DNA from: Sphaerolaimus hirsutus
Lineage: Eukaryota > Nematoda > Chromadorea > Monhysterida > Sphaerolaimidae
NCBI GenBank assembly: GCA_964036195.1
Contig: OZ038452.1
Coordinates: 30,887,785-30,951,784 of the forward strand
DNA length: 64,000 nt
Direction: 5' to 3'
Shown here: positions 1 through 64,000 of the stretch, in pieces
Layout of the letters: each line of letters starts with the position of its first letter
How positions within the stretch are numbered: the stretch's first letter is position 1
The notes under the pieces: model-generated
What the model was told of the DNA's origin: nothing
What the model saw: only the letters and a program-made list of their open reading frames with translations
Database searches by the model: none
Translations under genes and position numbers: made by a program

Positions 1-323
1 CCTCTCTTGAATAACTCTTCCCTCTGGGTGAAAAATATCCTAAAAAATTTACAAAAATGATCGATGAAAATACAAAAATAATGTTAACGTATAGCAGCGA
101 CAGCAGATACATAACATGTATATTACGCAGTGTATACACTGTTTTGTTGTGGTTGAACTGTTAAATACCTACATGGATTACATGAGTTAACAGAATGCAT
201 CCATACAATGAATTTATTCAAGTTTTCTGAGGAAAAAATAACTCCACCTTCAATAACTCCCCGCTCAAAAACTCTGACGACAAAATAACTCCCCTGGGGA
301 CTTATTCGAGGATGTAAATACGG
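1..323. mobile_element. CCTCGAATAAG-type palindromic element, right part
   Basis: It is cut by the window edge. It has C-tract arms (ACTCCCC repeats), ends in CCCTGGGGACTTATTCGAGG...ATACGG, and is followed by TATA. Confidence 0.5.
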
Positions 324-1026
324 TATACTCTCAGAATAGCTCTCAAAAATAAAGTTTCTTGTACTGTAAAATGTCACGTTCTGAGTGGAAATAAACGTAA
401 ATACATTACGGCATTCACTAGGCATTCATTTTACATGTAATTTTTCATGGCATTCACATGCCATTTTACAGGTTACCGGACTGGTATCAAAAAATGTAAC
501 GATAACTGTACGGAAGTTTTGACGGTTTACCGGTAATTATTGTAACTTTACAGGACCTTTTCCCACCAAAATACAGGTGCGTCAGAGAAAACGAGTACAG
601 GCAGACTTTGCTCATCAGCATGGCTAGCGTTTTCCCGGTGGGCTATTTTCCTATTTATTTTCTTCCGGTTTCGGTTGAGATATCTCGGTGAAAGTTGTGG
701 CACCTTTTCTGGTATTTACTTTACCGTAATGCCATACTCCAGCAACTTCAGAATAGAGTTGTTAAAGGTACCGAACTTTTTTCAAAGTATATGTAAACAT
801 AAAGTTGTTTTTTTACTCACCCCCTGAGTACGATTCTGGTGTAATTTTTTTTACTTTTACACATAGGTAAACGTGAGTAAAATACTTTCCCCCCAGAAAA
901 CGTAAAATTGAGTATTTTTGGAATTTTGCCCCATTTTTCACTAAAAATCACGAATTTCCTTTTTTGACCATTTTAAACATTCAAATTCGCTAGTTCATGT
1001 GTTTTTTTTCTCCGTATTTTGAGTTA
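324..1026. other. Gene-free interval with old repeat fragments
   Basis: AT-rich. From about 750 it shows GAGTTGTTAAAGGTAC and ACGTAAA/AGTAAA repeats typical of the CAGAGTTGTT hAT-like family (compare 44598-44891). ATTTTACAGG near 465 and 550 recalls the repeats at 43740 and 46340. No coding signal. Confidence 0.4.
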
Positions 1027-1442
1027 CCCTAAATCCTCGAATAAGACCCCCGGGGAGTTATTTTTTCGTCAGACGTTTTGGAGGGGGGAGTTATTCAAGG
1101 GGGGGAGTTATTCGAGGGGGGGAGTTATTATTTCCTCAGGAAACGTGGACTTAATTCATTGTATGGATGCAGTATGTAAACTCGTTTAATTAAGGTATTT
1201 CACCGTCCAATAACAACATAACAATGTGTATACACTGCATACACATTATGTATCTGCTGTCGCTGTCATAGGCTACTATTCTTTTATATTTTTGCATTGT
1301 ATCCTTTTCATCATAGGGAGGAGTTTTTGAGAGGGGGGGAGTTATTCAAGGGGGGGAGTTATTTTTTCCTCACCCCGCCAGCAGGGGGGACTTATTCAAG
1401 GGGGGAGTTATTCGAGGGGGGGTCTTATTCGAGGATTTGCGG
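1027..1442. mobile_element. CCGCAAATCCTCGAATAAG-type palindromic element
   Basis: CCCTAAATCCTCGAATAAG at the left and TATTCGAGGATTTGCGG at the right, with GGGGGAGTTATTC repeats in both arms. A near-identical copy is 62618-63024. The core carries TGTGTATACACTGCATACAC. Confidence 0.7.
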
Positions 1443-2600
1443 TATTTTTGGCAATTTTTGAACCTATTTTTCGCTTTTTTTCTCCATTTTTCCCATCTAT
1501 GTCATGAAAAAGCCTATAACAAAGGCTATCCGAAATACGTTTTCTGTACTCGAGTACTTTCAAAAAGTATATATGAAAGCGAGTCCAGGTACTTTTTCAA
1601 AGTAAAAGTAAAAGCATTTACTCAGTACTCGATAATGTGTACTTTTTGAGTAACCGTTTGAACAATTATGCTTCACACCTAGGGCGGGCGGTTCACGCTG
1701 GAAGCATGTCAACAATGAATTTTTTTCTTTTTACAAAAATCGCATATTTTAATTATCATCGCCACGTTTCCAACGTGAGACATAAAAAGTCCATTGAATA
1801 AAAGCTTCTATAAATTTTATTATTCGCAGTTGACCAGCATAAGTTCGACAATTGCCATATTCGTGCCGTCCACTTTGCATCTCATGTCAATTTTCATTGC
1901 AGCGTTCGTTTTTCGCTACTTCATTTTGCTATGCTTACTTATGCAAACGTAGAAAATACAACAATTGCGGGGAGATACTTTGGAGAAATACGGTACTAAA
2001 ATTGAAAAACGTTTGGTAACGTAACATAACGTATAATAACATCGCAGATTCATGTCGAAATCACTGATATCCTTCAACGGTCTGGTTACGCACTTGGCCA
2101 AGGGACGGAAAAATTTGGTTGAAACTTTATCCAGGCGCCGATCCCACACTCTGTAAAGTGTTCTTTCAAGTGACAACTTTCAGAAACTTTTTCGAATTTT
2201 TGTGGGATGATTACAGGACTTAAGTATATTTCAATCTTATTGCTTCACTTATCAAATTCCCCATTTTGATTTGCAATTGAAACTTGAATCCGAAATTTGT
2301 CACTTGACAAGCAATTTACAGGGTTCAGGATTGGCATCCGGGGCTAAAGTACAAAATACAGAAAATTCTGAGTGTCAAGGTGATGAAAAACTCATGGTAG
2401 ACTTGGCTTCTGGGCCGCTGCGATGTTGCAAAAGATGCATTCCAAAATTGCCTGTTACCTAGTGAGTTTCATTTATTTATTCTTGCGAAATGCTAACACA
2501 CAACTTTTTAGGTTTTTGCTAACACATGCTTTTTAGGGAATTTTACTATGTTTTGGTTCATAAAGTCATGTGAAAATCAAAAATTATGCACCAAACTATT
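1443..2600. other. Gene-free interval
   Basis: The first part (to about 1670) is more ACGTAAA/GAGTAC-motif hAT-like debris (ends CAATTATGC). 1680-1900 is a diverged relative of the 5095-5342 repeat (CGCTGGAAGCATGTCAACAA, TTTCCAACGTGAGACATAAA). Nothing recognisable lies in 1900-2600. Confidence 0.35.
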
Positions 2601-2782
2601 CCCGTATTACCTCGAAATACCACCATGGGGGTTTATTATTTCACCAGCAAAATTCGAGGGGGGTCTTATTCCAGGGGAGGGGTTTTATTATTTCGTCAGA
2701 AATATTCGTAAGGATCGTAGTAAATACCTAGTAGGCATTTGCATACCCAAAACAAGTAATAAATGTGTCCAAACAGGATATA

Positions 2783-4161
2783 TCAGGCTGTCAACTAAGT
2801 TTCTTATATTTTTTTGCAACCTCATATAAATGCACATTCCTGCGTACCATTTGGTAGTATACTCGGCAGACATGATACTCTACAAACAGATAGGAGTTAT
2901 GTCGTCGGCTGGCAGATGGCCAGCCGAGAACTTATGGAAGACGTGCTGCTGACCACGTGATCGCGAGAGATGATGACGGCGACGAAAGTGATGACTTCAT
3001 GATGGAGTGTTTCCCCTGGGAAAATGTACGGCGTAATGTCATCTGAGTATACATTGGCCGATTTTGATGCCCTTTGAGTATGTTGGGGTTTGGGGTCCGG
3101 GCTATGACGAATTGTCTTGGTTTGCTCGAATAATCCACCAGTCCCGAGATAAGGGGAGGGGGTCTATAAAATGGTGGTCATTTTGCACGGATGATCTGCA
3201 CATTGACTTTCAAGCTCAATAACTTAGCCATTTCTGGGCGGATTCGGATCATTCGACACTTAAAATGATCGGGACAACCTGAAGATTCCATTTTTGCAGT
3301 CGGATTAGTGATGTCTAGATTCTGTATGCCGATTTGACCCGGTTTGCGAACATGAAAAATTGTTAGATAACGATAATTCATAAAAAACAAAAATGAGTTC
3401 AATATCTATTTCCAATCAAAAGTTATAGCACTTTAAACTTTCACCGCCTACTCATAAAATAATCACATGAAGAACAGTGCATACAGATAACCAGAACATA
3501 AAAATGAAATCTACAGGTCATTATGATCATTTTAAGCATTCATAGGTGAAAATCGACTGAGAAATGGCCGAGATGAAGAGTTTTGAATTTGCATGCTTTG
3601 TTCTTCATGCGGTAATTTATATTTATGGTTTGGGGGTGAAAGTTCGAGGTGCTGTAACTTTTGACTGGAAAGAGATATTGACATATTTTTTGGGCCAGAT
3701 TTATTCTTTTTGTCTGAAGTATATGAATAATATGATAGCAAAAACAAGCGTCTTAAAAAATTTTATTATGACTATTTTTCATGTTTAAAAACCGGGTCAA
3801 ATCGGCATACAGAATTTAGACATAACTAATCCGACCGCAAAATGGAATCTTCAGGTTGTCCCGAGTATTTGAATTGTTGAATGATCCAAATCGGCCCAGA
3901 AATGTCCACGTTATTAGACTTCAAACTCAATGTGCAGTTAATCCGTGCAAAATGAGCACCATTTTATAGACCCCCTTATCTCGGGACTGGGGGATTATTC
4001 GAGCAAACCAAAACGATTCGGCTTAGCCCAGACCCCAAACCCCAGCAAACTCGAAGGGCATCAAAATCGGCCAATGTACAACCAAATGGGACGCAGGAAT
4101 GTGCATTTCTATGAGATCGCAAAAAAATATAAGAAACTTAGTTTACAGCTTTACACCCTAA
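2783..4161. mobile_element. Mariner-like palindromic element, nested
   Basis: The arms of about 500 nt are inverted about a centre near 3500; compare 3060-3380 with 3790-4080. The ends (TCAGGCTGTCAACTAAG / TTTACACCCTAA) resemble TTAGGTTG-type mariner ends and are flanked by TA. The empty site is visible at 9090-9110 in a related copy (GGATATATTTGGAC). No transposase frame is seen. Confidence 0.75.
2860..3050. mobile_element. TATACTCGG-ended short element, nested
   Basis: TACTCGGCAGACA...CATCTGAGTA interrupts the left arm of the palindromic element. It has a near-identical relative at 10574-10785 (shared GATACTCTACAAACAGATAG and a GGCTGGCAG/GGCCAGCC hairpin). Confidence 0.65.
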
Positions 4162-4185
4162 TATTTGGACATAAAAACGTAGATA

Positions 4186-4519
4186 CCGTATTTCTTCTAA
4201 TAGGCGGGCGTCTCCAATAGGAGGTACACAAAGTGCTGGAATTGTGCCAAATGCTTAAAAAAAATATCAGCGTACGCTGTGATTTAATGGCTTTGGTACA
4301 TTGATTTGCTGCTTATTAAACCTTAAATGTTGAATGAACTCTTTGTATTGTCATTTTATGAACTTACTGTGACGTAACACTTTGAAAAACAGTGACAGAA
4401 CTTGAAAAAGATTGGCTGAAAAGTTGGCGAAAAAAATTGAAGGGCGTCTCCAATAGAAGGGCGGGTAAAAAATTTGACGAAAAAAATAGAAGGGCGCCCT
4501 TCTGTTAAAAGAAATACGG
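4186..4519. mobile_element. CCGTATTTCTTCTAATAGG-ended fold-back element, nested
   Basis: 334 bp with ends CCGTATTTCTTCTAATAGG and AAAGAAATACGG, flanked by TA. The empty site is seen at about 9117 (AGATAACTAC). GGCGGGCGTCTCCAATAG recurs inverted near 4440-4500. Confidence 0.7.
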
Positions 4520-4715
4520 TAGCTACACAAACTAGTCTATGTGTAGCTGCAATGCAAATTAGCAGTAATAAATACATCATGTACATTGCTTACATGATGT
4601 ACATCATTCGGGGGGGGGGGGGTATTTCGAGGGGGGTATTATTCGCCCAGCCCATTTTGAGGGGGGTTTATTCGAGGAGGGTTAATTCAAGGGGGAATAA
4701 TTCAAGGTAATACGG

Positions 4716-5094
4716 TATAATGTTAATGTACCTCATATAATGTGAAAAAGTATCATTGTCGTTAAAAAAAAATTGGGACAAAATATTTGGCGCTTTATTT
4801 AAATGGATTGGGATGGATTCACAGCGAAGTATCTTTGTACTATTCAACTACTGGAATGATTCAAGGTGTATCCACTCTGATATCTTTTCCCAGCGACTAG
4901 ACAATACAGAAGCATTTTAAGCCTCGATTCTACTAAAAAAATCAAAAGTTACTTTCAAATTTCCGAATTTTGAGTTTTTTTTACTTTACCCCGGAAAAAA
5001 CCCTCAGTATGTTTCTCACTGAATAAAAATACTCAACTGTAAAAAGAAAAAATAGCAGAATGCCGTCCAAATTGATAATTTTCTTTGCACCCGT
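4716..5094. other. Gene-free interval
   Basis: AT-rich spacer with no ORF above background; ACTTTACCCCGGAAAAAACC near 4980 resembles the arm of the ACGTAAA-motif family. Confidence 0.3.
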
Positions 5095-5342
5095 TATACT
5101 CCTGTTACTTTAAACCCTGCACGCGTGGTTCCCGCTGGAAGTGTGCCAACGATGGTTAGCGCGTGCGAGTTTCATAAAAAATGACAAAATTGATTGTTGT
5201 GATAATGTTATTCATTCACATATTCACATCGATGAATTTTTTCATCTTTTTACGGAAATCGCATGACTTAACAATCATTGGCACGCTTCCAACACGAGAC
5301 ATAAGTCAGTGCGACGGCAGAGTATCATGTACGCCGAGTATA
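5095..5342. mobile_element. TATACTC-ended element, intact copy
   Basis: 248 bp from TATACTCCTGTTACTTT to GTACGCCGAGTA, with ACGCGTGGTTCCCGCTGGAA and CTTCCAACACGAGACATAA inside. Its second copy (7979-8692) is interrupted, and removing the insert gives 249 bp. Confidence 0.65.
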
Positions 5343-5667
5343 CCCAACTTACCAGCGAAAGTCTACGGATAGTGGAAATGCTAATTTGGCAGTGCGCCGG
5401 TCTGCAAGCAGCAGTCGCAATGGTTGCATTCATCATGTTCACTAATGGATCGCCGGACACTGAATTCGGTCGGTAGAAATAAAGTGTGAAAGTTTAAAAA
5501 ATTAAAGTTGCAAATTTGGAACTTTTCAGGTTTGAAGGTGGAACTTATCAAACTGGTTTCGTCCCTGTTGGCCACTGGCGCTTGTTTTGCACTGGTCAAG
5601 CTGACTAGCTCTGTGCGTTGTACAGTTGTTGAAACTGTATTTACATTTACCTACTTGAAAAAACATA

Positions 5668-6092
5668 CCGTATTACGTCGAAATACCCCCAGGGGGTTTA
5701 TTATTTCGCCAGCAAATTTTCAGGCGGGGTTAATTCGAGGGGGGGCTTATTCGAGGGGGGTCTATTATTTCGTCAGAAATTTTCTGAAATTCCTCGTACT
5801 CAGACGTAGTAAAATCAAATATTTACATACATAGATGTAATGCGTTTATAGACGTATATAACTGTATATACGCATAAACCCTGACGTAATGCCACTCAGT
5901 AATTGGTTTCATGGTCTGTTCTGCATCTTACAGATCACAAACCACAGTATTTGTCATGTACATTCTCTTTACACTCAATTTTAAGGGGGTATTTCGAGTT
6001 GGGGGGGGGGTATTATTTCCTCAGCAAAATTTTAGGGGGTATTTTGAGGGGGGTTAATTCAAGGGGGAGGGGGTTAATTCGAGGTAATACGG
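5668..6092. mobile_element. CCGTATT-ended palindromic element
   Basis: CCGTATTACGTCGAAATAC...CGAGGTAATACGG flanked by TA on both sides. Arms contain TTATTATTTCG and G-tract repeats; no coding capacity. Confidence 0.75.
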
Positions 6093-6320
6093 TATTTACC
6101 GTATACTCAAGTGCTGCGTAACTCATTTACGTTTCCTCGGAAACTGGAAACGGAAACTGGAACTTTTTTCAGTTTCCAGGAAAAAGTATTTTATTCACTT
6201 TTGATGCAGGGTAAAAGTAATAAATTTTATGTTACGTTTTCTGTAAATACTCAGGGTAGTGTGAAAAAATACTTTGTTTACATTGATAAAAAGTTCAGTA
6301 TTCTAAAGAACTCTGGTGGG

Positions 6321-7261
6321 TAGTGATGTTAAAGGCACCGGGCAAAATGGCACCGCACCGCACCGGCACCTTTGCCAACGCATGAAAAGGGCACCTGGCA
6401 CCCTGGGGCACCGGCCAGAAAATGGCACCGCACCGCACCGGCACCGGTGCCTTTTGGAAAAAATGGCACCGGCACCGAAGGGCACCGGCGGGTTGCCGGT
6501 GATAGCACCGAAAGGCACCGCACCGGGCTGGAATTTCTGAAGTAAATATCGGGCAGTTTCTCAGTGGTCTCACCTTTGGAAGTGCATATTTCCATGAATT
6601 TTCAACCGATTTTGATGGTTGAGCACTTAAAATAATCAGAATGATGTGGCAATCACTTTTATGAAGCAATTACAATGATTACAAATGAAAGATAAAATAT
6701 TTTTTCACTGCAATGTCCATAGCCACTATTGTCTACTGATCGGAGACGTTGCAGTACAGAGAATGGAACTATCTCTGTCATAAACTGACAACAAATTTTG
6801 AACAAACAAGTAAGATAAATATAAAATATAAACATGATTCAAAATTCAACAAAATTTTAGATTCGCTCATCAGATCACGTATCGGGTATAATGGATTTCA
6901 CTGTAGGTATATTTATTTGATGGGAGGTTTACAAAATAGGCAAAAACGGTTGGGTAAATATATCGCTGTTTTTTGAAATATGAATAAGCACATACTATGG
7001 ACAAAATTGCACAGCACATGAAGCCTTGGTCGGTGCTTTTCCCGGTGCCTTTTACTTTGGCCCTGGTGCTAGCACCTTTGGCACCGGCAAAAAAATGGCA
7101 CCGCACCGCACCGGCACCGGTGCTATTCTGAAAACAATGGCACCGGCACCGGCATGGCACCCCTGAAGATTGCAATGGCATGGCACCGCACCAGCACCGG
7201 TGCTGGTGCCCTTCGGTGCCCAGCACCGGGGCACCGGTGCCCCGGTGCCTTTACATCACTA
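6321..7261. mobile_element. hAT-like element with GGCACC subterminal arrays
   Basis: TAGTGATGTTAAAGGCACC...GGTGCCTTTACATCACTA, 941 bp. Its 8-bp TSD is CTGGTGGG/CTGGTGGT (7 of 8). Both ends (6330-6530 and 7020-7250) are packed with GGCACCG/CGGTGCC units. The apparent ORFs there (Ala/Pro/Arg/Cys repeats) are artefacts of the array. The centre has no transposase. Confidence 0.85.
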
Positions 7262-7332
7262 CTGGTGGTTGACGGATAAGGGCTCTAAGTACATAGCTAA
7301 TCGATATTTATTAGTTATATACACGACAGACA

Positions 7333-7492
7333 TCACACCTAGTATGAAAACCTACCATAACCCATCTCAATAATGAGCCAAAAATTTTACAGTTTTTTTC
7401 ATCATAATATGTCGTTTTTGCTATGGAAAAATTAATTACGAAATTTATCACAAGATTTTATTCACTAAATAATGGTAGGTTTTCATACTAGG
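7333..7492. repeat. Inverted repeat ACACCTAGTATGAAAACC
   Basis: ACACCTAGTATGAAAACCTA (7333 on) is repeated inverted at 7470-7492. It is followed by GTCCGCCGAGTAGTATA, so it is likely a TATACTCGG-type element. Related pieces occur near 10480-10518 and 60185-60215. Confidence 0.5.
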
Positions 7493-7544
7493 TGTGCTGT
7501 CCGCCGAGTAGTATACCAAGCTAAAACCGCTGTTTTATTTCTCC

Positions 7545-7768
7545 AGGTGCCGGTTCCGCAAGTGGAAAAGTTAAGAGTTAAAACTTAAGAGTTGACTAAA
7601 ATGATGAATGATAAGTTAAGAGTAAGTTAAAACTTAAGAGTTGAGTAAAATCATTTGTCGTTTACACAATTCTTAACTCTTAACTTTACTCATAACTTGT
7701 CATTTGTCATTTACTCAACTCAAGTTTTAACTCTTAACTTTTCCACTTGCGGAACTGGCCCCTGTTCA
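7545..7768. repeat. Palindromic element with TTAAGAGTTAAAACTT motif
   Basis: GTTCCGCAAGTGGAAAAG at the left pairs with CTTTTCCACTTGCGGAAC at the right, and AACTCTTAA motifs fill both arms. The ends look like CAGG(T/G)GCC, as in hAT elements, but no TSD is evident. Confidence 0.55.
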
Positions 7769-7978
7769 CGAAAAATTGTCACTTGTCCACTCACTGCAGA
7801 TAATCCACAATTCGTTCAAGGTGCCATATATACTAATATTCATCAAATTGACTATACTTTTTGTCAATGTGCAAGGCAGTTTGATAGGGCTTTTTGCATC
7901 ATTTGGAGTAATCAAAAGGGACACCTTGCTCACTGCCCAGATGAAGGCGAAATGTTAGTGAAATGGAATTTTAGTTGA

Positions 7979-8692
7979 TATACTCCGGTTACTTTACACT
8001 TTGCACGCGTGGTTCCCGCTGGAAGTGTGCCAACGATGGTTAGCGCATGCGAGCTTCATAAAAAGATGACAAAATTGATTGTTGTTATAATGTTATTCAT
8101 TTACATATTTACCGTATTTCCTCGAAATACCCCCCGGGGGTGATTGTTTCATAGTGGTCCCGAGAGGAGGGGGGGGGGGTTAAACGAGGGGGGGGGGGGT
8201 ATTTCGAGGGGGGGGTTATTATTTCACAAGAAAATTTTTGAAAACCAAGTACGAAATTGTCGTCTGAAACGTACGCAGACGCCGAAAAATGCAACAAAAA
8301 CCGCCATTTATTAGGTTCTGTAGACTAATATTAGTATTTATGTAGGTGGTATGTACACTGTTCTAACGTGACACCGACATTGTTTTAACGTGTGTTCTGC
8401 AGTACACAGAACACAAACTACAGTTATTGTCATGTACGTTCCCTTTACACTCAATTTGGGGGGGGGGTATTTCGAGGGGGGGGTGATTGTTTCATAGTGG
8501 TCTCGAGAGGCGGGGGGGGTCAAACGAGGGGGGGGGGTATTTCGAGGGGGGGGGGGTATTTCGAGGAAATACGGTACATCGATGAATTTTTTCATCTTTT
8601 TACGGAAATCGCATGACTTAACAATCATTGGCACGCTTCCAACACGAGACATAAATCAGTGCGACGGCAGAGTATTTTGTACGCCGAGTATA
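7979..8692. mobile_element. TATACTC-ended element interrupted by a CCGTATT element
   Basis: Left part 7979-8111 and right part 8575-8692 together match 5095-5342. The break is at TA in a TTCACATCG context. Confidence 0.65.
8112..8574. mobile_element. CCGTATT-ended palindromic element
   Basis: CCGTATTTCCTCGAAATAC...TCGAGGAAATACGG, flanked by TA. Comparison with the empty copy at about 5229 (ATATTCACATCG) confirms a TA target site. Long G-tracts in both arms. Confidence 0.8.
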
Positions 8693-8908
8693 CTTGAATT
8701 TACTCAAGTTGACAAGGGGAGGAGTTTAATTAGACCAACACGTTTCATTTTAAAACTACAGGATGTCCGATTCAATGTGGTTCAACGATATCAATGGTTG
8801 TAAACTGTTTTTAATTTACTTTTTTTAAATTCAATTATTTTGTTCAAATTCTCAATTAAAATCCTAATTTGCATACATTTTTGCCCATTTTCACCTTCAA
8901 ATTCACTA

Positions 8909-9360
8909 CCGTATTACCTCGAAATACCCCCATGGGGGTTTATTATTTCGCCAGCAAAATTTGAGGGGGGGTTAATTCGAGGGGGGTTTATTCGAGGGGG
9001 GTTTTATTATTTCGTCAGAAATTTTCGTAAGGATCGTAGTAAATAGTAGGCATTTGCGTACCCAAAATAGGTAATAAATGTGTCCAAAAAGGATATATTT
9101 GGACATAAAAACATAGATAACTACACAAACTACTCTATGTGTAGCTGCAACTTGTGTATACAATGCAAATTAACAGTAATATACATCATGTACATTGCGT
9201 ACATGACGTATTTATTATGTACATGACGTACATCATTCCGAATGGGGGGGGGTATTTCGAGTGGGGGGTTTATTATTCCCCAGCCTATTTTGAGGGGGGG
9301 TTAATTCGAGGGGGGGGGGGGGTTAATTCAAGGGGGGGGGGATAATTCGAGGTAATACGG
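8909..9360. mobile_element. CCGTATT-ended palindromic element, intact reference copy
   Basis: 452 bp, TA-flanked. The core has AGCTGCA and an ATCATGTACATTGC/ATGTACATGACGT palindromic stretch shared with the copies at 2601, 53484 and 60236. It serves as the uninterrupted comparison for the copy at 2601-4715. Confidence 0.8.
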
Positions 9361-10329
9361 TATATCCCATATCAGTTGCTTTTTCCAGTTTTCAGCTATT
9401 TTTGACTATATTTATGTACATTTATACCAAATTTTGACTTTTTCTTCCCTTCTAATAAATAATAGTCTTCATTCCAATAGAAAGTATACCCACAATGTAG
9501 GGCACAGCTTGGAAGCACATCAAAAACGCGTAATCTCCTAAAATCTGTGGCCAAAAATTGTGGATAATGATAAAAACGGTGCCAAATGGCACCCAGACAA
9601 CTCTGTGCAACTTATATTAAGCCTGGTTGACCATTTTGTTACATTCCAGTTGAGGCATCCAATTTTAAATGTCGACAAGTCCACAAAATGCGATTTTGAG
9701 TAAATCGCATTTTAAGCTTCAGACCCAATTCCAGACCCGTGGTGCGTGTCCAGTTTGACTCTCTCATGTTTTCCATTAAGTTCCATATGTTGACAATAAA
9801 GTGACAAATTTTCAGTCCCTAATCTCAACCTAAATGTGAAAAATGGGGTGTCCATAAAATTCCATTTGGACAGAACAAAACTGTTTGGGGAGGGAAATGG
9901 ACTTGTCGACTTCTTGCACGCGAGAAAATTTTTGTTCCCGGGGAAGCCGAGGCTGCCTTATGGGAAAATTATGGACATGTCGCCTTTTAGAAATCGGTGT
10001 CCACATCACCGACTTATGACATTTCTTGCGTTTTTTCCCATAAAAAAGGATGCGGAGGATGTACTTTTTGCCCAAATTTTTTGCATTTTTCCCAAAAAAT
10101 GTCAAATGTGGCACTATGCCATATGGGCATGTGAGGTCAAAAAATTTATGGTAAATTATGAAAAATGTGGAGACGTAGCCCCAGATGACGTCTCCGCGCT
10201 TAACCGAAATTGTCATATTTTGGACTTAACGACTTTTAAAATTGGACTGTTGTTGTTCAGTGTGGTTGGATTTTTGCGAAATCTGGCTGAAGCTGTATGG
10301 TGTACTGTGCATTCCTCAAAAAAGAGGTA
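9361..10329. other. Low-copy interval with an unexplained 180-codon frame
   Basis: The plus-strand frame 9836-10378 starts with a true-looking MKNGVSIKFHLD. It contains Phe/Lys-rich stretches that also read openly on the opposite strand (9830-10216), a sign of compositional openness. I recognise no family, and its end runs into the adjacent element at 10330. Probably not a gene. Confidence 0.25.
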
Positions 10330-10519
10330 TACTCGGCGGACGGCAAAGTATGCGCAAAATTTTACCATAATTTTATGAATAGAGTCGTGTGATTAATTTC
10401 GTAATTTATTATTCCATAGTAAAAAAAATAATATTATGATGAAACGCTGTATTATTTTTGCTCATTATTCAGATGTGTTATGGTATGTTTTCATGCTAAG
10501 TGTGATGTCCACTGAGTAT
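10330..10519. mobile_element. TATACTCGG-ended element
   Basis: TATACTCGGCGGACGGCAAA...GATGTCCACTGAGTATA, about 190 bp; interior AT-rich with TACCATAA/TTATGGTA inverted pieces. Confidence 0.55.
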
Positions 10520-10573
10520 ACACCTTATGATTGTAGGTGCAGAAAAAATCATGATATCAATAAAAGGTATATA

Positions 10574-10785
10574 TACTCGGCAGACACGATACTCTACAAA
10601 CAGATAGGAGTTATGTCTTCGGCTGGCAGACGGCCAGCCGAGAACTAAATGGAAGGTGTGATGACGCCGAAGTGATGACGTCATGAAGACGACGTGATGG
10701 CGAGAGATGATGATGGCCGAAAGTGATCACGTCATGATGGAGTGTTTCCGCCGGGAAAATGTACGGCGTAATGTCATCCGAGTAT
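10574..10785. mobile_element. TATACTCGG-ended element with CGTCATGA repeats
   Basis: TATACTCGGCAGACACG...GTCATCCGAGTATA, 212 bp. GATGACGTCATGA-like motifs recur (GTGATGACG, GTGATCACGTCATGATGG). Close to the nested copy at 2860-3050. Confidence 0.65.
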
Positions 10786-11013
10786 ACCTACCCGCAATTT
10801 ATTTGTGGTAATACGGTTGTAACAGTGTGGGCTAATTAAATTTAGCTCCTAGTAAAATTACGTATTTATTGCCACCGAACCATAACTTTACAGTGTGGAA
10901 TGACATCGTGGTTTGCTGTGAAATGACTATTCTGTCCGCTGTGGCCACATATGTTTTCCATCCTGACAGATGTTCACTACTTAGTGACAAATCTCAAGGT
11001 AAATATTTAACTA
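10786..11013. other. Gene-free spacer
   Basis: No ORF, repeat end or RNA signal that I can support. Confidence 0.3.
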
Positions 11014-11919
11014 CCGCATTTCCTCGAAATACCCCCCTCAAAATGACCACTTTGAATTAATAGACCCCCTAGAAATACCCCCTAAATTGAGTGTAAACAG
11101 AACGTAAATGACAAAAGCTGCGGTTTGTTATCCAGGCAATGCAGAACACTCGTTAAAACAATGACTGTGTTACTTTAGAACAGGGTTTATACCATCTACT
11201 TATTACTTAGGTATATACCGTATTTCCTCGAAATCCCCCCCCCCTCGAAATACCCCCGTCTTGAAATACCCCCCCCCCCCCCTCCCTCAAAATGGGCGCT
11301 ATGAACTTATAACCCCCCTCGAAATACCCCCCCCAATTTACTGTATAGAAAACTTAATGCGGTTTGTGATCCGGAAAATGCAGAACACTGTTAGAATGCA
11401 GAACGCGGAAAACGCAAAATGTTAAAAACAATGACCGTGTTATCTTAGAACCGGTTATGTACTGTCTACGTACATACCTATATAAGTCCATAGAGTGTTA
11501 TAAATGGCGATGTTTGTTGCACTTTTCGACGTTTGTGTAAGTTTCAAACAACAATTTAGTACTGGGATTTCGAAACATTTCTTGCGAAAAAATACCCCCC
11601 CCCCTCGAAATAGCCCCCCTCGTTTAATCCCCCCTCAAAATATCCACTCTGAAAAAATACCCCCCCCCCCCGGGGGCTGGGGGCAATTCGAGGAAATACG
11701 GTTAGTCTGTAGACTCTTATGTATGGCAGTTATTGTTGCATCTTTCTACGTCTGCATACGTTATACAAAACAAAAAATACTACGAATTCAAAAAAATTCT
11801 AGCGAAATAATAAACCACCCTCGAAATACCACCCTTCGAAATACCCTCCTCAATATATCTCCCTTCAAATTTCAACAATAAAAAAATGAACCCCCTGGGG
11901 GTATTTCGACGAAGTATGG
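11014..11919. mobile_element. CCGCATT/CCGTATT palindromic element with nested copy
   Basis: Outer ends CCGCATTTCCTCGAAATAC (11014) and CGAAGTATGG (11919). A second element of the same family (11218-11701, CCGTATTTCCTCGAAAT...GAGGAAATACGG) lies inside. Both have C-tract left arms. Confidence 0.6.
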
Positions 11920-12334
11920 TATCGTAAATCCATTTTTAATTTCCCTCCCTATAGTAGTTCCCACTCAAACAGACTGAGGGAAAAACATTACTCCACTTTG
12001 AATAATTCCCCATGTTAGATGAGTGAGGCAAATAATTTCCCCGTTATATGAGTGAAGAAAAAACAACCCCCCTTGAATAATTCCCCCGCTGATGTCGATG
12101 AATATGAAGTTAAAACATATGATATATTTGTTATTCCCAGTTTGTGCCCAAAGGGCATGTTTTGTGAAATAAATTGATATAAACGTCTCGCAAAGAATTT
12201 TTCATGAGATGAATTGAAGAAAAAGGTCGAAAATCCTGATGGAAAGTGAATTCTGTCCCTTGAGTAATCAACTCTCAAAAAGTCTAACAGAAAATAATCC
12301 CCCAGGGTGATAATCGGACATATACGGTAACTTA
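11920..12334. other. Gene-free interval with degraded palindromic arms
   Basis: AATAATTCCCC and ATTACTCC repeats (11960-12080 and 12260-12330) are remnants of the CCTCGAATAA-type family; the middle is AT-rich and featureless. Confidence 0.35.
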
Positions 12335-12594
12335 CCGTATTTCCTCGAATTACCCCCCGGGGGTTTATTTTTTCAGAGTGAAAATTTTGAGAGAAAAACG
12401 TGAAAAATGCAACAATAACCACCATTTATAAGTTTTTACAGCCTTATATAAGGATGTAGATGGTATAAACGATGTTCTAACGTAACACAGTAAGTGTTTT
12501 GAACATCTGTTATGCATTTCCCGGACCACAAATCCATAGTGCTCATTTTGAGGGCGGGTATTTCGAGGGGGGGGGGTATTTCGAGGAAATACGG
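12335..12594. mobile_element. CCGTATT-ended palindromic element
   Basis: CCGTATTTCCTCGAATTAC...TTTCGAGGAAATACGG, TA-flanked, 260 bp. Confidence 0.75.
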
Positions 12595-13102
12595 TATTTA
12601 TTTGCAGGTCCGAAAGAGAAATTTCACACGCAGATTTTGCGGAAGAATCAGCCCCGATGACTAGACCTGGAAAATGTTCCACCTACGGAACTGAAGAAAC
12701 CTCGGCTTAAATGATATTTCATACAAAGATTTCATGTTTTCATCGTAGATCTTGTCCATTTTGTCAACAAAAACTGATTACTGTAGCGTCTGATTAGTGA
12801 AATGTCTAAAAATGATGCCGTCGCTTTTTTGTTTCAATGATAAAACTGAGTCCACAATTTTTGCTTTCTGCAAACAGAGTGAAACATTGAACGGCCCGGG
12901 ATCGGCACGGGTTTCACGTGCGTTCGCGCAGTTGACATTTTTCTCTTTAACCTGTAAAATATACCGTATTTAGCCAACTAGATCCGGATATATTTCATGT
13001 ATTTCGAAAAATTGTATTCCGGCATACCTAATTATATGTATATCGTGTTCCATTTTTGCTGTAATTTTACAACTGGAACTAGAAAAGTAATACGGTATTT
13101 TA
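12595..13102. other. Gene-free interval
   Basis: No convincing gene. ACCGTATTTAGCC near 12962 and AATACGGTATTTTACGG near 13090 suggest another, degraded TA-flanked element (about 12963-13097). Confidence 0.35.
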
Positions 13103-13912
13103 CGGAGCTTCAAAGTCAATGTCCATATCGGCCATTCAAAATGACCACCTTTTTATAACCCCTCCCCCCTATCTCGGGACTGGGGGATTATTCGAGGAAA
13201 CAAAAAGATTTCGTCATAGCCCCAACCCCAAACCCCAACATACTCGAACGGCATTTATATCCGCCAATGTACAACAGAATGGAACGCATGAATGTAGTGA
13301 TGGAATGGCGCCATGGCGCTGGCGCCATTTGAGGGCGCCAGAGGGCGCCGCGCCATGGCGCCATTGGCGCTTGGCGCCCTTTTCCTGTGGCGCCCTTGGC
13401 GCCTGGCGCCCACATTCTGAAAGGCGCCATGGCGCCCTTGGCGCTTGGCACCCTTTCTCCGCGGCGCCCTTGGCGCCTGGCGCCCTGCCATAGAAGGGCG
13501 CCAAAATGGCGCCAGCAGGGCTTCAACGTGAGTGCAGTGTATATGAGAAAAAAATAGAAAAGCGCGTCGTCAGTGAATAATGGAAATTCACCTGAAAATT
13601 GACAAAGTAGTGGACAAACATTGGATTGAAATTTTTCATCCAATGGTTCATCAGAAGCGTTTGACCGTTCAGAAGCTAAGAATGATGAACCATCAAACTT
13701 GCAAACTCATAAATCAACGGATTCAAATTGTCGTCATTCCATTTTCGTCAACTTCAAGAAAACATCCACTGAAGAATCCATGTGAAGGGAATGCATTGTC
13801 TTGTCAAATGGAAATTTTCATTATGTTTGAACTGAATGTCACGTGGAAGTACGATGTTACACAAAAATTGTTGCTAGTCTCGTTTTTATTCATTACATCC
13901 TGGCAGTGAGGA

Positions 13913-14016
13913 AAAATGTGGCGGTGACGCAGTGATTGTCACCGCCTGCTTTTTGGATGTCACCACGAGAAAATGAAGTGTCTTCGCAGTGACAATCACC
14001 GCCACATTTATTGAGC
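13913..14016. repeat. Fold-back repeat AATGTGGCGGTGA
   Basis: AATGTGGCGGTGACGCAG and its complement CAATCACCGCCACATTT bracket about 100 bp with internal TGTCACCGCC/GGTGTCA... copies; a further CTGTCACCGCCAG occurs at 15330. Confidence 0.5.
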
Positions 14017-14519
14017 GACAGTTCAGGGCATGATTTGTTAGGCACATTCCATAATTGAAATTCCGTAAATAGAATCGCAAGCAAAAAGCGTGCTGCCGAA
14101 TTAGCATTTGACACACATAAAAACATTCACGTTACGTTTCCTCTGCCCCTTTGCACACAGCACAGCCGTTTGAGAAAAAATCCAAATCGTTTTGGTGTAC
14201 ACAAACACGGAAAGGTGAGCATTGCAAGCAATGTGAAAGCATTCTCACATAGCTTTTGGGATTTCACATCCTTTAGCAGTGTATTTTTCAGAATAGGAAT
14301 TTTCCAGTGTGCAGGGTTTTGTGACATCGATCCTTAACGCTTGTTTTCTTTGATAAAATGATTCTTTGTGCTTTTATTGTACCTTTTTTCATTGAAATAT
14401 CCCCAGGTGTTAGCGAGCTTATGAATTAATAAACCCCCCTTGTAATACCCCCACCCAAAATTAGTGAAAGAGAATGTAATTATCAAAAATTGCAAGTTGT
14501 GATTTGTGTAATGCAGAAC

Positions 14520-16720
14520 ACAGGTTAAAAACAATGGCAGGGTTATACACTACCGTGCAGAATAGTTGAGACTTTTTCGATGCATGATTTATGTTGCCAG
14601 AATTTTGAAATGGTTAATATGCAAAACATTTGGATACTATACATGGGTACCCTGTGGGGTTGACTACACATGCCCGGGATGACCACCCCTTGAGTTCACA
14701 TCTGCGTATATTCCTAGTGCACAAACATATTAACTCAGTTTGTTCATGTTTCAGAATAGTTGAGACTTTTCTTGTTTTGGGCAGTAGCCACCCAGTATCT
14801 CACTTTAAAGTCTATATCCAATTCCTATGTTGATTTTTAACAAATCTTTTACCATGGCAACTGCTTGCCTGCATCGCTGAGCTCTATGTGCAGCAAGAAA
14901 CATTCTAAGCATGAACAGCATATGGCAATGCATATATGGAAATGTGGCATTTATTTTTTTTTGCTGCAGTTTTGCATCCATAGCCAACAACTCAGAAATG
15001 GGGGTAGGCATACTGCTGAGTGGGGCTGTTTGGTGTGTAAATTTGAGGTTTTGGCTTTGCTCTATAGGGGAGAAAAGTTGGCCCAACTGTGAATGAGTAA
15101 TGTGCAGAGTAGAAGGATGTTACAAGTATATATTCACAAAGTTTCAGCTCTATAACCATCGTCAATCGTTAGTACATGTTCATTATTGCCTGTTTTTGGC
15201 AATTATTTTTCAGCTATCTATTTCTCCGGGAAGCGATATGCTATCTATCCAACCCCTGGAGGGCCGAAATCTAGGAGACCCCTGATCTATATATGTTGGT
15301 GTCACTGCCTTAAAAATGCCTGTCACTAACTGTCACCGCCAGAATTTTGGACCTTTTTTTGTCTATGCATCCTGGAGAACGTAAATAAGGAAGTGAATTT
15401 GTGCAATACAGTGCTGGAAAAACACTTCTAGCACACACAGGATATTGTACGTAAACTGGTGGCAAATATAAATGGGAAATCAGGTACCTCATTTTTCATA
15501 ACTATCTCACAGGGAAACGTGCAGCCCAATATGGCTGCCATTTGATGTGGGGCTGCCCACAACATTTGCCTACATATATGCCAAGTGGCACCCCCTGGCA
15601 CCCCCCTGTTCTACTGCTACAGATTGATGAATGTTTTTTTCCAATTTTTTCCCTGGCAAATATAAATGGGAATTTTCAAAAACACACAAAATACAGCTGC
15701 AGTAAAGTGCACAGCCAATTTTTTTGTGTGCTGCCAACACAAGCAATGAATGCACTTGTGTTGGGTCCTTTTCAAATAAAATAAAAATTACTTATAGCTT
15801 TCCCACAGCCATATTTTGACTGCTGGTAAGTTGAGAGTATAATTTGGCCCCTGGTCCACTCACACCCACAAAACTTGCCCCCAGAAAGCAGGCATGGACC
15901 ACAAAAACATGAGAACAATGATTTTAAACTTTGTGATTATCAAAATTGTAGTTGTGATTGAAAAACTGTGATTTTCAATTTTCTGGGCATGACCTCTTCA
16001 TTTGTTTATCCCAGTCACACTAGATACAGGGCACATTGCCCATTGGCCCCTATAGGTTTTTATCAAATAATTAGTGTCCAATTAGATGGGCACAAGTATT
16101 TTGTCATTTGCGTCAAGACACTGCAGGCGCCAGACACGCTGTCAGGCGAGTGCCCCCTCTACGCAGGGCCATTTTTATCATTGGCTATAAAAAATACTTG
16201 AATGCAAAAATGGAGCCCAGGAGCAGCCATATGTTGCCCCTGACACCAAACAAGCCAATTCTGGCCCCCATGTGCTCCATGAATAGCTTGGGATAGTGGA
16301 TTGTTCACTTTTTCAAACCTACATTTTTCTCCAAACAAAAAAATCATGTTTGATCAACAATGCCACCATTGTGTGGGGCTTCCGGGGGTTCTGACTGGGT
16401 AGAAAAGTTGCACATGATTACAATCTACCAATGTCAAAAAAACTTTTTGGTCTCAAATGTCCAGAAAAAAATTTATCAATAATTTTTGTTTCATCAGGAA
16501 CAAAAATTTGTATGGAAGTTCCATTTATATTTGCCAGAAAGAAAACATGAAAAAAATTTTTTTTGCATCAAGGGTGGCCTGAGGGGGGTGTCCCCTAGGG
16601 TATATATAGTAAATACTTGGGGGCACCCTCACACAAGATGAAAGCCTAACAGCTTGCATGTGGGATTTGTAAAATACAATTAAGTGATTTTCCCGTTTAT
16701 ATTTTCCACCAGTTTACTTA
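14520..16720. other. Interior of the large hAT-like element
   Basis: No recognisable protein. GGCAAATATAAATGGGAA occurs at about 15463 and 15655 and its inverted relative at about 16521 and 16690, with ACTGGTGG flanks. AGAATAGTTGAGACTTTT is repeated at 14562 and 14752. These look like nested, decayed elements. Confidence 0.35.
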
Positions 16721-17005
16721 TTTACCCTGGCGCCTTTGGCGGCTGGCGCCCTAATTTTCAAGTGGCGCCATGGCGCCATTGGCGCTTGGCGCCCTCTTTC
16801 CGTGGCGCCATTGGCGCCTGGCGCACTTTTTTCTGGCGCTTTTCCATCACTACATGAATGTGAAATCGCAAAAAATTAAGGTTATTTAGTCGACAACCTA
16901 ATATTTACTTCCCCCAGAAAATGTTAAACTGAATATTTTTGGGAAATTTTGCCCAAATTTTCACTCAAAATCACTAATTTGCATACATTTTTGTCCATTT
17001 TCACC

Positions 17006-17783
17006 TAGGGTTCAAACGGGACCGCGGTCCCGGTACATGGTTCGGCAAAAAGTCGGGACTGGGGCGGTCCCGCCCTCGGTCCCGTCACCCCAGTCCCGGT
17101 CCCGGTCCCGGTCCGACCCACCAGTCCCGGTCCCGGAATTTTATAGCGGTCTCGACAAGGCATGGAAAAAATGTATTTTTCAATGACCTGGGTTTAAAGA
17201 ATTGTGTTGTTTTTTAAATAAAATGTTTTGTCAAAGGCTCCCAAAAATAGTTATAATGTGGTCAACATATACACGTAAATATGTCCGACAAATAGCAGTA
17301 TGTTATGATGTCATATATTTACATAGCAATATAATGACTGTGGAGCCATGTAGTAGTATTATAAGTGGTGATTTCTGCCAAAAAATCTATTTTAGGTGTT
17401 GTTACAAGTGTCTTGTCGAACTTGTTACATAAATACATTGTTTTTCATGAAATATTCCCGACTTCAAGTGAAGATGGGAATGGAATAATGCTTGAATAAT
17501 ATAATAAGATAAGGCTAATACATTGAGAGTGGTCCTTCACACAGTGGAGGTGTGTGGAACAACATATTGGCTGGATATTACAGACCAATAGGGTTCCAAC
17601 AAAACCGCGATCACGGTACATGGTTCGGCTAATCCCAGTCCCTCCAGTCACGGTCCCGGTCCCGGTCCCAACAATTGAAAAAAGCCAGTCCCGGTCCCGG
17701 TCCGACCCCCCAGTCCCGGTCCTGACATTAGAAAATTTCTGGTCCCGGTCCCGGTCCGAAAAACTGATCCCGTTTGAACCCTA
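17006..17783. mobile_element. hAT-like element with GGTCCC subterminal arrays
   Basis: TAGGGTTCAAACGGGA...TCCCGTTTGAACCCTA, 778 bp, perfect 8-bp TSD TTTTCACC (16998-17005 and 17784-17791). Both ends are runs of CGGTCCCGGTCC units. Confidence 0.88.
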
Positions 17784-20490
17784 TTTTCACCTTCAAATTC
17801 ACCAGTTCATTTGCTTTTTTTTTGCAAATTTTCAGCTATTCTTGACTAGGTATGTACCTCTTGACTTATGTACCAAATTTTGACAATTTTTCCCTATTTT
17901 AAAATTTCTCCTCCTTTTTCCTTCTATGCTGTGAAAAAGCATATCCGAAATACATTTCTGTACAGGAGTACTTTAAAAAAATGTAAAGGTACTGACTGGT
18001 AACTTCTTTCAGAGGAAACGTAAACATATTTACGCAGTACTCCAGTATAGGTACGTATTTTTTAGTAAACGTAAATACGTTTTAACAACTGCCATCGAGT
18101 ACCCTTCGGAATGTATGAATGAACTTTCTCACAAGTTTCAATGTCGCAGTATGCTCTCTCAAAAAAAATCTAAACGAGAATGCTGAGATGAAAAATAATC
18201 AGCCCACAAATTTTTGCTGGCGAAAAGTAAAGGCACCTGTGGCAATTTCGAGAAAACACGGTACTTCTGACACGTTTTTTGTTTGAAATTTGAACTTAAA
18301 ATGGAATTTGTCACAAGGGCACTTATAGGTATTTACATATGTGCTCGAGGGACCGGACCCTGCTCATTGCCCCCACAATTTTTTTACAGTCAAACTACGG
18401 TAATTTACATTATACAATGTTTACATAGTTTCGCAAACAGAACGATAGCGAAACCCAAATTTACAATCAGGTTTTATATCAGGTTAAAAAACGGAAGTGC
18501 TGTTAGCTGGGAACTTTCATCGAACTAGACATTTCGGCGGGAAAACGCGACATTTTCACGTGAATCATACGCCGAAATACAAGAATTCAATTTGAAGTCG
18601 CAGTATATAAATAAAAACATTGTAAAAAATGGGAGAAACGGCTGTTGAACGAACCGGGGAAGAATCGAAAAAATATAAAGAGCGGTAGAATGGCGCCATT
18701 GACACAGAATTTTGCCGCGCCGTTAACTCCTGGCTCGTAACGATAGCAAACAAAAAATTCGAAAATTCAAAAACGTTTTCAGATTTTCGATTTATTTTGA
18801 GTTTTTGAATTAGTATCTCACCACTAGAAAAATATTAAGATCACATAAAATAACATCAATAATATAAAAAATTCTAGAGACAAATGCAAAAAAATTTGAA
18901 AATAAAAATTATTCTAGTAAAAAATTAAACAAAACAATTAAAAATTTAGAAACTTTTTCCAGCGTATTTGTCATCTTCTTGTCCCCACCAGTTCTTCTGT
19001 TGCAAGTTATTCCAAAAGGGGAAAACCAACATTTAAGTGTGCATAATAAAATAAGGCATAGTCCAAGCAGTTTTTGTGCATAATCCAAGCATTTCAGATA
19101 CAAAATTCAGTCACTTTTTTGCACTGTAAACAACATCAAAATCGAAGCAAAATTTAGGCATAATCCAAGCAAAAAATTTACATAATCCAAGCACTTTCAG
19201 TATATTCACATTTGTTTTTGTGTAAATTGCATGTAAATGATTGCAAATTCAGTAAGGACCAACCAATGTAAAGTTTGTGTGTGGGTCAGTGACAATGAGA
19301 ATATATTAGGTTGTCAACTAAGTAACCTTAATTTTTTGCGTATGTGTGATCGCAAAAAATTAATGTTACTTAGTTGACAACCTAATACATCTATTCAACT
19401 TAAAAGCAATTTCAAAACTTCATCTGTTATGCACCTGTTATGTAATATGGTCACATGTATCTACATTCTGCAAGGCTTATTGCAAAGTATTATGGTACAG
19501 GACACATGCAGTGTGCCAGATGAAAGGGAGTGTGTTCCACTTTTGGTTTGCATGCTCACGCTTTTGTTCTAAAATGCTCCATTTTACTTACTAAAACATA
19601 TGGTTTTCAAGCCCACATGCCAAATTGATGTGACACTTTTCATCCCAGAGTGTAGCAGTTTCCAAAGTACTATGGTTTACAAGCAACATCATGCCATTTA
19701 AATATGCCACATAAATTAGCATGTAAACCATCATACCTAGCAAGTACAATAGGCACAAAATAAAAGCTCACCCACCAGCATTTTGAAAAAATTCAACCTT
19801 AAAACACACAACTTTGGCTTGAAAAGTGGCATACTTGTAGCAAGTAAAGTGTCATACTTTGTTAGAAAACTGGAACAGTGGAGTAACAAGTAAAGTTAGC
19901 AAACAATTAGCTAATAAAGTGACACAGAATATCATGAAAACCGTGAGCATGTGAACCGTACAGGATGAAAAATGGAAATCGCTCGATGCGACGTGCCTTA
20001 ACCACGCTGCTCTTCTTTGGGTTTGCACAATTTTTCTTGGATTATGCCTGATTTTAGGTAGAAATGTGTGTTTGCATTTTACTGCCCTTTGCTTCGATTA
20101 TGCCCACTTTGTGCTTGAAGTATGCCTGATTGGATTGTGCAAACTTGGATTATGAAGGGTGACTTTTCGTCACGCTTTTCCATCACTGATGACAACCAAT
20201 TTTTTCACTTAACACGCCGCGGGTAGAGGTTCCCTAATTCAGCTACTATTAAAAATAGGTATTCATGTGTCCACAAACTTTTGTCCAGAACTTTACAAAG
20301 TGCAGATAGTGGAATAAAAGTTCAAAGGTCATTTAATAGCAGTTATAAGCGGCGCTAGTAATAAAGGCAATTACCTAGTCATTTACAAACATAAGTAAAA
20401 TCTGGACCTGGACTCAGCTGAACGCGTGCCGTATAGCCGCTGTAAATATAGTTTATTGTACCGGGTGGTTCATTTAAAAACCGATTGAAT
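17784..20490. other. Transposon-derived interval upstream of the GLYAT-like gene
   Basis: 17.9-18.1 kb carries ACGTAAA/GAGTAC-motif debris. 18736 has a TAACGATAGCAAAC end fragment with TTCGAAAATTC. 18950-20190 looks like a single element with CATAATCCAAGCA on its left half and the inverted TTGGATTATG on its right, ending CTTTTCCATCACTG near 20190. 20200-20490 is the likely 5' flank of exon 1; no TATA box is obvious. Confidence 0.45.
19306..19385. mobile_element. 80-bp mariner-like MITE
   Basis: TTAGGTTGTCAACTAAGTAA pairs with its complement at the right end, with a TTTTTTGCG/CGCAAAAAA inner pair and a loop of only a few bases. TA on both sides. Confidence 0.85.
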
Positions 20491-20675
20491 ATGGAAAAAC
20501 TGATAGACATTGATTCATTGGAATCGGCCTTGGATGACCTGAAGCAATGGCTTCCATACAGCGCCAATGTGTATTATCTACTGCGCGCTTATCTAACGCA
20601 CACTGTAAACCCAAAGTGCTTTGAAGTCTATCGTTACACGGATTGGCAAAGCGACGCGCAAATTATTGTGACCCG
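20491..20675 (+). CDS. GLYAT-like exon 1 (start codon)
   Basis: The ATG at 20491 opens 61 codons plus two bases. The product begins MEKLIDIDSL and carries LKQWLP, ANVYYLL, NPKCFEVY and DWQSDAQIIVTR, which line up with the N-terminal LP.S..VYG/NPF/VD.WPDF..VVVRP pattern of GLYAT. The proposed donor is GTGCGG at 20676. It leaves phase 2, which is what exon 2 needs. The frame would otherwise stop at TAA 20688, just after the donor. An in-frame TTG two codons upstream was not used because ATG is available. Confidence 0.75.
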
Positions 20676-23600
20676 GTGCGGATTTTTATAAGTATTGCAT
20701 TTTTTCGCGTTAAGCCCAATTCATTTTCTTGCGAAATTAGATTTCTCCCGTCCGAATCGACGTGGTTCTGATCTGAAAAACGGGGTTTTGATGCGCGGTT
20801 CGGTGAAGTGCTCGATTTCTTTCAGTCTCGCGACATGTTAGCAGTGGAGACAATTCGGCCCTGTGCCATAACTAGTGATGGAAAAGCGCCATGGCGCTGG
20901 CGCCTGGCGCTAGCGCCAAAGCAAAAAGCGCCATGGCGCTTTTGGCGCTTGGCGCCTTTTTGCTGTGGCGCCATTGGCGCTTGGCGCTGGGGTTTGGAAA
21001 AGCGCCATGGCGGATTTGGCGCTTGGCGCTATGACGCCGTGGCGCCATTGGCGCTGGTGTTTTAAAAAGCGCCAAAAAAGCGCCATGAAGTACTCAAAAT
21101 TCATCATTATTTTATGCAGAAAGACCTGTTAAGTATAATTTACATGAGTATTTATATGTGCTACTGTCAGTGTATTCCCAGATCAACATACCCTATTCTT
21201 GATTACTTTTTTAACAATTTCCTTGTGATTGCATGGGTATTCAACATTTGTCCCATCTAATCCGAATTATGTAAGGCTTTATGTGACTTTTCATTGGACT
21301 GGTAACACTCTTCACATAGGTTTTAGCTCAATCACTATACTGAGCTCCTTCCTTGCAGTAAGTAAGTATTAGGTTGTAAACTAATGAAGTGTCTTTTTTC
21401 GCCATCTCATACAAATATACATTTGTGCTTTCCATTGTGTTGTACGTTGACCGATTTTCATGCCATTTGAGTATGTGGTGGTTTGGGGTCTGGGCTATGA
21501 TGAAATGTTTTTGTTTGCTCAAATAATCCCCCAGTCCCGAGATAAGGGGGGTCTATAAAAAGGTGGTCATTTTACGTGGCCTGTAGGTAGAAATATGGCT
21601 AACTAATCATGCGTAAAAACGTAACGACAATTTTTGTGCAGACACTCCGACGACTCGAGAACGACCATGTGCGACCGAATGACGACCTGCGGTGCACAGG
21701 GAAGTCACAGTGAACGTGCGGTTCGCTGTGCACTGCAAATCCGCCAACGAAGCCGCAGCCCCAGGACGGTACGCCCGAATGGACACTACTGCGGCCATGA
21801 ATTATTAATTGTTTCTTTTCCGTTAATTATTTAATTACTTCCCGTGTGACGCAAATTTTTAATTTTTATTTTAGTGATTCATTAATTAAGCTAATTAGGT
21901 TACCCGCATTTTGAGTTAATTAAGTGATTACTCTCGTTTTTCTTTTTGCATTTTCCCAATATGTAATGTCGAACGTCATAATTATTAGGTTTTTATCAAG
22001 TTTACATTTTAGTTAAAAGGGTGCAGTGTCTGGGAATGATTTAGAAAGGTTCTTATGTTTCTAGTTAAGCTAACAGGTGTTAACTCTGTTAAATGCTTAG
22101 ACGCCCCGATAGATAACATTCAGAAAATTCCCCGACCAAGTGCATTTTTATTTAGGACTAGGTAATGGGTGGAAAAGTGACAAACGGCAATTATTGCAGA
22201 GCACAGTTTACAGTGAAGAGCACAGCAGTGCCAATTAATTATTCCCATCACCCAGGGTGATTGGTGAACTCATAAGTGCTAGTGTCTTGTGGCGTGTGTT
22301 CATGCCCGAAGTTTCCAACCCTTACCCGGCAATGCAATAACCTTGAACAACCCCCGCAAATGAGCGTTCTTTCTGTGGCCTTGGTCGGGCGCGCTATAAA
22401 AATATTTTTCACCTAAAGGGGCGCAGGTTGATAACACGTGTCACACCACCTGCTCTCGACTGTACCGTAACCTCTGAATAGAAACCCGGTTCTCGACACT
22501 CACCTACGAGATAAATTGTATTTTAATTACGTCATTGGTAATTACCGCTACTTTACGCTTGGTTTGACCCACATTTTACCCGCCTTGTTTAATTAGATAA
22601 TTTTCCCGCATTTAATTAATTTACTTGTGCCTTGTACGTTATGTTTACAGTTTTCCAGTGATCATTGATTACGCCTTACTAATTCGCTTATTATGGTTAA
22701 TTGTTTTGTCTTTGATTTAGTATTCAGTTCGTTTATGGTAGATTTTGGTGATTATAAAACGCGCTGATTTTACATTTTTTCACCCACTAGAGGCTATACG
22801 ACTCACTTGAGCTATTGTGAAATTGACTCTGACTACATCGCTAAATAAAGTTCCCGTGAAACCAACTTGGTCCCCCTGAAGCATACTAACTGCTTGAATT
22901 TTAATTTTAATTTGATTAATTTCGGCTTTTCATTAATTACGGCTTTCTAACAATTAATCGAAGTAAACCGCCGGCAGCAGTTACGAAAGGGAGTGGTAAG
23001 TTGCCGTGTCCGTCCTCAGGAACTGTCAGGACCCCAAGGGGTACTGGCGCCGTTCCTGATTTGCGTGTAAACATCCCCGTACCATAAAACCAATTATTTA
23101 TTTAATTAAGCACGCAATTGGAAGCGCAAAGGGACCGGAACTTGCAATTCTCTGCCGCAGCAAAATTCGACGAGTGGCGTATTTTTGTGGTAAAAACGGA
23201 AAATAGTAAAATTAGTAAAAACGTAAAATATCTGACAACTGGTAGCATAGCGAGTGGTTTCCTAAGCAAGCCATAAAGTTTTCTGTCTGGGGCGCCTGAT
23301 CAACGCCTCTACAAAAAACGGCTTCACGGATAACGAGTCACCCCAAAGGGAATTGAGATCGAGGGGGCCAGCAAGCTTACAAGGGGACACCATAGAACAA
23401 GTTTGGCACGCTGCATTGGAGAAGCAAAAACAAGCACGAAGGCGCGCGCGACAACAGAAGGCTGGGCAAGAAGTGGACGCACAACTTGCTGCAGCTGAGA
23501 GTCAAGCAGGAGACAGTGAGTCGAACGATTCGGTTAACCCTGAAACAGAAGCGCCGGAAGCGCTAGAGGAGAGTGAAAGTCAACGCTGGTCTGGACAGAC

Positions 23601-26600
23601 AGCTGAGGACACCCCGGTAATTAGGTTATCAACGGTTGAAGGTGCAGGGCCTGCGCCAGACAGTTTCAGTCAGTGGAAAACGCCAGCTGTACCGACAGCG
23701 GCACGGCAGCTAACGTCCAGCGCAGAAGCTGAAGAAGCGCCTGGGACAAGCAGACAAACTGCAGGAAAGGAAGCAGGTAAGACAGGTAAGTGGTCTAAGC
23801 TTCGGAGGACATTGGGTTGGAGCGCGGGCAGCTCATCCATATCGCCTGGAGTGCGATCGGGTTCTGAAGTCGGTTCAGACGGATACGTTGGTGACAGCGA
23901 GCCTCTAGGGCAGCCGTCGATTCAACGTGATTATCCTGTGATTGCAGCTGAGCTTGGAGCTACTGCAGATCAATTTCACTGTGATTGAAAATACCGTAGA
24001 GGAATTATTGGAGACAGCGGCGCAGAGTGGAGACACTTCCCCGGCTCTGCAGTTAAGCCCCCCGAAGAGCACTTCGACGCCGAGAGACGTGTCAGGCAAC
24101 AGCAGTCGGAATTTATCGAGCGACCAGTCGAGATCGCAGAGCGCAACTGCAAAGGCTAGACGCCAGTTAATTAAGACCGAATTTTCAAGTAACCCCCCCG
24201 TGATAACTATTAGCAGTCCCGCTAGCAGAATGACAAACAATGGCGCAAACCAGACGGCGGCCCCGGCACTGGAAGACAGATACGCGAATGTCAATAATGC
24301 TAATTTAATTTACCAAGCTACCATAATGGACCTGGACCCGGTGCAAACAACGCCAACCTGTGCACAATGGACACCTAAAAAGGCATGTGCAGCTGCAAAG
24401 AAATGGGCAAACATGATGAGTCAGGCGAGACCGGTTGGTGCTTTCTCACAGTATGGTGAACCAGGGGATTTGCGTATGGTGGCGCTAATTAAAACTGCTA
24501 TGAATTTATGGGGAAGTGACCCAGTCAATGAGGTACCTAGGGTGGAACATTACTTGAGGGAATTCGAAGAGCACCACAGCTTACATGGCGATGATATAGT
24601 TGACCTGACGACGGCGTACCAGCAGCATAATCAAGCCTTACAAAATCAGAATGCGACGCTGGGAGGAAATTCACCGGCCAGTGGCCAGCAGCCGATAGTG
24701 CTGACCAATGGTCAAGCAGCGCCCTTACAGTCATCAACGGCACCAGCGGCGCCCCCGTCGGCAGCTGGAACGAACCAAGTGAGAACTGTTACGCAGCGGC
24801 GCGCTCGATCCTGTTCGCCAGCATCCTCCAGGAGCTCGTCAGCTACATCTGAAGTGGCGCGGCCCACGGACCCGGGACAAAATTGGCAATTAGAACAAAG
24901 CAATGCGGCGGTCATTACAGCCCTAGCACAACAATGTGGATATTTTCGCGGCAAACCAAATGAGGGTTTCAGGGACTGGAGAAGGAGCTGGGATACGGTA
25001 TGTGATGCGCTGCGCATAAAATTACAGGAGCGGAAGCCGCTGGTAAAATTGTTTTTGAAAGGCAGTGCCAGAGCCATTTTCAACACGCGGTACAGAGAAT
25101 TGCGCGACCTGAACTACAAGGACATGATGCAAGCACTGGAAAAGTTCTATGAAAATCCGAATGACAAACATCATGCACAGAGAGAGATTTTTGAGACGCG
25201 ACAGGGCGCAGATGAGTCGGTACTGGAATGGGCGGTACGTTTGGAAAAATTGATAAAACGTGCCTATCCCGGCATGGGTCATGAAAAACGAGGTGACACA
25301 TGCATGATAAAATTTCATGGAGGGCTGAGAAATGAAATTCGGCGCAATGTACCTGTCACGGCGTCTATCACTTGGAAAGAGATGGTTGACAACGCACGCG
25401 CACAAGAGAGCTTTCTGGAGGCAGAACAGAGCCAGAATAAGGGAGAAAAATCCAAACAGGATGTGGTTGCCAGCGCTACAGACAAGGTAATGGACAGGTT
25501 GATGGCGCTAAACATGCCCGCCATGGCTGGACTGCCGTCCCAGGCCGACAAGACGTTAGAGACAATGGAACAGAAAATGACTGAGAGTGTTGCCAAATTC
25601 GACTCTGTGCACCAAGAGATAGCGAAGAAATTAGCGCAACTGGGCGCGTTGGAAGGTAAACTTTTGGGATTGAATAGGGACCCCCCTAAATTGCCCCCAC
25701 GAAAATTTGACAAAGGATGTTGGGAATGTGGCTCTGAAGAGCATATCAGGTATGAGTGCCCCAAACTAACCCCAGAACAAAGGGAACAGTATTTCAAAAG
25801 GAGCCGCGGCGGCGGAGCATCCAGAGGAAATGGACGTGGGCGCTGCGGAGGACAACGTGGTGGCTATCAGGGAAATAATCAAGCCCAAGCGATGCAGCCA
25901 GGTATGGTGCCCATGCAATACGCATATCCGCAGTGGCAACCAGCGCAGCCGATGCCTGTACAACCAGCGCAGACGGTACAGAGGGCTGGCGATATGAACA
26001 TGCAACCGCAAATGATGGCTTATCAAACGCCGCCAGCTAACTGGATGGCTATGGGACCGGATGGGCGCATGCAACAATATAACATGCAACCGGTACAGGT
26101 AAGTAACCCCCACGTAGAGTCACTGAACCCCACGCGAGTGTCCAGTACGACTGGAATGACCATGCATGTGCGCGAAGATGATCGCTGCATGATGATACGT
26201 CCCGTTAATAAATTAATCCCTGTGATGCAAGGCTTGGAATTAGAGGATGAGGAACCTGACGAACTGGTTCCAGAGTCACCCGAAGAGCAGCAGCGCACTA
26301 CTGGAATGCATGTGCTCGCGCAGGAGCGGGAATTCTGGATCAAACCGTGGGCATACATGCGAACTGAAAAAGGTTACTTGTTTCGAACTACTTGGCTGGC
26401 CTTCTTACGCAGGATCGGAATGCATGATTTGAGGGAAACGGACTGTACGCTGTGGCCTAATTGCCCTGCAGACGACCACTCGGACACGCTGACGGAGGTG
26501 CCCTTGGACGTGCTCATGAACATCAGTCTGGACCCGTTCCTGTACGCCATGCCGGCCGCTCTGCCGCCGCGCACGGGATCCAGCAACCAGATAGACAGGT

Positions 26601-29600
26601 ATATGGGCTTTTTGTCTACTGAGGAAGGGGTGCGTCCTGCGCCGCGCGCGTACTCAGAACCCCCTTACATGCCCCAGGTCGCACAATCGCTGTTTTTTGT
26701 GTTGACAATTGGATTAATTATAATGGGATTAGCCTTACTACCGGGCGCGGGCGCGACTACCATGCCCTCGTTTCCACTGCTCTGCAGCGACTTGACAGAT
26801 CACTACGATTTATACACGTACCCCCCTCTACCAAATTGCACGGCTATTGTTGACACTACGGCGTCATTAGAACGTCCACGAAAATTGACACTGACAATCT
26901 ACAAGCGAAATATGGTAGAATATCGTGTGGCAGCGCACAGGTGTGTGGCCTCTATCAGAACGGCAAGGACGTATCAGAATTTCTGGGGCGACGTCACGCT
27001 GGAAAAGTTTGATTCTAACCCCCGATCTGTGGGCGCCGCCAAGTGCGAAGGCATGATCAAGTATCACAAATGCAACAATGGGCCCATGACCCCTGTGAGT
27101 GATCTGGACAACGCATGGGACACCCAGTACCCCACCAATGTTAGCTACTCAGGACATGGATTATACTGTTGCAAATGGGTGAGTGAAACGACGCCACACT
27201 GTGGGCTGTTTCGAGGGGAAGTACGAATGAGATATGGAGCCAACACCATGCAAAGCACGCTGGGTGAGGTTAGCAAGTGCAATTATGAAATGGGTGCATG
27301 CACGCTAGAAGACGGCAGCCAATTGACATGGAAACCGAACCCGAAGGCGGAATGCCCTTATGAAAAATGGCGTGAAATGCATGGACGCATTAGACAGGAT
27401 ATCTGGCTAGCCGATGATCATACGCTATCATTGTCTTTCAGAGCCCATGAAGAGGTTGAGTCATGCGGCATTAAATTATGGAAATCGGACCAGGATATTG
27501 TAGTGGCGCCATTTGAGAAGGCAGTGATCCGAAGCGTCAGACAAAAACGAGCGCAAGGTCGACCCATGCTGGGAATAGTGAGCGCAGGCCAATTAGCAGC
27601 CAGCATGCAGGCGGTATACGAAACAGCAGAACAAACCATGCGCGCACAGGCCGTAGCCACATGCAAGAATGTGCAACACTTCCAAGAATTTGTGCGCCTG
27701 GCTATGAGTGAACACGCTACTACGACAGCCCGCTGGTACATGAATGATAATGAATTAATTGCCAAACCCGCGCCGGACGGATTTTTGGTTCACAAATGCT
27801 TCGCGGTAAAAACATACAAGATCATGAAAGAGGAAAAGTCTCCAGAATGCTATGAAACGGTACCTGTGCAAGTTAGTGTACACGGGCAAAATGTGACGTT
27901 GCACATGAATAGGTTGACAAACATTTTGCACTTTCAAGCGATCCCGGGATCATGCACCAATGCTCACAATCGTGTGGTAATGTTGAATGGACAGTGGTAC
28001 AAATATCTACCGGAAGTCGGCGGCCTGGAACATTTACCTATGTATAACACACACAGTTTCCCGCAGAAATGGCAACAGGAAAAAGTCAGGGATGTGCATC
28101 ATCAGATTTTTGCCGCCACGACTATGTACAACTTGTCAGAATTATTGCCGACGACCACCCTGAATGACGTATGGCATGCATATTCAATCGTGCGGCAAAT
28201 TACGCAGGGGGCGGAGCCGAGAGTGGAATCACACATGCAAAGACATCGAACCTTGGCAAAATCGGTATTAGCGCTGGGATGGTGGGATTTTGACACCTGG
28301 CGCACCTGGCTACAAGTATGGATCTATCTGATATGTGCACTGGTCACCATGCAGTATTTACTAGCCGCGCTCATGGCTGCAGCGCTGGAAACGGCCGTGA
28401 CTTTGGTGAACAGGGCAAAGGAAAAAATCAAAAGGCGACCAAAGACAGAAGAAAAGTCCAATATCATTGTCGAATTGGCTGAGGACCGCCCTAGCGAACA
28501 GGTAAAGGTAAGAACGGTAATTAACCCGTGCGTGGGAATGCCAAGTGGCATGCCCGCACTCACGGGCGCGCGTCGTTTTCCCGCTATACAATACAGTATC
28601 AACAGAAAATGCGATCTGGAAGAAGAATCGGTGTGCATGATCACTTTCTCGACGGAAGAAAGAGACAACATCCATCAAGTAGCCAATCGACGTGAAGAGA
28701 TTGTGCATGTGTACTACAGCCCATCCATTACCATAACCATTGATGGGAGAGAATATCGAAGATGTCTACTGGACACAGGCGCCATGCGTTCATTATGCAA
28801 CAGAGACGTGCTGATGCGACACAAGGAAAAGGCTACTAAGCATGATGAAGTTTCACCTATTGGAGCCCTTAGGTGTGCAGCAGACTCGAAACTTTTGGTA
28901 TTGGGACAAATGGAAGTACCGGTAACCATGGGAAACCACACCTTCGGGATTGTGTTTCAGGCAGTGAACGGATTAGCTGGTGAAATTCTAATTGGTGCAG
29001 ATGTCTTACGGCACATGGTAGTAGACCTACCTGCAAGAGAACTACGAATCCCTACGGCTAACGCGATAATTCCTTTTGACAACCCCGACCCGGAAGTGCA
29101 GCAGCGCAGAATTTACGCCATTGTGAACGAAAAAATAGAAATTCTGGCTAGACATGAAGCGCTAGTGACGGCGAAATTATCTGCCCCCATGGATGAAAAG
29201 TTATTCACAGTCATGGGATTGGATACGGTAGGCGAACGCTGTGGAGTTATGGCTGCTTCAGCGGCGTATGAAACCAGTGCCCCCGTGTTTCAGGTGAGAT
29301 GTGCAAATGTACGAAACCAGCCCGTAGTGCTACAGGTAGGACAGCGCATTGCAGTGGTCGAACCAGTGGACTGCGTGCTGAAGGTGAAACCTGGAGACCC
29401 CCCCGCTGAATGGGTGAAGCAGTGCTATGACAGAGATGTGTGTCGACAGGTTCAAGCGACTGAACCCCCCCCCCAAAGTAGCCGAAGACAAATTAGGACC
29501 TCCACTGCAAGTTGCATGTCCAGATGGACACGTGATGGAATTTACCGTGCCAGAAACATTGACGGATGAACGCAGAGAGGAACTGAAAAAGGTGATTCTG

Positions 29601-32600
29601 CAGTACAAAGAAGCTTTTGCCCGACATAAGTATGACATCGGCTACAGCGAATTAGTGGACTACCGGTTGCAATTAGTGGACAAAAAACCAATTGCATGCA
29701 GAATGTACCGGTTGAGTCTGGATGATCAGCAATACTTAGAAAATCATTTGAGATGCCTCATTGAGCACGACATCGTGGAACCCAGTACGAGCCCGTATTG
29801 TGCCCCCACGTTGGTGGTATCCAAACCGGATGGAGCGAAGCGGATGGTAATTGATTACAGACGCCTGAACGCTGTTTTGCACGCTCCCCAATTCCCATTA
29901 CCCCGCTTAGATGAAACAGTTGAATCTTTATGTAGCTGCAAGTATTTTTAGCAGTGCCGATATAAATCAAGCTTTCTATAACATTGCTTTGCATCCAGAC
30001 GATCGACACATCACGTCATTTAGAAATGTTTTTGGACAATTTCAGCTGAAACGTTTACCCATGGGATTAAAATGCTCACCTAGCTTAGCGCAACGCTGTT
30101 TTGAATTAGCTATGGCCGGTCTGATACATCGAAATGTGTTACTATACATCGACGATTTACTAATTTATAGTGCAACCTGGGAAACCCATTTATATGACAT
30201 AGGACAGGTGTTAGAAAGATTAATTAGAAACAATTTCAAAATTAGTCCTAAAAAGTGTTTTTTCGCACGCGTCACAGCCGTACGTTTTCTAGGATTTATG
30301 ATTGGACGTGACGGCGTGTGCGTACCGGACGACAAACGACACATAATTCAGGACTGGCCGGTACCCACTACCGTAAAAGAGGTCAAGGGTTTTCTGGGAG
30401 CTATCGGTTTTTTCAGACGCATGATTCACAGATGTGCAGAATTAGCTGTACCTTTGTCAAATCTCACGCGTACGGGACCACGAGAAAATTATAATAGCGA
30501 CACCCCAGTAGATTTGACATCGAAACCCAAGGCACTGGAGGCTTTTCATAAGCTCAAGGAAGCATTGCTAGGAAGCCCATGTTTGCAATTTCCCGACCCT
30601 AAACGCATGTTCATAATTATCACAGACGCCTCTAAAATTGCCGTTGCAGGCGTACTGGCGCAACGAGCAGAGGACGAGAAAATACTACATGCATGTGCCT
30701 TTTACAGCCGGAAGTTAGGTGCAACCCAAAGCAAATGGCCAGCAATTTCACTAGAAGCATGTGCAATCTACGAAAGTATACGTAACTGGCATTGTTATCT
30801 GGCGGGACGGCCCTTTGAAGTCTGGACCGACGCCAAGAGTATTTCGTGGGTAAAAAATCCTAATTTAGAGACTACCCCGCACGCCATGCTACACAAGTTT
30901 GCGTTAGCAATTACGCCGTACCAAATCACGTTCAAACACTTGAGGGGAAAAAGCAATGAACTAGCTGATGCATTGTCTAGAAGACAAGACGCACCAGTGG
31001 TATTTGACGAGAAAAAGGACCTGGATGAGGCTTTTGAGCAGTTCGCACAAGTTACGTGCCGTGAAATCGCTATCCCGCACGATAAGCAGGTTACGGTAGC
31101 TGCGGCAAGCAGGACAGCGTACCAGCCAATCAGCGTAAACGAGGAGGCGGAGTTACTGCGACCAATCAGCGACCGGACGCGCGGGCGAAAAGAGGCGGAG
31201 TCACCCGGACTGCGAGAGCGGCAGCGGAATGCGGAAGCGCCTGGAACCGGAACAATGGCTGGTGGTTCAGGAGCCGGAAATGAAGTTGTTCCGGGTTTGA
31301 CGAGTGCAACTAAGCGCAGTACAATCATGGCACTACCTCCAATGACTTCGGTTGACAAATTGAAGCGACTACAAGCAGAAGAACCATACATAGCCACAAC
31401 TATAGAAGTGTGTCGCGCAGATAATTTTTACAGCGCCGCGCCGTATTTTATTGACCAATACGGTTTGTTACGTCGCCAGGCGGGAACGTCCCAAATACCA
31501 GGTATACAATTATACGACCCCGTATGTATTCCGTCGGAATTAGTTCCATTCGTGTTAGAATTAGCTCACAATCACCCTACGGCGGGCCATTTAGGAATAA
31601 TAAAAACATTCGAAAGATTACAGGAATTCGCGTGGTTTCCAGGAATGCGGCCAGAAAGTGCGTGCTGGGTTGCCACCTGCCCTTCGTGCAACGCCAAGAA
31701 AGGTCTCAGAGCGGCAATGCGAACTCAAATGGTGTGCCGCCAGGTAGCCAAAAGGCCAGGTGATGTGATAGCGGTAGACGCAATAGGACCTTTACTAACC
31801 ACGAAACGCAGAAACCGACATGTGTTAGTATTTGTTGATCAGTGCACACGTTTTGGAATTGCCGTGCCCGTTCCCGACATAAAACAAGACACAGTATCAT
31901 TTGCATTTCTGTTGCACATTTTGCCTATATTTAGTGTGCCGGCCATTATACTCAGTGATAACGCCCCTAGCTTTACCGAGGGCACTTTTGCCAAGCTTCT
32001 ACAATATTTGAACGCGACCCAACATACATCATTTGCGTACACCCCCAAGAGCAACGGAATGGTGGAACATAGGAATGGTGTTCTGATGAAAATAGTATCA
32101 CACTATGTAAATCGTACCCATGACGATTGGGACATACATTTAGGCGCCGCTGTACACGCGTACAATACATCGAAACACCCTTCCTTGCAAACCACCCCCT
32201 ATGCGTTGCTATTTGGCAAGCCTGCTGCGTCCATGTGGGAGCGTATGATCGAGCCTCCCCCTGACAACGAGGCATTGCCCTCATTGCCGCATAAGCGCGC
32301 TCTTATAAATGAATTAGGCGCGCGTCTGACCACAGCACGCGAAGCAGCGCACACCGCTTTAGCAAAGGCGCAGCAAAAAGAGCAATTTTACGCCAATCGC
32401 CGTGCGCGCCGATTGAATGTGCAACGCGGGCAAGCAGTACGCGTATACACGCCGCGCATTACTCAGTTGACAGGCCCCAGTAAGAAATTCGCGCCTCGCT
32501 TTATCGGCCCGTATGAGTGCATTGATTATGCCCACCCATTAGTGACTTTATTCAACAATATTAATAAGAAAATCTATGTAGTTCATGCAGACCGTTGCAA

Positions 32601-35600
32601 GGCAACCAGTGAATATTTAATTCCCCCTTCTTACAGTGAATTATACGGCGACGACTAAAATTGATTAATTAGCTGATTAATTAGCCGTTACGACCATCGC
32701 CGCCGCGTCAAACAACACGGAACCAGGTACAACAGGTATGAAGTGTGTGTGAAAGTGTGCGTGTGTTTTTAGGAAGCTCGTGCACCCCTTTTGCCCACGG
32801 GCAACTGGACCGCACGAGTTCTTATTACTTTCCCCGTTCATAAAACTTTGTAATTAATTAGTTTATCACATTGTTATCATTATAATGGCTTCGGCCTCTC
32901 GCAAACGCCCATTTGAAGGTGCCCATTAAATCCAAGGAGACAAATACACATGGTGCCTGCGGCGGCGGAACCATTCCCCCGCGACAACTTTACCGCGCGC
33001 AGCAGATGCAAAATGGACCGGAAATCTACCCCAGCAGAGGGAAATTCGAAGGTTGGGTAGATAGGGTGTATATTGACTCGGGCGCCGACGGGCATGTTGA
33101 GTATCAGTGCCATGTGAGAATTTCTGAGCAGACGATGGCGATACTCAGCGAAAACGAGCAGTGGGTGAATGCGGATGAAGCCTATCCGTATTTTTATTAT
33201 TCTAATAAGCGGGCCAAGGCGGCTAGGGACAAACGAACCTCCCAGCTGGTGGATTTGTGCGCGAAAATTCAGAAACAACACACCTCGATGTTTCTGCCCC
33301 TGGTGCGCCACGGGATGCGTTTCTCGGCGACCGCAATCGCACAAAAAATAGAAAATCCCAGGTACTGGGAGTTTACCGGCGTCGTGATATGGGGTAATCA
33401 GACAAAGTGCCCCTTAAACGTTGCCGCCCCCGTGGTCGTGAGTACGCAGGGCACGCGGCGCGTCACTCAAGCGGCACGTACATTGACGCGCGGTGAAACT
33501 TCCGGCTACCAGCCCTACACGAGCGACTGGAAAACGGCGCGGCTGCGAGCGGCCTTCACGCCATCGAATTACAAAAATCTGGAACCGCTGGGCGCGGCGG
33601 AGCGGGGCGATGCCGGGCCGGAAAAGTTGGTCATTTTGCACAGAGAATATGTAAGTGACAGTAGAGTGGAAAATTTGAGTGCGGGACAGTTGGGGCTGGC
33701 CCACGTCGAATATCACGACCTGAACGATTTGGACGTGTTCGGCGACGAATTCTACGGCCATGCGTACGGACTGCAGGTCGCCACGGCCGAGGACATCAGC
33801 ACAACGGGCATCCAGCCAGACACAGAGAACCGAGACAACATGGACGCGTTTCTCAGGTATAAATTGGGTATTTTAGCAGCGGCCCACTGCTATAACGAGT
33901 CATTTTTGCGATTTCGGGCGAAACGCGCAACGGATGTGTGCGCGCATGTGTCCTGGGAACACACGCCGCAGGGCACTGCATGCGACATTATGGTGCGTCG
34001 CCCGGACCCAGAAGAATTACAAGCTGATACTTTCGAAGGACCAGAAGAGCAGCGCGTTCGTCTGCTGGAGCAGGTAAATACGCAGACACAGCTGTTGAAC
34101 CAGGCGACGCCCATGTCGGTGTTGAGCTTGGTGCTGGCCAGACCGGACGAAGACAAACCAGCGGCGGGTAGCCCCAATCTATCAGTCAGAATTACCAGCG
34201 TGGAATCAGAGCCAACCACTACAATGCTGCGTGCGAAGTTGGACATGGCGGCGTCGCAATCAGCACTGCCCCGAACCCTGGAAAGTGGAAGATACATGGT
34301 GCGCGGCTCGAACGACTCGCCCAATTACGACCGAACCATGCGGTCGCTGCAAGCCGCCCTGAACAAAGCGCCGGTCGGCTGGGTGCCAAAAGTGGTCCAG
34401 GGGTCAAAAGTACTCACCCTGGAGGCGCAAATCCAATTAGCAGTGATATTGAATTTGCATCTGCTGGATGACGAAACTGACTGGGCGCTCATTAGCCGCG
34501 AGGCTAATGAGTTGTACGAATCATTGTTCAGAGGAAAAAACGAACAAATGATTCAGGCCAAATTAGGTGAGTTTCTACCGCAGCAGGGACAGGTAGAAGT
34601 TTTAGGAGCTGTGATCACAGCCGTGCGAATGCGCAAACCCCTTTTGATTATGTGTGACTCGCCTTTCGGGTCCGGGAAGACGACCACACAAAATCAACTG
34701 GCGTATGTGTGCTCACGCGGCTATAATTATTATAACTCGAGACCCAGGGTGCGCGCGGGCTCCGACTTGCCATCGGACAAGCAGCCGAACGCCAAATACC
34801 ATTCGACGCTCATCACGTGCACGGTCAATTCGGCGGCCGATGAAGGCGCGCGCAGGGCCCTGACCAATCTGAATAAATTAGGGCAGCGGGATATTTTTGG
34901 GGCTTTGGAAGTTTTGTTGCGGGAGCGCGCGAAATGGACCGCTATGGCTGATACGCCATTTTCTGAAATGAAAAAACTGGAGGGTTTTGAAGAATTTTTG
35001 AAATTAAGAGCGGCATTTCCGGTGCGCGTTTTGAGCCCCATGTGGGAAACTGACCCCACCTACAATACCACCCCCGCGACCCAATTGCCAACCCTGCATA
35101 CCCAGGCACAGCGAACCGGCCACAACATCGTCCGCCTCAGTCCCGAATGGACGGCAGCGCTGGAGAAGTACGACGGCGCCAAGAAGGACTACGAGCTGGT
35201 GGACGAAATTATCAACAACTGCACGGACGACGCCGTTATACGTGCACAGCTGACCGAACAGGTGCCATTTCTCACCGCCGAAGATGGAGACGAGCAGCCA
35301 TTCGATGACTTCGAGGCAGGCGTGGCGGGCGCCCGGGCTGGTGAGGCTAGTTTAGCTGACCAGGGATTTTGGGGTAAGGTGCTGCGTAGGGCGCTGTCTA
35401 AATATGTCAGGGCTACGGTCAGGCTGCACCGGGTGTTCTTGGAAGTGGTGCAGCCCGGTCAAATCCATGTCACTTTAGACTCCGCCCACGACGCCCGTAT
35501 AAAAAGTGTGATTGCGTGTGCGGTAATTATTGATGAAGCGTCTTTGGCGTCTGACGCTGCAGTAATTAGCGTGGTTCAGGCGGCTCAGCTCCCAGTGAAC

Positions 35601-38600
35601 GGCATGCTACTTCTATTTGGAGACAGTAAACAATTGACGCGTATGATTCGCGTGCAAGACTGGGTGGAGCCTGTCCTGAAACCCGACCCCACCCTCATTG
35701 ATAGGCTCACACAATACCAACTATGTCCCGTGGTTCACTTGGAAACAGTGTTCCGCGGGCATCGCCAGCTCATTCAGGCCAACTCAGTGGTGGCGTACAA
35801 CGGACTGCTACGCGCCTACAACGACACTGCAGCGCACGGCGCCACCATGTTGCCCGCACCTGGCGACTTCGAGGATGGCGTCATGCTGTCATCAATGTTG
35901 GTGCACCAGGGCTGCAAATCAAAAGAGGGCATGTCCATTATCAACAAAAAGGAGCTGCGCATCATCCTGCACCTGTACGACTACCTCGTGGCCACAGTGA
36001 AAGAAGATCCCACCCTGCCCTGGGCAGATCTTACCGATCCCGCTAGTTTGCTAATTGTCTGTTTTTATGCGGCGCAGGCGCGCGCCCTAATCAGTCGACT
36101 AGTAGCCCATACAGAACACGACGCGGCTTACTGGGCCACCCGCGTAATTACTGCCGATAAAGCACAGGCCCGGGAAGCGGAAGTGGTCATCATTTCCTGC
36201 GTGCGCGGCAGCCCGCCAACCGACTCCGCCCAGCTGGATGCCGATCCCAAAAAGGCGTACGGTAGAGTTGGATTTGTGGCGGAGTTGCCCCGGGGAAACG
36301 TAGCCACCTCCCGCGCCAAATGTGTGCGCATCGTGGTGGCCAACGCCGAGACCATGTTGTGGTCAACCTTTTTCCACCGGTTTCTGACGGTCGAGCACAA
36401 AGCCGACCGGATTTACTCTTACGAGTCAGGCCAAATTTGGGGAAACGTGTTGGGATTTTGGCCTCCGGAATGGCGCCCGCGGGCCGACTTGAAAGAACTA
36501 GTCGGACCAGACAGATACCCGGCCCTCGAAGAAGAACTGCAGGCGGAATGTTTGTCTGACATTGAAACCGCCACCGCGGGCTCTGACTCCTCCGCAGACG
36601 CGCGGGAGGAGGGTGTGCCGGTGTTGGAGGAAGTGGTGCCCGTTGTCGAACCAGTTTACCACCCTAATGAAGAATATTCCCCCATTAGCAACGACATGGC
36701 GGCCATGGCACTGCAGAACGTAGCCGAGCCCCCTTCGCCGCCGCCCGAGCACCACGACGCGGTCGAGGCCATCCCACTGCCACCGGAGGAGGCTCCAGCG
36801 CAACAGGTAGAACACCACATGGAAAATGGTAATTGTGAAAATTGATACGAAACAATTTTTGTCAAAAAACCAGTTATCAAGGTTTCAATGTAATAATCCA
36901 TGCACAACTTTTTGTCATCAGGAGAAACAGACAACTCTGTAACAAAAAAATAATCAGCAAACAAAAAACATACTTGTTAATATTCCATGAAAACAATTAG
37001 AAAATCTTGTCGACGATCAATTTTCACACGCACGGACTGCGACATGTCGGTCGAGCAGGTAACTTGAATGTTGATTCCAAACTGCCCATCCAACAGTGGC
37101 ACGATGCTGTGAAATAACACAGATTAGTAGTCTGATTAATTAGTTTCCAAAATCAAAAAAGAAAAAACTTTTTCTCACATCGAGCCCTGAGCGGGAACCA
37201 ATATTTCGAAGTTTCGAGCACAAAAAGCCGGCACGGCAGAAAGCTGATGCCATAATTCGAATGAAGACGAGCCATATTTGCACCCCCAGGGCATGTGACT
37301 GCCACAGCCGTCCACCGAAAAATGCAGAGAAGGCATGATTTTTGAATAATCAAAAAACGGCGCAAAACACTTTTTCTGAACATGCCGTTTTTAGCCCGGA
37401 GGTAAAAAATTAATGGCTGGTGGGATTGTAGGTAGAAATATGGCTAACTAATCATGCGTAAAAACGTAACGACAATTTTTGTGCAGACACTCCGACGACT
37501 CGAGAACGACCATGTGCGACCGAATGACGACCCGCGGTGCACAGGGAAGTCACAGTGAACGTGCGGTTCGCTGTGCACTGCAAATCCGCCAACGAAGCCG
37601 CAGCCCCAGGACGGTACGCCCGAATGGACACTACTGCGGCCATGAATTATTAATTGTTTCTTTTCCGTTAATTATTTAATTACTTCCCGTGTGACGCAAA
37701 TTTTTAATTTTTATTTTAGTGATTCATTAATTAAGCTAATTAGGTTACCCGCATTTTGAGTTAATTAAGTGATTACTCTCGTTTTTCTTTTTGCATTTTC
37801 CCAATATGTACTGTCGAACGTCATAATTATTAGGTTTTTATCAAGTTTACATTTTAGTTAAAAGGGTGCAGTGTCTGGGAATGATTTAGAAAGGTTCTTA
37901 TGTTTCTAGTTAAGCTAACAGGTGTTAACTCTGTTAAATGCTTAGACGCCCCGATAGATAACATTCAGAAAATTCCCCGACCAAGTGCATTTTTATTTAG
38001 GACTAGGTAATGGGTGGAAAAGTGACAAACGGCAATTATTGTCGGCATGCGACTGCAAGACACATGCAGAGCACAGTTTACAGTGAAGAGCACAGCAGTG
38101 CCAATTAATTATTCCCATCACCCAGGGTGATTGGTGAACTCATAAGTGCTAGTGTCTTGTGGCGTGTGTTCATGCCCGAAGTTTCCAACCCTTACCCGGC
38201 AATGCAATAACCTTGAACAACCCCCGCAAATGAGCGTTCTTTCTGTGGCCTTGGTCGGGCGCGCTATAAAAATATTTTTCACCTAAAGGGGCGCAGGTTG
38301 ATAACACGTGTCACACCACCTGCTCTCGACTGTACCGTAACCTCTGAATAGAAACCCGGTTCTCGACACTCACCTACGAGATAAATTGTATTTTAATTAC
38401 GTCATTGGTAATTACCGCTACTTTACGCTTGGTTTGACCCACATTTTACCCGCCTTGTTTAATTAGATAATTTTCCCGCATTTAATTAATTTACTTGTGC
38501 CTTGTACGTTATGTTTACAGTTTTCCAGTGATCATTGATTACGCCTTACTAATTCGCTTATTATGGTTAATTGTTTTGTCTTTGATTTAGTATTCAGTTC

Positions 38601-41600
38601 GTTTATGGTAGATTTTGGTGATTATAAAACGCGCTGATTTTACATTTTTTCACCCACTAGAGGCTATACGACTCACTTGAGCTATTGTGAAATTGACTCT
38701 GACTACATCGCTAAATAAAGTTCCCGTGAAACCAACTTGGTCCCCCTGAAGCATACTAACTGCTTGAATTTTAATTTGAATTTTATTAATTTCGGCTTTT
38801 CATTAATTACGGCTTTCTAACAATTAATCGAAGTAAACCGCCGGCAGCAGTTACGAAAGGGAGTGGTAAGTTGCCGTGTCCGTCCTCAGGAACTGTCAGG
38901 ACCCCAAGGGGTACTGGCGCCGTTCCTGATTTGCGTGTAAACATCCCCGTACCATAAAACCAATTATTTATTTAATTAAGCACGCAATTGGAAGCGCAAA
39001 GGGACCGGAACTTGCAATTCTCTGCCGCAGCAAAATTCGACGAGTGGCGTATTTTTGTGGTAAAAACGGAAAATAGTAAAATTAGTAAAAACGTAAAATA
39101 TCTGACACCAATATGCACATTGACTTTGAAGCTTAATAACTCAGCCATTTCTGGGCCGATTCGGATCGTTCAACACTTAAAATGACCAGGACAATCCGCA
39201 GATTCAATTTTTGTGGTCGAGTTAGTGATGTCTTAATCCCGTATGCCGATTTGACCCGGTTTTTGAACATCAAAAATAATCGTAATTATAATTTTTCAAG
39301 ACGATTTTTTTGAAGTTGCTTTAATTTACTATAGACAAAAATAATAAATCTGGCCCAAAAATTATTTCAATATCTCTCTCCAGTCAAAAGTTATATCACT
39401 TTAAACATTCGCCTCCCAACAATAAATATAAAAATCTGCATGACGAGCAAATGCATGTGACTTCAGAAATCCACATCTCGGCCATTTCTCAGCCAATTTC
39501 CACCAATGAACACTTAAAATGATCAGAAAAACCTGTAAGTTTCATTTTTATGCGCAGGTTATCTGTATTCATCGTTCTTGATTAGTTATTTACATGTATG
39601 GGAGGCGGAACTTTAAAGTTCTATTACTTTTGATTGGAAAGAGATATTGAAAAAAAATTTTGGTATATTCATTTCATTTCAACAACGATATCACGGGTGG
39701 CTACACGAGTCATGGATATAAACTGTGTGTAAAAAGAAAAAATGCGATTGTAACATACGACAGGTACATCATGAGGCGTTATAGGTGAGAGTATCGGTGA
39801 ACTATAAAGCACGATCAAATAACCATGTGTAATATTTTACATATATAAGATAACCGGTTTTAACGATACCAAGGCCTTGGGTTTAAAATTTTGAGCTTAT
39901 AATAGCGAGGCAAAATAACAGTATTACGAACGAATATGTACTTAGAGGTTGAGGTATGTATAGTGGACTTTGGTATTAGAAAACCGCATTTTATGGTTGA
40001 GTTATATATTGTTCACTCTCCCATTGGTTTTCTGTGAGTGCATCAGATTGAGACATTGATAATGTTTTGTCTGTGCATTTATGTGGAGAATGTCATTCAC
40101 CATTTCATGCTCTAATTACGGGTACATTTATTATGTTCCTCACATTAGAGCAGATTTGGATCTTTCTAATCATGCATTGCTATCATTCTCAAGTGCGTGC
40201 ATGACATCCACTTCCCCGATATGCACTTATAATGTTTACATATATTGTTATCTAGGACGATTATATGTATAATTAATCATGCATTATCTGTGTATATGTT
40301 TGTCACTATGGGTCACAAGATTTTTATCAAGGGCAGACAAATGCGAGGAGAAAATTGATCGTGATTTGGAGCATTCCATTGCTTGGATTGTTTTGCATCG
40401 ATCAATTGGTGCTGCATGCACTACGTTCATGCAGCATAATTTTCCACAACATTCTGTCTTCAGAGCTTTTAGTAGCATACTTCTCCAAAGAGATACGGTT
40501 GTATGCGGACATGCATATAAATAGTGTGGCATCGTTGGCAGTATAAGCAGCTTGTCCAGATTCTCTCCTGGTTCCGGTTTTGCTTATATTGTATATAATT
40601 TTGAAACAAGCCATGTCTAAAAAACACCCACGCAAGATGAGTGGATAATGTTACGTATACATTTAATGGCTTTGGTGATCCAACTAGATATCATTCGAAT
40701 CGTGATCTTGAAGATTTTAGTGATCCGAGGGATATGTCATTCCAGGCATTTTGCTTCGTAATTATTCGAATATCATTCTTGCCTGTTGACTGGTCCACCC
40801 TATTTTCTTTCTGTTCAGTTAGTGATCTACCTAAGGCACTATGTCTACAGACGCTATTGTTTTTTAACCTCGTCCATTCAGTATACGCCAGTTTTGTAGT
40901 TTTACTAACCTTAGTGCTATCGAGGTATCTCTGATGATTTATCACTATTTGGGCATACCAAGCTCTCATAGTGGTAACATCACCATTGATAGCCAGACAC
41001 CTGTTCGAAATATAGGATGGTGATTGTGTCACCTTCCTATACACCGACATTTGTATCCCTACCAGCCTTCGCAACATACATTTGTTCAGGCCATATATCT
41101 CTACGCCATAGAATATTTTCGACATGGCATAGAGCGTCCATAATCTATTAACTGCCCAATATGGGCGAATAGAGTAGGAGCTCAACTCTGTTACTAGTGT
41201 AGCGGCTATGTGAGCCCACTGGATTGTAAGTAAGCGTTGTTTGTTAAAACAATCCTTGTCTGATGAAAGAGTTATACCTAAGTATTTTATTTCATTTACT
41301 TCACCAATGGATTGTAGCTCTCCTTTACAATTCCTACCCAGAGACCAGCATTTGTGATTTTGAGCTTTTTGCCCAAAGTGCATTACTTTGCTTTTGTCTG
41401 GGTTTATGGCAACCCCCCAACGCCATGACAATTCTGTAAAGCGGTGCATGATCCGCTGAAGGTCCCTGTCGTTGTTTGCTAAGAGAACTATATCATCGAC
41501 AAAGAAAGTGGCCGGTATATATCTATTATCTAATTTAGCACCTATGCCCAATTGTTCCAGATCCGTTCTAAGGTCTGCCATATATAGCACATACAGGCTA

Positions 41601-44600
41601 GGTGATAGACAGCATCCTTGGCGTACACCAAGGATGTAGTCCATTTCCGGACTATAGTTATCACCATATTGTATGATACATTTCAGGTCGTCATACGTAC
41701 CCGAAATTGCCTGTATAAACTTGCTCGGGTATCCATAGTCAGCTAATTTCAACCATAGCTTGTCTCTCGGGACTCTATCAAATGCTTTAGTTGCATCAAC
41801 AAAGCAACCAGACAGATTAGTCCCGGATCTGAGACACCCCTGAATGATAACGTGGTTGTCTGTGGTTCTTCGTTTTTTACAAAACCCACCTTGCATACAA
41901 CCAAACCCTCCCACTTGCTCAAATGCATTAAGGAGTCTATCGTTTAGAACAGAGCAATATAATTTTAGAATGTTACATTGTAACCCTATAGATCTATAAT
42001 TATCTATGTTACTCTTAGGTCCTTTCTTGTGCAAGAGTGACAATTTGCACAGTTTTGCCCTTTGTGGTATATGAATCCCCATTGTCTAAAGTATATGATA
42101 GCATGTTTAGAAAAATTTTATTTTGGTGTTTAAAAACTGGGTCAAATCGCATACGTAACTTAGACATCACTAATCCGACCACAAAAATGGAATCTACTGG
42201 TTGTGCTGATCATTTTAAGTGTCAAACGATCCAAATTGGCCCAGAAATGGCTGAGTGAGTAAGGTTCAAAGTGAATGTGTAGATCGGCCATGCAAAATGA
42301 CCACCTTTTTATAGACCCCCCTTATCTCGGGACTGGGGGTTTATTCGAGGAAACAAAAACATTTCGTCATAGCCCAGACCCCAAACCCCAACATACTCAA
42401 ATGGCATCAAAATCGGTCAACGTACAAAAGAATGTGGGATGCACAAATGTATATTTGTATGAAATCGAAAAAAGACACTTCATTAGTTTACAACCTAATA
42501 TAAAGTGACTGTAAAGTGTAATGTTGAGTAATAAACATCATCCAATATTTCATAAATACAACTTTGTTAAGTGTCATGTGAACTGTCAAAAGTTGAATCA
42601 AAAGCTTTTATTTTTTATTTTGATTGACATTTGACATCACATTTACTTCTTGACATTTGACACTTGATTTTACAGGGTGTGGAATAACTTTCTGAAGCCA
42701 TTCCAACAATGGCAATCCAAAATTTGAAACCTCAAAATCCTGTGTTCAAAAGTGACTAGCAAAACTTGAAACTGCACTATCATAGTAGAAAAATCAAAAG
42801 TATTCCAAAAAAATTAAAACTTAAAACTTAAAAAACACCTAAAATTTTGAGAACTTTTTACAGATGGTGTGCTATACTTAGCACAAACACCCAGCTGCAA
42901 AATATCAAGACAACAAGAACAAAAGTGACTGCAGTTGACATGTATCTTGCGCCAAAAACAAATTAATTGCAGTGCATCAGCATAGCCGCATAGGTATATG
43001 AGAAGCCAAAAATGATTGGCGCTGGCGCTATTGGCGCTTGGCGCCATTGGCGCTTGGCGCCGTGGTCTAGAAAAGCGCCATGGCGCTTTTGGCGCTTGGC
43101 GCCATTTTGCTCTGGCGCCATTGGCGCTTGGCGCTGGGGTTCGGAAAAGCGCCATGGCGCTTTTGGCGCTTGGCGCCAAAGTCCTGGCGCTTTTTCCATC
43201 ACTCGCCATAACGCATGTAAACCCATCACGCATGCAGACCCAGCATGCATTTCACTATACCAGACATGCTGAAAATATGCAATAAAACATATTGCCTAGT
43301 GATTTTGAAGGTGACAATCTATAAAAAGTATGAAAATTAGCGACTTTGGGAGAACAAGATGATGAAATTTCTCAAAAGCGCTCCAGATAGCTAGATAGCC
43401 AGGCAATTTGCGGGGGGGGGGGCTGTTCAGAGAAAAGTAGCCCAAAAATTTGCCTCTGTGATTGATAGATAGCTGGGCGGTTTGCGGTGGGGTTACCTTC
43501 CCCATTTCTTACCCCTGCAGGCATATTGTGTCTATAATGGGTCTACATGCGTAACGGGTTTACATGCGTAATAGGCCTGGCCCGACAATTCACCCATTCT
43601 GAATCAGGTGGTTTACACTGCTTCACAAATCAATGTCCAAAGTATGCCACCTTGGGCCACTCCAACACATTTTAAATTTCATGTAAAATCTAAAATGACA
43701 TGCAAGGTCACGTAAAATGTGAAGGACTTTTGACACTTGGCATGACATTTTACATTTTACAGGACATTACAGGGTCTGGCAGTTGCGCACCTGGTTCATG
43801 AAATGTGGTAATGCAAAAATGTAGAATTTTCTGAAAATATTTAAAAGTATTATCTGAAAAAATATCTCAAATCCAAAATATATTTATAATAGGCAAAACT
43901 GTTTCAAGAAACCATGTGTAGTGTTGTATAAAGCGACAGAGCTTTTACATGACTAACCATACAATTAATTGCTCATGGAGTGACATAACAAATTCGAACA
44001 ATTGGTGAAGTACATCCATTGCGACACAATGCATTCTTCCGGAGCACTTCATGGCACTTCACAACGAAATTTCACCGGACCATTTTTCTGTGCATCACAA
44101 ATTGAGTTTTTGCCACACATTTGAATTGTGCAATGTATTTACAATTCCCAACAAAACAAATTAGGCAGCTAAACAAAATCCAATCTGGCAAATATTTACA
44201 ATTTCCAGGAATAGCGATGGCTATTTTGATGGCTTTCTCGATGTGAATCTGGCCTATGACATCAAAAACGAAGACACAATTTTCAATGAAAAATTTGGAG
44301 CCGAATTTTTGGAGTCTTCAATCAGTAATGGAGTTATGTTCCAGCCGCATGTGAATGAACTGATTGGCCCCATGGAAAAGGGAGCGTTTTTGCACAGGGC
44401 TATTGAGGACTATGTCAGAAATGGATTACTGGATGCACAAAGTGGCGTTTATGACTTGTTGCATGGGCACTTCTCCACTTATTGTTTCATGTGAGTATTG
44501 GCGCTACACGAGCTAGTTTTCATGGGGGATGGTCCGGCCGTAAAGTAAACCCGGCCGTAAAGTAGAGGGTGCTACTTTAGGCCGGGCATCATTACGGCAG

Positions 44601-47600
44601 AGTTGTTTAAAGTACTGAACATTTTTCAAAGTAAACGTAAACGTAAACTATTTTATTTTTAGTCACACCTGAATACAGAAAACGTAAAATAAAATTTTTA
44701 TACTTTTACGCTGTGTAAAAGGTGAGTAAACGTAAATATCTGTAAATACTCGTTTTCTGTACTCGCGTACTTTGAAAAAGTACGCGAGTAAATGAGTACC
44801 GGTATTTTTTCGGGGGAAACGTAAACGTATTTACGCAGCACTTGAGTATACATATTTATCGAGTAAATGTAAATACGTTTGTACAACTATGCCTTACGGC
44901 CGGAGTTACTTTACGGCCGAGATCTCGCCGTTTTCATGGTTCCAATTTGAAAATTCAACAAAATTATTGTTGATTTCCTTAAACAGTAGTTAAACAGTAG
45001 TGGACCGATTATTTCTGTAAACTAATAATTGCATCATAATCCTAATAATACATCGTGCACTAAGCTTAGTTAGTGTCCACTGGCCAGTTACAGGATAGTG
45101 GAAGCGGGAGGTGGAAATACAGCTGGATGCCATAAAAGTTTCATAAATTAAAAACCGGAGGATTCCATCCACATTTCTTAGTGCAAAAAGTAATCTTTTA
45201 AACTTTTTTCATCTTTTCTGGTAATTTTTCCAGGATCGGGATTGGGATTTGAAAATTTTGGGAACAGGATTGGGATGAAGTTTTCGGGATCGGAACTGCC
45301 AAATCCGAAAATTATCTTGAATTCGGGATCCCACTTAAACCCTATAGGAATCATTCAATGGTGAGTTATATTGTCATCAGAAAATTGCATAAATGCACGC
45401 TCCATTCATAGTATGAATGAGGTTAAATTAGTCACATAAATTTTTACGTGTGAGTTCCACTTTCTTAATGTAAGCAATGGAATCGTGGGGACGGGCAATA
45501 AAAGGGGCCCAGTTATTTGATGGGGGGAAGCTTTTATTTGTCATTTAGGGGACGATGGTTTTTTTAAAAAGGGGACAGTTTTTGAGGGTAGTGACTAGTG
45601 ATGGAAAAGCGCCATGGCGCTAGCGCCAATACAAAAAGCGCCATGGCGCTTGGCGCTAAAACGCTCTGGCGCCATTGGCGCTTGGCGCTGGGGTCTGCGA
45701 AAGCGCCATGGCGCTTTTGGCGCTTGGCGCCATTTTGCTCTGGCGCCATTGGCGCTTGGCGCCGGGATCAGAAAAGCGCCATGGCGCTTTTGGCGCTTGG
45801 CGCCGAAAGCATGGCGCTTTCTCCATCACTAGTAGTGACTATACGCTTTTCCATGCTCGAGTTAAACTAAAAAAACCCCAACACACTGGGATCACAAAAA
45901 TTGAGTGTAACACTCATAAATTGCTCCTCTGCACGGAAATCTTTAGTAAAAGGCGAAAGATTTTCTCGACAGATGCAGAGGAGCCAGAGCTGTTCACGGT
46001 TTCCTTCCGTTGATATTGGTCATTCGCTTGAAACATGTTTTCTGCGGGTTTGTGTTGCTCGCACTCACTACCGATAATCCTGGAAATAATTATAATAGAA
46101 ATAAATTATCAATAGATGCGAAATGAATTCAAATACACCTTTCCAATTTGTTATATTTTTATTCCAAATTTATTTTGTGTTTGTCGTCCTTAAGCATCAT
46201 GCACACCGCGCAGGGGCACTCCCAGACCCTGTGAAGTATTTACCTTGTAAAATGTAAAATGTCATGCAGTGTCAAACGAAGCTTGTCATACAACGTGACA
46301 GAAGCATGTAAAGTGCCCTGTAAAATGGCATTTTACATTTTACAGGGTTTGGGATTGGCACTAGAACCCAGTTCCAGCTTGGGACAAAAACACAAATGCA
46401 TGTTTACAATACACAGTCTTCATACCTACCTAAAAAGACACACATGTCACTGAAGATGTACTTATTTCCCATCCAAATCAGCACTGGCACACTTTCAGTC
46501 CGGAAAGCGAACACGACGCCCTCCTGCGAACTCGGCTAGAGTTGTCCAACTTCGAAATTGGCCCGCTGCGGTGGGAGGACATGCCGCTGGTGAACAGCAA
46601 GTGGAAGTACGGCAGCGAGGCGTCCTTGAAGAAAATGCGACACGCCATTGGCATCATGCCAAGTGTGAGTGTCTTCATTTTTGAGAACATTGGTCGTCTG
46701 TGAACTTGCGTGTGTACTCACGAGATTCGACATTTTTTAAATGCATACACCAAAAGTACTATAAGTCGATACTTAGTGATGGAAAAGCGCCATATCGGTA
46801 GAGCCAAAGGAAAAAGCGCTTTCGGTGATTGGCGTTATTTTGCTGTATCGCCATTGGTGTTGGCGCCACACTCATGAATGCGCCATGGCACTTTTGGCCC
46901 TTGGCAGTATTTTTCTGCGGCGCCAGGAACAAAACACCTGGCGCTAGTGCCAAGGCAAAGGCAAAGGCGCCACGGCGCTTGGCGTCATTTGATCTGGCGC
47001 TGGGGTTCAGAAAAAGCCCTGGCGCCGAAGTGCCGGCGCTTTTGCCATCACTACTCATGCTCAATACGTACATATTTACCTGGCATATTTCCAATACATT
47101 GCACCCAGCTCAGGTGTGCTTGCGCGACAGACAGACGGGTGAGCTGGCGGCCTGGGAGATGTCCTGGCCCAGCGGACTCATGAGCAACATGCACACCGTC
47201 GACAACTACCGCAGACAGGGTCCGTGCGCACTGTATTTGCTTGATTACTTTTTGGTACCAACCTTTTGAATAAAGTTGCCCCATAGTTGTTAAAACTTAC
47301 CGTATTTCCTCGAATTACCCCCCTCGAATTACCCCCCCCCTCGAAACACCCTCCCCCCTCGAAATACCCCCCTCAAAATGGGCACTAAAAACCCCCCCTC
47401 GAAATAATAAACCCCCCTCGAATTACCCCCCTCGAAATACCCTCCTCAAAATTCTCACTCTGAAAAAATAAACCCCATGGGGGTATTTCGAGGAAATACG
47501 GTACTTACCTTTACTCATAAAATACGTATACTCGTGTACTGAGTAAATACGCTTACGTTTCCTCTAAAAAAAGTACCAGTACTCGCTATATGTCGTGTAT

Positions 47601-50600
47601 AGCGAAAATTGTGGTGAAATTTCTCAAAATATTCACATTAGCGATTTCCAAGTGAATAAGTACGTTCACTCACGTTTACTCATGAGTAAAAGTAAAACAT
47701 TTTTACTTTACGTTTTCTGTACTCAGTGGGTGAGTAGAAAATAGATACTATACATTTACAAATACTTTGAAAAAGTTTGGTACTTTTAACAACTCTGCCT
47801 TGCCCCCGATGAGTGAGGAAAAAATACCCTTGAATAGTTCCCCCTCAAAAGAGACTGACAAAAAATCCACAGGGGAAATATTCGAGCAGATACGGTATTT
47901 ACATCCAAGAAATGAGACGAAAAAATATCGCCGGGCGCCAAGTAACGATGGCAAAAAAAGATTCGAAAATTCGAAAACATTTTCGAATTTTCGAATTTTT
48001 TCGGAATTTTCGAATTTTTATTTCGCCCCTAGAAAAAACACTTAAAAATCGATTTATTTTTCAAAAAATTCGAAAATTCGAAAATTCAAAAATTCGAAAA
48101 TAGTTTTCGAATTTTTCAGTCAATTCAAGGCAATAAAACGCACTCTTAAGTTCAACGTGCTATATAAATCGACAATTGATACAGGGCGCGTATGAAAAGC
48201 GAAACATAACAAAAAAACGTTGAAATGTCATCTGCGGTGGAAGAGGCGGACATCGACACATCCGTTTTTGATACCGTATTTCCTCAAAATACCCCCCTCA
48301 AAATTTACACTATGAATTTTTAAACCCCCCTCGAAATACCCCCCCCCCCCCCCTCCCCAATTTGGTGTATAGAGAACGGAATGTGGTTTGTGATTAGCAT
48401 TCGAAAAATAACCCGTGATTTATATTTTCGAAAATCACAATAAATATAAATAACCTGTGATTTATATATATTTATATTTTTTTCAAATTCTGAGTGATAT
48501 ATTTATATATATTTTTCAAATTCGAAAAAAATCACTGAGAAAATCACTCATACTAGATACATTGTGGTGCAAGTATTGTGCTTCATGACTAAAACATGTA
48601 ATTTGTGCAAGAGAATTTTGAATTTTGCAAGAGAATTTTCTCCTGAAAATCTCTCATCAGCTCATGTAGAGCATTATTGAGTTAAAATAGTGTTTGAAGC
48701 AGGTAAATATTGTGCCTACACACACTAGTTTTCACCATGACTTTTTTGAGAACTGAAATGGCCAAAAATGGTGACATGTCACCATCCAGTTTTCCACAAT
48801 AGAATGCTGTAGATGTTCAGTTTTCACAAATAGCGTGAATTTCAGTGGGGTTGTTTTGGCAAGTCACTAGTTTGCCACTGTGTTTACCTAATGTGAAAAC
48901 TCAAATGATGACAAATGGTGATATCACCATCACTTAGTCTTCATTATGTGTGTGACAAAGATGTAAACTGTTTTAGTAACTTTTTGTGTCATCCTGCTAT
49001 GAATTGTATTGTCACATTTTAGTGTATAAAGCATCTCTCTATCTTATAACATACTTTTCTGAAATAAAACATCACATTGAATCAAAAATATCTGCTTGAT
49101 GTCATCAAAAATGATCTACAGCAGGGATGTATCCAGGATTTTTGAGTGGGGGGGGGCTGCTTGTTTACGGGGGCCAGCAAACAGGGGGGGGCCCAGCCTA
49201 GGGTGTCAAATTTCTGTTTTCCGTTTTCCGTTTCCGTTTTCCGCAGGCAAATTTTTTCCGTTTTCCGTTCCGTTTTCCGGCTGCTGCAATTTTTTTTCCG
49301 TTTTCCGTTCCGTTTTCCGGCCAATTTTTTTTCCGTTTCCGTTTTTCCGGCTCATTTTCCGTTTTCCGGCTAAAATTTCAGTTTTTCCGCCTTTTTCCGT
49401 TTTCCAGCTCAATTTCCAGTTTTTCTGCCTTTTCCGTTTTTTTGCCTCAATTTTCTGTTTTTCCGCCTCATTTTACCTTTTTCTGGCTCAAATTTCTGTT
49501 TCCGTTCCAGCCAAACTGGTAAACATTCAAGCAGATTGTCAATTATGTAAAAAAAAAATTTTTTCCAACAAAATTTCTGCAATTTTTTCCACTTCCAGCA
49601 AAATTTCAACAGATTTTATCTGTTTTCTGGCAAAATTTCAGCAAAGTTTCCATGCAAATTTCATTTTTCCGTTTCCGTTTTTCCGGCCCCTTTTTCCGTT
49701 TTCCGGCCACTGAAATTTTTTTTCCGTTTCCGTTTCCGTTTTCCGCCAAGTGCAAATTTTTTTCCGTTTTCCGTTCCGTTTTCCGGCTGCTGAAATTATT
49801 TTTCCGTTTCCGTTTCCGTTTTCCGTAAAGAAATTTTTTTGACACCCTAGCCCAGCCCCCCCCCCCTACATTTTTCACTATATAGGTACAAAAAGGCGTT
49901 TTGGCGCTAGCGCCATACATAGGCGCCACGCCATGGCGCTGTTGGCGTTGGCGCCAGCACCGAGAACTGCTTTATATGTATGTAATTATGCATACATGTA
50001 CAGCAAAAAGTTGCAAAAATGTGTTGATTTCCAAGGATATTGGTTTTAAGGGACCGATCCGCTTAAAATACAATGCATGGGGAAGGAATTGCGCAAAAAT
50101 TTTAAGAAACATCAAAAATTACATGGGAAAAGGTGCATTTTCTGTGACTTTTTTGGTCTCACCCCGGGAAGGGCTGCAGGTACTAAGCACCCATTTAGTC
50201 AAACATTACTGCCACAACCAGGCACTATAGGTTAATTGCAACATGTTTGCAGTGCAAAATGTTTTTGAAGTTGTCATTGAGGTTGAATTTTTCTGTTGTG
50301 ATATTTGCATGATATTTTCACTTGTCAATATTGTATGAAATGAATACTGCTTGTGAAGCAATAATAAATAGATTGTGGGATGTTAGAGTACATTTTTGTG
50401 CTTGCAAATGGTAAATTAAGCCTGCAATAGCCCACAATTTTGCTTGTAATTGAAATAAACCACAAGTGATTTTTTGTGATTTTTTTTGAGCTTAGAGTTA
50501 TTTTTTCAGTGATTTAATTATATTTTCTGAAGGCTTTGAGTGATTTAAATATATTTATATTTTTTCCAAGTTTGGGGTGATATATTTATATATATTTTCC

Positions 50601-51781
50601 AAACAATTGGTGAAATTTTTGAATGCTATTTGTGATCTTAGAAACACAGAACACATGCCAAAACACTGACTGTGTTGTGTTACAACATGTGTGTGTGTTA
50701 GTCTATAGAGTCTTATAAATGGCAGTTTTTGTTGACATCTGTGTTACTTACAAACAACAAGTTAGTACTGGGATTTTGAAAAACTTCTGGCAAAAAAATA
50801 ACCCCCCTCGAAATACCCACCCTCGTTTAACCCCCCCCCCAAGTTTCCACTCTGTTAAAATAAACCTGGGGGGCAGCCAGCACGGGAGTTAATTCAAGGA
50901 ATTACGGTATTTGATACCAAATTTTTTATGCCGATATTTTATTTGATGCCAATTTTTCAATTGTTCTTTTTATTGCCTTCGCTGTGTTGGTGAATAAAAT
51001 GTGCCAATGTGTGAATTAAATGAAGAAGCAGCACACTGGTTTGCATAACTCCTTCCACCATTTTTAATGCTAAATTATGGTAAAAATAAGGTTATAAAAA
51101 CTGAGCAGAACATGAAGACATTCCAAATTCTGTGTGCTAAGCTTAAGATTCAATATTTTGCCAAAAAGATTCGAAAATTATTTGAAAAAATTCGAAAACT
51201 AGCCAAAAAATTCGAAAATTGTCAAAAAAGATTCGAAAATTCGAAATTCGAAAATTAAATTCGAAATTCGAAAATTATTGTGAAGAAAAATTCGAAAATT
51301 CGAAAATTCATTACAGGAAAAACACTTAAAAATTTAAATACTTTTTTTTCGACTGTTTGCCATCGTTAGCGCCAAGTGCGCCATGATTCCTTTGGCGGCG
51401 CCAAGCGGAAACATTTGAACAACGTTTTCAACTGAATTACAGAGCCAAATATGAATGAGTGGCAAAATATGCCTGGTAATGGACCCGCAGTTTACATGAG
51501 TACAACCTGAAACTGCCCTCTGCCCCTACTATCCAATCACCAAATATTGATCACCACCCAATCCAATCAGAAAGCCACACCGAAACGCAGGTCTGGCGCG
51601 CGTGGTAGAAACGGCACTGGCGCAGCGCCTAGTCTCGCTGGACATCACGCCCTGCAAGCACGTGATCTCGGACGCGCCCGGCGCCGTGCACATGACCCGC
51701 ACCAGCCCCCAGTGGCGGATGGACACCTCCAAGAAACTCACTTGGATACAGTTTGTGCCCAAGAATGTCAGCGAGCCGTGA
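20491..51781 (+). CDS. Glycine N-acyltransferase-like gene, 5 exons (spliced)
   Basis: Exons 20491-20675, 44209-44490, 46499-46664, 47114-47219 and 51591-51781 have lengths 185, 282, 166, 106 and 191. They sum to 930 nt, giving 309 residues plus stop, close to the roughly 290-300 residues of GLYAT proteins. Every junction keeps phase (2, 2, 0, 1), and all introns are GT/AG. The order of similarity matches GLYAT: an N-terminal VY..L/NP/FEVY..DW block, a central helical part, a W-K-Y-G block, then the GNAT C-terminal domain with RRQGLA fitting the acetyl-CoA-binding pattern R/Q-x-x-G-x-A. Family members transfer acyl groups from acyl-CoA to glycine or glutamine, classically in mitochondria; the substrate here is unknown. 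I see no long targeting peptide. The gene is read across 31 kb because its introns are full of transposons. Exon assignment is by reading, without a transcript. Confidence 0.82.
22395..22404 (+). promoter_or_regulatory. LTR TATA-like box
   Basis: TATAAAAATA follows a GC-rich GGGCGCGC. It is conserved in the 3' LTR (38265-38274) and almost unchanged in the old solo LTR near 56875. It is the best candidate core promoter for the genomic RNA. Confidence 0.55.
22844..22849 (+). terminator. LTR AATAAA polyadenylation signal
   Basis: AATAAA lies about 450 nt downstream of the TATA-like box, as expected at the R/U5 end. The equivalent in the 3' LTR (38714-38719) would act on the element's transcript. 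It is also kept in the solo LTR. Confidence 0.5.
22996..23001 (+). promoter_or_regulatory. Candidate splice donor in LTR U5
   Basis: GAGTG/GTAAGT is a strong metazoan donor near the 3' end of the LTR, downstream of the presumed cap site. It could feed spliced subgenomic RNAs for the env-like or helicase regions. Usage is not shown by the sequence. Confidence 0.35.
23240..23257 (+). promoter_or_regulatory. Primer-binding site, initiator-Met-tRNA-like
   Basis: Two bases after the LTR end comes TGGTAGCATAG, complementary to a tRNA 3' end ...CTATGCTACCA. Eight leading bases (TGGTAGCA) and the following AG match the usual initiator methionine tRNA PBS; later positions diverge. It primes minus-strand synthesis. 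Confidence 0.65.
23266..23988 (+). CDS. N-terminal gag-like frame without ATG
   Basis: The frame is open from just after a TAA at 23263 to TGA at 23986, about 240 codons. It contains no ATG; the first alternative start is TTG 23353. The product is rich in A, E, S, Q and R with a basic RRRARQQK patch, as in matrix-like gag N-termini, but no domain is recognisable. It overlaps the next frame (+1) by 47 nt, and the composition continues smoothly across. It is therefore probably the N-terminus of the gag polyprotein, separated by a one-base frame change. A CAG/GTAAGT donor-like site lies inside at 23786. Confidence 0.5.
   Translation, partial: ASHKVFCLGRLINASTKNGFTDNESPQRELRSRGPASLQGDTIEQVWHAALEKQKQARRRARQQKAGQEVDAQLAAAESQAGDSESNDSVNPETEAPEALEESESQRWSGQTAEDTPVIRLSTVEGAGPAPDSFSQWKTPAVPTAARQLTSSAEAEEAPGTSRQTAGKEAGKTGKWSKLRRTLGWSAGSSSISPGVRSGSEVGSDGYVGDSEPLGQPSIQRDYPVIAAELGATADQFHCD
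23942..29569 (+). CDS. gag: Gag-Env-like-Protease polyprotein
   Basis: One uninterrupted frame of 1875 codons; the first in-frame ATG is 24230. Domains in order: (1) a low-complexity Ser/Gln/Ala-rich region. (2) A Ty3-type capsid at about 24900-25430 (PNEGFRDWRRSWD, FLKGSARAIF, QGADESVLEWAVRLE, KFHGGLRNEIRRNV). (3) A CCHC zinc knuckle C-x2-C-x4-H-x4-C at 25718-25759. (4) An RGG-rich then Met/Gln/Pro-rich linker. (5) An envelope-like segment with two hydrophobic helices, about 26640-28470. (6) A retropepsin with LLDTGA (catalytic DTG at 28772) and the flap-distal ILIGADVL near 28990. An env-like segment between gag and pro in the same frame is atypical, since retroviral env is normally downstream of pol. 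The frame ends in a shadow tail after a C10 tract where the pol frame begins. Confidence 0.88.
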   Translation: MQLSLELLQINFTVIENTVEELLETAAQSGDTSPALQLSPPKSTSTPRDVSGNSSRNLSSDQSRSQSATAKARRQLIKTEFSSNPPVITISSPASRMTNNGANQTAAPALEDRYANVNNANLIYQATIMDLDPVQTTPTCAQWTPKKACAAAKKWANMMSQARPVGAFSQYGEPGDLRMVALIKTAMNLWGSDPVNEVPRVEHYLREFEEHHSLHGDDIVDLTTAYQQHNQALQNQNATLGGNSPASGQQPIVLTNGQAAPLQSSTAPAAPPSAAGTNQVRTVTQRRARSCSPASSRSSSATSEVARPTDPGQNWQLEQSNAAVITALAQQCGYFRGKPNEGFRDWRRSWDTVCDALRIKLQERKPLVKLFLKGSARAIFNTRYRELRDLNYKDMMQALEKFYENPNDKHHAQREIFETRQGADESVLEWAVRLEKLIKRAYPGMGHEKRGDTCMIKFHGGLRNEIRRNVPVTASITWKEMVDNARAQESFLEAEQSQNKGEKSKQDVVASATDKVMDRLMALNMPAMAGLPSQADKTLETMEQKMTESVAKFDSVHQEIAKKLAQLGALEGKLLGLNRDPPKLPPRKFDKGCWECGSEEHIRYECPKLTPEQREQYFKRSRGGGASRGNGRGRCGGQRGGYQGNNQAQAMQPGMVPMQYAYPQWQPAQPMPVQPAQTVQRAGDMNMQPQMMAYQTPPANWMAMGPDGRMQQYNMQPVQVSNPHVESLNPTRVSSTTGMTMHVREDDRCMMIRPVNKLIPVMQGLELEDEEPDELVPESPEEQQRTTGMHVLAQEREFWIKPWAYMRTEKGYLFRTTWLAFLRRIGMHDLRETDCTLWPNCPADDHSDTLTEVPLDVLMNISLDPFLYAMPAALPPRTGSSNQIDRYMGFLSTEEGVRPAPRAYSEPPYMPQVAQSLFFVLTIGLIIMGLALLPGAGATTMPSFPLLCSDLTDHYDLYTYPPLPNCTAIVDTTASLERPRKLTLTIYKRNMVEYRVAAHRCVASIRTARTYQNFWGDVTLEKFDSNPRSVGAAKCEGMIKYHKCNNGPMTPVSDLDNAWDTQYPTNVSYSGHGLYCCKWVSETTPHCGLFRGEVRMRYGANTMQSTLGEVSKCNYEMGACTLEDGSQLTWKPNPKAECPYEKWREMHGRIRQDIWLADDHTLSLSFRAHEEVESCGIKLWKSDQDIVVAPFEKAVIRSVRQKRAQGRPMLGIVSAGQLAASMQAVYETAEQTMRAQAVATCKNVQHFQEFVRLAMSEHATTTARWYMNDNELIAKPAPDGFLVHKCFAVKTYKIMKEEKSPECYETVPVQVSVHGQNVTLHMNRLTNILHFQAIPGSCTNAHNRVVMLNGQWYKYLPEVGGLEHLPMYNTHSFPQKWQQEKVRDVHHQIFAATTMYNLSELLPTTTLNDVWHAYSIVRQITQGAEPRVESHMQRHRTLAKSVLALGWWDFDTWRTWLQVWIYLICALVTMQYLLAALMAAALETAVTLVNRAKEKIKRRPKTEEKSNIIVELAEDRPSEQVKVRTVINPCVGMPSGMPALTGARRFPAIQYSINRKCDLEEESVCMITFSTEERDNIHQVANRREEIVHVYYSPSITITIDGREYRRCLLDTGAMRSLCNRDVLMRHKEKATKHDEVSPIGALRCAADSKLLVLGQMEVPVTMGNHTFGIVFQAVNGLAGEILIGADVLRHMVVDLPARELRIPTANAIIPFDNPDPEVQQRRIYAIVNEKIEILARHEALVTAKLSAPMDEKLFTVMGLDTVGERCGVMAASAAYETSAPVFQVRCANVRNQPVVLQVGQRIAVVEPVDCVLKVKPGDPPAEWVKQCYDRDVCRQVQATEPPPQSSRRQIRTSTASCMSRWTRDGIYRARNIDG
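24900..25800 (+). other. gag: Gag capsid and CCHC nucleocapsid region
   Basis: About 180 residues match the retrotransposon gag (capsid) pattern: a FRG-like start, W-rich helix, 'L.G.A...F', 'R.QGADESV.EW..RL' and 'F..GLR..IR..V'. About 90 residues later comes CWECGSEEHIRYEC, a single zinc knuckle, then a Gly/Arg run (RGGGASRGNGRGR) suited to RNA binding. Together these give virus-like particle assembly and genome packaging. Confidence 0.88.
26099..26104 (+). promoter_or_regulatory. Candidate splice donor between gag and env-like region
   Basis: CAG/GTAAGT is a perfect donor consensus inside the Met/Gln-rich linker, between the zinc knuckle and the first hydrophobic segment. It is also coding (VQVSN), so the match may be chance. 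Confidence 0.25.
26640..28470 (+). other. Envelope-like glycoprotein segment
   Basis: The in-frame segment starts with a hydrophobic signal or anchor helix (LFFVLTIGLIIMGLALL, near 26690). A Cys-rich ectodomain of about 500 residues follows with potential N-glycosylation sites (NCT, NVS, NVT, NLS). A furin-type RQKR at 27539-27550 is followed by a moderately hydrophobic Gly/Ala-rich stretch. A transmembrane helix (WIYLICALVTMQYLLAALMA) lies near 28320, then a short basic tail (KEKIKRRPK). This is the layout of a class I or III fusion glycoprotein precursor. I cannot assign it to a known env family. It could be released from the polyprotein or made from a spliced RNA; a CAG/GTAAGT donor-like site lies upstream at 26099. 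Confidence 0.6.
29427..29951 (+). CDS. pol: Pol N-terminal part: RT fingers (frame +1 of gag-env-pro)
   Basis: The frame carries the conserved entry to Ty3/gypsy RT: VDYRLQLVDKKPIACRMYRL, IEHDIVEPSTSPYCAPTLVV, KPDGAKRMVIDYRRLNAVL and FPLPRLDETVESL. The true coding stretch probably begins at the C10 run (29465-29474), where the preceding frame ends its similarity. It ends at a stop immediately after SCKYF, within a T5 run at about 29945-29949. RT similarity resumes in the next frame without loss. So this is one RT domain cut by a one-base length change. Confidence 0.85.
   Translation: MTEMCVDRFKRLNPPPKVAEDKLGPPLQVACPDGHVMEFTVPETLTDERREELKKVILQYKEAFARHKYDIGYSELVDYRLQLVDKKPIACRMYRLSLDDQQYLENHLRCLIEHDIVEPSTSPYCAPTLVVSKPDGAKRMVIDYRRLNAVLHAPQFPLPRLDETVESLCSCKYF
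29911..32658 (+). CDS. pol: Pol: RT palm - RNase H - integrase
   Basis: The frame is open from the T5 run to TAA at 32656. RT continues with SSADINQAFYN, LPMGLKCSPS and the catalytic YIDD (30145-30156), then FLGFMIGRDGV. RNase H shows ITDASKIAVAG, SLEACAIYE and WTDAKS (D-E-D), closing with ELADALSRR. After a Glu/Arg-rich linker comes integrase. Its zinc-binding HHCC is H...H (HNHPTAGH) and C..C (CPSCNAKKG), and its DDE core is VDAIGP, SDNAPSF and VEHRNG. A GPY/F module (FAPRFIGPYEC) follows, with no chromodomain. It copies the RNA genome and inserts the cDNA. The first ATG (29911) lies upstream of the usable frame, so this part is not an independent gene. Confidence 0.93.
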   Translation: MKQLNLYVAASIFSSADINQAFYNIALHPDDRHITSFRNVFGQFQLKRLPMGLKCSPSLAQRCFELAMAGLIHRNVLLYIDDLLIYSATWETHLYDIGQVLERLIRNNFKISPKKCFFARVTAVRFLGFMIGRDGVCVPDDKRHIIQDWPVPTTVKEVKGFLGAIGFFRRMIHRCAELAVPLSNLTRTGPRENYNSDTPVDLTSKPKALEAFHKLKEALLGSPCLQFPDPKRMFIIITDASKIAVAGVLAQRAEDEKILHACAFYSRKLGATQSKWPAISLEACAIYESIRNWHCYLAGRPFEVWTDAKSISWVKNPNLETTPHAMLHKFALAITPYQITFKHLRGKSNELADALSRRQDAPVVFDEKKDLDEAFEQFAQVTCREIAIPHDKQVTVAAASRTAYQPISVNEEAELLRPISDRTRGRKEAESPGLRERQRNAEAPGTGTMAGGSGAGNEVVPGLTSATKRSTIMALPPMTSVDKLKRLQAEEPYIATTIEVCRADNFYSAAPYFIDQYGLLRRQAGTSQIPGIQLYDPVCIPSELVPFVLELAHNHPTAGHLGIIKTFERLQEFAWFPGMRPESACWVATCPSCNAKKGLRAAMRTQMVCRQVAKRPGDVIAVDAIGPLLTTKRRNRHVLVFVDQCTRFGIAVPVPDIKQDTVSFAFLLHILPIFSVPAIILSDNAPSFTEGTFAKLLQYLNATQHTSFAYTPKSNGMVEHRNGVLMKIVSHYVNRTHDDWDIHLGAAVHAYNTSKHPSLQTTPYALLFGKPAASMWERMIEPPPDNEALPSLPHKRALINELGARLTTAREAAHTALAKAQQKEQFYANRRARRLNVQRGQAVRVYTPRITQLTGPSKKFAPRFIGPYECIDYAHPLVTLFNNINKKIYVVHADRCKATSEYLIPPSYSELYGDD
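32659..32884 (+). other. Pol-helicase spacer with candidate splice acceptor
   Basis: An AT-rich TTAATTAG-repeat start is followed by an acceptor-like TGTGTGTTTTTAG (AG at 32771-32772). That lies 113 nt before the ATG at 32885. It could serve a subgenomic helicase mRNA joined to the LTR donor at 22996. No other ORF is seen. Confidence 0.3.
32885..32929 (+). CDS. Short ATG frame at helicase 5' end
   Basis: ATGG at 32885 opens 14 codons (MASASRKRPFEGAH) and stops at TAA 32927. The helicase frame is +1 relative to it and open from 32886. It is either an upstream ORF or the true N-terminus separated by a one-base length change in the TTT at 32912-32914. Confidence 0.3.
   Translation: MASASRKRPFEGAH
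33006..36845 (+). CDS. Superfamily-1 (UPF1-like) helicase encoded by the LTR element
   Basis: 1279 residues from the first in-frame ATG; the frame is open from 32886 with only a TTG at 32913 before it. The first 540 residues match nothing I recognise. The helicase core then follows. Motif I is SPFGSGKTTTQ (34659-34691). A motif Ia-like TVNSAADEGARR follows. Motif II is IIDEAS (DEA at 35532), motif III LLFGDSKQLTRM (35610-35645), motif V ITADKAQAREAEVVIIS, and motif VI RGNVATSRAK (about 36291). This order and the DEA(S) box are those of UPF1/DNA2-type SF1 helicases, which are ATP-driven and act on RNA or DNA. The C-terminus is acidic and Pro/Glu-rich (EPPSPPPEHHD). It lies on the same strand as pol, inside the LTRs, in an intact frame. 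Such a gene is not part of the standard Ty3/gypsy set. Its role in replication or RNA-decay evasion is unknown. Confidence 0.88.
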   Translation: MQNGPEIYPSRGKFEGWVDRVYIDSGADGHVEYQCHVRISEQTMAILSENEQWVNADEAYPYFYYSNKRAKAARDKRTSQLVDLCAKIQKQHTSMFLPLVRHGMRFSATAIAQKIENPRYWEFTGVVIWGNQTKCPLNVAAPVVVSTQGTRRVTQAARTLTRGETSGYQPYTSDWKTARLRAAFTPSNYKNLEPLGAAERGDAGPEKLVILHREYVSDSRVENLSAGQLGLAHVEYHDLNDLDVFGDEFYGHAYGLQVATAEDISTTGIQPDTENRDNMDAFLRYKLGILAAAHCYNESFLRFRAKRATDVCAHVSWEHTPQGTACDIMVRRPDPEELQADTFEGPEEQRVRLLEQVNTQTQLLNQATPMSVLSLVLARPDEDKPAAGSPNLSVRITSVESEPTTTMLRAKLDMAASQSALPRTLESGRYMVRGSNDSPNYDRTMRSLQAALNKAPVGWVPKVVQGSKVLTLEAQIQLAVILNLHLLDDETDWALISREANELYESLFRGKNEQMIQAKLGEFLPQQGQVEVLGAVITAVRMRKPLLIMCDSPFGSGKTTTQNQLAYVCSRGYNYYNSRPRVRAGSDLPSDKQPNAKYHSTLITCTVNSAADEGARRALTNLNKLGQRDIFGALEVLLRERAKWTAMADTPFSEMKKLEGFEEFLKLRAAFPVRVLSPMWETDPTYNTTPATQLPTLHTQAQRTGHNIVRLSPEWTAALEKYDGAKKDYELVDEIINNCTDDAVIRAQLTEQVPFLTAEDGDEQPFDDFEAGVAGARAGEASLADQGFWGKVLRRALSKYVRATVRLHRVFLEVVQPGQIHVTLDSAHDARIKSVIACAVIIDEASLASDAAVISVVQAAQLPVNGMLLLFGDSKQLTRMIRVQDWVEPVLKPDPTLIDRLTQYQLCPVVHLETVFRGHRQLIQANSVVAYNGLLRAYNDTAAHGATMLPAPGDFEDGVMLSSMLVHQGCKSKEGMSIINKKELRIILHLYDYLVATVKEDPTLPWADLTDPASLLIVCFYAAQARALISRLVAHTEHDAAYWATRVITADKAQAREAEVVIISCVRGSPPTDSAQLDADPKKAYGRVGFVAELPRGNVATSRAKCVRIVVANAETMLWSTFFHRFLTVEHKADRIYSYESGQIWGNVLGFWPPEWRPRADLKELVGPDRYPALEEELQAECLSDIETATAGSDSSADAREEGVPVLEEVVPVVEPVYHPNEEYSPISNDMAAMALQNVAEPPSPPPEHHDAVEAIPLPPEEAPAQQVEHHMENGNCEN
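36846..37426 (+). other. Element 3' untranslated region and purine tract
   Basis: 580 nt without a convincing ORF between the helicase stop and the 3' LTR. A purine-rich GGAGGTAAAAAA lies at 37399-37410, 16 nt before the LTR, and is a weak polypurine-tract candidate for plus-strand priming. A second purine-rich stretch (AAAAAGAAAAAA) occurs near 37157. Confidence 0.4.
37427..39107 (+). repeat. 3' LTR
   Basis: 1681 bp, same ends as the 5' LTR and about 99.7 percent identical outside the 25-bp stretch at about 38042-38066 that the 5' copy lacks. Near-identity points to a recent insertion. The AATAAA at 38714 would polyadenylate the element RNA. Confidence 0.95.
39690..40690 (-). other. Probable LINE 3' region
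   Basis: Relative to the intact palindromic copy at 2783-4161, about 2.4 kb is extra here between roughly 39690 and 42085. About 1.4 kb of that is the RT frame. The remaining 1 kb has no clear frame. A minus-strand stretch at 40402-40635 has a coding look but no recognisable motif. It is taken as LINE C-terminal remnant and 3' UTR. Confidence 0.45.
40691..42082 (-). CDS. LINE (non-LTR retrotransposon) reverse transcriptase fragment
   Basis: A 463-codon frame with non-LTR RT motifs: HKKGPKSNIDNYRSIGL, QGGFCKKRRTTDNHV, FVDATKAFDRVPRDKLW, GVRQGCCLSPSLYVLYM, and the catalytic FVDD (41492-41503) followed by NPDKSKVMHFG. The active site reads FVDD rather than the common F/YADD. The C-terminal part (YGLNKCMLRRLVG) resembles the thumb and linker of LINE proteins. 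The 5' side (endonuclease, early RT) is missing, so it is 5'-truncated at about 42085. The element's 3' part runs to about 39690. It is inserted in the palindromic element 21369-42498. Clade uncertain. Confidence 0.85.
   Translation of the reverse strand: MGIHIPQRAKLCKLSLLHKKGPKSNIDNYRSIGLQCNILKLYCSVLNDRLLNAFEQVGGFGCMQGGFCKKRRTTDNHVIIQGCLRSGTNLSGCFVDATKAFDRVPRDKLWLKLADYGYPSKFIQAISGTYDDLKCIIQYGDNYSPEMDYILGVRQGCCLSPSLYVLYMADLRTDLEQLGIGAKLDNRYIPATFFVDDIVLLANNDRDLQRIMHRFTELSWRWGVAINPDKSKVMHFGQKAQNHKCWSLGRNCKGELQSIGEVNEIKYLGITLSSDKDCFNKQRLLTIQWAHIAATLVTELSSYSIRPYWAVNRLWTLYAMSKIFYGVEIYGLNKCMLRRLVGIQMSVYRKVTQSPSYISNRCLAINGDVTTMRAWYAQIVINHQRYLDSTKVSKTTKLAYTEWTRLKNNSVCRHSALGRSLTEQKENRVDQSTGKNDIRIITKQNAWNDISLGSLKSSRSRFE
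43213..44208. other. Intron 1 distal part
   Basis: Unstructured apart from TTTTACATTTTACAGG-type repeats near 43750 (also at 46330) and a GGTTTACATGCGTAA direct repeat near 43540-43570. No ORF of note. Confidence 0.35.
44209..44490 (+). CDS. GLYAT-like exon 2
   Basis: The acceptor ATTTCCAG ends at 44208 and a strong donor GTGAGT starts at 44491. The frame is open through 93 codons, beginning NSDGYFDGFLDV and ending HGHFSTYCF. The start aligns with the D.Y.D..DHYTNTYQIYSKD stretch of GLYAT that follows the exon-1 block. The entry and exit phases (2 and 2) fit exons 1 and 3 exactly. Intron 1, before it, is 23.5 kb and contains the LTR retrotransposon. Confidence 0.75.
44598..44891. mobile_element. 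hAT-like element, CAGAGTTGTT family
   Basis: CAGAGTTGTTTAAAGTAC...GTACAACTATG, 294 bp, TSD CATTACGG/CCTTACGG (7 of 8). The arms are filled with ACGTAAA and GAGTAC motifs. It lies in a further palindrome (about 44530-44926) with GGCCGTAAAGTA repeats. Confidence 0.7.
45596..45831. mobile_element. Small hAT-like element, GGCGCC family
   Basis: TAGTGATGGAAAAGCGCC...CTCCATCACTA, 236 bp, perfect 8-bp TSD GTAGTGAC (45588-45595 and 45832-45839). It consists almost entirely of GGCGCC units; it lies in intron 2. Confidence 0.9.
46499..46664 (+). CDS. GLYAT-like exon 3
   Basis: The acceptor TTTCAG ends at 46498; the donor GTGAGT starts at 46665. Fifty-five codons encode PESEHDALL, ELSNFEIGPLRWEDM, LVNSKWKYGS and LKKMRHAIGIMPS. 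This corresponds to the start of the GLYAT C-terminal domain (KLSSMD...LVNKFWHFGG...IERCIQTFP). The exon is clearly GC-richer than the AT-rich intron around it, as in exons 4 and 5. Confidence 0.85.
46774..47053. mobile_element. Degraded hAT-like element in intron 3
   Basis: TAGTGATGGAAAAGCGCC...GCGCTTTTGCCATCACTA, 280 bp. The array motifs are eroded and the 8-bp flanks agree at only 4 positions, so it is an older copy. Confidence 0.7.
47114..47219 (+). CDS. GLYAT-like exon 4 (GNAT core)
   Basis: The acceptor CAG ends at 47113. The exon encodes VCLRDRQTGELAAWEMSWPS, then LMSNMHTVDNYRRQG. This is the GNAT beta-hairpin ('CL...G.PV.W..') followed by the acyl-CoA-binding loop. The donor is GTCCGT at 47220, leaving one G to be completed by exon 5. 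Intron 3, before it, is only 449 nt and carries a degraded hAT-type element (46774-47053). Confidence 0.85.
47282..47797. mobile_element. hAT-like element (CAGAGTTGTT family) with nested CCGTATT element
   Basis: CATAGTTGTTAAAACTTA...GTACTTTTAACAACTCTG, flanks AGTTGCCC/CCTTGCCC (6 of 8). It holds the TA-flanked CCGTATT element 47300-47501; without it the length (312) matches the 294-bp copy at 44598. Confidence 0.65.
48395..50628. mobile_element. hAT-like element, TAGCATTCGAAAAAT family
   Basis: TAGCATTCGAAAAATAACC...ATTTTTGAATGCTA, perfect 8-bp TSD TTTGTGAT (48387-48394 and 50629-50636). Subterminal TATATTTATATAT and GTGATTT repeats. A clear extra insertion lies at 49199-49849. Confidence 0.85.
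49199..49849. mobile_element. hAT-like element with TTTTCCG arrays
   Basis: TAGGGTGTCAAATTTCTG...AAATTTTTTTGACACCCTA, 651 bp, perfect 8-bp TSD GCCCAGCC (49191-49198 and 49850-49857). The body is mostly TTTCCGTTTTCCG units, which yield spurious Phe/Ser/Arg ORFs. It sits in a G-tract element that starts near CAGGGATGTATCCAGG (49121). Confidence 0.9.
51591..51781 (+). CDS. GLYAT-like exon 5 (terminal, stop TGA)
   Basis: The acceptor GCAG ends at 51590. The exon encodes LARVVETALAQRLVSLDI, HVISDAPGAVHMTRTS, WRMDTSKKLTWIQFVP and a TGA at 51779-51781. The order 'helix after the CoA loop, short strand, final W.QF.P' matches the GLYAT C-terminus. No canonical AATAAA is evident directly downstream; a looser GATAAAATAA occurs about 45 nt after the stop. 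Confidence 0.82.
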
Positions 51782-53044
51782 TTTTTGGCCTGTTCTTTTT
51801 ACTCGCGATGTTGACTAGTTTTGTGATAAAATAACATGGTGGCAACATGGTCAGGGTGTTAAGTTAAAATTTTCACAGACATGGTGTCAGGCATGCGGCA
51901 CCTGGCACAAAAAAAGGAGGAAAACCCGATATTTAACCACAGCGGTTCGTAACCCTTCCATTCGTAAGTCAAACTATGTCGGTTGTAAAGCCAAAGTACC
52001 TCGTTTGTAAAGCTTCAAAACATTTTTATTTTTCATTCGTTTCGTAACCCATAGTGGGTCGTTATTTAACCCTACCGTACCGATATTAAAGCCATTATGC
52101 CGCAAATATTTAGTTCATACTGGTTCACATCAATACATGCCAACAAGTGCTGTATTGCTCTTTGCAATACATAAGAAGCGTGTCAAAACAATGTATTTTT
52201 ATGATGACTGAATCTCAGGTAACAGGGCCAAACATTGCAGTGGTAAAAATCATAAATATGTAAATAAAATACTGTTTATCCTCGAATAAGACCCCACCCT
52301 CGAATAACCCCCCCCCCCCTCAAAAACTCTGACGAAAAAATAACTCCCCTGTGGTTTCATTCGAGGATAAATATATGGTGTATCAAAATTCATACACGCC
52401 TATGTGTCATTTGCACTCAAACTAAGGCAAAATATAAAATTTAAATCTAACTTTTGTGCGATGTTTGCACCAGCAAAATAAATCACATCAATAATTACCG
52501 CGTCTCAAAAATATCTATAATCCACTTGATAGTCACATACAGAAATTGCCACACGTGTCCATACCAGACGCACATTTGATCCAAAAAAACGTCTGGCACT
52601 GCTTCTATCTTCAAATTTACGTATTGGCTTACGAAACGACACATTGGCTTTTTTACCGACACACAAAGGGTTAAATATCGATGCACTTTTTAGAGCTCAA
52701 TGCGGCTTTATTAACGACATACTTTGGCTTACGAACCGAGGTACTTTGGCTTAGAACCGATGGGTTAAATATCGGGTAGGTTAAATATCGCTATACTCTC
52801 CAAAAAAAGTAGTGCAGCGGAATTACAGTGATCGCGTGTTGTCCAGAGACTCGGGTTCGATTCCCGCCGTCAGCAGTGCAATTTTTGTACTATTTATCTG
52901 GCCATTGTGCTGCTGATTTGAAGGTATGCCATACAAGCACAAGGCATTATTTTGTCCTCTGCCGGCCATCTGTGCCACTTTTATATAGCTTATTGATCGC
53001 TAGGCCTACCGAAAGTTGCGTGATCTGAATTCAAACTGATTGTA
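51782..53044. other. Interval downstream of the GLYAT-like gene
   Basis: 52268-52378 is a small TCCTCGAATAAG / TTCGAGGATAAA palindromic element with C-tracts. 51950-52790 has TTCGTAA/TTACGAA and GGTTAAATATCG motifs on both sides, suggesting a palindromic element (GGTTCGTAACCC...GGCTTACGAACCG). No gene. Confidence 0.4.
52807..52880 (+). other. tRNA-like sequence with Pol III B box (SINE head?)
   Basis: GTAGTGCAGCGGAATTACAG resembles a tRNA start and A box; about 30 nt later comes GGGTTCGATTCCCGCC, a good B box with a T-stem. The anticodon arm does not fold convincingly, so it is more likely the tRNA-derived head of a SINE than a functional tRNA. Confidence 0.45.
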
Positions 53045-53052
53045 GTAGTAGT

Positions 53053-54354
53053 TAGATGATGGAATGGCGGCATGGCGCTGGCGCCATTTGAGGGCGCCAA
53101 AGGGCGCCGCGCCGCTTGGCGCCCTTTTTCCGTGGCGCCCACTTTCTGAAACGCGCCATGGCGCCATTGGCGCTTGGCGTTCTGCCCTAAAAGAGCGCCA
53201 AAATGGCGCCAACCGGATGGACCGCCGAACTTGCAAACTCGTAAATAAATGGATCAAAGCTAACACAATTTCGTTTTTGTTCAATAAAAGAAAACATCGG
53301 TTTGGAAAGTCTATTTAAAGTGAATGCATTGTCGAGTGACAATTTTCATTGCGTTTGAATTGAATGTCACAAATAATTATGATTTTTTGAGAACAAAATG
53401 GTTGCTAGTCACGTTGTTGTTGATTTAATCCTGAATAAAGATGTGAATGGGTGCACTACAGTGCTGGATAACATTTTTGTATACCGTATTACCTCGAAAT
53501 ACCCCCATGGGGGTTTATTATTTCGCCAGCAAAATTTGAGGGGGGGGGGTAAATTCGAGGGGGGGGGGTGTTTATTCGAGGGGGGGGGGGTTATTATTTC
53601 GCCAGAAAATTTCGTGGAATTCGTAGTAAAGAATACGCTATTTCTTACACAAAAACGGTAATAAATGTGAGAATATAGGTTATATTGTGGCTATAGATGT
53701 ACATCTGTACACAAATGAGCGTATAAGAGTAGCTGCGATGCAAATAAGTAGTAATAAATACATCATGTACATTGCATACATGATGTACATCATTCCGGAG
53801 CGGGGTATTTCGAGGGGGGGGTTTATTATTTCCCCAGCCCATTTTGAGGGGGGGTTAATTCGAGGGGGGGGGTTAATTCAAGGGGGGGGGGATAATTCGA
53901 GGTAATACGGTAACTGGTATTGTACGCACTAATTTATCCTGGCGCCCTCTTTTTCAAATGGTGCCATGGCGCCCTTGGCGCTTGGCGCCCTCTTTCCGTG
54001 GCGCCCTTGGCGCTTGGCGCCCTTTTTTTGTGGCGCCCTTCGTGCTTGGCGCCCAGTTTCCGAATGGCGCCATGTCACCCTCTTTCCGTGGCGCCATTGG
54101 CGCACGGCGCCCACTTTCCGAATGGCGCCATGGCGCCCTTTTTCTTTGGCGCCCTTGGCGCTTGGCGCCCAGTTTCCGAATGGCGCCATGGCACCCTCTT
54201 TCCGTGGCGCCATTGGCGCACGGCGCCCACTTTCCGAATGGCACCATGGCGCCCTTTTTCTTTGGCGCCCTTGGCGCTTGGCGCCCAGTTTTCGAATGGC
54301 GCCATGGCGCCATTGGCGCCTGGCGCCCTTTTTTCTGGCGCTTTTCCATCACTA
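53053..54354. mobile_element. hAT-like element, GGCGCC family, with nested CCGTATT element
   Basis: TAGATGATGGAATGGCGG...GGCGCTTTTCCATCACTA, 1302 bp, perfect 8-bp TSD GTAGTAGT (53045-53052 and 54355-54362). Right array 53940-54345 with GGCGCCATGGCGCC units. The region 53215-53430 matches 13665-13900. The end of another family member (TAGTGATGTAATAGCGCC) abuts at 54359. Confidence 0.9.
53484..53910. mobile_element. CCGTATT-ended palindromic element nested in a hAT-like element
   Basis: CCGTATTACCTCGAAATAC...CGAGGTAATACGG, TA-flanked, 427 bp; same core as 8909-9360. Confidence 0.8.
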
Positions 54355-54362
54355 GTAGTAGT

Positions 54363-56033
54363 GATGTAATAGCGCCATGGCGCGCAAAAAGCGCAATCTG
54401 TGTTTGGTGGGAGAGCAGTTTATGGTTCATGGGCATGGTCTGATACTGATTGAGGAACCTTAAAATTGGTATCATATCGGTATTTATGGTTACTTTAATG
54501 GAACTTATTACTTCTGGATAATTAATACTTACACATATAAATATGTGAAATATCGGATAGCGGGTGTTATTGTCATCATATTTGCTGTTTTTGTTTTACT
54601 CCCCTCAATGATACATATGTAAAGAAATTTATATTCACACCCTTTATCTGGAATAGCTCAGATAAGTAAAATTTAAATTGATGTATCCGATTGAATCGCA
54701 GTAAAAAACATTTTCTGTAATTTAAATAACATCTTCAAGGCCCACAGCAACATTTCCTACAGCCTGGCACTAATATATTTACCTACCGTTTTTAATCAAA
54801 ATACCCCCCGGGGTGATTGTTTCAGAGTGCAAATTTTGAGGGGGTGAGGGGGGAATATTCAAGTTAAAGGAATTTTTCGAGTATTGAAATACGGTACTCT
54901 GTGTTGCCCAAACACCTTGAAATATCGAATAAAATGGAAATTTCAGTAGGGAGATTTTTTGAGATTTAATGTTGGCCAAAAAGTATCATTAGAGAAGTGC
55001 ATCTAAATTTGTCTGGGTTAATGATGGCAAACCATTTGGAAAGAAGTATTTAAATTTTTCAGTGTTGTTTTCAAAAATGATGTTGAATTCGACTTTTACC
55101 TACTTGTTGTTTTAGAACAATTTTTTCTGAAGCTGTAAAATTGGCTAAAGTGCAATCGTTTATTCCCATGGTCAAAACCAATAGAAACTTTTTATGGAAA
55201 AGTGGGTCCATTTTAGAGTAGCAGTTAGATTCATGGATTACACACCATTTGTAGGTAAATAAAATATGTGGCCTTACTGTGTTCCAATAATCTCTGGGAG
55301 GTTAATAATTGAAAAATTCAGAAAATATAAAAAATATATTGTATTTTTACATTATTATTATTTTTTCTGTGATTCTCCAGAGGGATTTTCTGAAATTTTT
55401 GTAAATATGATAAATTCTCTTAAAATAAAAATTTACCATTTTTGGAATGCTAAACACTGATTGTATGGATGAAAAAAACATGAACACCAGAAGAAATTTG
55501 TTTGTGAAAAGTGATACATTGTTTGCATTTTAGAGTAGCACTTACATTAATGGAACATAAATGGATTACACACCTATTTGTGTTCCAAAAATATATGGGA
55601 TGTCTATATTTTGAAAATATACTGAAATATTTTAGTTTATTCATTTTTTTTTTGATTAGTACTTAGAAATTTTTTTATCATTATTTTACTTTATACTTTA
55701 CTCATAAGGAAAGATTTTTAAATGGTCATATCAAATTGTATTTTCTAAAAATGTTAGTGTTTGGAATGCTGGTGAGTGCATGGAGTGTTTGAAACAGGTG
55801 GTTTTCATTGGTTTTAAGCTATTTTTAGTGTAAAAGCTTCCATTTTTTTATGCTATTGAGAAAAAATAAGCAATGATTTGTTACTGTAGTAAATAATATC
55901 CACAGATCATGCTCCCACATAATTCTATAGTGTTAAACATCCCTGTTAAACTTGGCAGAGTTTTTGGAAGTCAATGGCCTATGGGATTTTCATAAGAGTG
56001 TGCGTAAGAGTGTGCACACTTCCAAGTTCCTTG
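54363..56033. other. Gene-free AT-rich interval
   Basis: It contains a 109-bp mini palindromic element (54786-54894, CCGTTTTTAATCAAAATAC...TTGAAATACGG) and an AATGATGGCAAACC fragment at 55020 from the TAACGATGG family. TAGAGTAGCA.TTA and GATTACACACC recur at about 55215/55533 and 55235/55563, a diverged direct duplication. No gene. Confidence 0.4.
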
Positions 56034-56037
56034 ATTT

Positions 56038-57714
56038 TGTAGGTGGAAATATGACTAACCATTCATGCGTAAAAACGTAATGACAATTCTGTGCAGACAC
56101 TCCGACGACTCGAGGACGACCATGTGTGACCGAATGACGGCCCGCGGTGCACAGGGAAGTCACAGTGAACGTGTGGTTCGCTGTGCACTGCAAATCCACC
56201 AACGAAGCCGCAGCCCCAGGACGGTACGCCCGAATGGACACTACTGCGGCCATGAATTTATTAAGTATTTTTCTTTTCCGTTAATTACATATTTACTTCC
56301 CGTGTGATGCTAATTTTTTTCATTTCATGTTTCATTAATTAAGCTAATTAGGTTACCCACATTTTTAGTTAATTAAGTGATTACTTTCGTTTTCTTTTAA
56401 ATGCATTTTCCGACATGTACTTTCGAATGTTATAATTTTTAGGTTTTATCAAGTTTACATATTTGGTCAAAAGGGTGCTGTGTCTGGGAATGGGTTAGAA
56501 AAGCTTTAAAATTTCTTGTTAAGCTAAAAGGTGTTGACTCTGTTAAACGCCTAGACGCCCCGATAGATAACATTCAGAAATTTACCCGACCAAGTGCATT
56601 TTTATTTAGGACTAGGTAATGGGTGGAAAAGTGGCTAACGGCAATTATTGTCGACATGCGACTGCAAGACACATGCAGAGCACAGTTTATAGTGAATAGC
56701 ACAGCAGTGCCAATTAATTATTCCCATCACCCAGGGTGATTGGCGAACTCATAAGTGCTAGTGTTTTTGCAGCGTGTGTTTAGGCCCAAAGTTCCAACCC
56801 TTACCCGGCAATGCAATAACCTTGAACAACCCCCGCAAATGAGCGTTCTTTCTGTGGCCTTGGTCAGGCGCGCTATAAAATATTTTTCAACTAAAGGGGC
56901 GCAGGTTGATAACACGTGTCACACCACCTGCTCTAGAATGTACCGTAATCTCTGAATAGAAACCCAGTTTATGACACTCACCTTTGAGATAATTTGCATT
57001 TTAATTTTGTCAGTGATAATCGCGGTTACTTCACGTCTGGTTTAATTTACGTTTGCACCCTTTTATCTAATTAACTATTTTTCCCGCATTTAATTAAATT
57101 GCCTGTGCCTTGTACGCTACGTTAACAGTTTTCCAGTGATCATTGAATTCGCGTTATAATTCGCTCATTATGGTTAATTGTTGTGTCTCAGATTTAGTAT
57201 TCATTTCTATTATGGTAGATTTTTGGTGATTATAAAACGCGCTGATTTTACATTTTTTCACCCACTAGAGGCTATACGACTCACTTGAGCTATTGTGAAA
57301 TTGACTCTGATTATATTGCTAAATAAAGTTCCCGTGAATCCAACTTGGTCCCCCTGAAGCATACTAACTGCTTGAATTTTAATTTGAATTTTATTAATTA
57401 CGGCTTTATTTTAATTACGGCTTATTAACAATTAATCGAAGTAAACCGCCGGCTGCAGTTACGAAAGGGATTGGTAAGTTGCCGTGTCCGTCCTCAGGAA
57501 CTGTCAGGACCCCAAGGGGTACTGGCGCCGTTCCTGATTTGCGTGTAAAATCCCCGTACCATAAAAACAAACATTTATTTAATTACGCACGCAATTAGAA
57601 GCGCAAAGGGACCGGAATTTACAATTCTCCGCCGCGGCAAAATTCGACGAGTGGCGTATTTTTGTGGTAAAAACGGAAACTAGTAAAATTAGTAAAAACG
57701 TAAAATATCTGACA
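56038..57714 (+). repeat. Solo LTR of the same retrotransposon family
   Basis: TGTAGGTGG...TCTGACA matches the LTRs over its full length with many scattered substitutions and small indels, so it is older. It is flanked by a perfect 4-bp TSD, ATTT (56034-56037 and 57715-57718). No internal sequence is present, as expected after LTR-LTR recombination. It retains the 25-bp stretch missing from the 5' LTR. Confidence 0.93.
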
Positions 57715-57718
57715 ATTT

Positions 57719-58182
57719 CATACCAACGAGTTTGAAAGATGCATGATTTCTGTTTGCGTCACCGATAATGGTCTGCGGAATCCAATTAAGCAACTACAAA
57801 TGGTAGCTAATGACAGCCCACACAGAAGTTGAAACATGTGTTGACTTAATTGCATTCTGCAGTCATCATCCGTGACAGGAGCATAAATCATGCGTCTTTG
57901 AAACATATTTTTCTGAAATCAAAGGTAACTTGGATGTGTGCCAACTGCCAAGTTCACTTATGTACTGTTTTGGAGGACATTGTCATTGACATTTTGGAGG
58001 CTGAGGCTGAGACAGTAATACAATTTTCAAAATGCAACTTTCTTTAACATAATGTCTATCAAATTCATTTCTTTCTGGCATAGAAAGTCAGATTGAATAA
58101 TATGTACAATGAACCAATTCGAATCCGCCCATTCAAATTCCTATTTAAAAAATATGCCGTAGGTAACTAACTATGGAATCAC
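57719..58182. other. Interval after the solo LTR
   Basis: Short overlapping frames only; nothing recognisable. The GTAACTTGGATGTGTGCC context has no intron or exon support. Confidence 0.3.
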
Positions 58183-58997
58183 TAACGATGGCAAAAAAAG
58201 ATTCGAAAATTCAAAAATATTTTCGAATTTTCAAATTTTTTCATAAGTTTCGAATTTTTATTTCACCCCTGGAAAAAACACTTAAAAATCGATTTATTTT
58301 TTTAAAAATTCGAAAATTCGAAAATAGTTTTCGAATTTTTCAGGGAATTCAAGGCAACAAAACGCAGTCTCAAGTACAGCGTGCTAAATAAAGCAACCAT
58401 TGATATGCGGTGGGTCTGAAAAAGTCGATGTAAGGGAAAAAACCCCCAATGAAATGGCATCCGCGGCAACAGGGGCGGACCCCATCACATCCATTTAGGA
58501 ATGCACGGAGCTGTCCAAACAATTAGAACCGCGGCGCTCTACTTCCGCGGATACAGACGCCGGTCCATCAAAAAAATGTCTCGCCGGTCTTCCGACGGAG
58601 TCCGCGGGAGTTCCGAGGGGCAGTCATACAAACGTTTTTTTGGAAAGCATTCAGCCCCAGCGAAAATGGTGCAAACTGATCCACATAAGTGTTTCTACCA
58701 TTTGTCATGTTAAACTGAAGTGAAATTGTCATGTCATGTTCACTTACAATGAAATTACCTAACATTAAAAGGGGCTCCAAACATGAAAACAGTCCAAATA
58801 CTGTGTTTTAAGCTTCAAATTCAATATTTTTCTAAAAAAATTCGAAAATGCCAAAAAAAATTTGAAAATTCGAAAATTAAATTCGAAATTCGAAAATTAA
58901 TTTGGGAAAAAATTCGAAAATTCGAAAATTCAATTTAGAAAAAATACTTAAAAATTTAAATTAAATTAAATTTTTTCTGGGAGGTTTGCCATCGTAA
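58183..58997. mobile_element. hAT-like element, TAACGATGGCAAA family
   Basis: TAACGATGGCAAAAAAAG...TTTGCCATCGTAA, 815 bp, perfect 8-bp TSD GGAATCAC (58175-58182 and 58998-59005). TTCGAAAATTCGAAAA arrays at both ends. A single-ended relative starts at about 60833. Confidence 0.9.
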
Positions 58998-59182
58998 GGA
59001 ATCACTGACTCCTTTCATGTTCGAGTTTAAGGTCAATTGCAATGTTTTCCTTTATAACCTATGTAAGCACTATTCCACGCGAACTTCACTTGAAGTCACA
59101 AATTCTGGTGATATACATATTGAGTCGACACAAAAATATATATTTTTGACAGAAATCACCACTCATACAGCTATCTCATAAC

Positions 59183-59445
59183 TAGTGATGTAAAGGCACC
59201 GGGGCACCGGTGCCCCGGTGCTGGGCACCGAAGGGCACCAGCACCGGTGCTGGTGCGGTGCCATTGCAATCTTCAGGGGTGCCATGCCGGTGCCGGTGCC
59301 ATTTTTTTCAGAATAGCACCGGTGCCGGTGCGGTGCGGTGCCATTTTCTGGCCGGTGCCCCAGGGTGCCAGGTGCCCTTTTCATGCGTTGGCAAAGGTGC
59401 CGGTGCGGTGCGGTGCCATTTTTCCCGGTGCCTTTAACATCACTA
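59183..59445. mobile_element. Small hAT-like element with GGCACC arrays
   Basis: TAGTGATGTAAAGGCACC...GGTGCCTTTAACATCACTA, 263 bp, perfect 8-bp TSD CTCATAAC (59175-59182 and 59446-59453). Almost entirely GGTGCCGGTGC units; near-identical arms to 6321-7261. Confidence 0.92.
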
Positions 59446-59453
59446 CTCATAAC

Positions 59454-60235
59454 TTCACAGTCATTATATGGCTTTATTTTATACCACAAAGTATTTACTT
59501 GCAGGCACTTGTCTGATAACATGTATATTTTGACTCCTATTTGAACCATATTTTAAACCATATTTCTGAGCTTTTAGAAAAAATATTTTAAAACATTTTT
59601 TCAAATGTCTTTAAAAACGGGTCATTAGGTAAAACAATATAGTTTCCACTCCTATTCTAAACAGAATGTCCATCATAAGTGCAATGCATTTGTACTGACA
59701 AAAACACAGAACGTTTTTATGAAAAAGTGATGCATTAATTGCATTTTAGATTAGAGTAGAACTTACATTGATGGATTACAGATATTTATATCCAAAGCTG
59801 CATAAAAGGTTTGGTTTTATTAACTTTTCGATTTTAAACCGATTTTTCGTCAAATAAAAAATTCAAAGATGAAAGTTCTTGTGGTTGTCGCTGTGTTGGC
59901 ACTGTTCAGTTTTGCAGTTGTACAAGACACTGATGCAAAAGCTACAAATAGGTTACTTTTGGAAAGAAAATCTTCCATTCAGTTCAATTGCAAAAGCTTT
60001 TTGTCATAGACGACAGGGATCTCTACATATTTATGATGTACTCAAAATTCGCATTACGAATTTTGCATAAATATTATGGCATCAACATATCAAAACTTAC
60101 TTTATTGGTCCCACACACACTAGTTTACCAACATGAAATGCTTGAGAATTTCGGTACACTCCACACCTGACAATTTTGGCGGACATCACACTTATTAGTA
60201 TGAAAACCTACCATAACAATTTCAATAGTTATATA
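59454..60235. other. Gene-free interval
   Basis: AT-rich. Near 60180, GGCGGACATCACACTTA...AAAACCTACCATAA repeats the end of the 7333-7510 repeat. A short frame starting ATGAAAGTTCTTGTGG (59871) encodes a hydrophobic, signal-peptide-like start but ends within 28 codons (TAG); no homology recognised. Confidence 0.3.
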
Positions 60236-60674
60236 CCGTATTACCTCGAAATACCCCCATGGCGGTTTATTATTTCGCCAGCAAAATTTCAGGGGGGTTA
60301 ATTCGAGGGGTGGTTTGTTATTTCGTCTGAAATTTTTTTAAGGATTGTAGTAAATAGTAGGCATTTGCATACGCAAAACAGGTAATAAATGTGTCCAAAC
60401 AGGATATATTTGGACATAAAAACGTAGATAGCTACACAAACTAGTCTATGTGTAGCTGCAATGCAAATTAACAGTAATATACATCATGTACATTGCATAC
60501 ATGATGTATTTATTATGTACATGACGTACATCATTCCGAAGCGGGGGGGGGGTATTTCGAGGGGGGGGGTTATTATTTCCCCAGCCCATGTTGAGGTGGG
60601 TTAATTCGAGGGTGGGGGGTAATTCAAGGGGGGGGGGTTAATTCAAGGGGGGGGGGCAATTCGAGGTAATACGG
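60236..60674. mobile_element. CCGTATT-ended palindromic element
   Basis: CCGTATTACCTCGAAATAC...CGAGGTAATACGG, TA-flanked, 439 bp, same core as 8909-9360. Confidence 0.8.
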
Positions 60675-61421
60675 TAACCATGTATGTAGGTGAAAATGGT
60701 GATTATGAAGGTGAAAGTTAGCAAAAGGGAGCAAATTTGAGCACAAATTTGGGGAACAATTGGTGAAAATTTGCTACACATAGATACATTGCTTGATGAG
60801 CGATTTGGGGGGTAGAGGGTCTCAGGGGATACTAACGATGGCAAACCTTCGAAAAAAAAGTATTTAAATTTTTAAGTGTTTTTTTCCTAAATGAATTTTA
60901 GAATTTTAGAATTTTTCCTCAAATTAATTTTTGAATTTTGAATTTAATTTCTGAATTTTTGAATTTTCAAATCTTTTTTGGCAATTATCAAATTTTTTGG
61001 GGTAATTTTCGAATTTTTCTACATACTTTTCAAATTTTTTGGAAAAATAGCACCCATAGCTGTTATGGGGGAGGGGTGGTCCACCTGACGTTTGTGTCAT
61101 TCCATTTTGTTGTACATTTACTGATTATGTAATTGCAAAAAATTTATGTCAATTTGACCCTGTATTTATGTGATTTTTTATCTATATATTTACCATCAAT
61201 CCTTTAATAAGTCCCCTTCGAATAACTCCCCCTTGAATAACTCCTCCTCGAGTAAGTCCCCTCAAAAATCACTGACAAAAATACCCCCCCCCCCCCCCCC
61301 GGGGACTTATTCAAGGATATACAGTATTTATATTAAGTAAATATATGATGGCATGTTCAGCACAATTTATTTTACATATTGAAATAGTGGGTTAAATTGG
61401 CATAATGAACTTATACATCAC
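60675..61421. other. Gene-free interval with element fragments
   Basis: 60833 on: TAACGATGGCAAACC end with AATTTTTGAATTTT repeats and no partner end. 61198-61322: C-tract element remnant with GGGACTTATTCAAGGAT. Confidence 0.45.
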
Positions 61422-61676
61422 TTAAGCCGGAATTACAGCTCAGCGGCGTTTGACGTGAAATGATGACGTCATAAAATTGATTACATCAAAATAGACATAG
61501 GTCAAGCATTGAAATTTTAGAATTTGATAGTTCTAGTACTTGTGTGTAATTTCCTAAAAAAATTAAGAAAATAATTATTATTTAATAAGTTATTAAGTTT
61601 ATGTCAAAATTTACACATTCTACATCAACATTTCACGTCAAACATTTTACATCACCAAAACATTTTGACTTTGAAT

Positions 61677-62495
61677 TAGTGATGTAATGGCGCCATGGCG
61701 CTGGCGCCCTTTAATGGCGCCAAAGGGCGCCAGCGCCATGGCGCCATTGGCGCTTGGCGCCCTATTCTCTGGCGCCATCCGGCGCCTGGAGCTATCATTT
61801 CGAATGGCGCCATGGCGCCCTTGGCGCTTGGCGCCAATTTGGCGCCCGGCGCCATTGTTTTGGATGGCGCCAGAAATGATGCCAAAATTCCGCGAATAAA
61901 TGTCACCGAGTAGGACATTTTTGGACATTATATCATAGATTGTTACACAAAGCAGTCATTGTACCGTATTTCCTTGAAATACCCCCTCGAATTAACCTCC
62001 CCTCGAAATACCCCCAGGTTTTTTCAAGCTGAGTAAAAAATACCACCCCCCTCGAAATTTGCACTCTATGGGCATTTCAAAAATAAACATACAATAAAGG
62101 TATTTGAAAAATAAACACTCTATGGGTATTTCAAGGAGATACGGTATAGCTGCGATGTAAATTAGCAGCCATAAGAACACCATGTTCATTGCAAACATGA
62201 TGTACCTTATTATAGATGGGGGTGTCGAGTGGAGGTTATTTTTCCTCCAGCTCGCTCAGACCTGGGGGTATTTCGATGTGGGGGGGGGGGTAATTCGCGG
62301 GGTATTTGGATTAAATACAGTAACATATTTCTCGTCTAAAAAGCTTCTGTGATGATATACGTGCGCAAATAGTGACCTTGACCGTTGGCGCCATTTTGCG
62401 CCCAGCGCCCTTTGGCGCCCGGCACCATTTTTTGAGATGGCGCCGTGGCGCCATTGGCGCCTGGCGCCATTTTTCCTGGCGCTTTTCCATCACTA
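61677..62495. mobile_element. hAT-like element, GGCGCC family, nested
   Basis: TAGTGATGTAATGGCGCC...GGCGCTTTTCCATCACTA, flanks CTTTGAAT/CGTTAAAT (6 of 8). Arrays at 61686-61872 and 62385-62480. It contains a CCGTATT element (61964-62320). Confidence 0.75.
61964..62320. mobile_element. CCGTATT-ended element, possibly two overlapping
   Basis: CCGTATTTCCTTGAAATAC at the left. An internal right end GAGATACGG at about 62144 and a second, diverged right end TTAAATACAG at 62320 suggest one copy inside another. Confidence 0.5.
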
Positions 62496-62617
62496 CGTTA
62501 AATTAATAACTACTTAAATAATGATTATTTGATAAAATTTTTTTGGGACATTACACACAATTACTAGAACTTTCTAATTCTGAAATTTCCATGCTGTACC
62601 TTTGTCTATTTGATGTA

Positions 62618-63024
62618 CCGCAAATCCTCGAATAAGACCCCAGGGGAGTTATTTTTTCGTCAGACGTTTTGGAGGGGGGAGTTATTCAAGGGGGGGAGTT
62701 ATTCGAGGGGGGGAGTTATTTTTTCCTCAGAAAACTTGTTACATGGGTGCTGTCTGTAAACTCATGTAATTCAGGTATTTAACTGTATAAGAACACTAAA
62801 AAGATGTGTATACACTGCATACACATCATGTATCTGCTGTCGCTGCTGTAGGCTAATATTATTTTGTGTTTTTGTATACTATTGTTTCCATCCAGTGGGG
62901 GAAGTTATTCAAGAGGGGGGAGTTATTCGAGGGGGGGAGTTATTTTTTCCTCAGCTCGCCAACAGGGGGGAGTTATTCAAGGGGGGGAGTTATTCGAGGG
63001 GGGGTCTTATTCGAGGATTTGCGG
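62618..63024. mobile_element. CCGCAAATCCTCGAATAAG palindromic element, nested
   Basis: CCGCAAATCCTCGAATAAG...TATTCGAGGATTTGCGG with TA on both sides; 407 bp; near-identical to 1027-1442. Confidence 0.8.
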
Positions 63025-63086
63025 TAATCAATTTTACGACGTCATCATTTCACGTCAAACGCCGCTGAGCTGTAATTCCAGCTTTA

Positions 63087-63604
63087 TAACAGTGGTTATG
63101 TGGAGTGAGGTTTTTTCCGTGTATGTGATCGTTTGTGAAAACTTTGCTATATGAGTGCGTGCTCTTAACATACCAAATGGGGGACACTTATCTGCTACCA
63201 TACCAAATTTGAGCACTTTTTCATTTAAAATTGACATGTTGGGAGCAAATAGAATCCATTTGCCTGACGTGGGCCACCCTGTACTTGTCAACTTGCGGGA
63301 CTGGCAGCTGAAAGGCGGAGCCAGCGAATGCAATCAAAGCCGAACCCCTTGCGCAGACATGGTGCCATTGGTGCCATCGCTGACAGAGCGGACCCCCCGA
63401 AAGTTTGTAATCCACCTTGTACAGGAGGCATGCAATGCTGGTGCACCCCAGACTGGTGCTATTGTCACGCGCGAAAGTTCCTCCCATTTCAGCAGTGATC
63501 GGCTCACTGGCGGGCAACTAGGGATGGGAAAATCTATTTTTTCTAGCTACTTGATTAAAAAATCAGTTTTTAAACTGATATTTTCAGACCATTTCAACTG
63601 ACCT
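63087..63604. other. GC-richer unexplained segment
   Basis: 63220-63510 is notably GC-rich against its flanks and open on both strands (plus 63155-63601, minus 63221-63517). I recognise neither product. It could be an exon remnant or part of an unknown repeat. TAGGGATGGGAAAATC at about 63520 resembles a hAT-type end. Confidence 0.3.
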
Positions 63605-63605
63605 A

Positions 63606-64000
63606 CCGTATTTCCTCGAAATACCCCCCCCGTGAATTAACCCTCCCTGGAAATACCCCCAGGAGTTTTCGAGCTGAGGAAAAAATACCCCCACCTCGAA
63701 ATACCCCCGTCTGGAATGATGTACAACATGTATACAATGTATAAAAAAAAATACATGATGTATTTATTTATGCCAGTTTGCATCGCAGGTACACATAAAT
63801 ACGCTGATTTGTGTACAATGTATGTCTATATGTCCCAATATATCCCACTTTCTCACGTTTATTACCGGTTTTGGGTATGAAAAAGCATTTTCTTTACTAT
63901 GAATTTCCTAAAACTTCCTGACGAAATGATAACCCCCCTCGAATAAGCCCCCCTCGAAATACCCTCCCTCAAAGATTCCACTTGAAAAAACCCTGGGGGT
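63606..64000. mobile_element. CCGTATT-ended palindromic element, left part
   Basis: CCGTATTTCCTCGAAATAC with C-tract arm and the ATGTACAACATG core; runs off the window. Confidence 0.6.

What the first reader, a model, noticed from the sequence alone, without database searches (positions are those of the whole stretch)
32885..36845. LTR retrotransposon carrying its own SF1 (UPF1-like) helicase
A roughly 1280-residue intact frame between pol and the 3' LTR shows a full SF1 helicase motif set: GSGKT (motif I), DEAS (II), GDSKQL (III), motif V, and NVATSRAK (VI). It is preceded by a 540-residue N-terminal domain with no recognisable family. Known Ty3/gypsy elements encode gag, pro, RT, RNase H and integrase, sometimes env; a replicative-type or UPF1-like helicase is not in the standard set. 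Nearly identical LTRs bracket it, so it moved with the element. Possible roles are strand displacement in reverse transcription, RNP remodelling, or blocking UPF1-dependent decay of a long polycistronic RNA. The roles are inference.
Basis: partly seen in the sequence, partly recalled or inferred. Interest (0 to 1): 0.88.

Follow-up and report, generated by a model that had tools for sequence, protein, structure and literature searches.

The report
Retroelement with its own UPF1-like helicase
A large virus-like jumping element in an unidentified, probably eukaryotic genome carries, as a preserved gene of its own, an RNA/DNA-unwinding motor protein of a class otherwise known from cellular RNA control and from big RNA viruses; what the element uses it for is still to be shown.

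Summary
A 17.5-kb LTR element (21582-39107; LTRs differ by 4 substitutions and a 25-nt indel) has, between pol and the 3' LTR, a frame (32886-36845) with an SF1 UPF1-like helicase core (AAA_12, 87.7 bits) and ~550 N-terminal residues matching no family. It is no one-off capture: 40 of 40 copies picked by noncoding 3' UTR (window included) carry it, 36 with frames of at least 1300 aa; 133 of 150 integrase copies have a listed helicase match downstream (capped lists). In 30 copies dN/dS is 0.048, integrase part 0.047; shared variants are 24 nonsynonymous to 227 synonymous, singletons 99 to 195. So it is selected as part of the element. Corrections: in the window copy the ATG at 32885 is out of frame with the ORF (28 of 29 other fetched copies start there); an env-like glycoprotein lies inside ORF1. 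Conserved splice-like sites suggest a spliced helicase mRNA. Most likely role, inferred: a motor on the element's long RNA; main rival: blocking host UPF1/MOV10-type restriction. No close relative was found in the searches made.

The parts
21582..23237 (+). 5' LTR, 1656 bp, TG...CA
   Evidence: 4 substitutions and one 25-nt indel against the 3' LTR
23240..23260 (+). probable primer binding site (TGGTAGC..., 2 nt after the LTR)
   Evidence: read; ACTGGTAGC follows the 5' LTR in 10 of 10 other copies, the bases after it vary; not matched to a tRNA
23782..23793 (+). candidate 5' splice donor, ACAG|GTAAGTGG
   Evidence: present in the window and 10 of 10 other 5' pieces; splicing inferred
23942..29569 (+). 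ORF1, stop to stop: gag + env-like glycoprotein + protease in one frame
   Evidence: the frame is open across 5.7 kb in one other copy, L052
25043..25282 (+). Retrotrans_gag domain (zinc knuckle at 25715-25765)
   Evidence: E 8.8e-6, 26.3 bits against cut-off 24.1; zf-CCHC E 0.015, below cut-off
27242..28018 (+). env-like Monjiviricetes fusion glycoprotein domain
   Evidence: PF24664 E 2e-7, 29.8 bits against cut-off 27; hydrophobic stretches on both sides
28730..29002 (+). probable aspartic protease (DTG)
   Evidence: PF13650 E 0.067, below cut-off; DTG read in the translation
29418..29951 (+). pol, N-terminal part of RT
   Evidence: frame; no RT match on its own; assigned by reading
29911..32658 (+). 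pol: rest of RT, RNase H, integrase
   Evidence: RVT_1, RT_RNaseH_2, RT_RNaseH, Integrase_H2C2 and rve above cut-off; the frame change inside RT is shared with L051
32760..32778 (+). candidate 3' splice acceptor, TTTTTAG|GAAGC, upstream of the helicase ATG
   Evidence: 27 of 30 copies; in 26 of 30 no ATG lies between it and the helicase ATG
32886..36845 (+). helicase ORF, stop to stop, 1319 aa in this copy
33006..34650 (+). N-terminal region without a recognisable family
   Evidence: no Pfam match at E<=10; best PDB E 0.31; dN/dS 0.050 (33006-34538)
34668..36347 (+). SF1 UPF1-like helicase core, GSGKT to the end of AAA_12 (AAA_12 itself 35691-36347)
36846..37426 (+). 3' untranslated stretch; ends GGCTGGTGGGAT before the LTR
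   Evidence: used as the noncoding query
37427..39107 (+). 3' LTR, 1681 bp
56038..57714 (+). solo LTR of the same family, about 90% identical, ATTT on both sides

Best explanation
Shown: the helicase is a regular gene of this Ty3/gypsy-type, env-bearing retroelement family, present in 40 of 40 copies picked by noncoding DNA and in at least 133 of 150 picked by integrase, and kept by purifying selection as strong as that on the integrase part of the same copies. Likely (about 65%): it is translated from a spliced subgenomic RNA, using a conserved donor in the leader and a conserved acceptor before its ATG. Inferred (about 45%): it is an NTP-driven 5'-to-3' translocase of the UPF1 class that acts on the element's own ~17.5-kb RNA or its RNA-DNA hybrid, clearing structure and bound proteins for translation, packaging or reverse transcription, much as the SF1 helicase serves nidoviruses. 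The N-terminal ~550 residues would be the specificity or regulatory part.
For: AAA_12 87.7 bits; PDB matches to a 5'-3' RNA helicase-like protein and UPF1. Motifs I, III, IV and VI identical in 30 of 30 copies, II in 29 of 30 (numbering recalled). dN/dS 0.048 over 435 pairs of 30 copies against 0.047 for the integrase part; codon-model omega 0.060 on 29 copies. No gapped column in 3837 helicase columns of 29 copies, against 66 of 609 in the 3' UTR (L014 left out for its Ns). Shared codon variants 24 nonsynonymous to 227 synonymous, singletons 99 to 195: selection seen among element lineages, weaker on recent changes. 40 of 40 copies chosen by noncoding DNA carry it. LTR pairs differ by 0-5 sites in 10 of 10 copies, so insertions are young. 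Donor in 11 of 11, acceptor in 27 of 30.
Against: No activity, RNA or protein evidence. AAA_11 is below its cut-off. Motif V as in the window is exact in only 14 of 30 copies. 49 of 148 AAA_12-located copies have frames under 1300 aa. Known LTR elements replicate without a helicase of their own (recalled), so a need in replication is not established. Copies for dN/dS were the best-scoring 30 of 35 scored (612 candidates), which favours low dN in the helicase; the integrase part of the same copies was not chosen directly. The window copy itself has a frame break after its ATG.
Confidence: 0.5

Rival explanations
1. Counter-defence: the helicase blocks or competes with a host UPF1-class factor (UPF1-dependent decay of a long multi-ORF RNA, or MOV10-type restriction), as a decoy or by stripping the complex from element RNA.
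For: UPF1-class core. MOV10, of this helicase class by recall, restricts retroelements (PMC3475670, start of abstract seen). Authors of work on insect retrotransposon helicases proposed silencing suppression, among other roles (PMC6338049, part 1 of 4 read; PMC5563155, passages).
Against: Strong constraint in each part tested (dN/dS 0.043-0.064); an arms-race protein often changes faster (general knowledge). No direct test.
Confidence: 0.3
2. DNA-stage helper: it acts on cDNA (strand displacement, flap removal) or in nuclear entry or integration.
For: 27 of the 28 copies that use the first ATG begin MASASRKRPFEG (L026 differs), a basic patch that could be a nuclear signal (inference). Nearest NCBIfam model is the IGHMBP2 family helicase, 50.7 bits, far below its cut-off 348.9.
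Against: No nuclease or DNA-binding domain found in Pfam; LTR elements are known to do this without a helicase of their own (recalled).
Confidence: 0.12
3. Captured host gene kept for host benefit, or a passenger with no role for the element.
For: LTR elements are known to capture ORFs downstream of pol (PMC6431247, passages).
Against: In 40 of 40 and at least 133 of 150 copies, constraint equal to the integrase part, selection on shared variants and weaker on singletons.
Confidence: 0.04
4. A separate mobile element nested between pol and the 3' LTR.
For: The frame is separate from pol.
Against: One-piece alignment across the pol-helicase junction in 29 of 29 other loci and across the helicase-LTR side in 28 (L014 holds Ns); distance to the 3' UTR is 499 bp in 39 of 40 copies and 484 bp in one.
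Confidence: 0.01

Closest known systems
Burro giant Gypsy-like elements of planarians (PMC6431247, section 7 read)
   Same: Gypsy-like; gag and env in one long frame before protease; env like mononegavirus fusion proteins; many extra domains
   Different: No helicase is named in that section; Burro ORF1 is 4,873 aa, here ORF1 is 1,875 aa stop to stop and the extra gene is a separate ORF after pol
Virus-derived SF1 helicase domains in insect retrotransposons (PMC5563155, passages; PMC6338049, part 1 of 4)
   Same: An SF1 helicase carried by retrotransposons, motifs kept
   Different: Those come from plus-strand RNA viruses and lie in LINE proteins, or are fused to LTR-element proteins in Diptera and Hymenoptera; here AAA_12/UPF1-like in an ORF of its own, with no PF01443 match at E<=1
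Bdelloid LTR elements with captured ORF3 (PMC5408684, passages)
   Same: Extra enzymatic ORF after pol, there expressed from spliced messages
   Different: ORF3 types named are GDSL esterase, DEDDy exonuclease, env, CC and TM; no helicase ORF3 in the passages seen (the word occurs once in that paper)
Cellular UPF1/SMUBP2/SETX class and nidovirus HEL1 (PMC6211748, passages)
   Same: SF1 helicase; AAA_12 and motif residues shared with five weak UPF1-class relatives
   Different: No UPF1-type zinc domain found; best match in the 5.8-billion protein set only E 1.1e-3; nidovirus HEL1 not compared by sequence

Membership tests
Ty3/gypsy (Metaviridae) LTR element | RT, RNase H, then integrase, in this order | tested here: met
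Ty3/gypsy (Metaviridae) LTR element | LTRs with TG...CA and a short TSD | tested here: met
   4-bp TSD in 8 of 9 readable copies (L047/L048 without; L037/L038 unreadable). Not met for the window copy itself
Ty3/gypsy (Metaviridae) LTR element | gag with CCHC, and aspartic protease | tested here: inconclusive
   gag above cut-off; CCHC and protease below cut-off but in the expected place
Ty3/gypsy (Metaviridae) LTR element | RT phylogeny within Metaviridae | not tested
   only pairwise: 22-34% identity to the 20 pol-type matches
Burro-type lineage | env in frame between gag and protease | tested here: met
   window (protease below cut-off); in L052 gag and env share a frame, protease gave no match at E<=0.1
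Burro-type lineage | sequence relationship to Burro | not tested
   no Burro sequence was used
SF1 UPF1-like helicase | AAA_12 C-terminal RecA domain | tested here: met
   87.7 bits against cut-off 27
SF1 UPF1-like helicase | AAA_11 N-terminal RecA domain | tested here: inconclusive
   18.7 bits against cut-off 27; GSGKT and DEAS present
UPF1 orthologue | CH zinc-binding domain before the core | tested here: not met
   no Pfam match for the N-terminal 548 aa at E<=10
Virus-type retrotransposon helicase (Viral_helicase1) | PF01443 match | tested here: not met
   absent at E<=1; weak discriminator, since PF01443 is also precomputed on all five UPF1-class relatives P0001-P0005
SF1 UPF1-like helicase | ATPase and 5'-3' unwinding | not testable with these tools
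   needs purified protein

The most novel reading that the evidence does not exclude
A retrovirus-like lineage (gag, env and protease in one polyprotein, ~17.5 kb) has made a UPF1-class helicase an essential replication or anti-restriction gene of its own, a solution to a long RNA genome parallel to that of nidoviruses and not seen for any LTR element in the paper searches made here.
Probability: 0.5. Interest if true: 0.85.

Novelty: new variant of a known kind. Interest (0 to 1): 0.74.

Why it matters
Reverse-transcribing elements are thought to manage with RT, RNase H and integrase (recalled). A separate helicase gene held under integrase-level selection suggests that at least one lineage needs an extra motor, either for a large RNA or against host RNA surveillance. 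Both options can be tested with ordinary biochemistry and RNA sequencing.

Tried and rejected
Nested transposon: rejected, one-piece alignments across the junctions. One-off capture: rejected. Virus-type helicase: no PF01443 match, a weak test (see membership). Close relatives: none at E<=1e-3 among 7997 scored candidates of 5.8 billion proteins; core region alone, 5 weak matches among 7998 scored, best E 1.1e-3; none in IMG/VR with helicase or pol or in GTDB prokaryote genomes; one weak PHROG of unknown function, E 2.4e-4. These look-ups find close relatives, or score only the candidates sharing most words, so distant or unlisted eukaryote relatives are not excluded. Structure models were useless: mean pLDDT 38.1 and 31.3, so no fold search was made. 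A weak PDB match of the N-terminal part to norovirus 3C-like proteases (E 0.31) is taken as chance. Papers: searches listed no LTR element that I recognised as carrying a separate UPF1-like helicase ORF; the library lacks most subscription journals, and only parts of six papers were read. Other helicase-bearing families in the genome (PF13086 query) and the host's identity (PF00115 query) could not be tested: those requests did not complete.
Full report
Where it lies. The window is part of a 348-Mb assembly in 762 contigs, C3:30887785-30951784; the host was not identified. The element spans 21582-39107. Its LTRs (1656 and 1681 bp) begin TG and end CA and differ by 4 substitutions and one 25-nt indel. 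The left flank repeats, inverted, at 42286-42500 (92% over 217 bases), and the right flank continues in the same inverted copy (39116-39279 against 42279-42118, 85%), so the element looks like one insertion inside a repeat. No clean 4-bp TSD is seen for this copy (GGCC left, CCAA right), but 8 of 9 other readable copies have one, and the solo LTR at 56038-57714 is flanked by ATTT.

Gene content. ORF1 (23942-29569) holds gag, then an env-like Monjiviricetes fusion glycoprotein between two hydrophobic stretches, then an aspartic protease motif below Pfam's cut-off. Pol follows in two frames: the change between 29418-29951 and 29911-32658 falls inside RT and is also found in the one other copy examined there, L051, which suggests a programmed frameshift and not damage. 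RNase H and integrase are clear. Pol is a distant gypsy type, 22-34% identical over part of its length to the 20 matches found.

The helicase. By sequence the nearest solved proteins are a 5'-3' RNA helicase-like protein (E 4.9e-6) and UPF1 (E 0.011). In an alignment with five weak relatives (P0001-P0005) many motif residues fall in invariant columns. The first ~550 residues match no Pfam family at E<=10. The window copy has a frame break right after the ATG at 32885. Of the 29 other fetched copies 28 start at that ATG, 27 with 1323 aa and L007 with 1320 aa because of an early stop at its end; L018 and the window copy read 1279 aa from a later ATG.

Part of the element. The 29 other fetched loci each align in one piece from integrase through the helicase, 28 of them into the 3' LTR; L014 reaches only 37289, it holds Ns. 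To avoid choosing copies by the helicase itself, copies were taken by the noncoding 3' UTR (40 scored of 194 candidates, the window copy included): 40 of 40 have an AAA_12 match 484-499 bp upstream, and 36 of 40 have a frame of at least 1300 aa. These are the 40 most similar to the window's UTR, so probably young. Taken by integrase (150 scored of 638 candidates, the window copy included), 133 of 150 have a listed helicase match within 12 kb downstream on the same strand, 118 of them within 600 bp; a few of the more distant ones may belong to a neighbouring copy, and the 17 others are unresolved because the helicase lists are capped and only part was entered. By AAA_12, 150 of 454 candidates were scored; I read 148 as element copies from their near-uniform scores (89.7-97.8 bits) and profile range, 99 of 148 with frames of at least 1300 aa and 49 shorter. 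So decayed copies are common too.

Selection. Over 435 pairs of 30 copies (window included) mean dS is 0.093, dN 0.0045, ratio 0.048; N-terminal part 0.050, core 0.043, tail 0.064; integrase part 0.047. L007 has a stop in the helicase and L028 one in the integrase part. A codon model on 29 copies (L007 left out for its stop) gives omega 0.060. With L014 left out for its Ns, none of 3837 helicase columns is gapped, against 66 of 609 in the 3' UTR, 41 of 236 between pol and helicase, 70 of 900 in the LTR stretch, and 21 of 1206 in integrase, all in one copy. Codon variants shared by two or more of 29 copies are 24 nonsynonymous to 227 synonymous; singletons 99 to 195: strong selection while lineages spread, weaker on recent changes. 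LTR pairs of 10 copies differ by 0-5 sites, so each insertion is young, while copies differ from each other by about 9% at silent sites. A bias remains: these 30 were the best protein matches (35 scored of 612 candidates).

Expression. A donor ACAG|GTAAGTGG in the leader is present in 11 of 11 copies examined, and an acceptor TTTTAG|GAAGC about 110 bases before the helicase ATG in 27 of 30; in 26 of 30 no ATG intervenes. Three of 30 lack this acceptor string. This fits a spliced helicase mRNA; it is inference without RNA data.

How it may work. The class predicts an ATP-driven 5'-3' translocase (family knowledge, recalled; the depositors' name agrees). In nidoviruses the replication complex invariably includes an SF1 helicase fused to a zinc domain, and these viruses have the largest known RNA genomes (PMC6211748, start of abstract, passages). 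A 17.5-kb retroelement with an added UPF1-class helicase may be an analogous solution (inference). The main rival is interference with host RNA surveillance; authors of the insect work proposed silencing suppression, among other roles, for virus-derived helicases (PMC6338049, part 1 of 4). The even constraint fits a housekeeping role for the element slightly better.

Novelty. Env inside the gag-pol frame is known from Burro (PMC6431247 section 7). Helicases in retrotransposons are known in insects but of virus type (PMC5563155 passages; PMC6338049). A free-standing, UPF1-like, family-wide, selected helicase ORF was not found in the searches listed under Tried and rejected. I call it a new variant of a known kind.

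Noticed in passing
window 23942-29569 (27242-28018): Env-like Monjiviricetes fusion glycoprotein in frame between gag and protease, as in planarian Burro; gag and env share an open frame in copy L052 too.
   Followed up: partly
own genome, e.g. G000:C1:17083501-17083923(-) and C1:28191791-28192213(-): PF24664 matches (68 scored of 1557 candidates) often lie in very large single open frames: a class around 2,900 aa and one reaching 5,000-6,806 aa, while others are under 1,500 aa. They may be giant Burro-like elements with frames longer than the 4,873 and 5,140 aa reported for Burro.
   Followed up: no
window 29911-29951: A frame change with an in-frame stop inside RT, in nearly identical context in a second copy, L051: candidate programmed frameshift inside the RT domain.
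   Followed up: partly
window 29465-29474: Run of ten C in the overlap between the protease frame and the first pol frame: candidate slippery site.
   Followed up: no
window 40691-42082 (-): Another reverse transcriptase frame (RVT_1 E 1.4e-26), perhaps of a non-LTR element, inside repeats related to the element's flanks.
   Followed up: no
window 20886-21055, 43015-43203, 45638-45830, 53939-54360, 61672-61872: GGCGC-rich repeated DNA shared between several places.
   Followed up: no
G000:C65:86011-86712(-) and C14:4125120-4125530(+): Two other AAA_12 matches (177.7 and 146.6 bits) in short frames, probably other helicase genes; not compared with the element's helicase.
   Followed up: no
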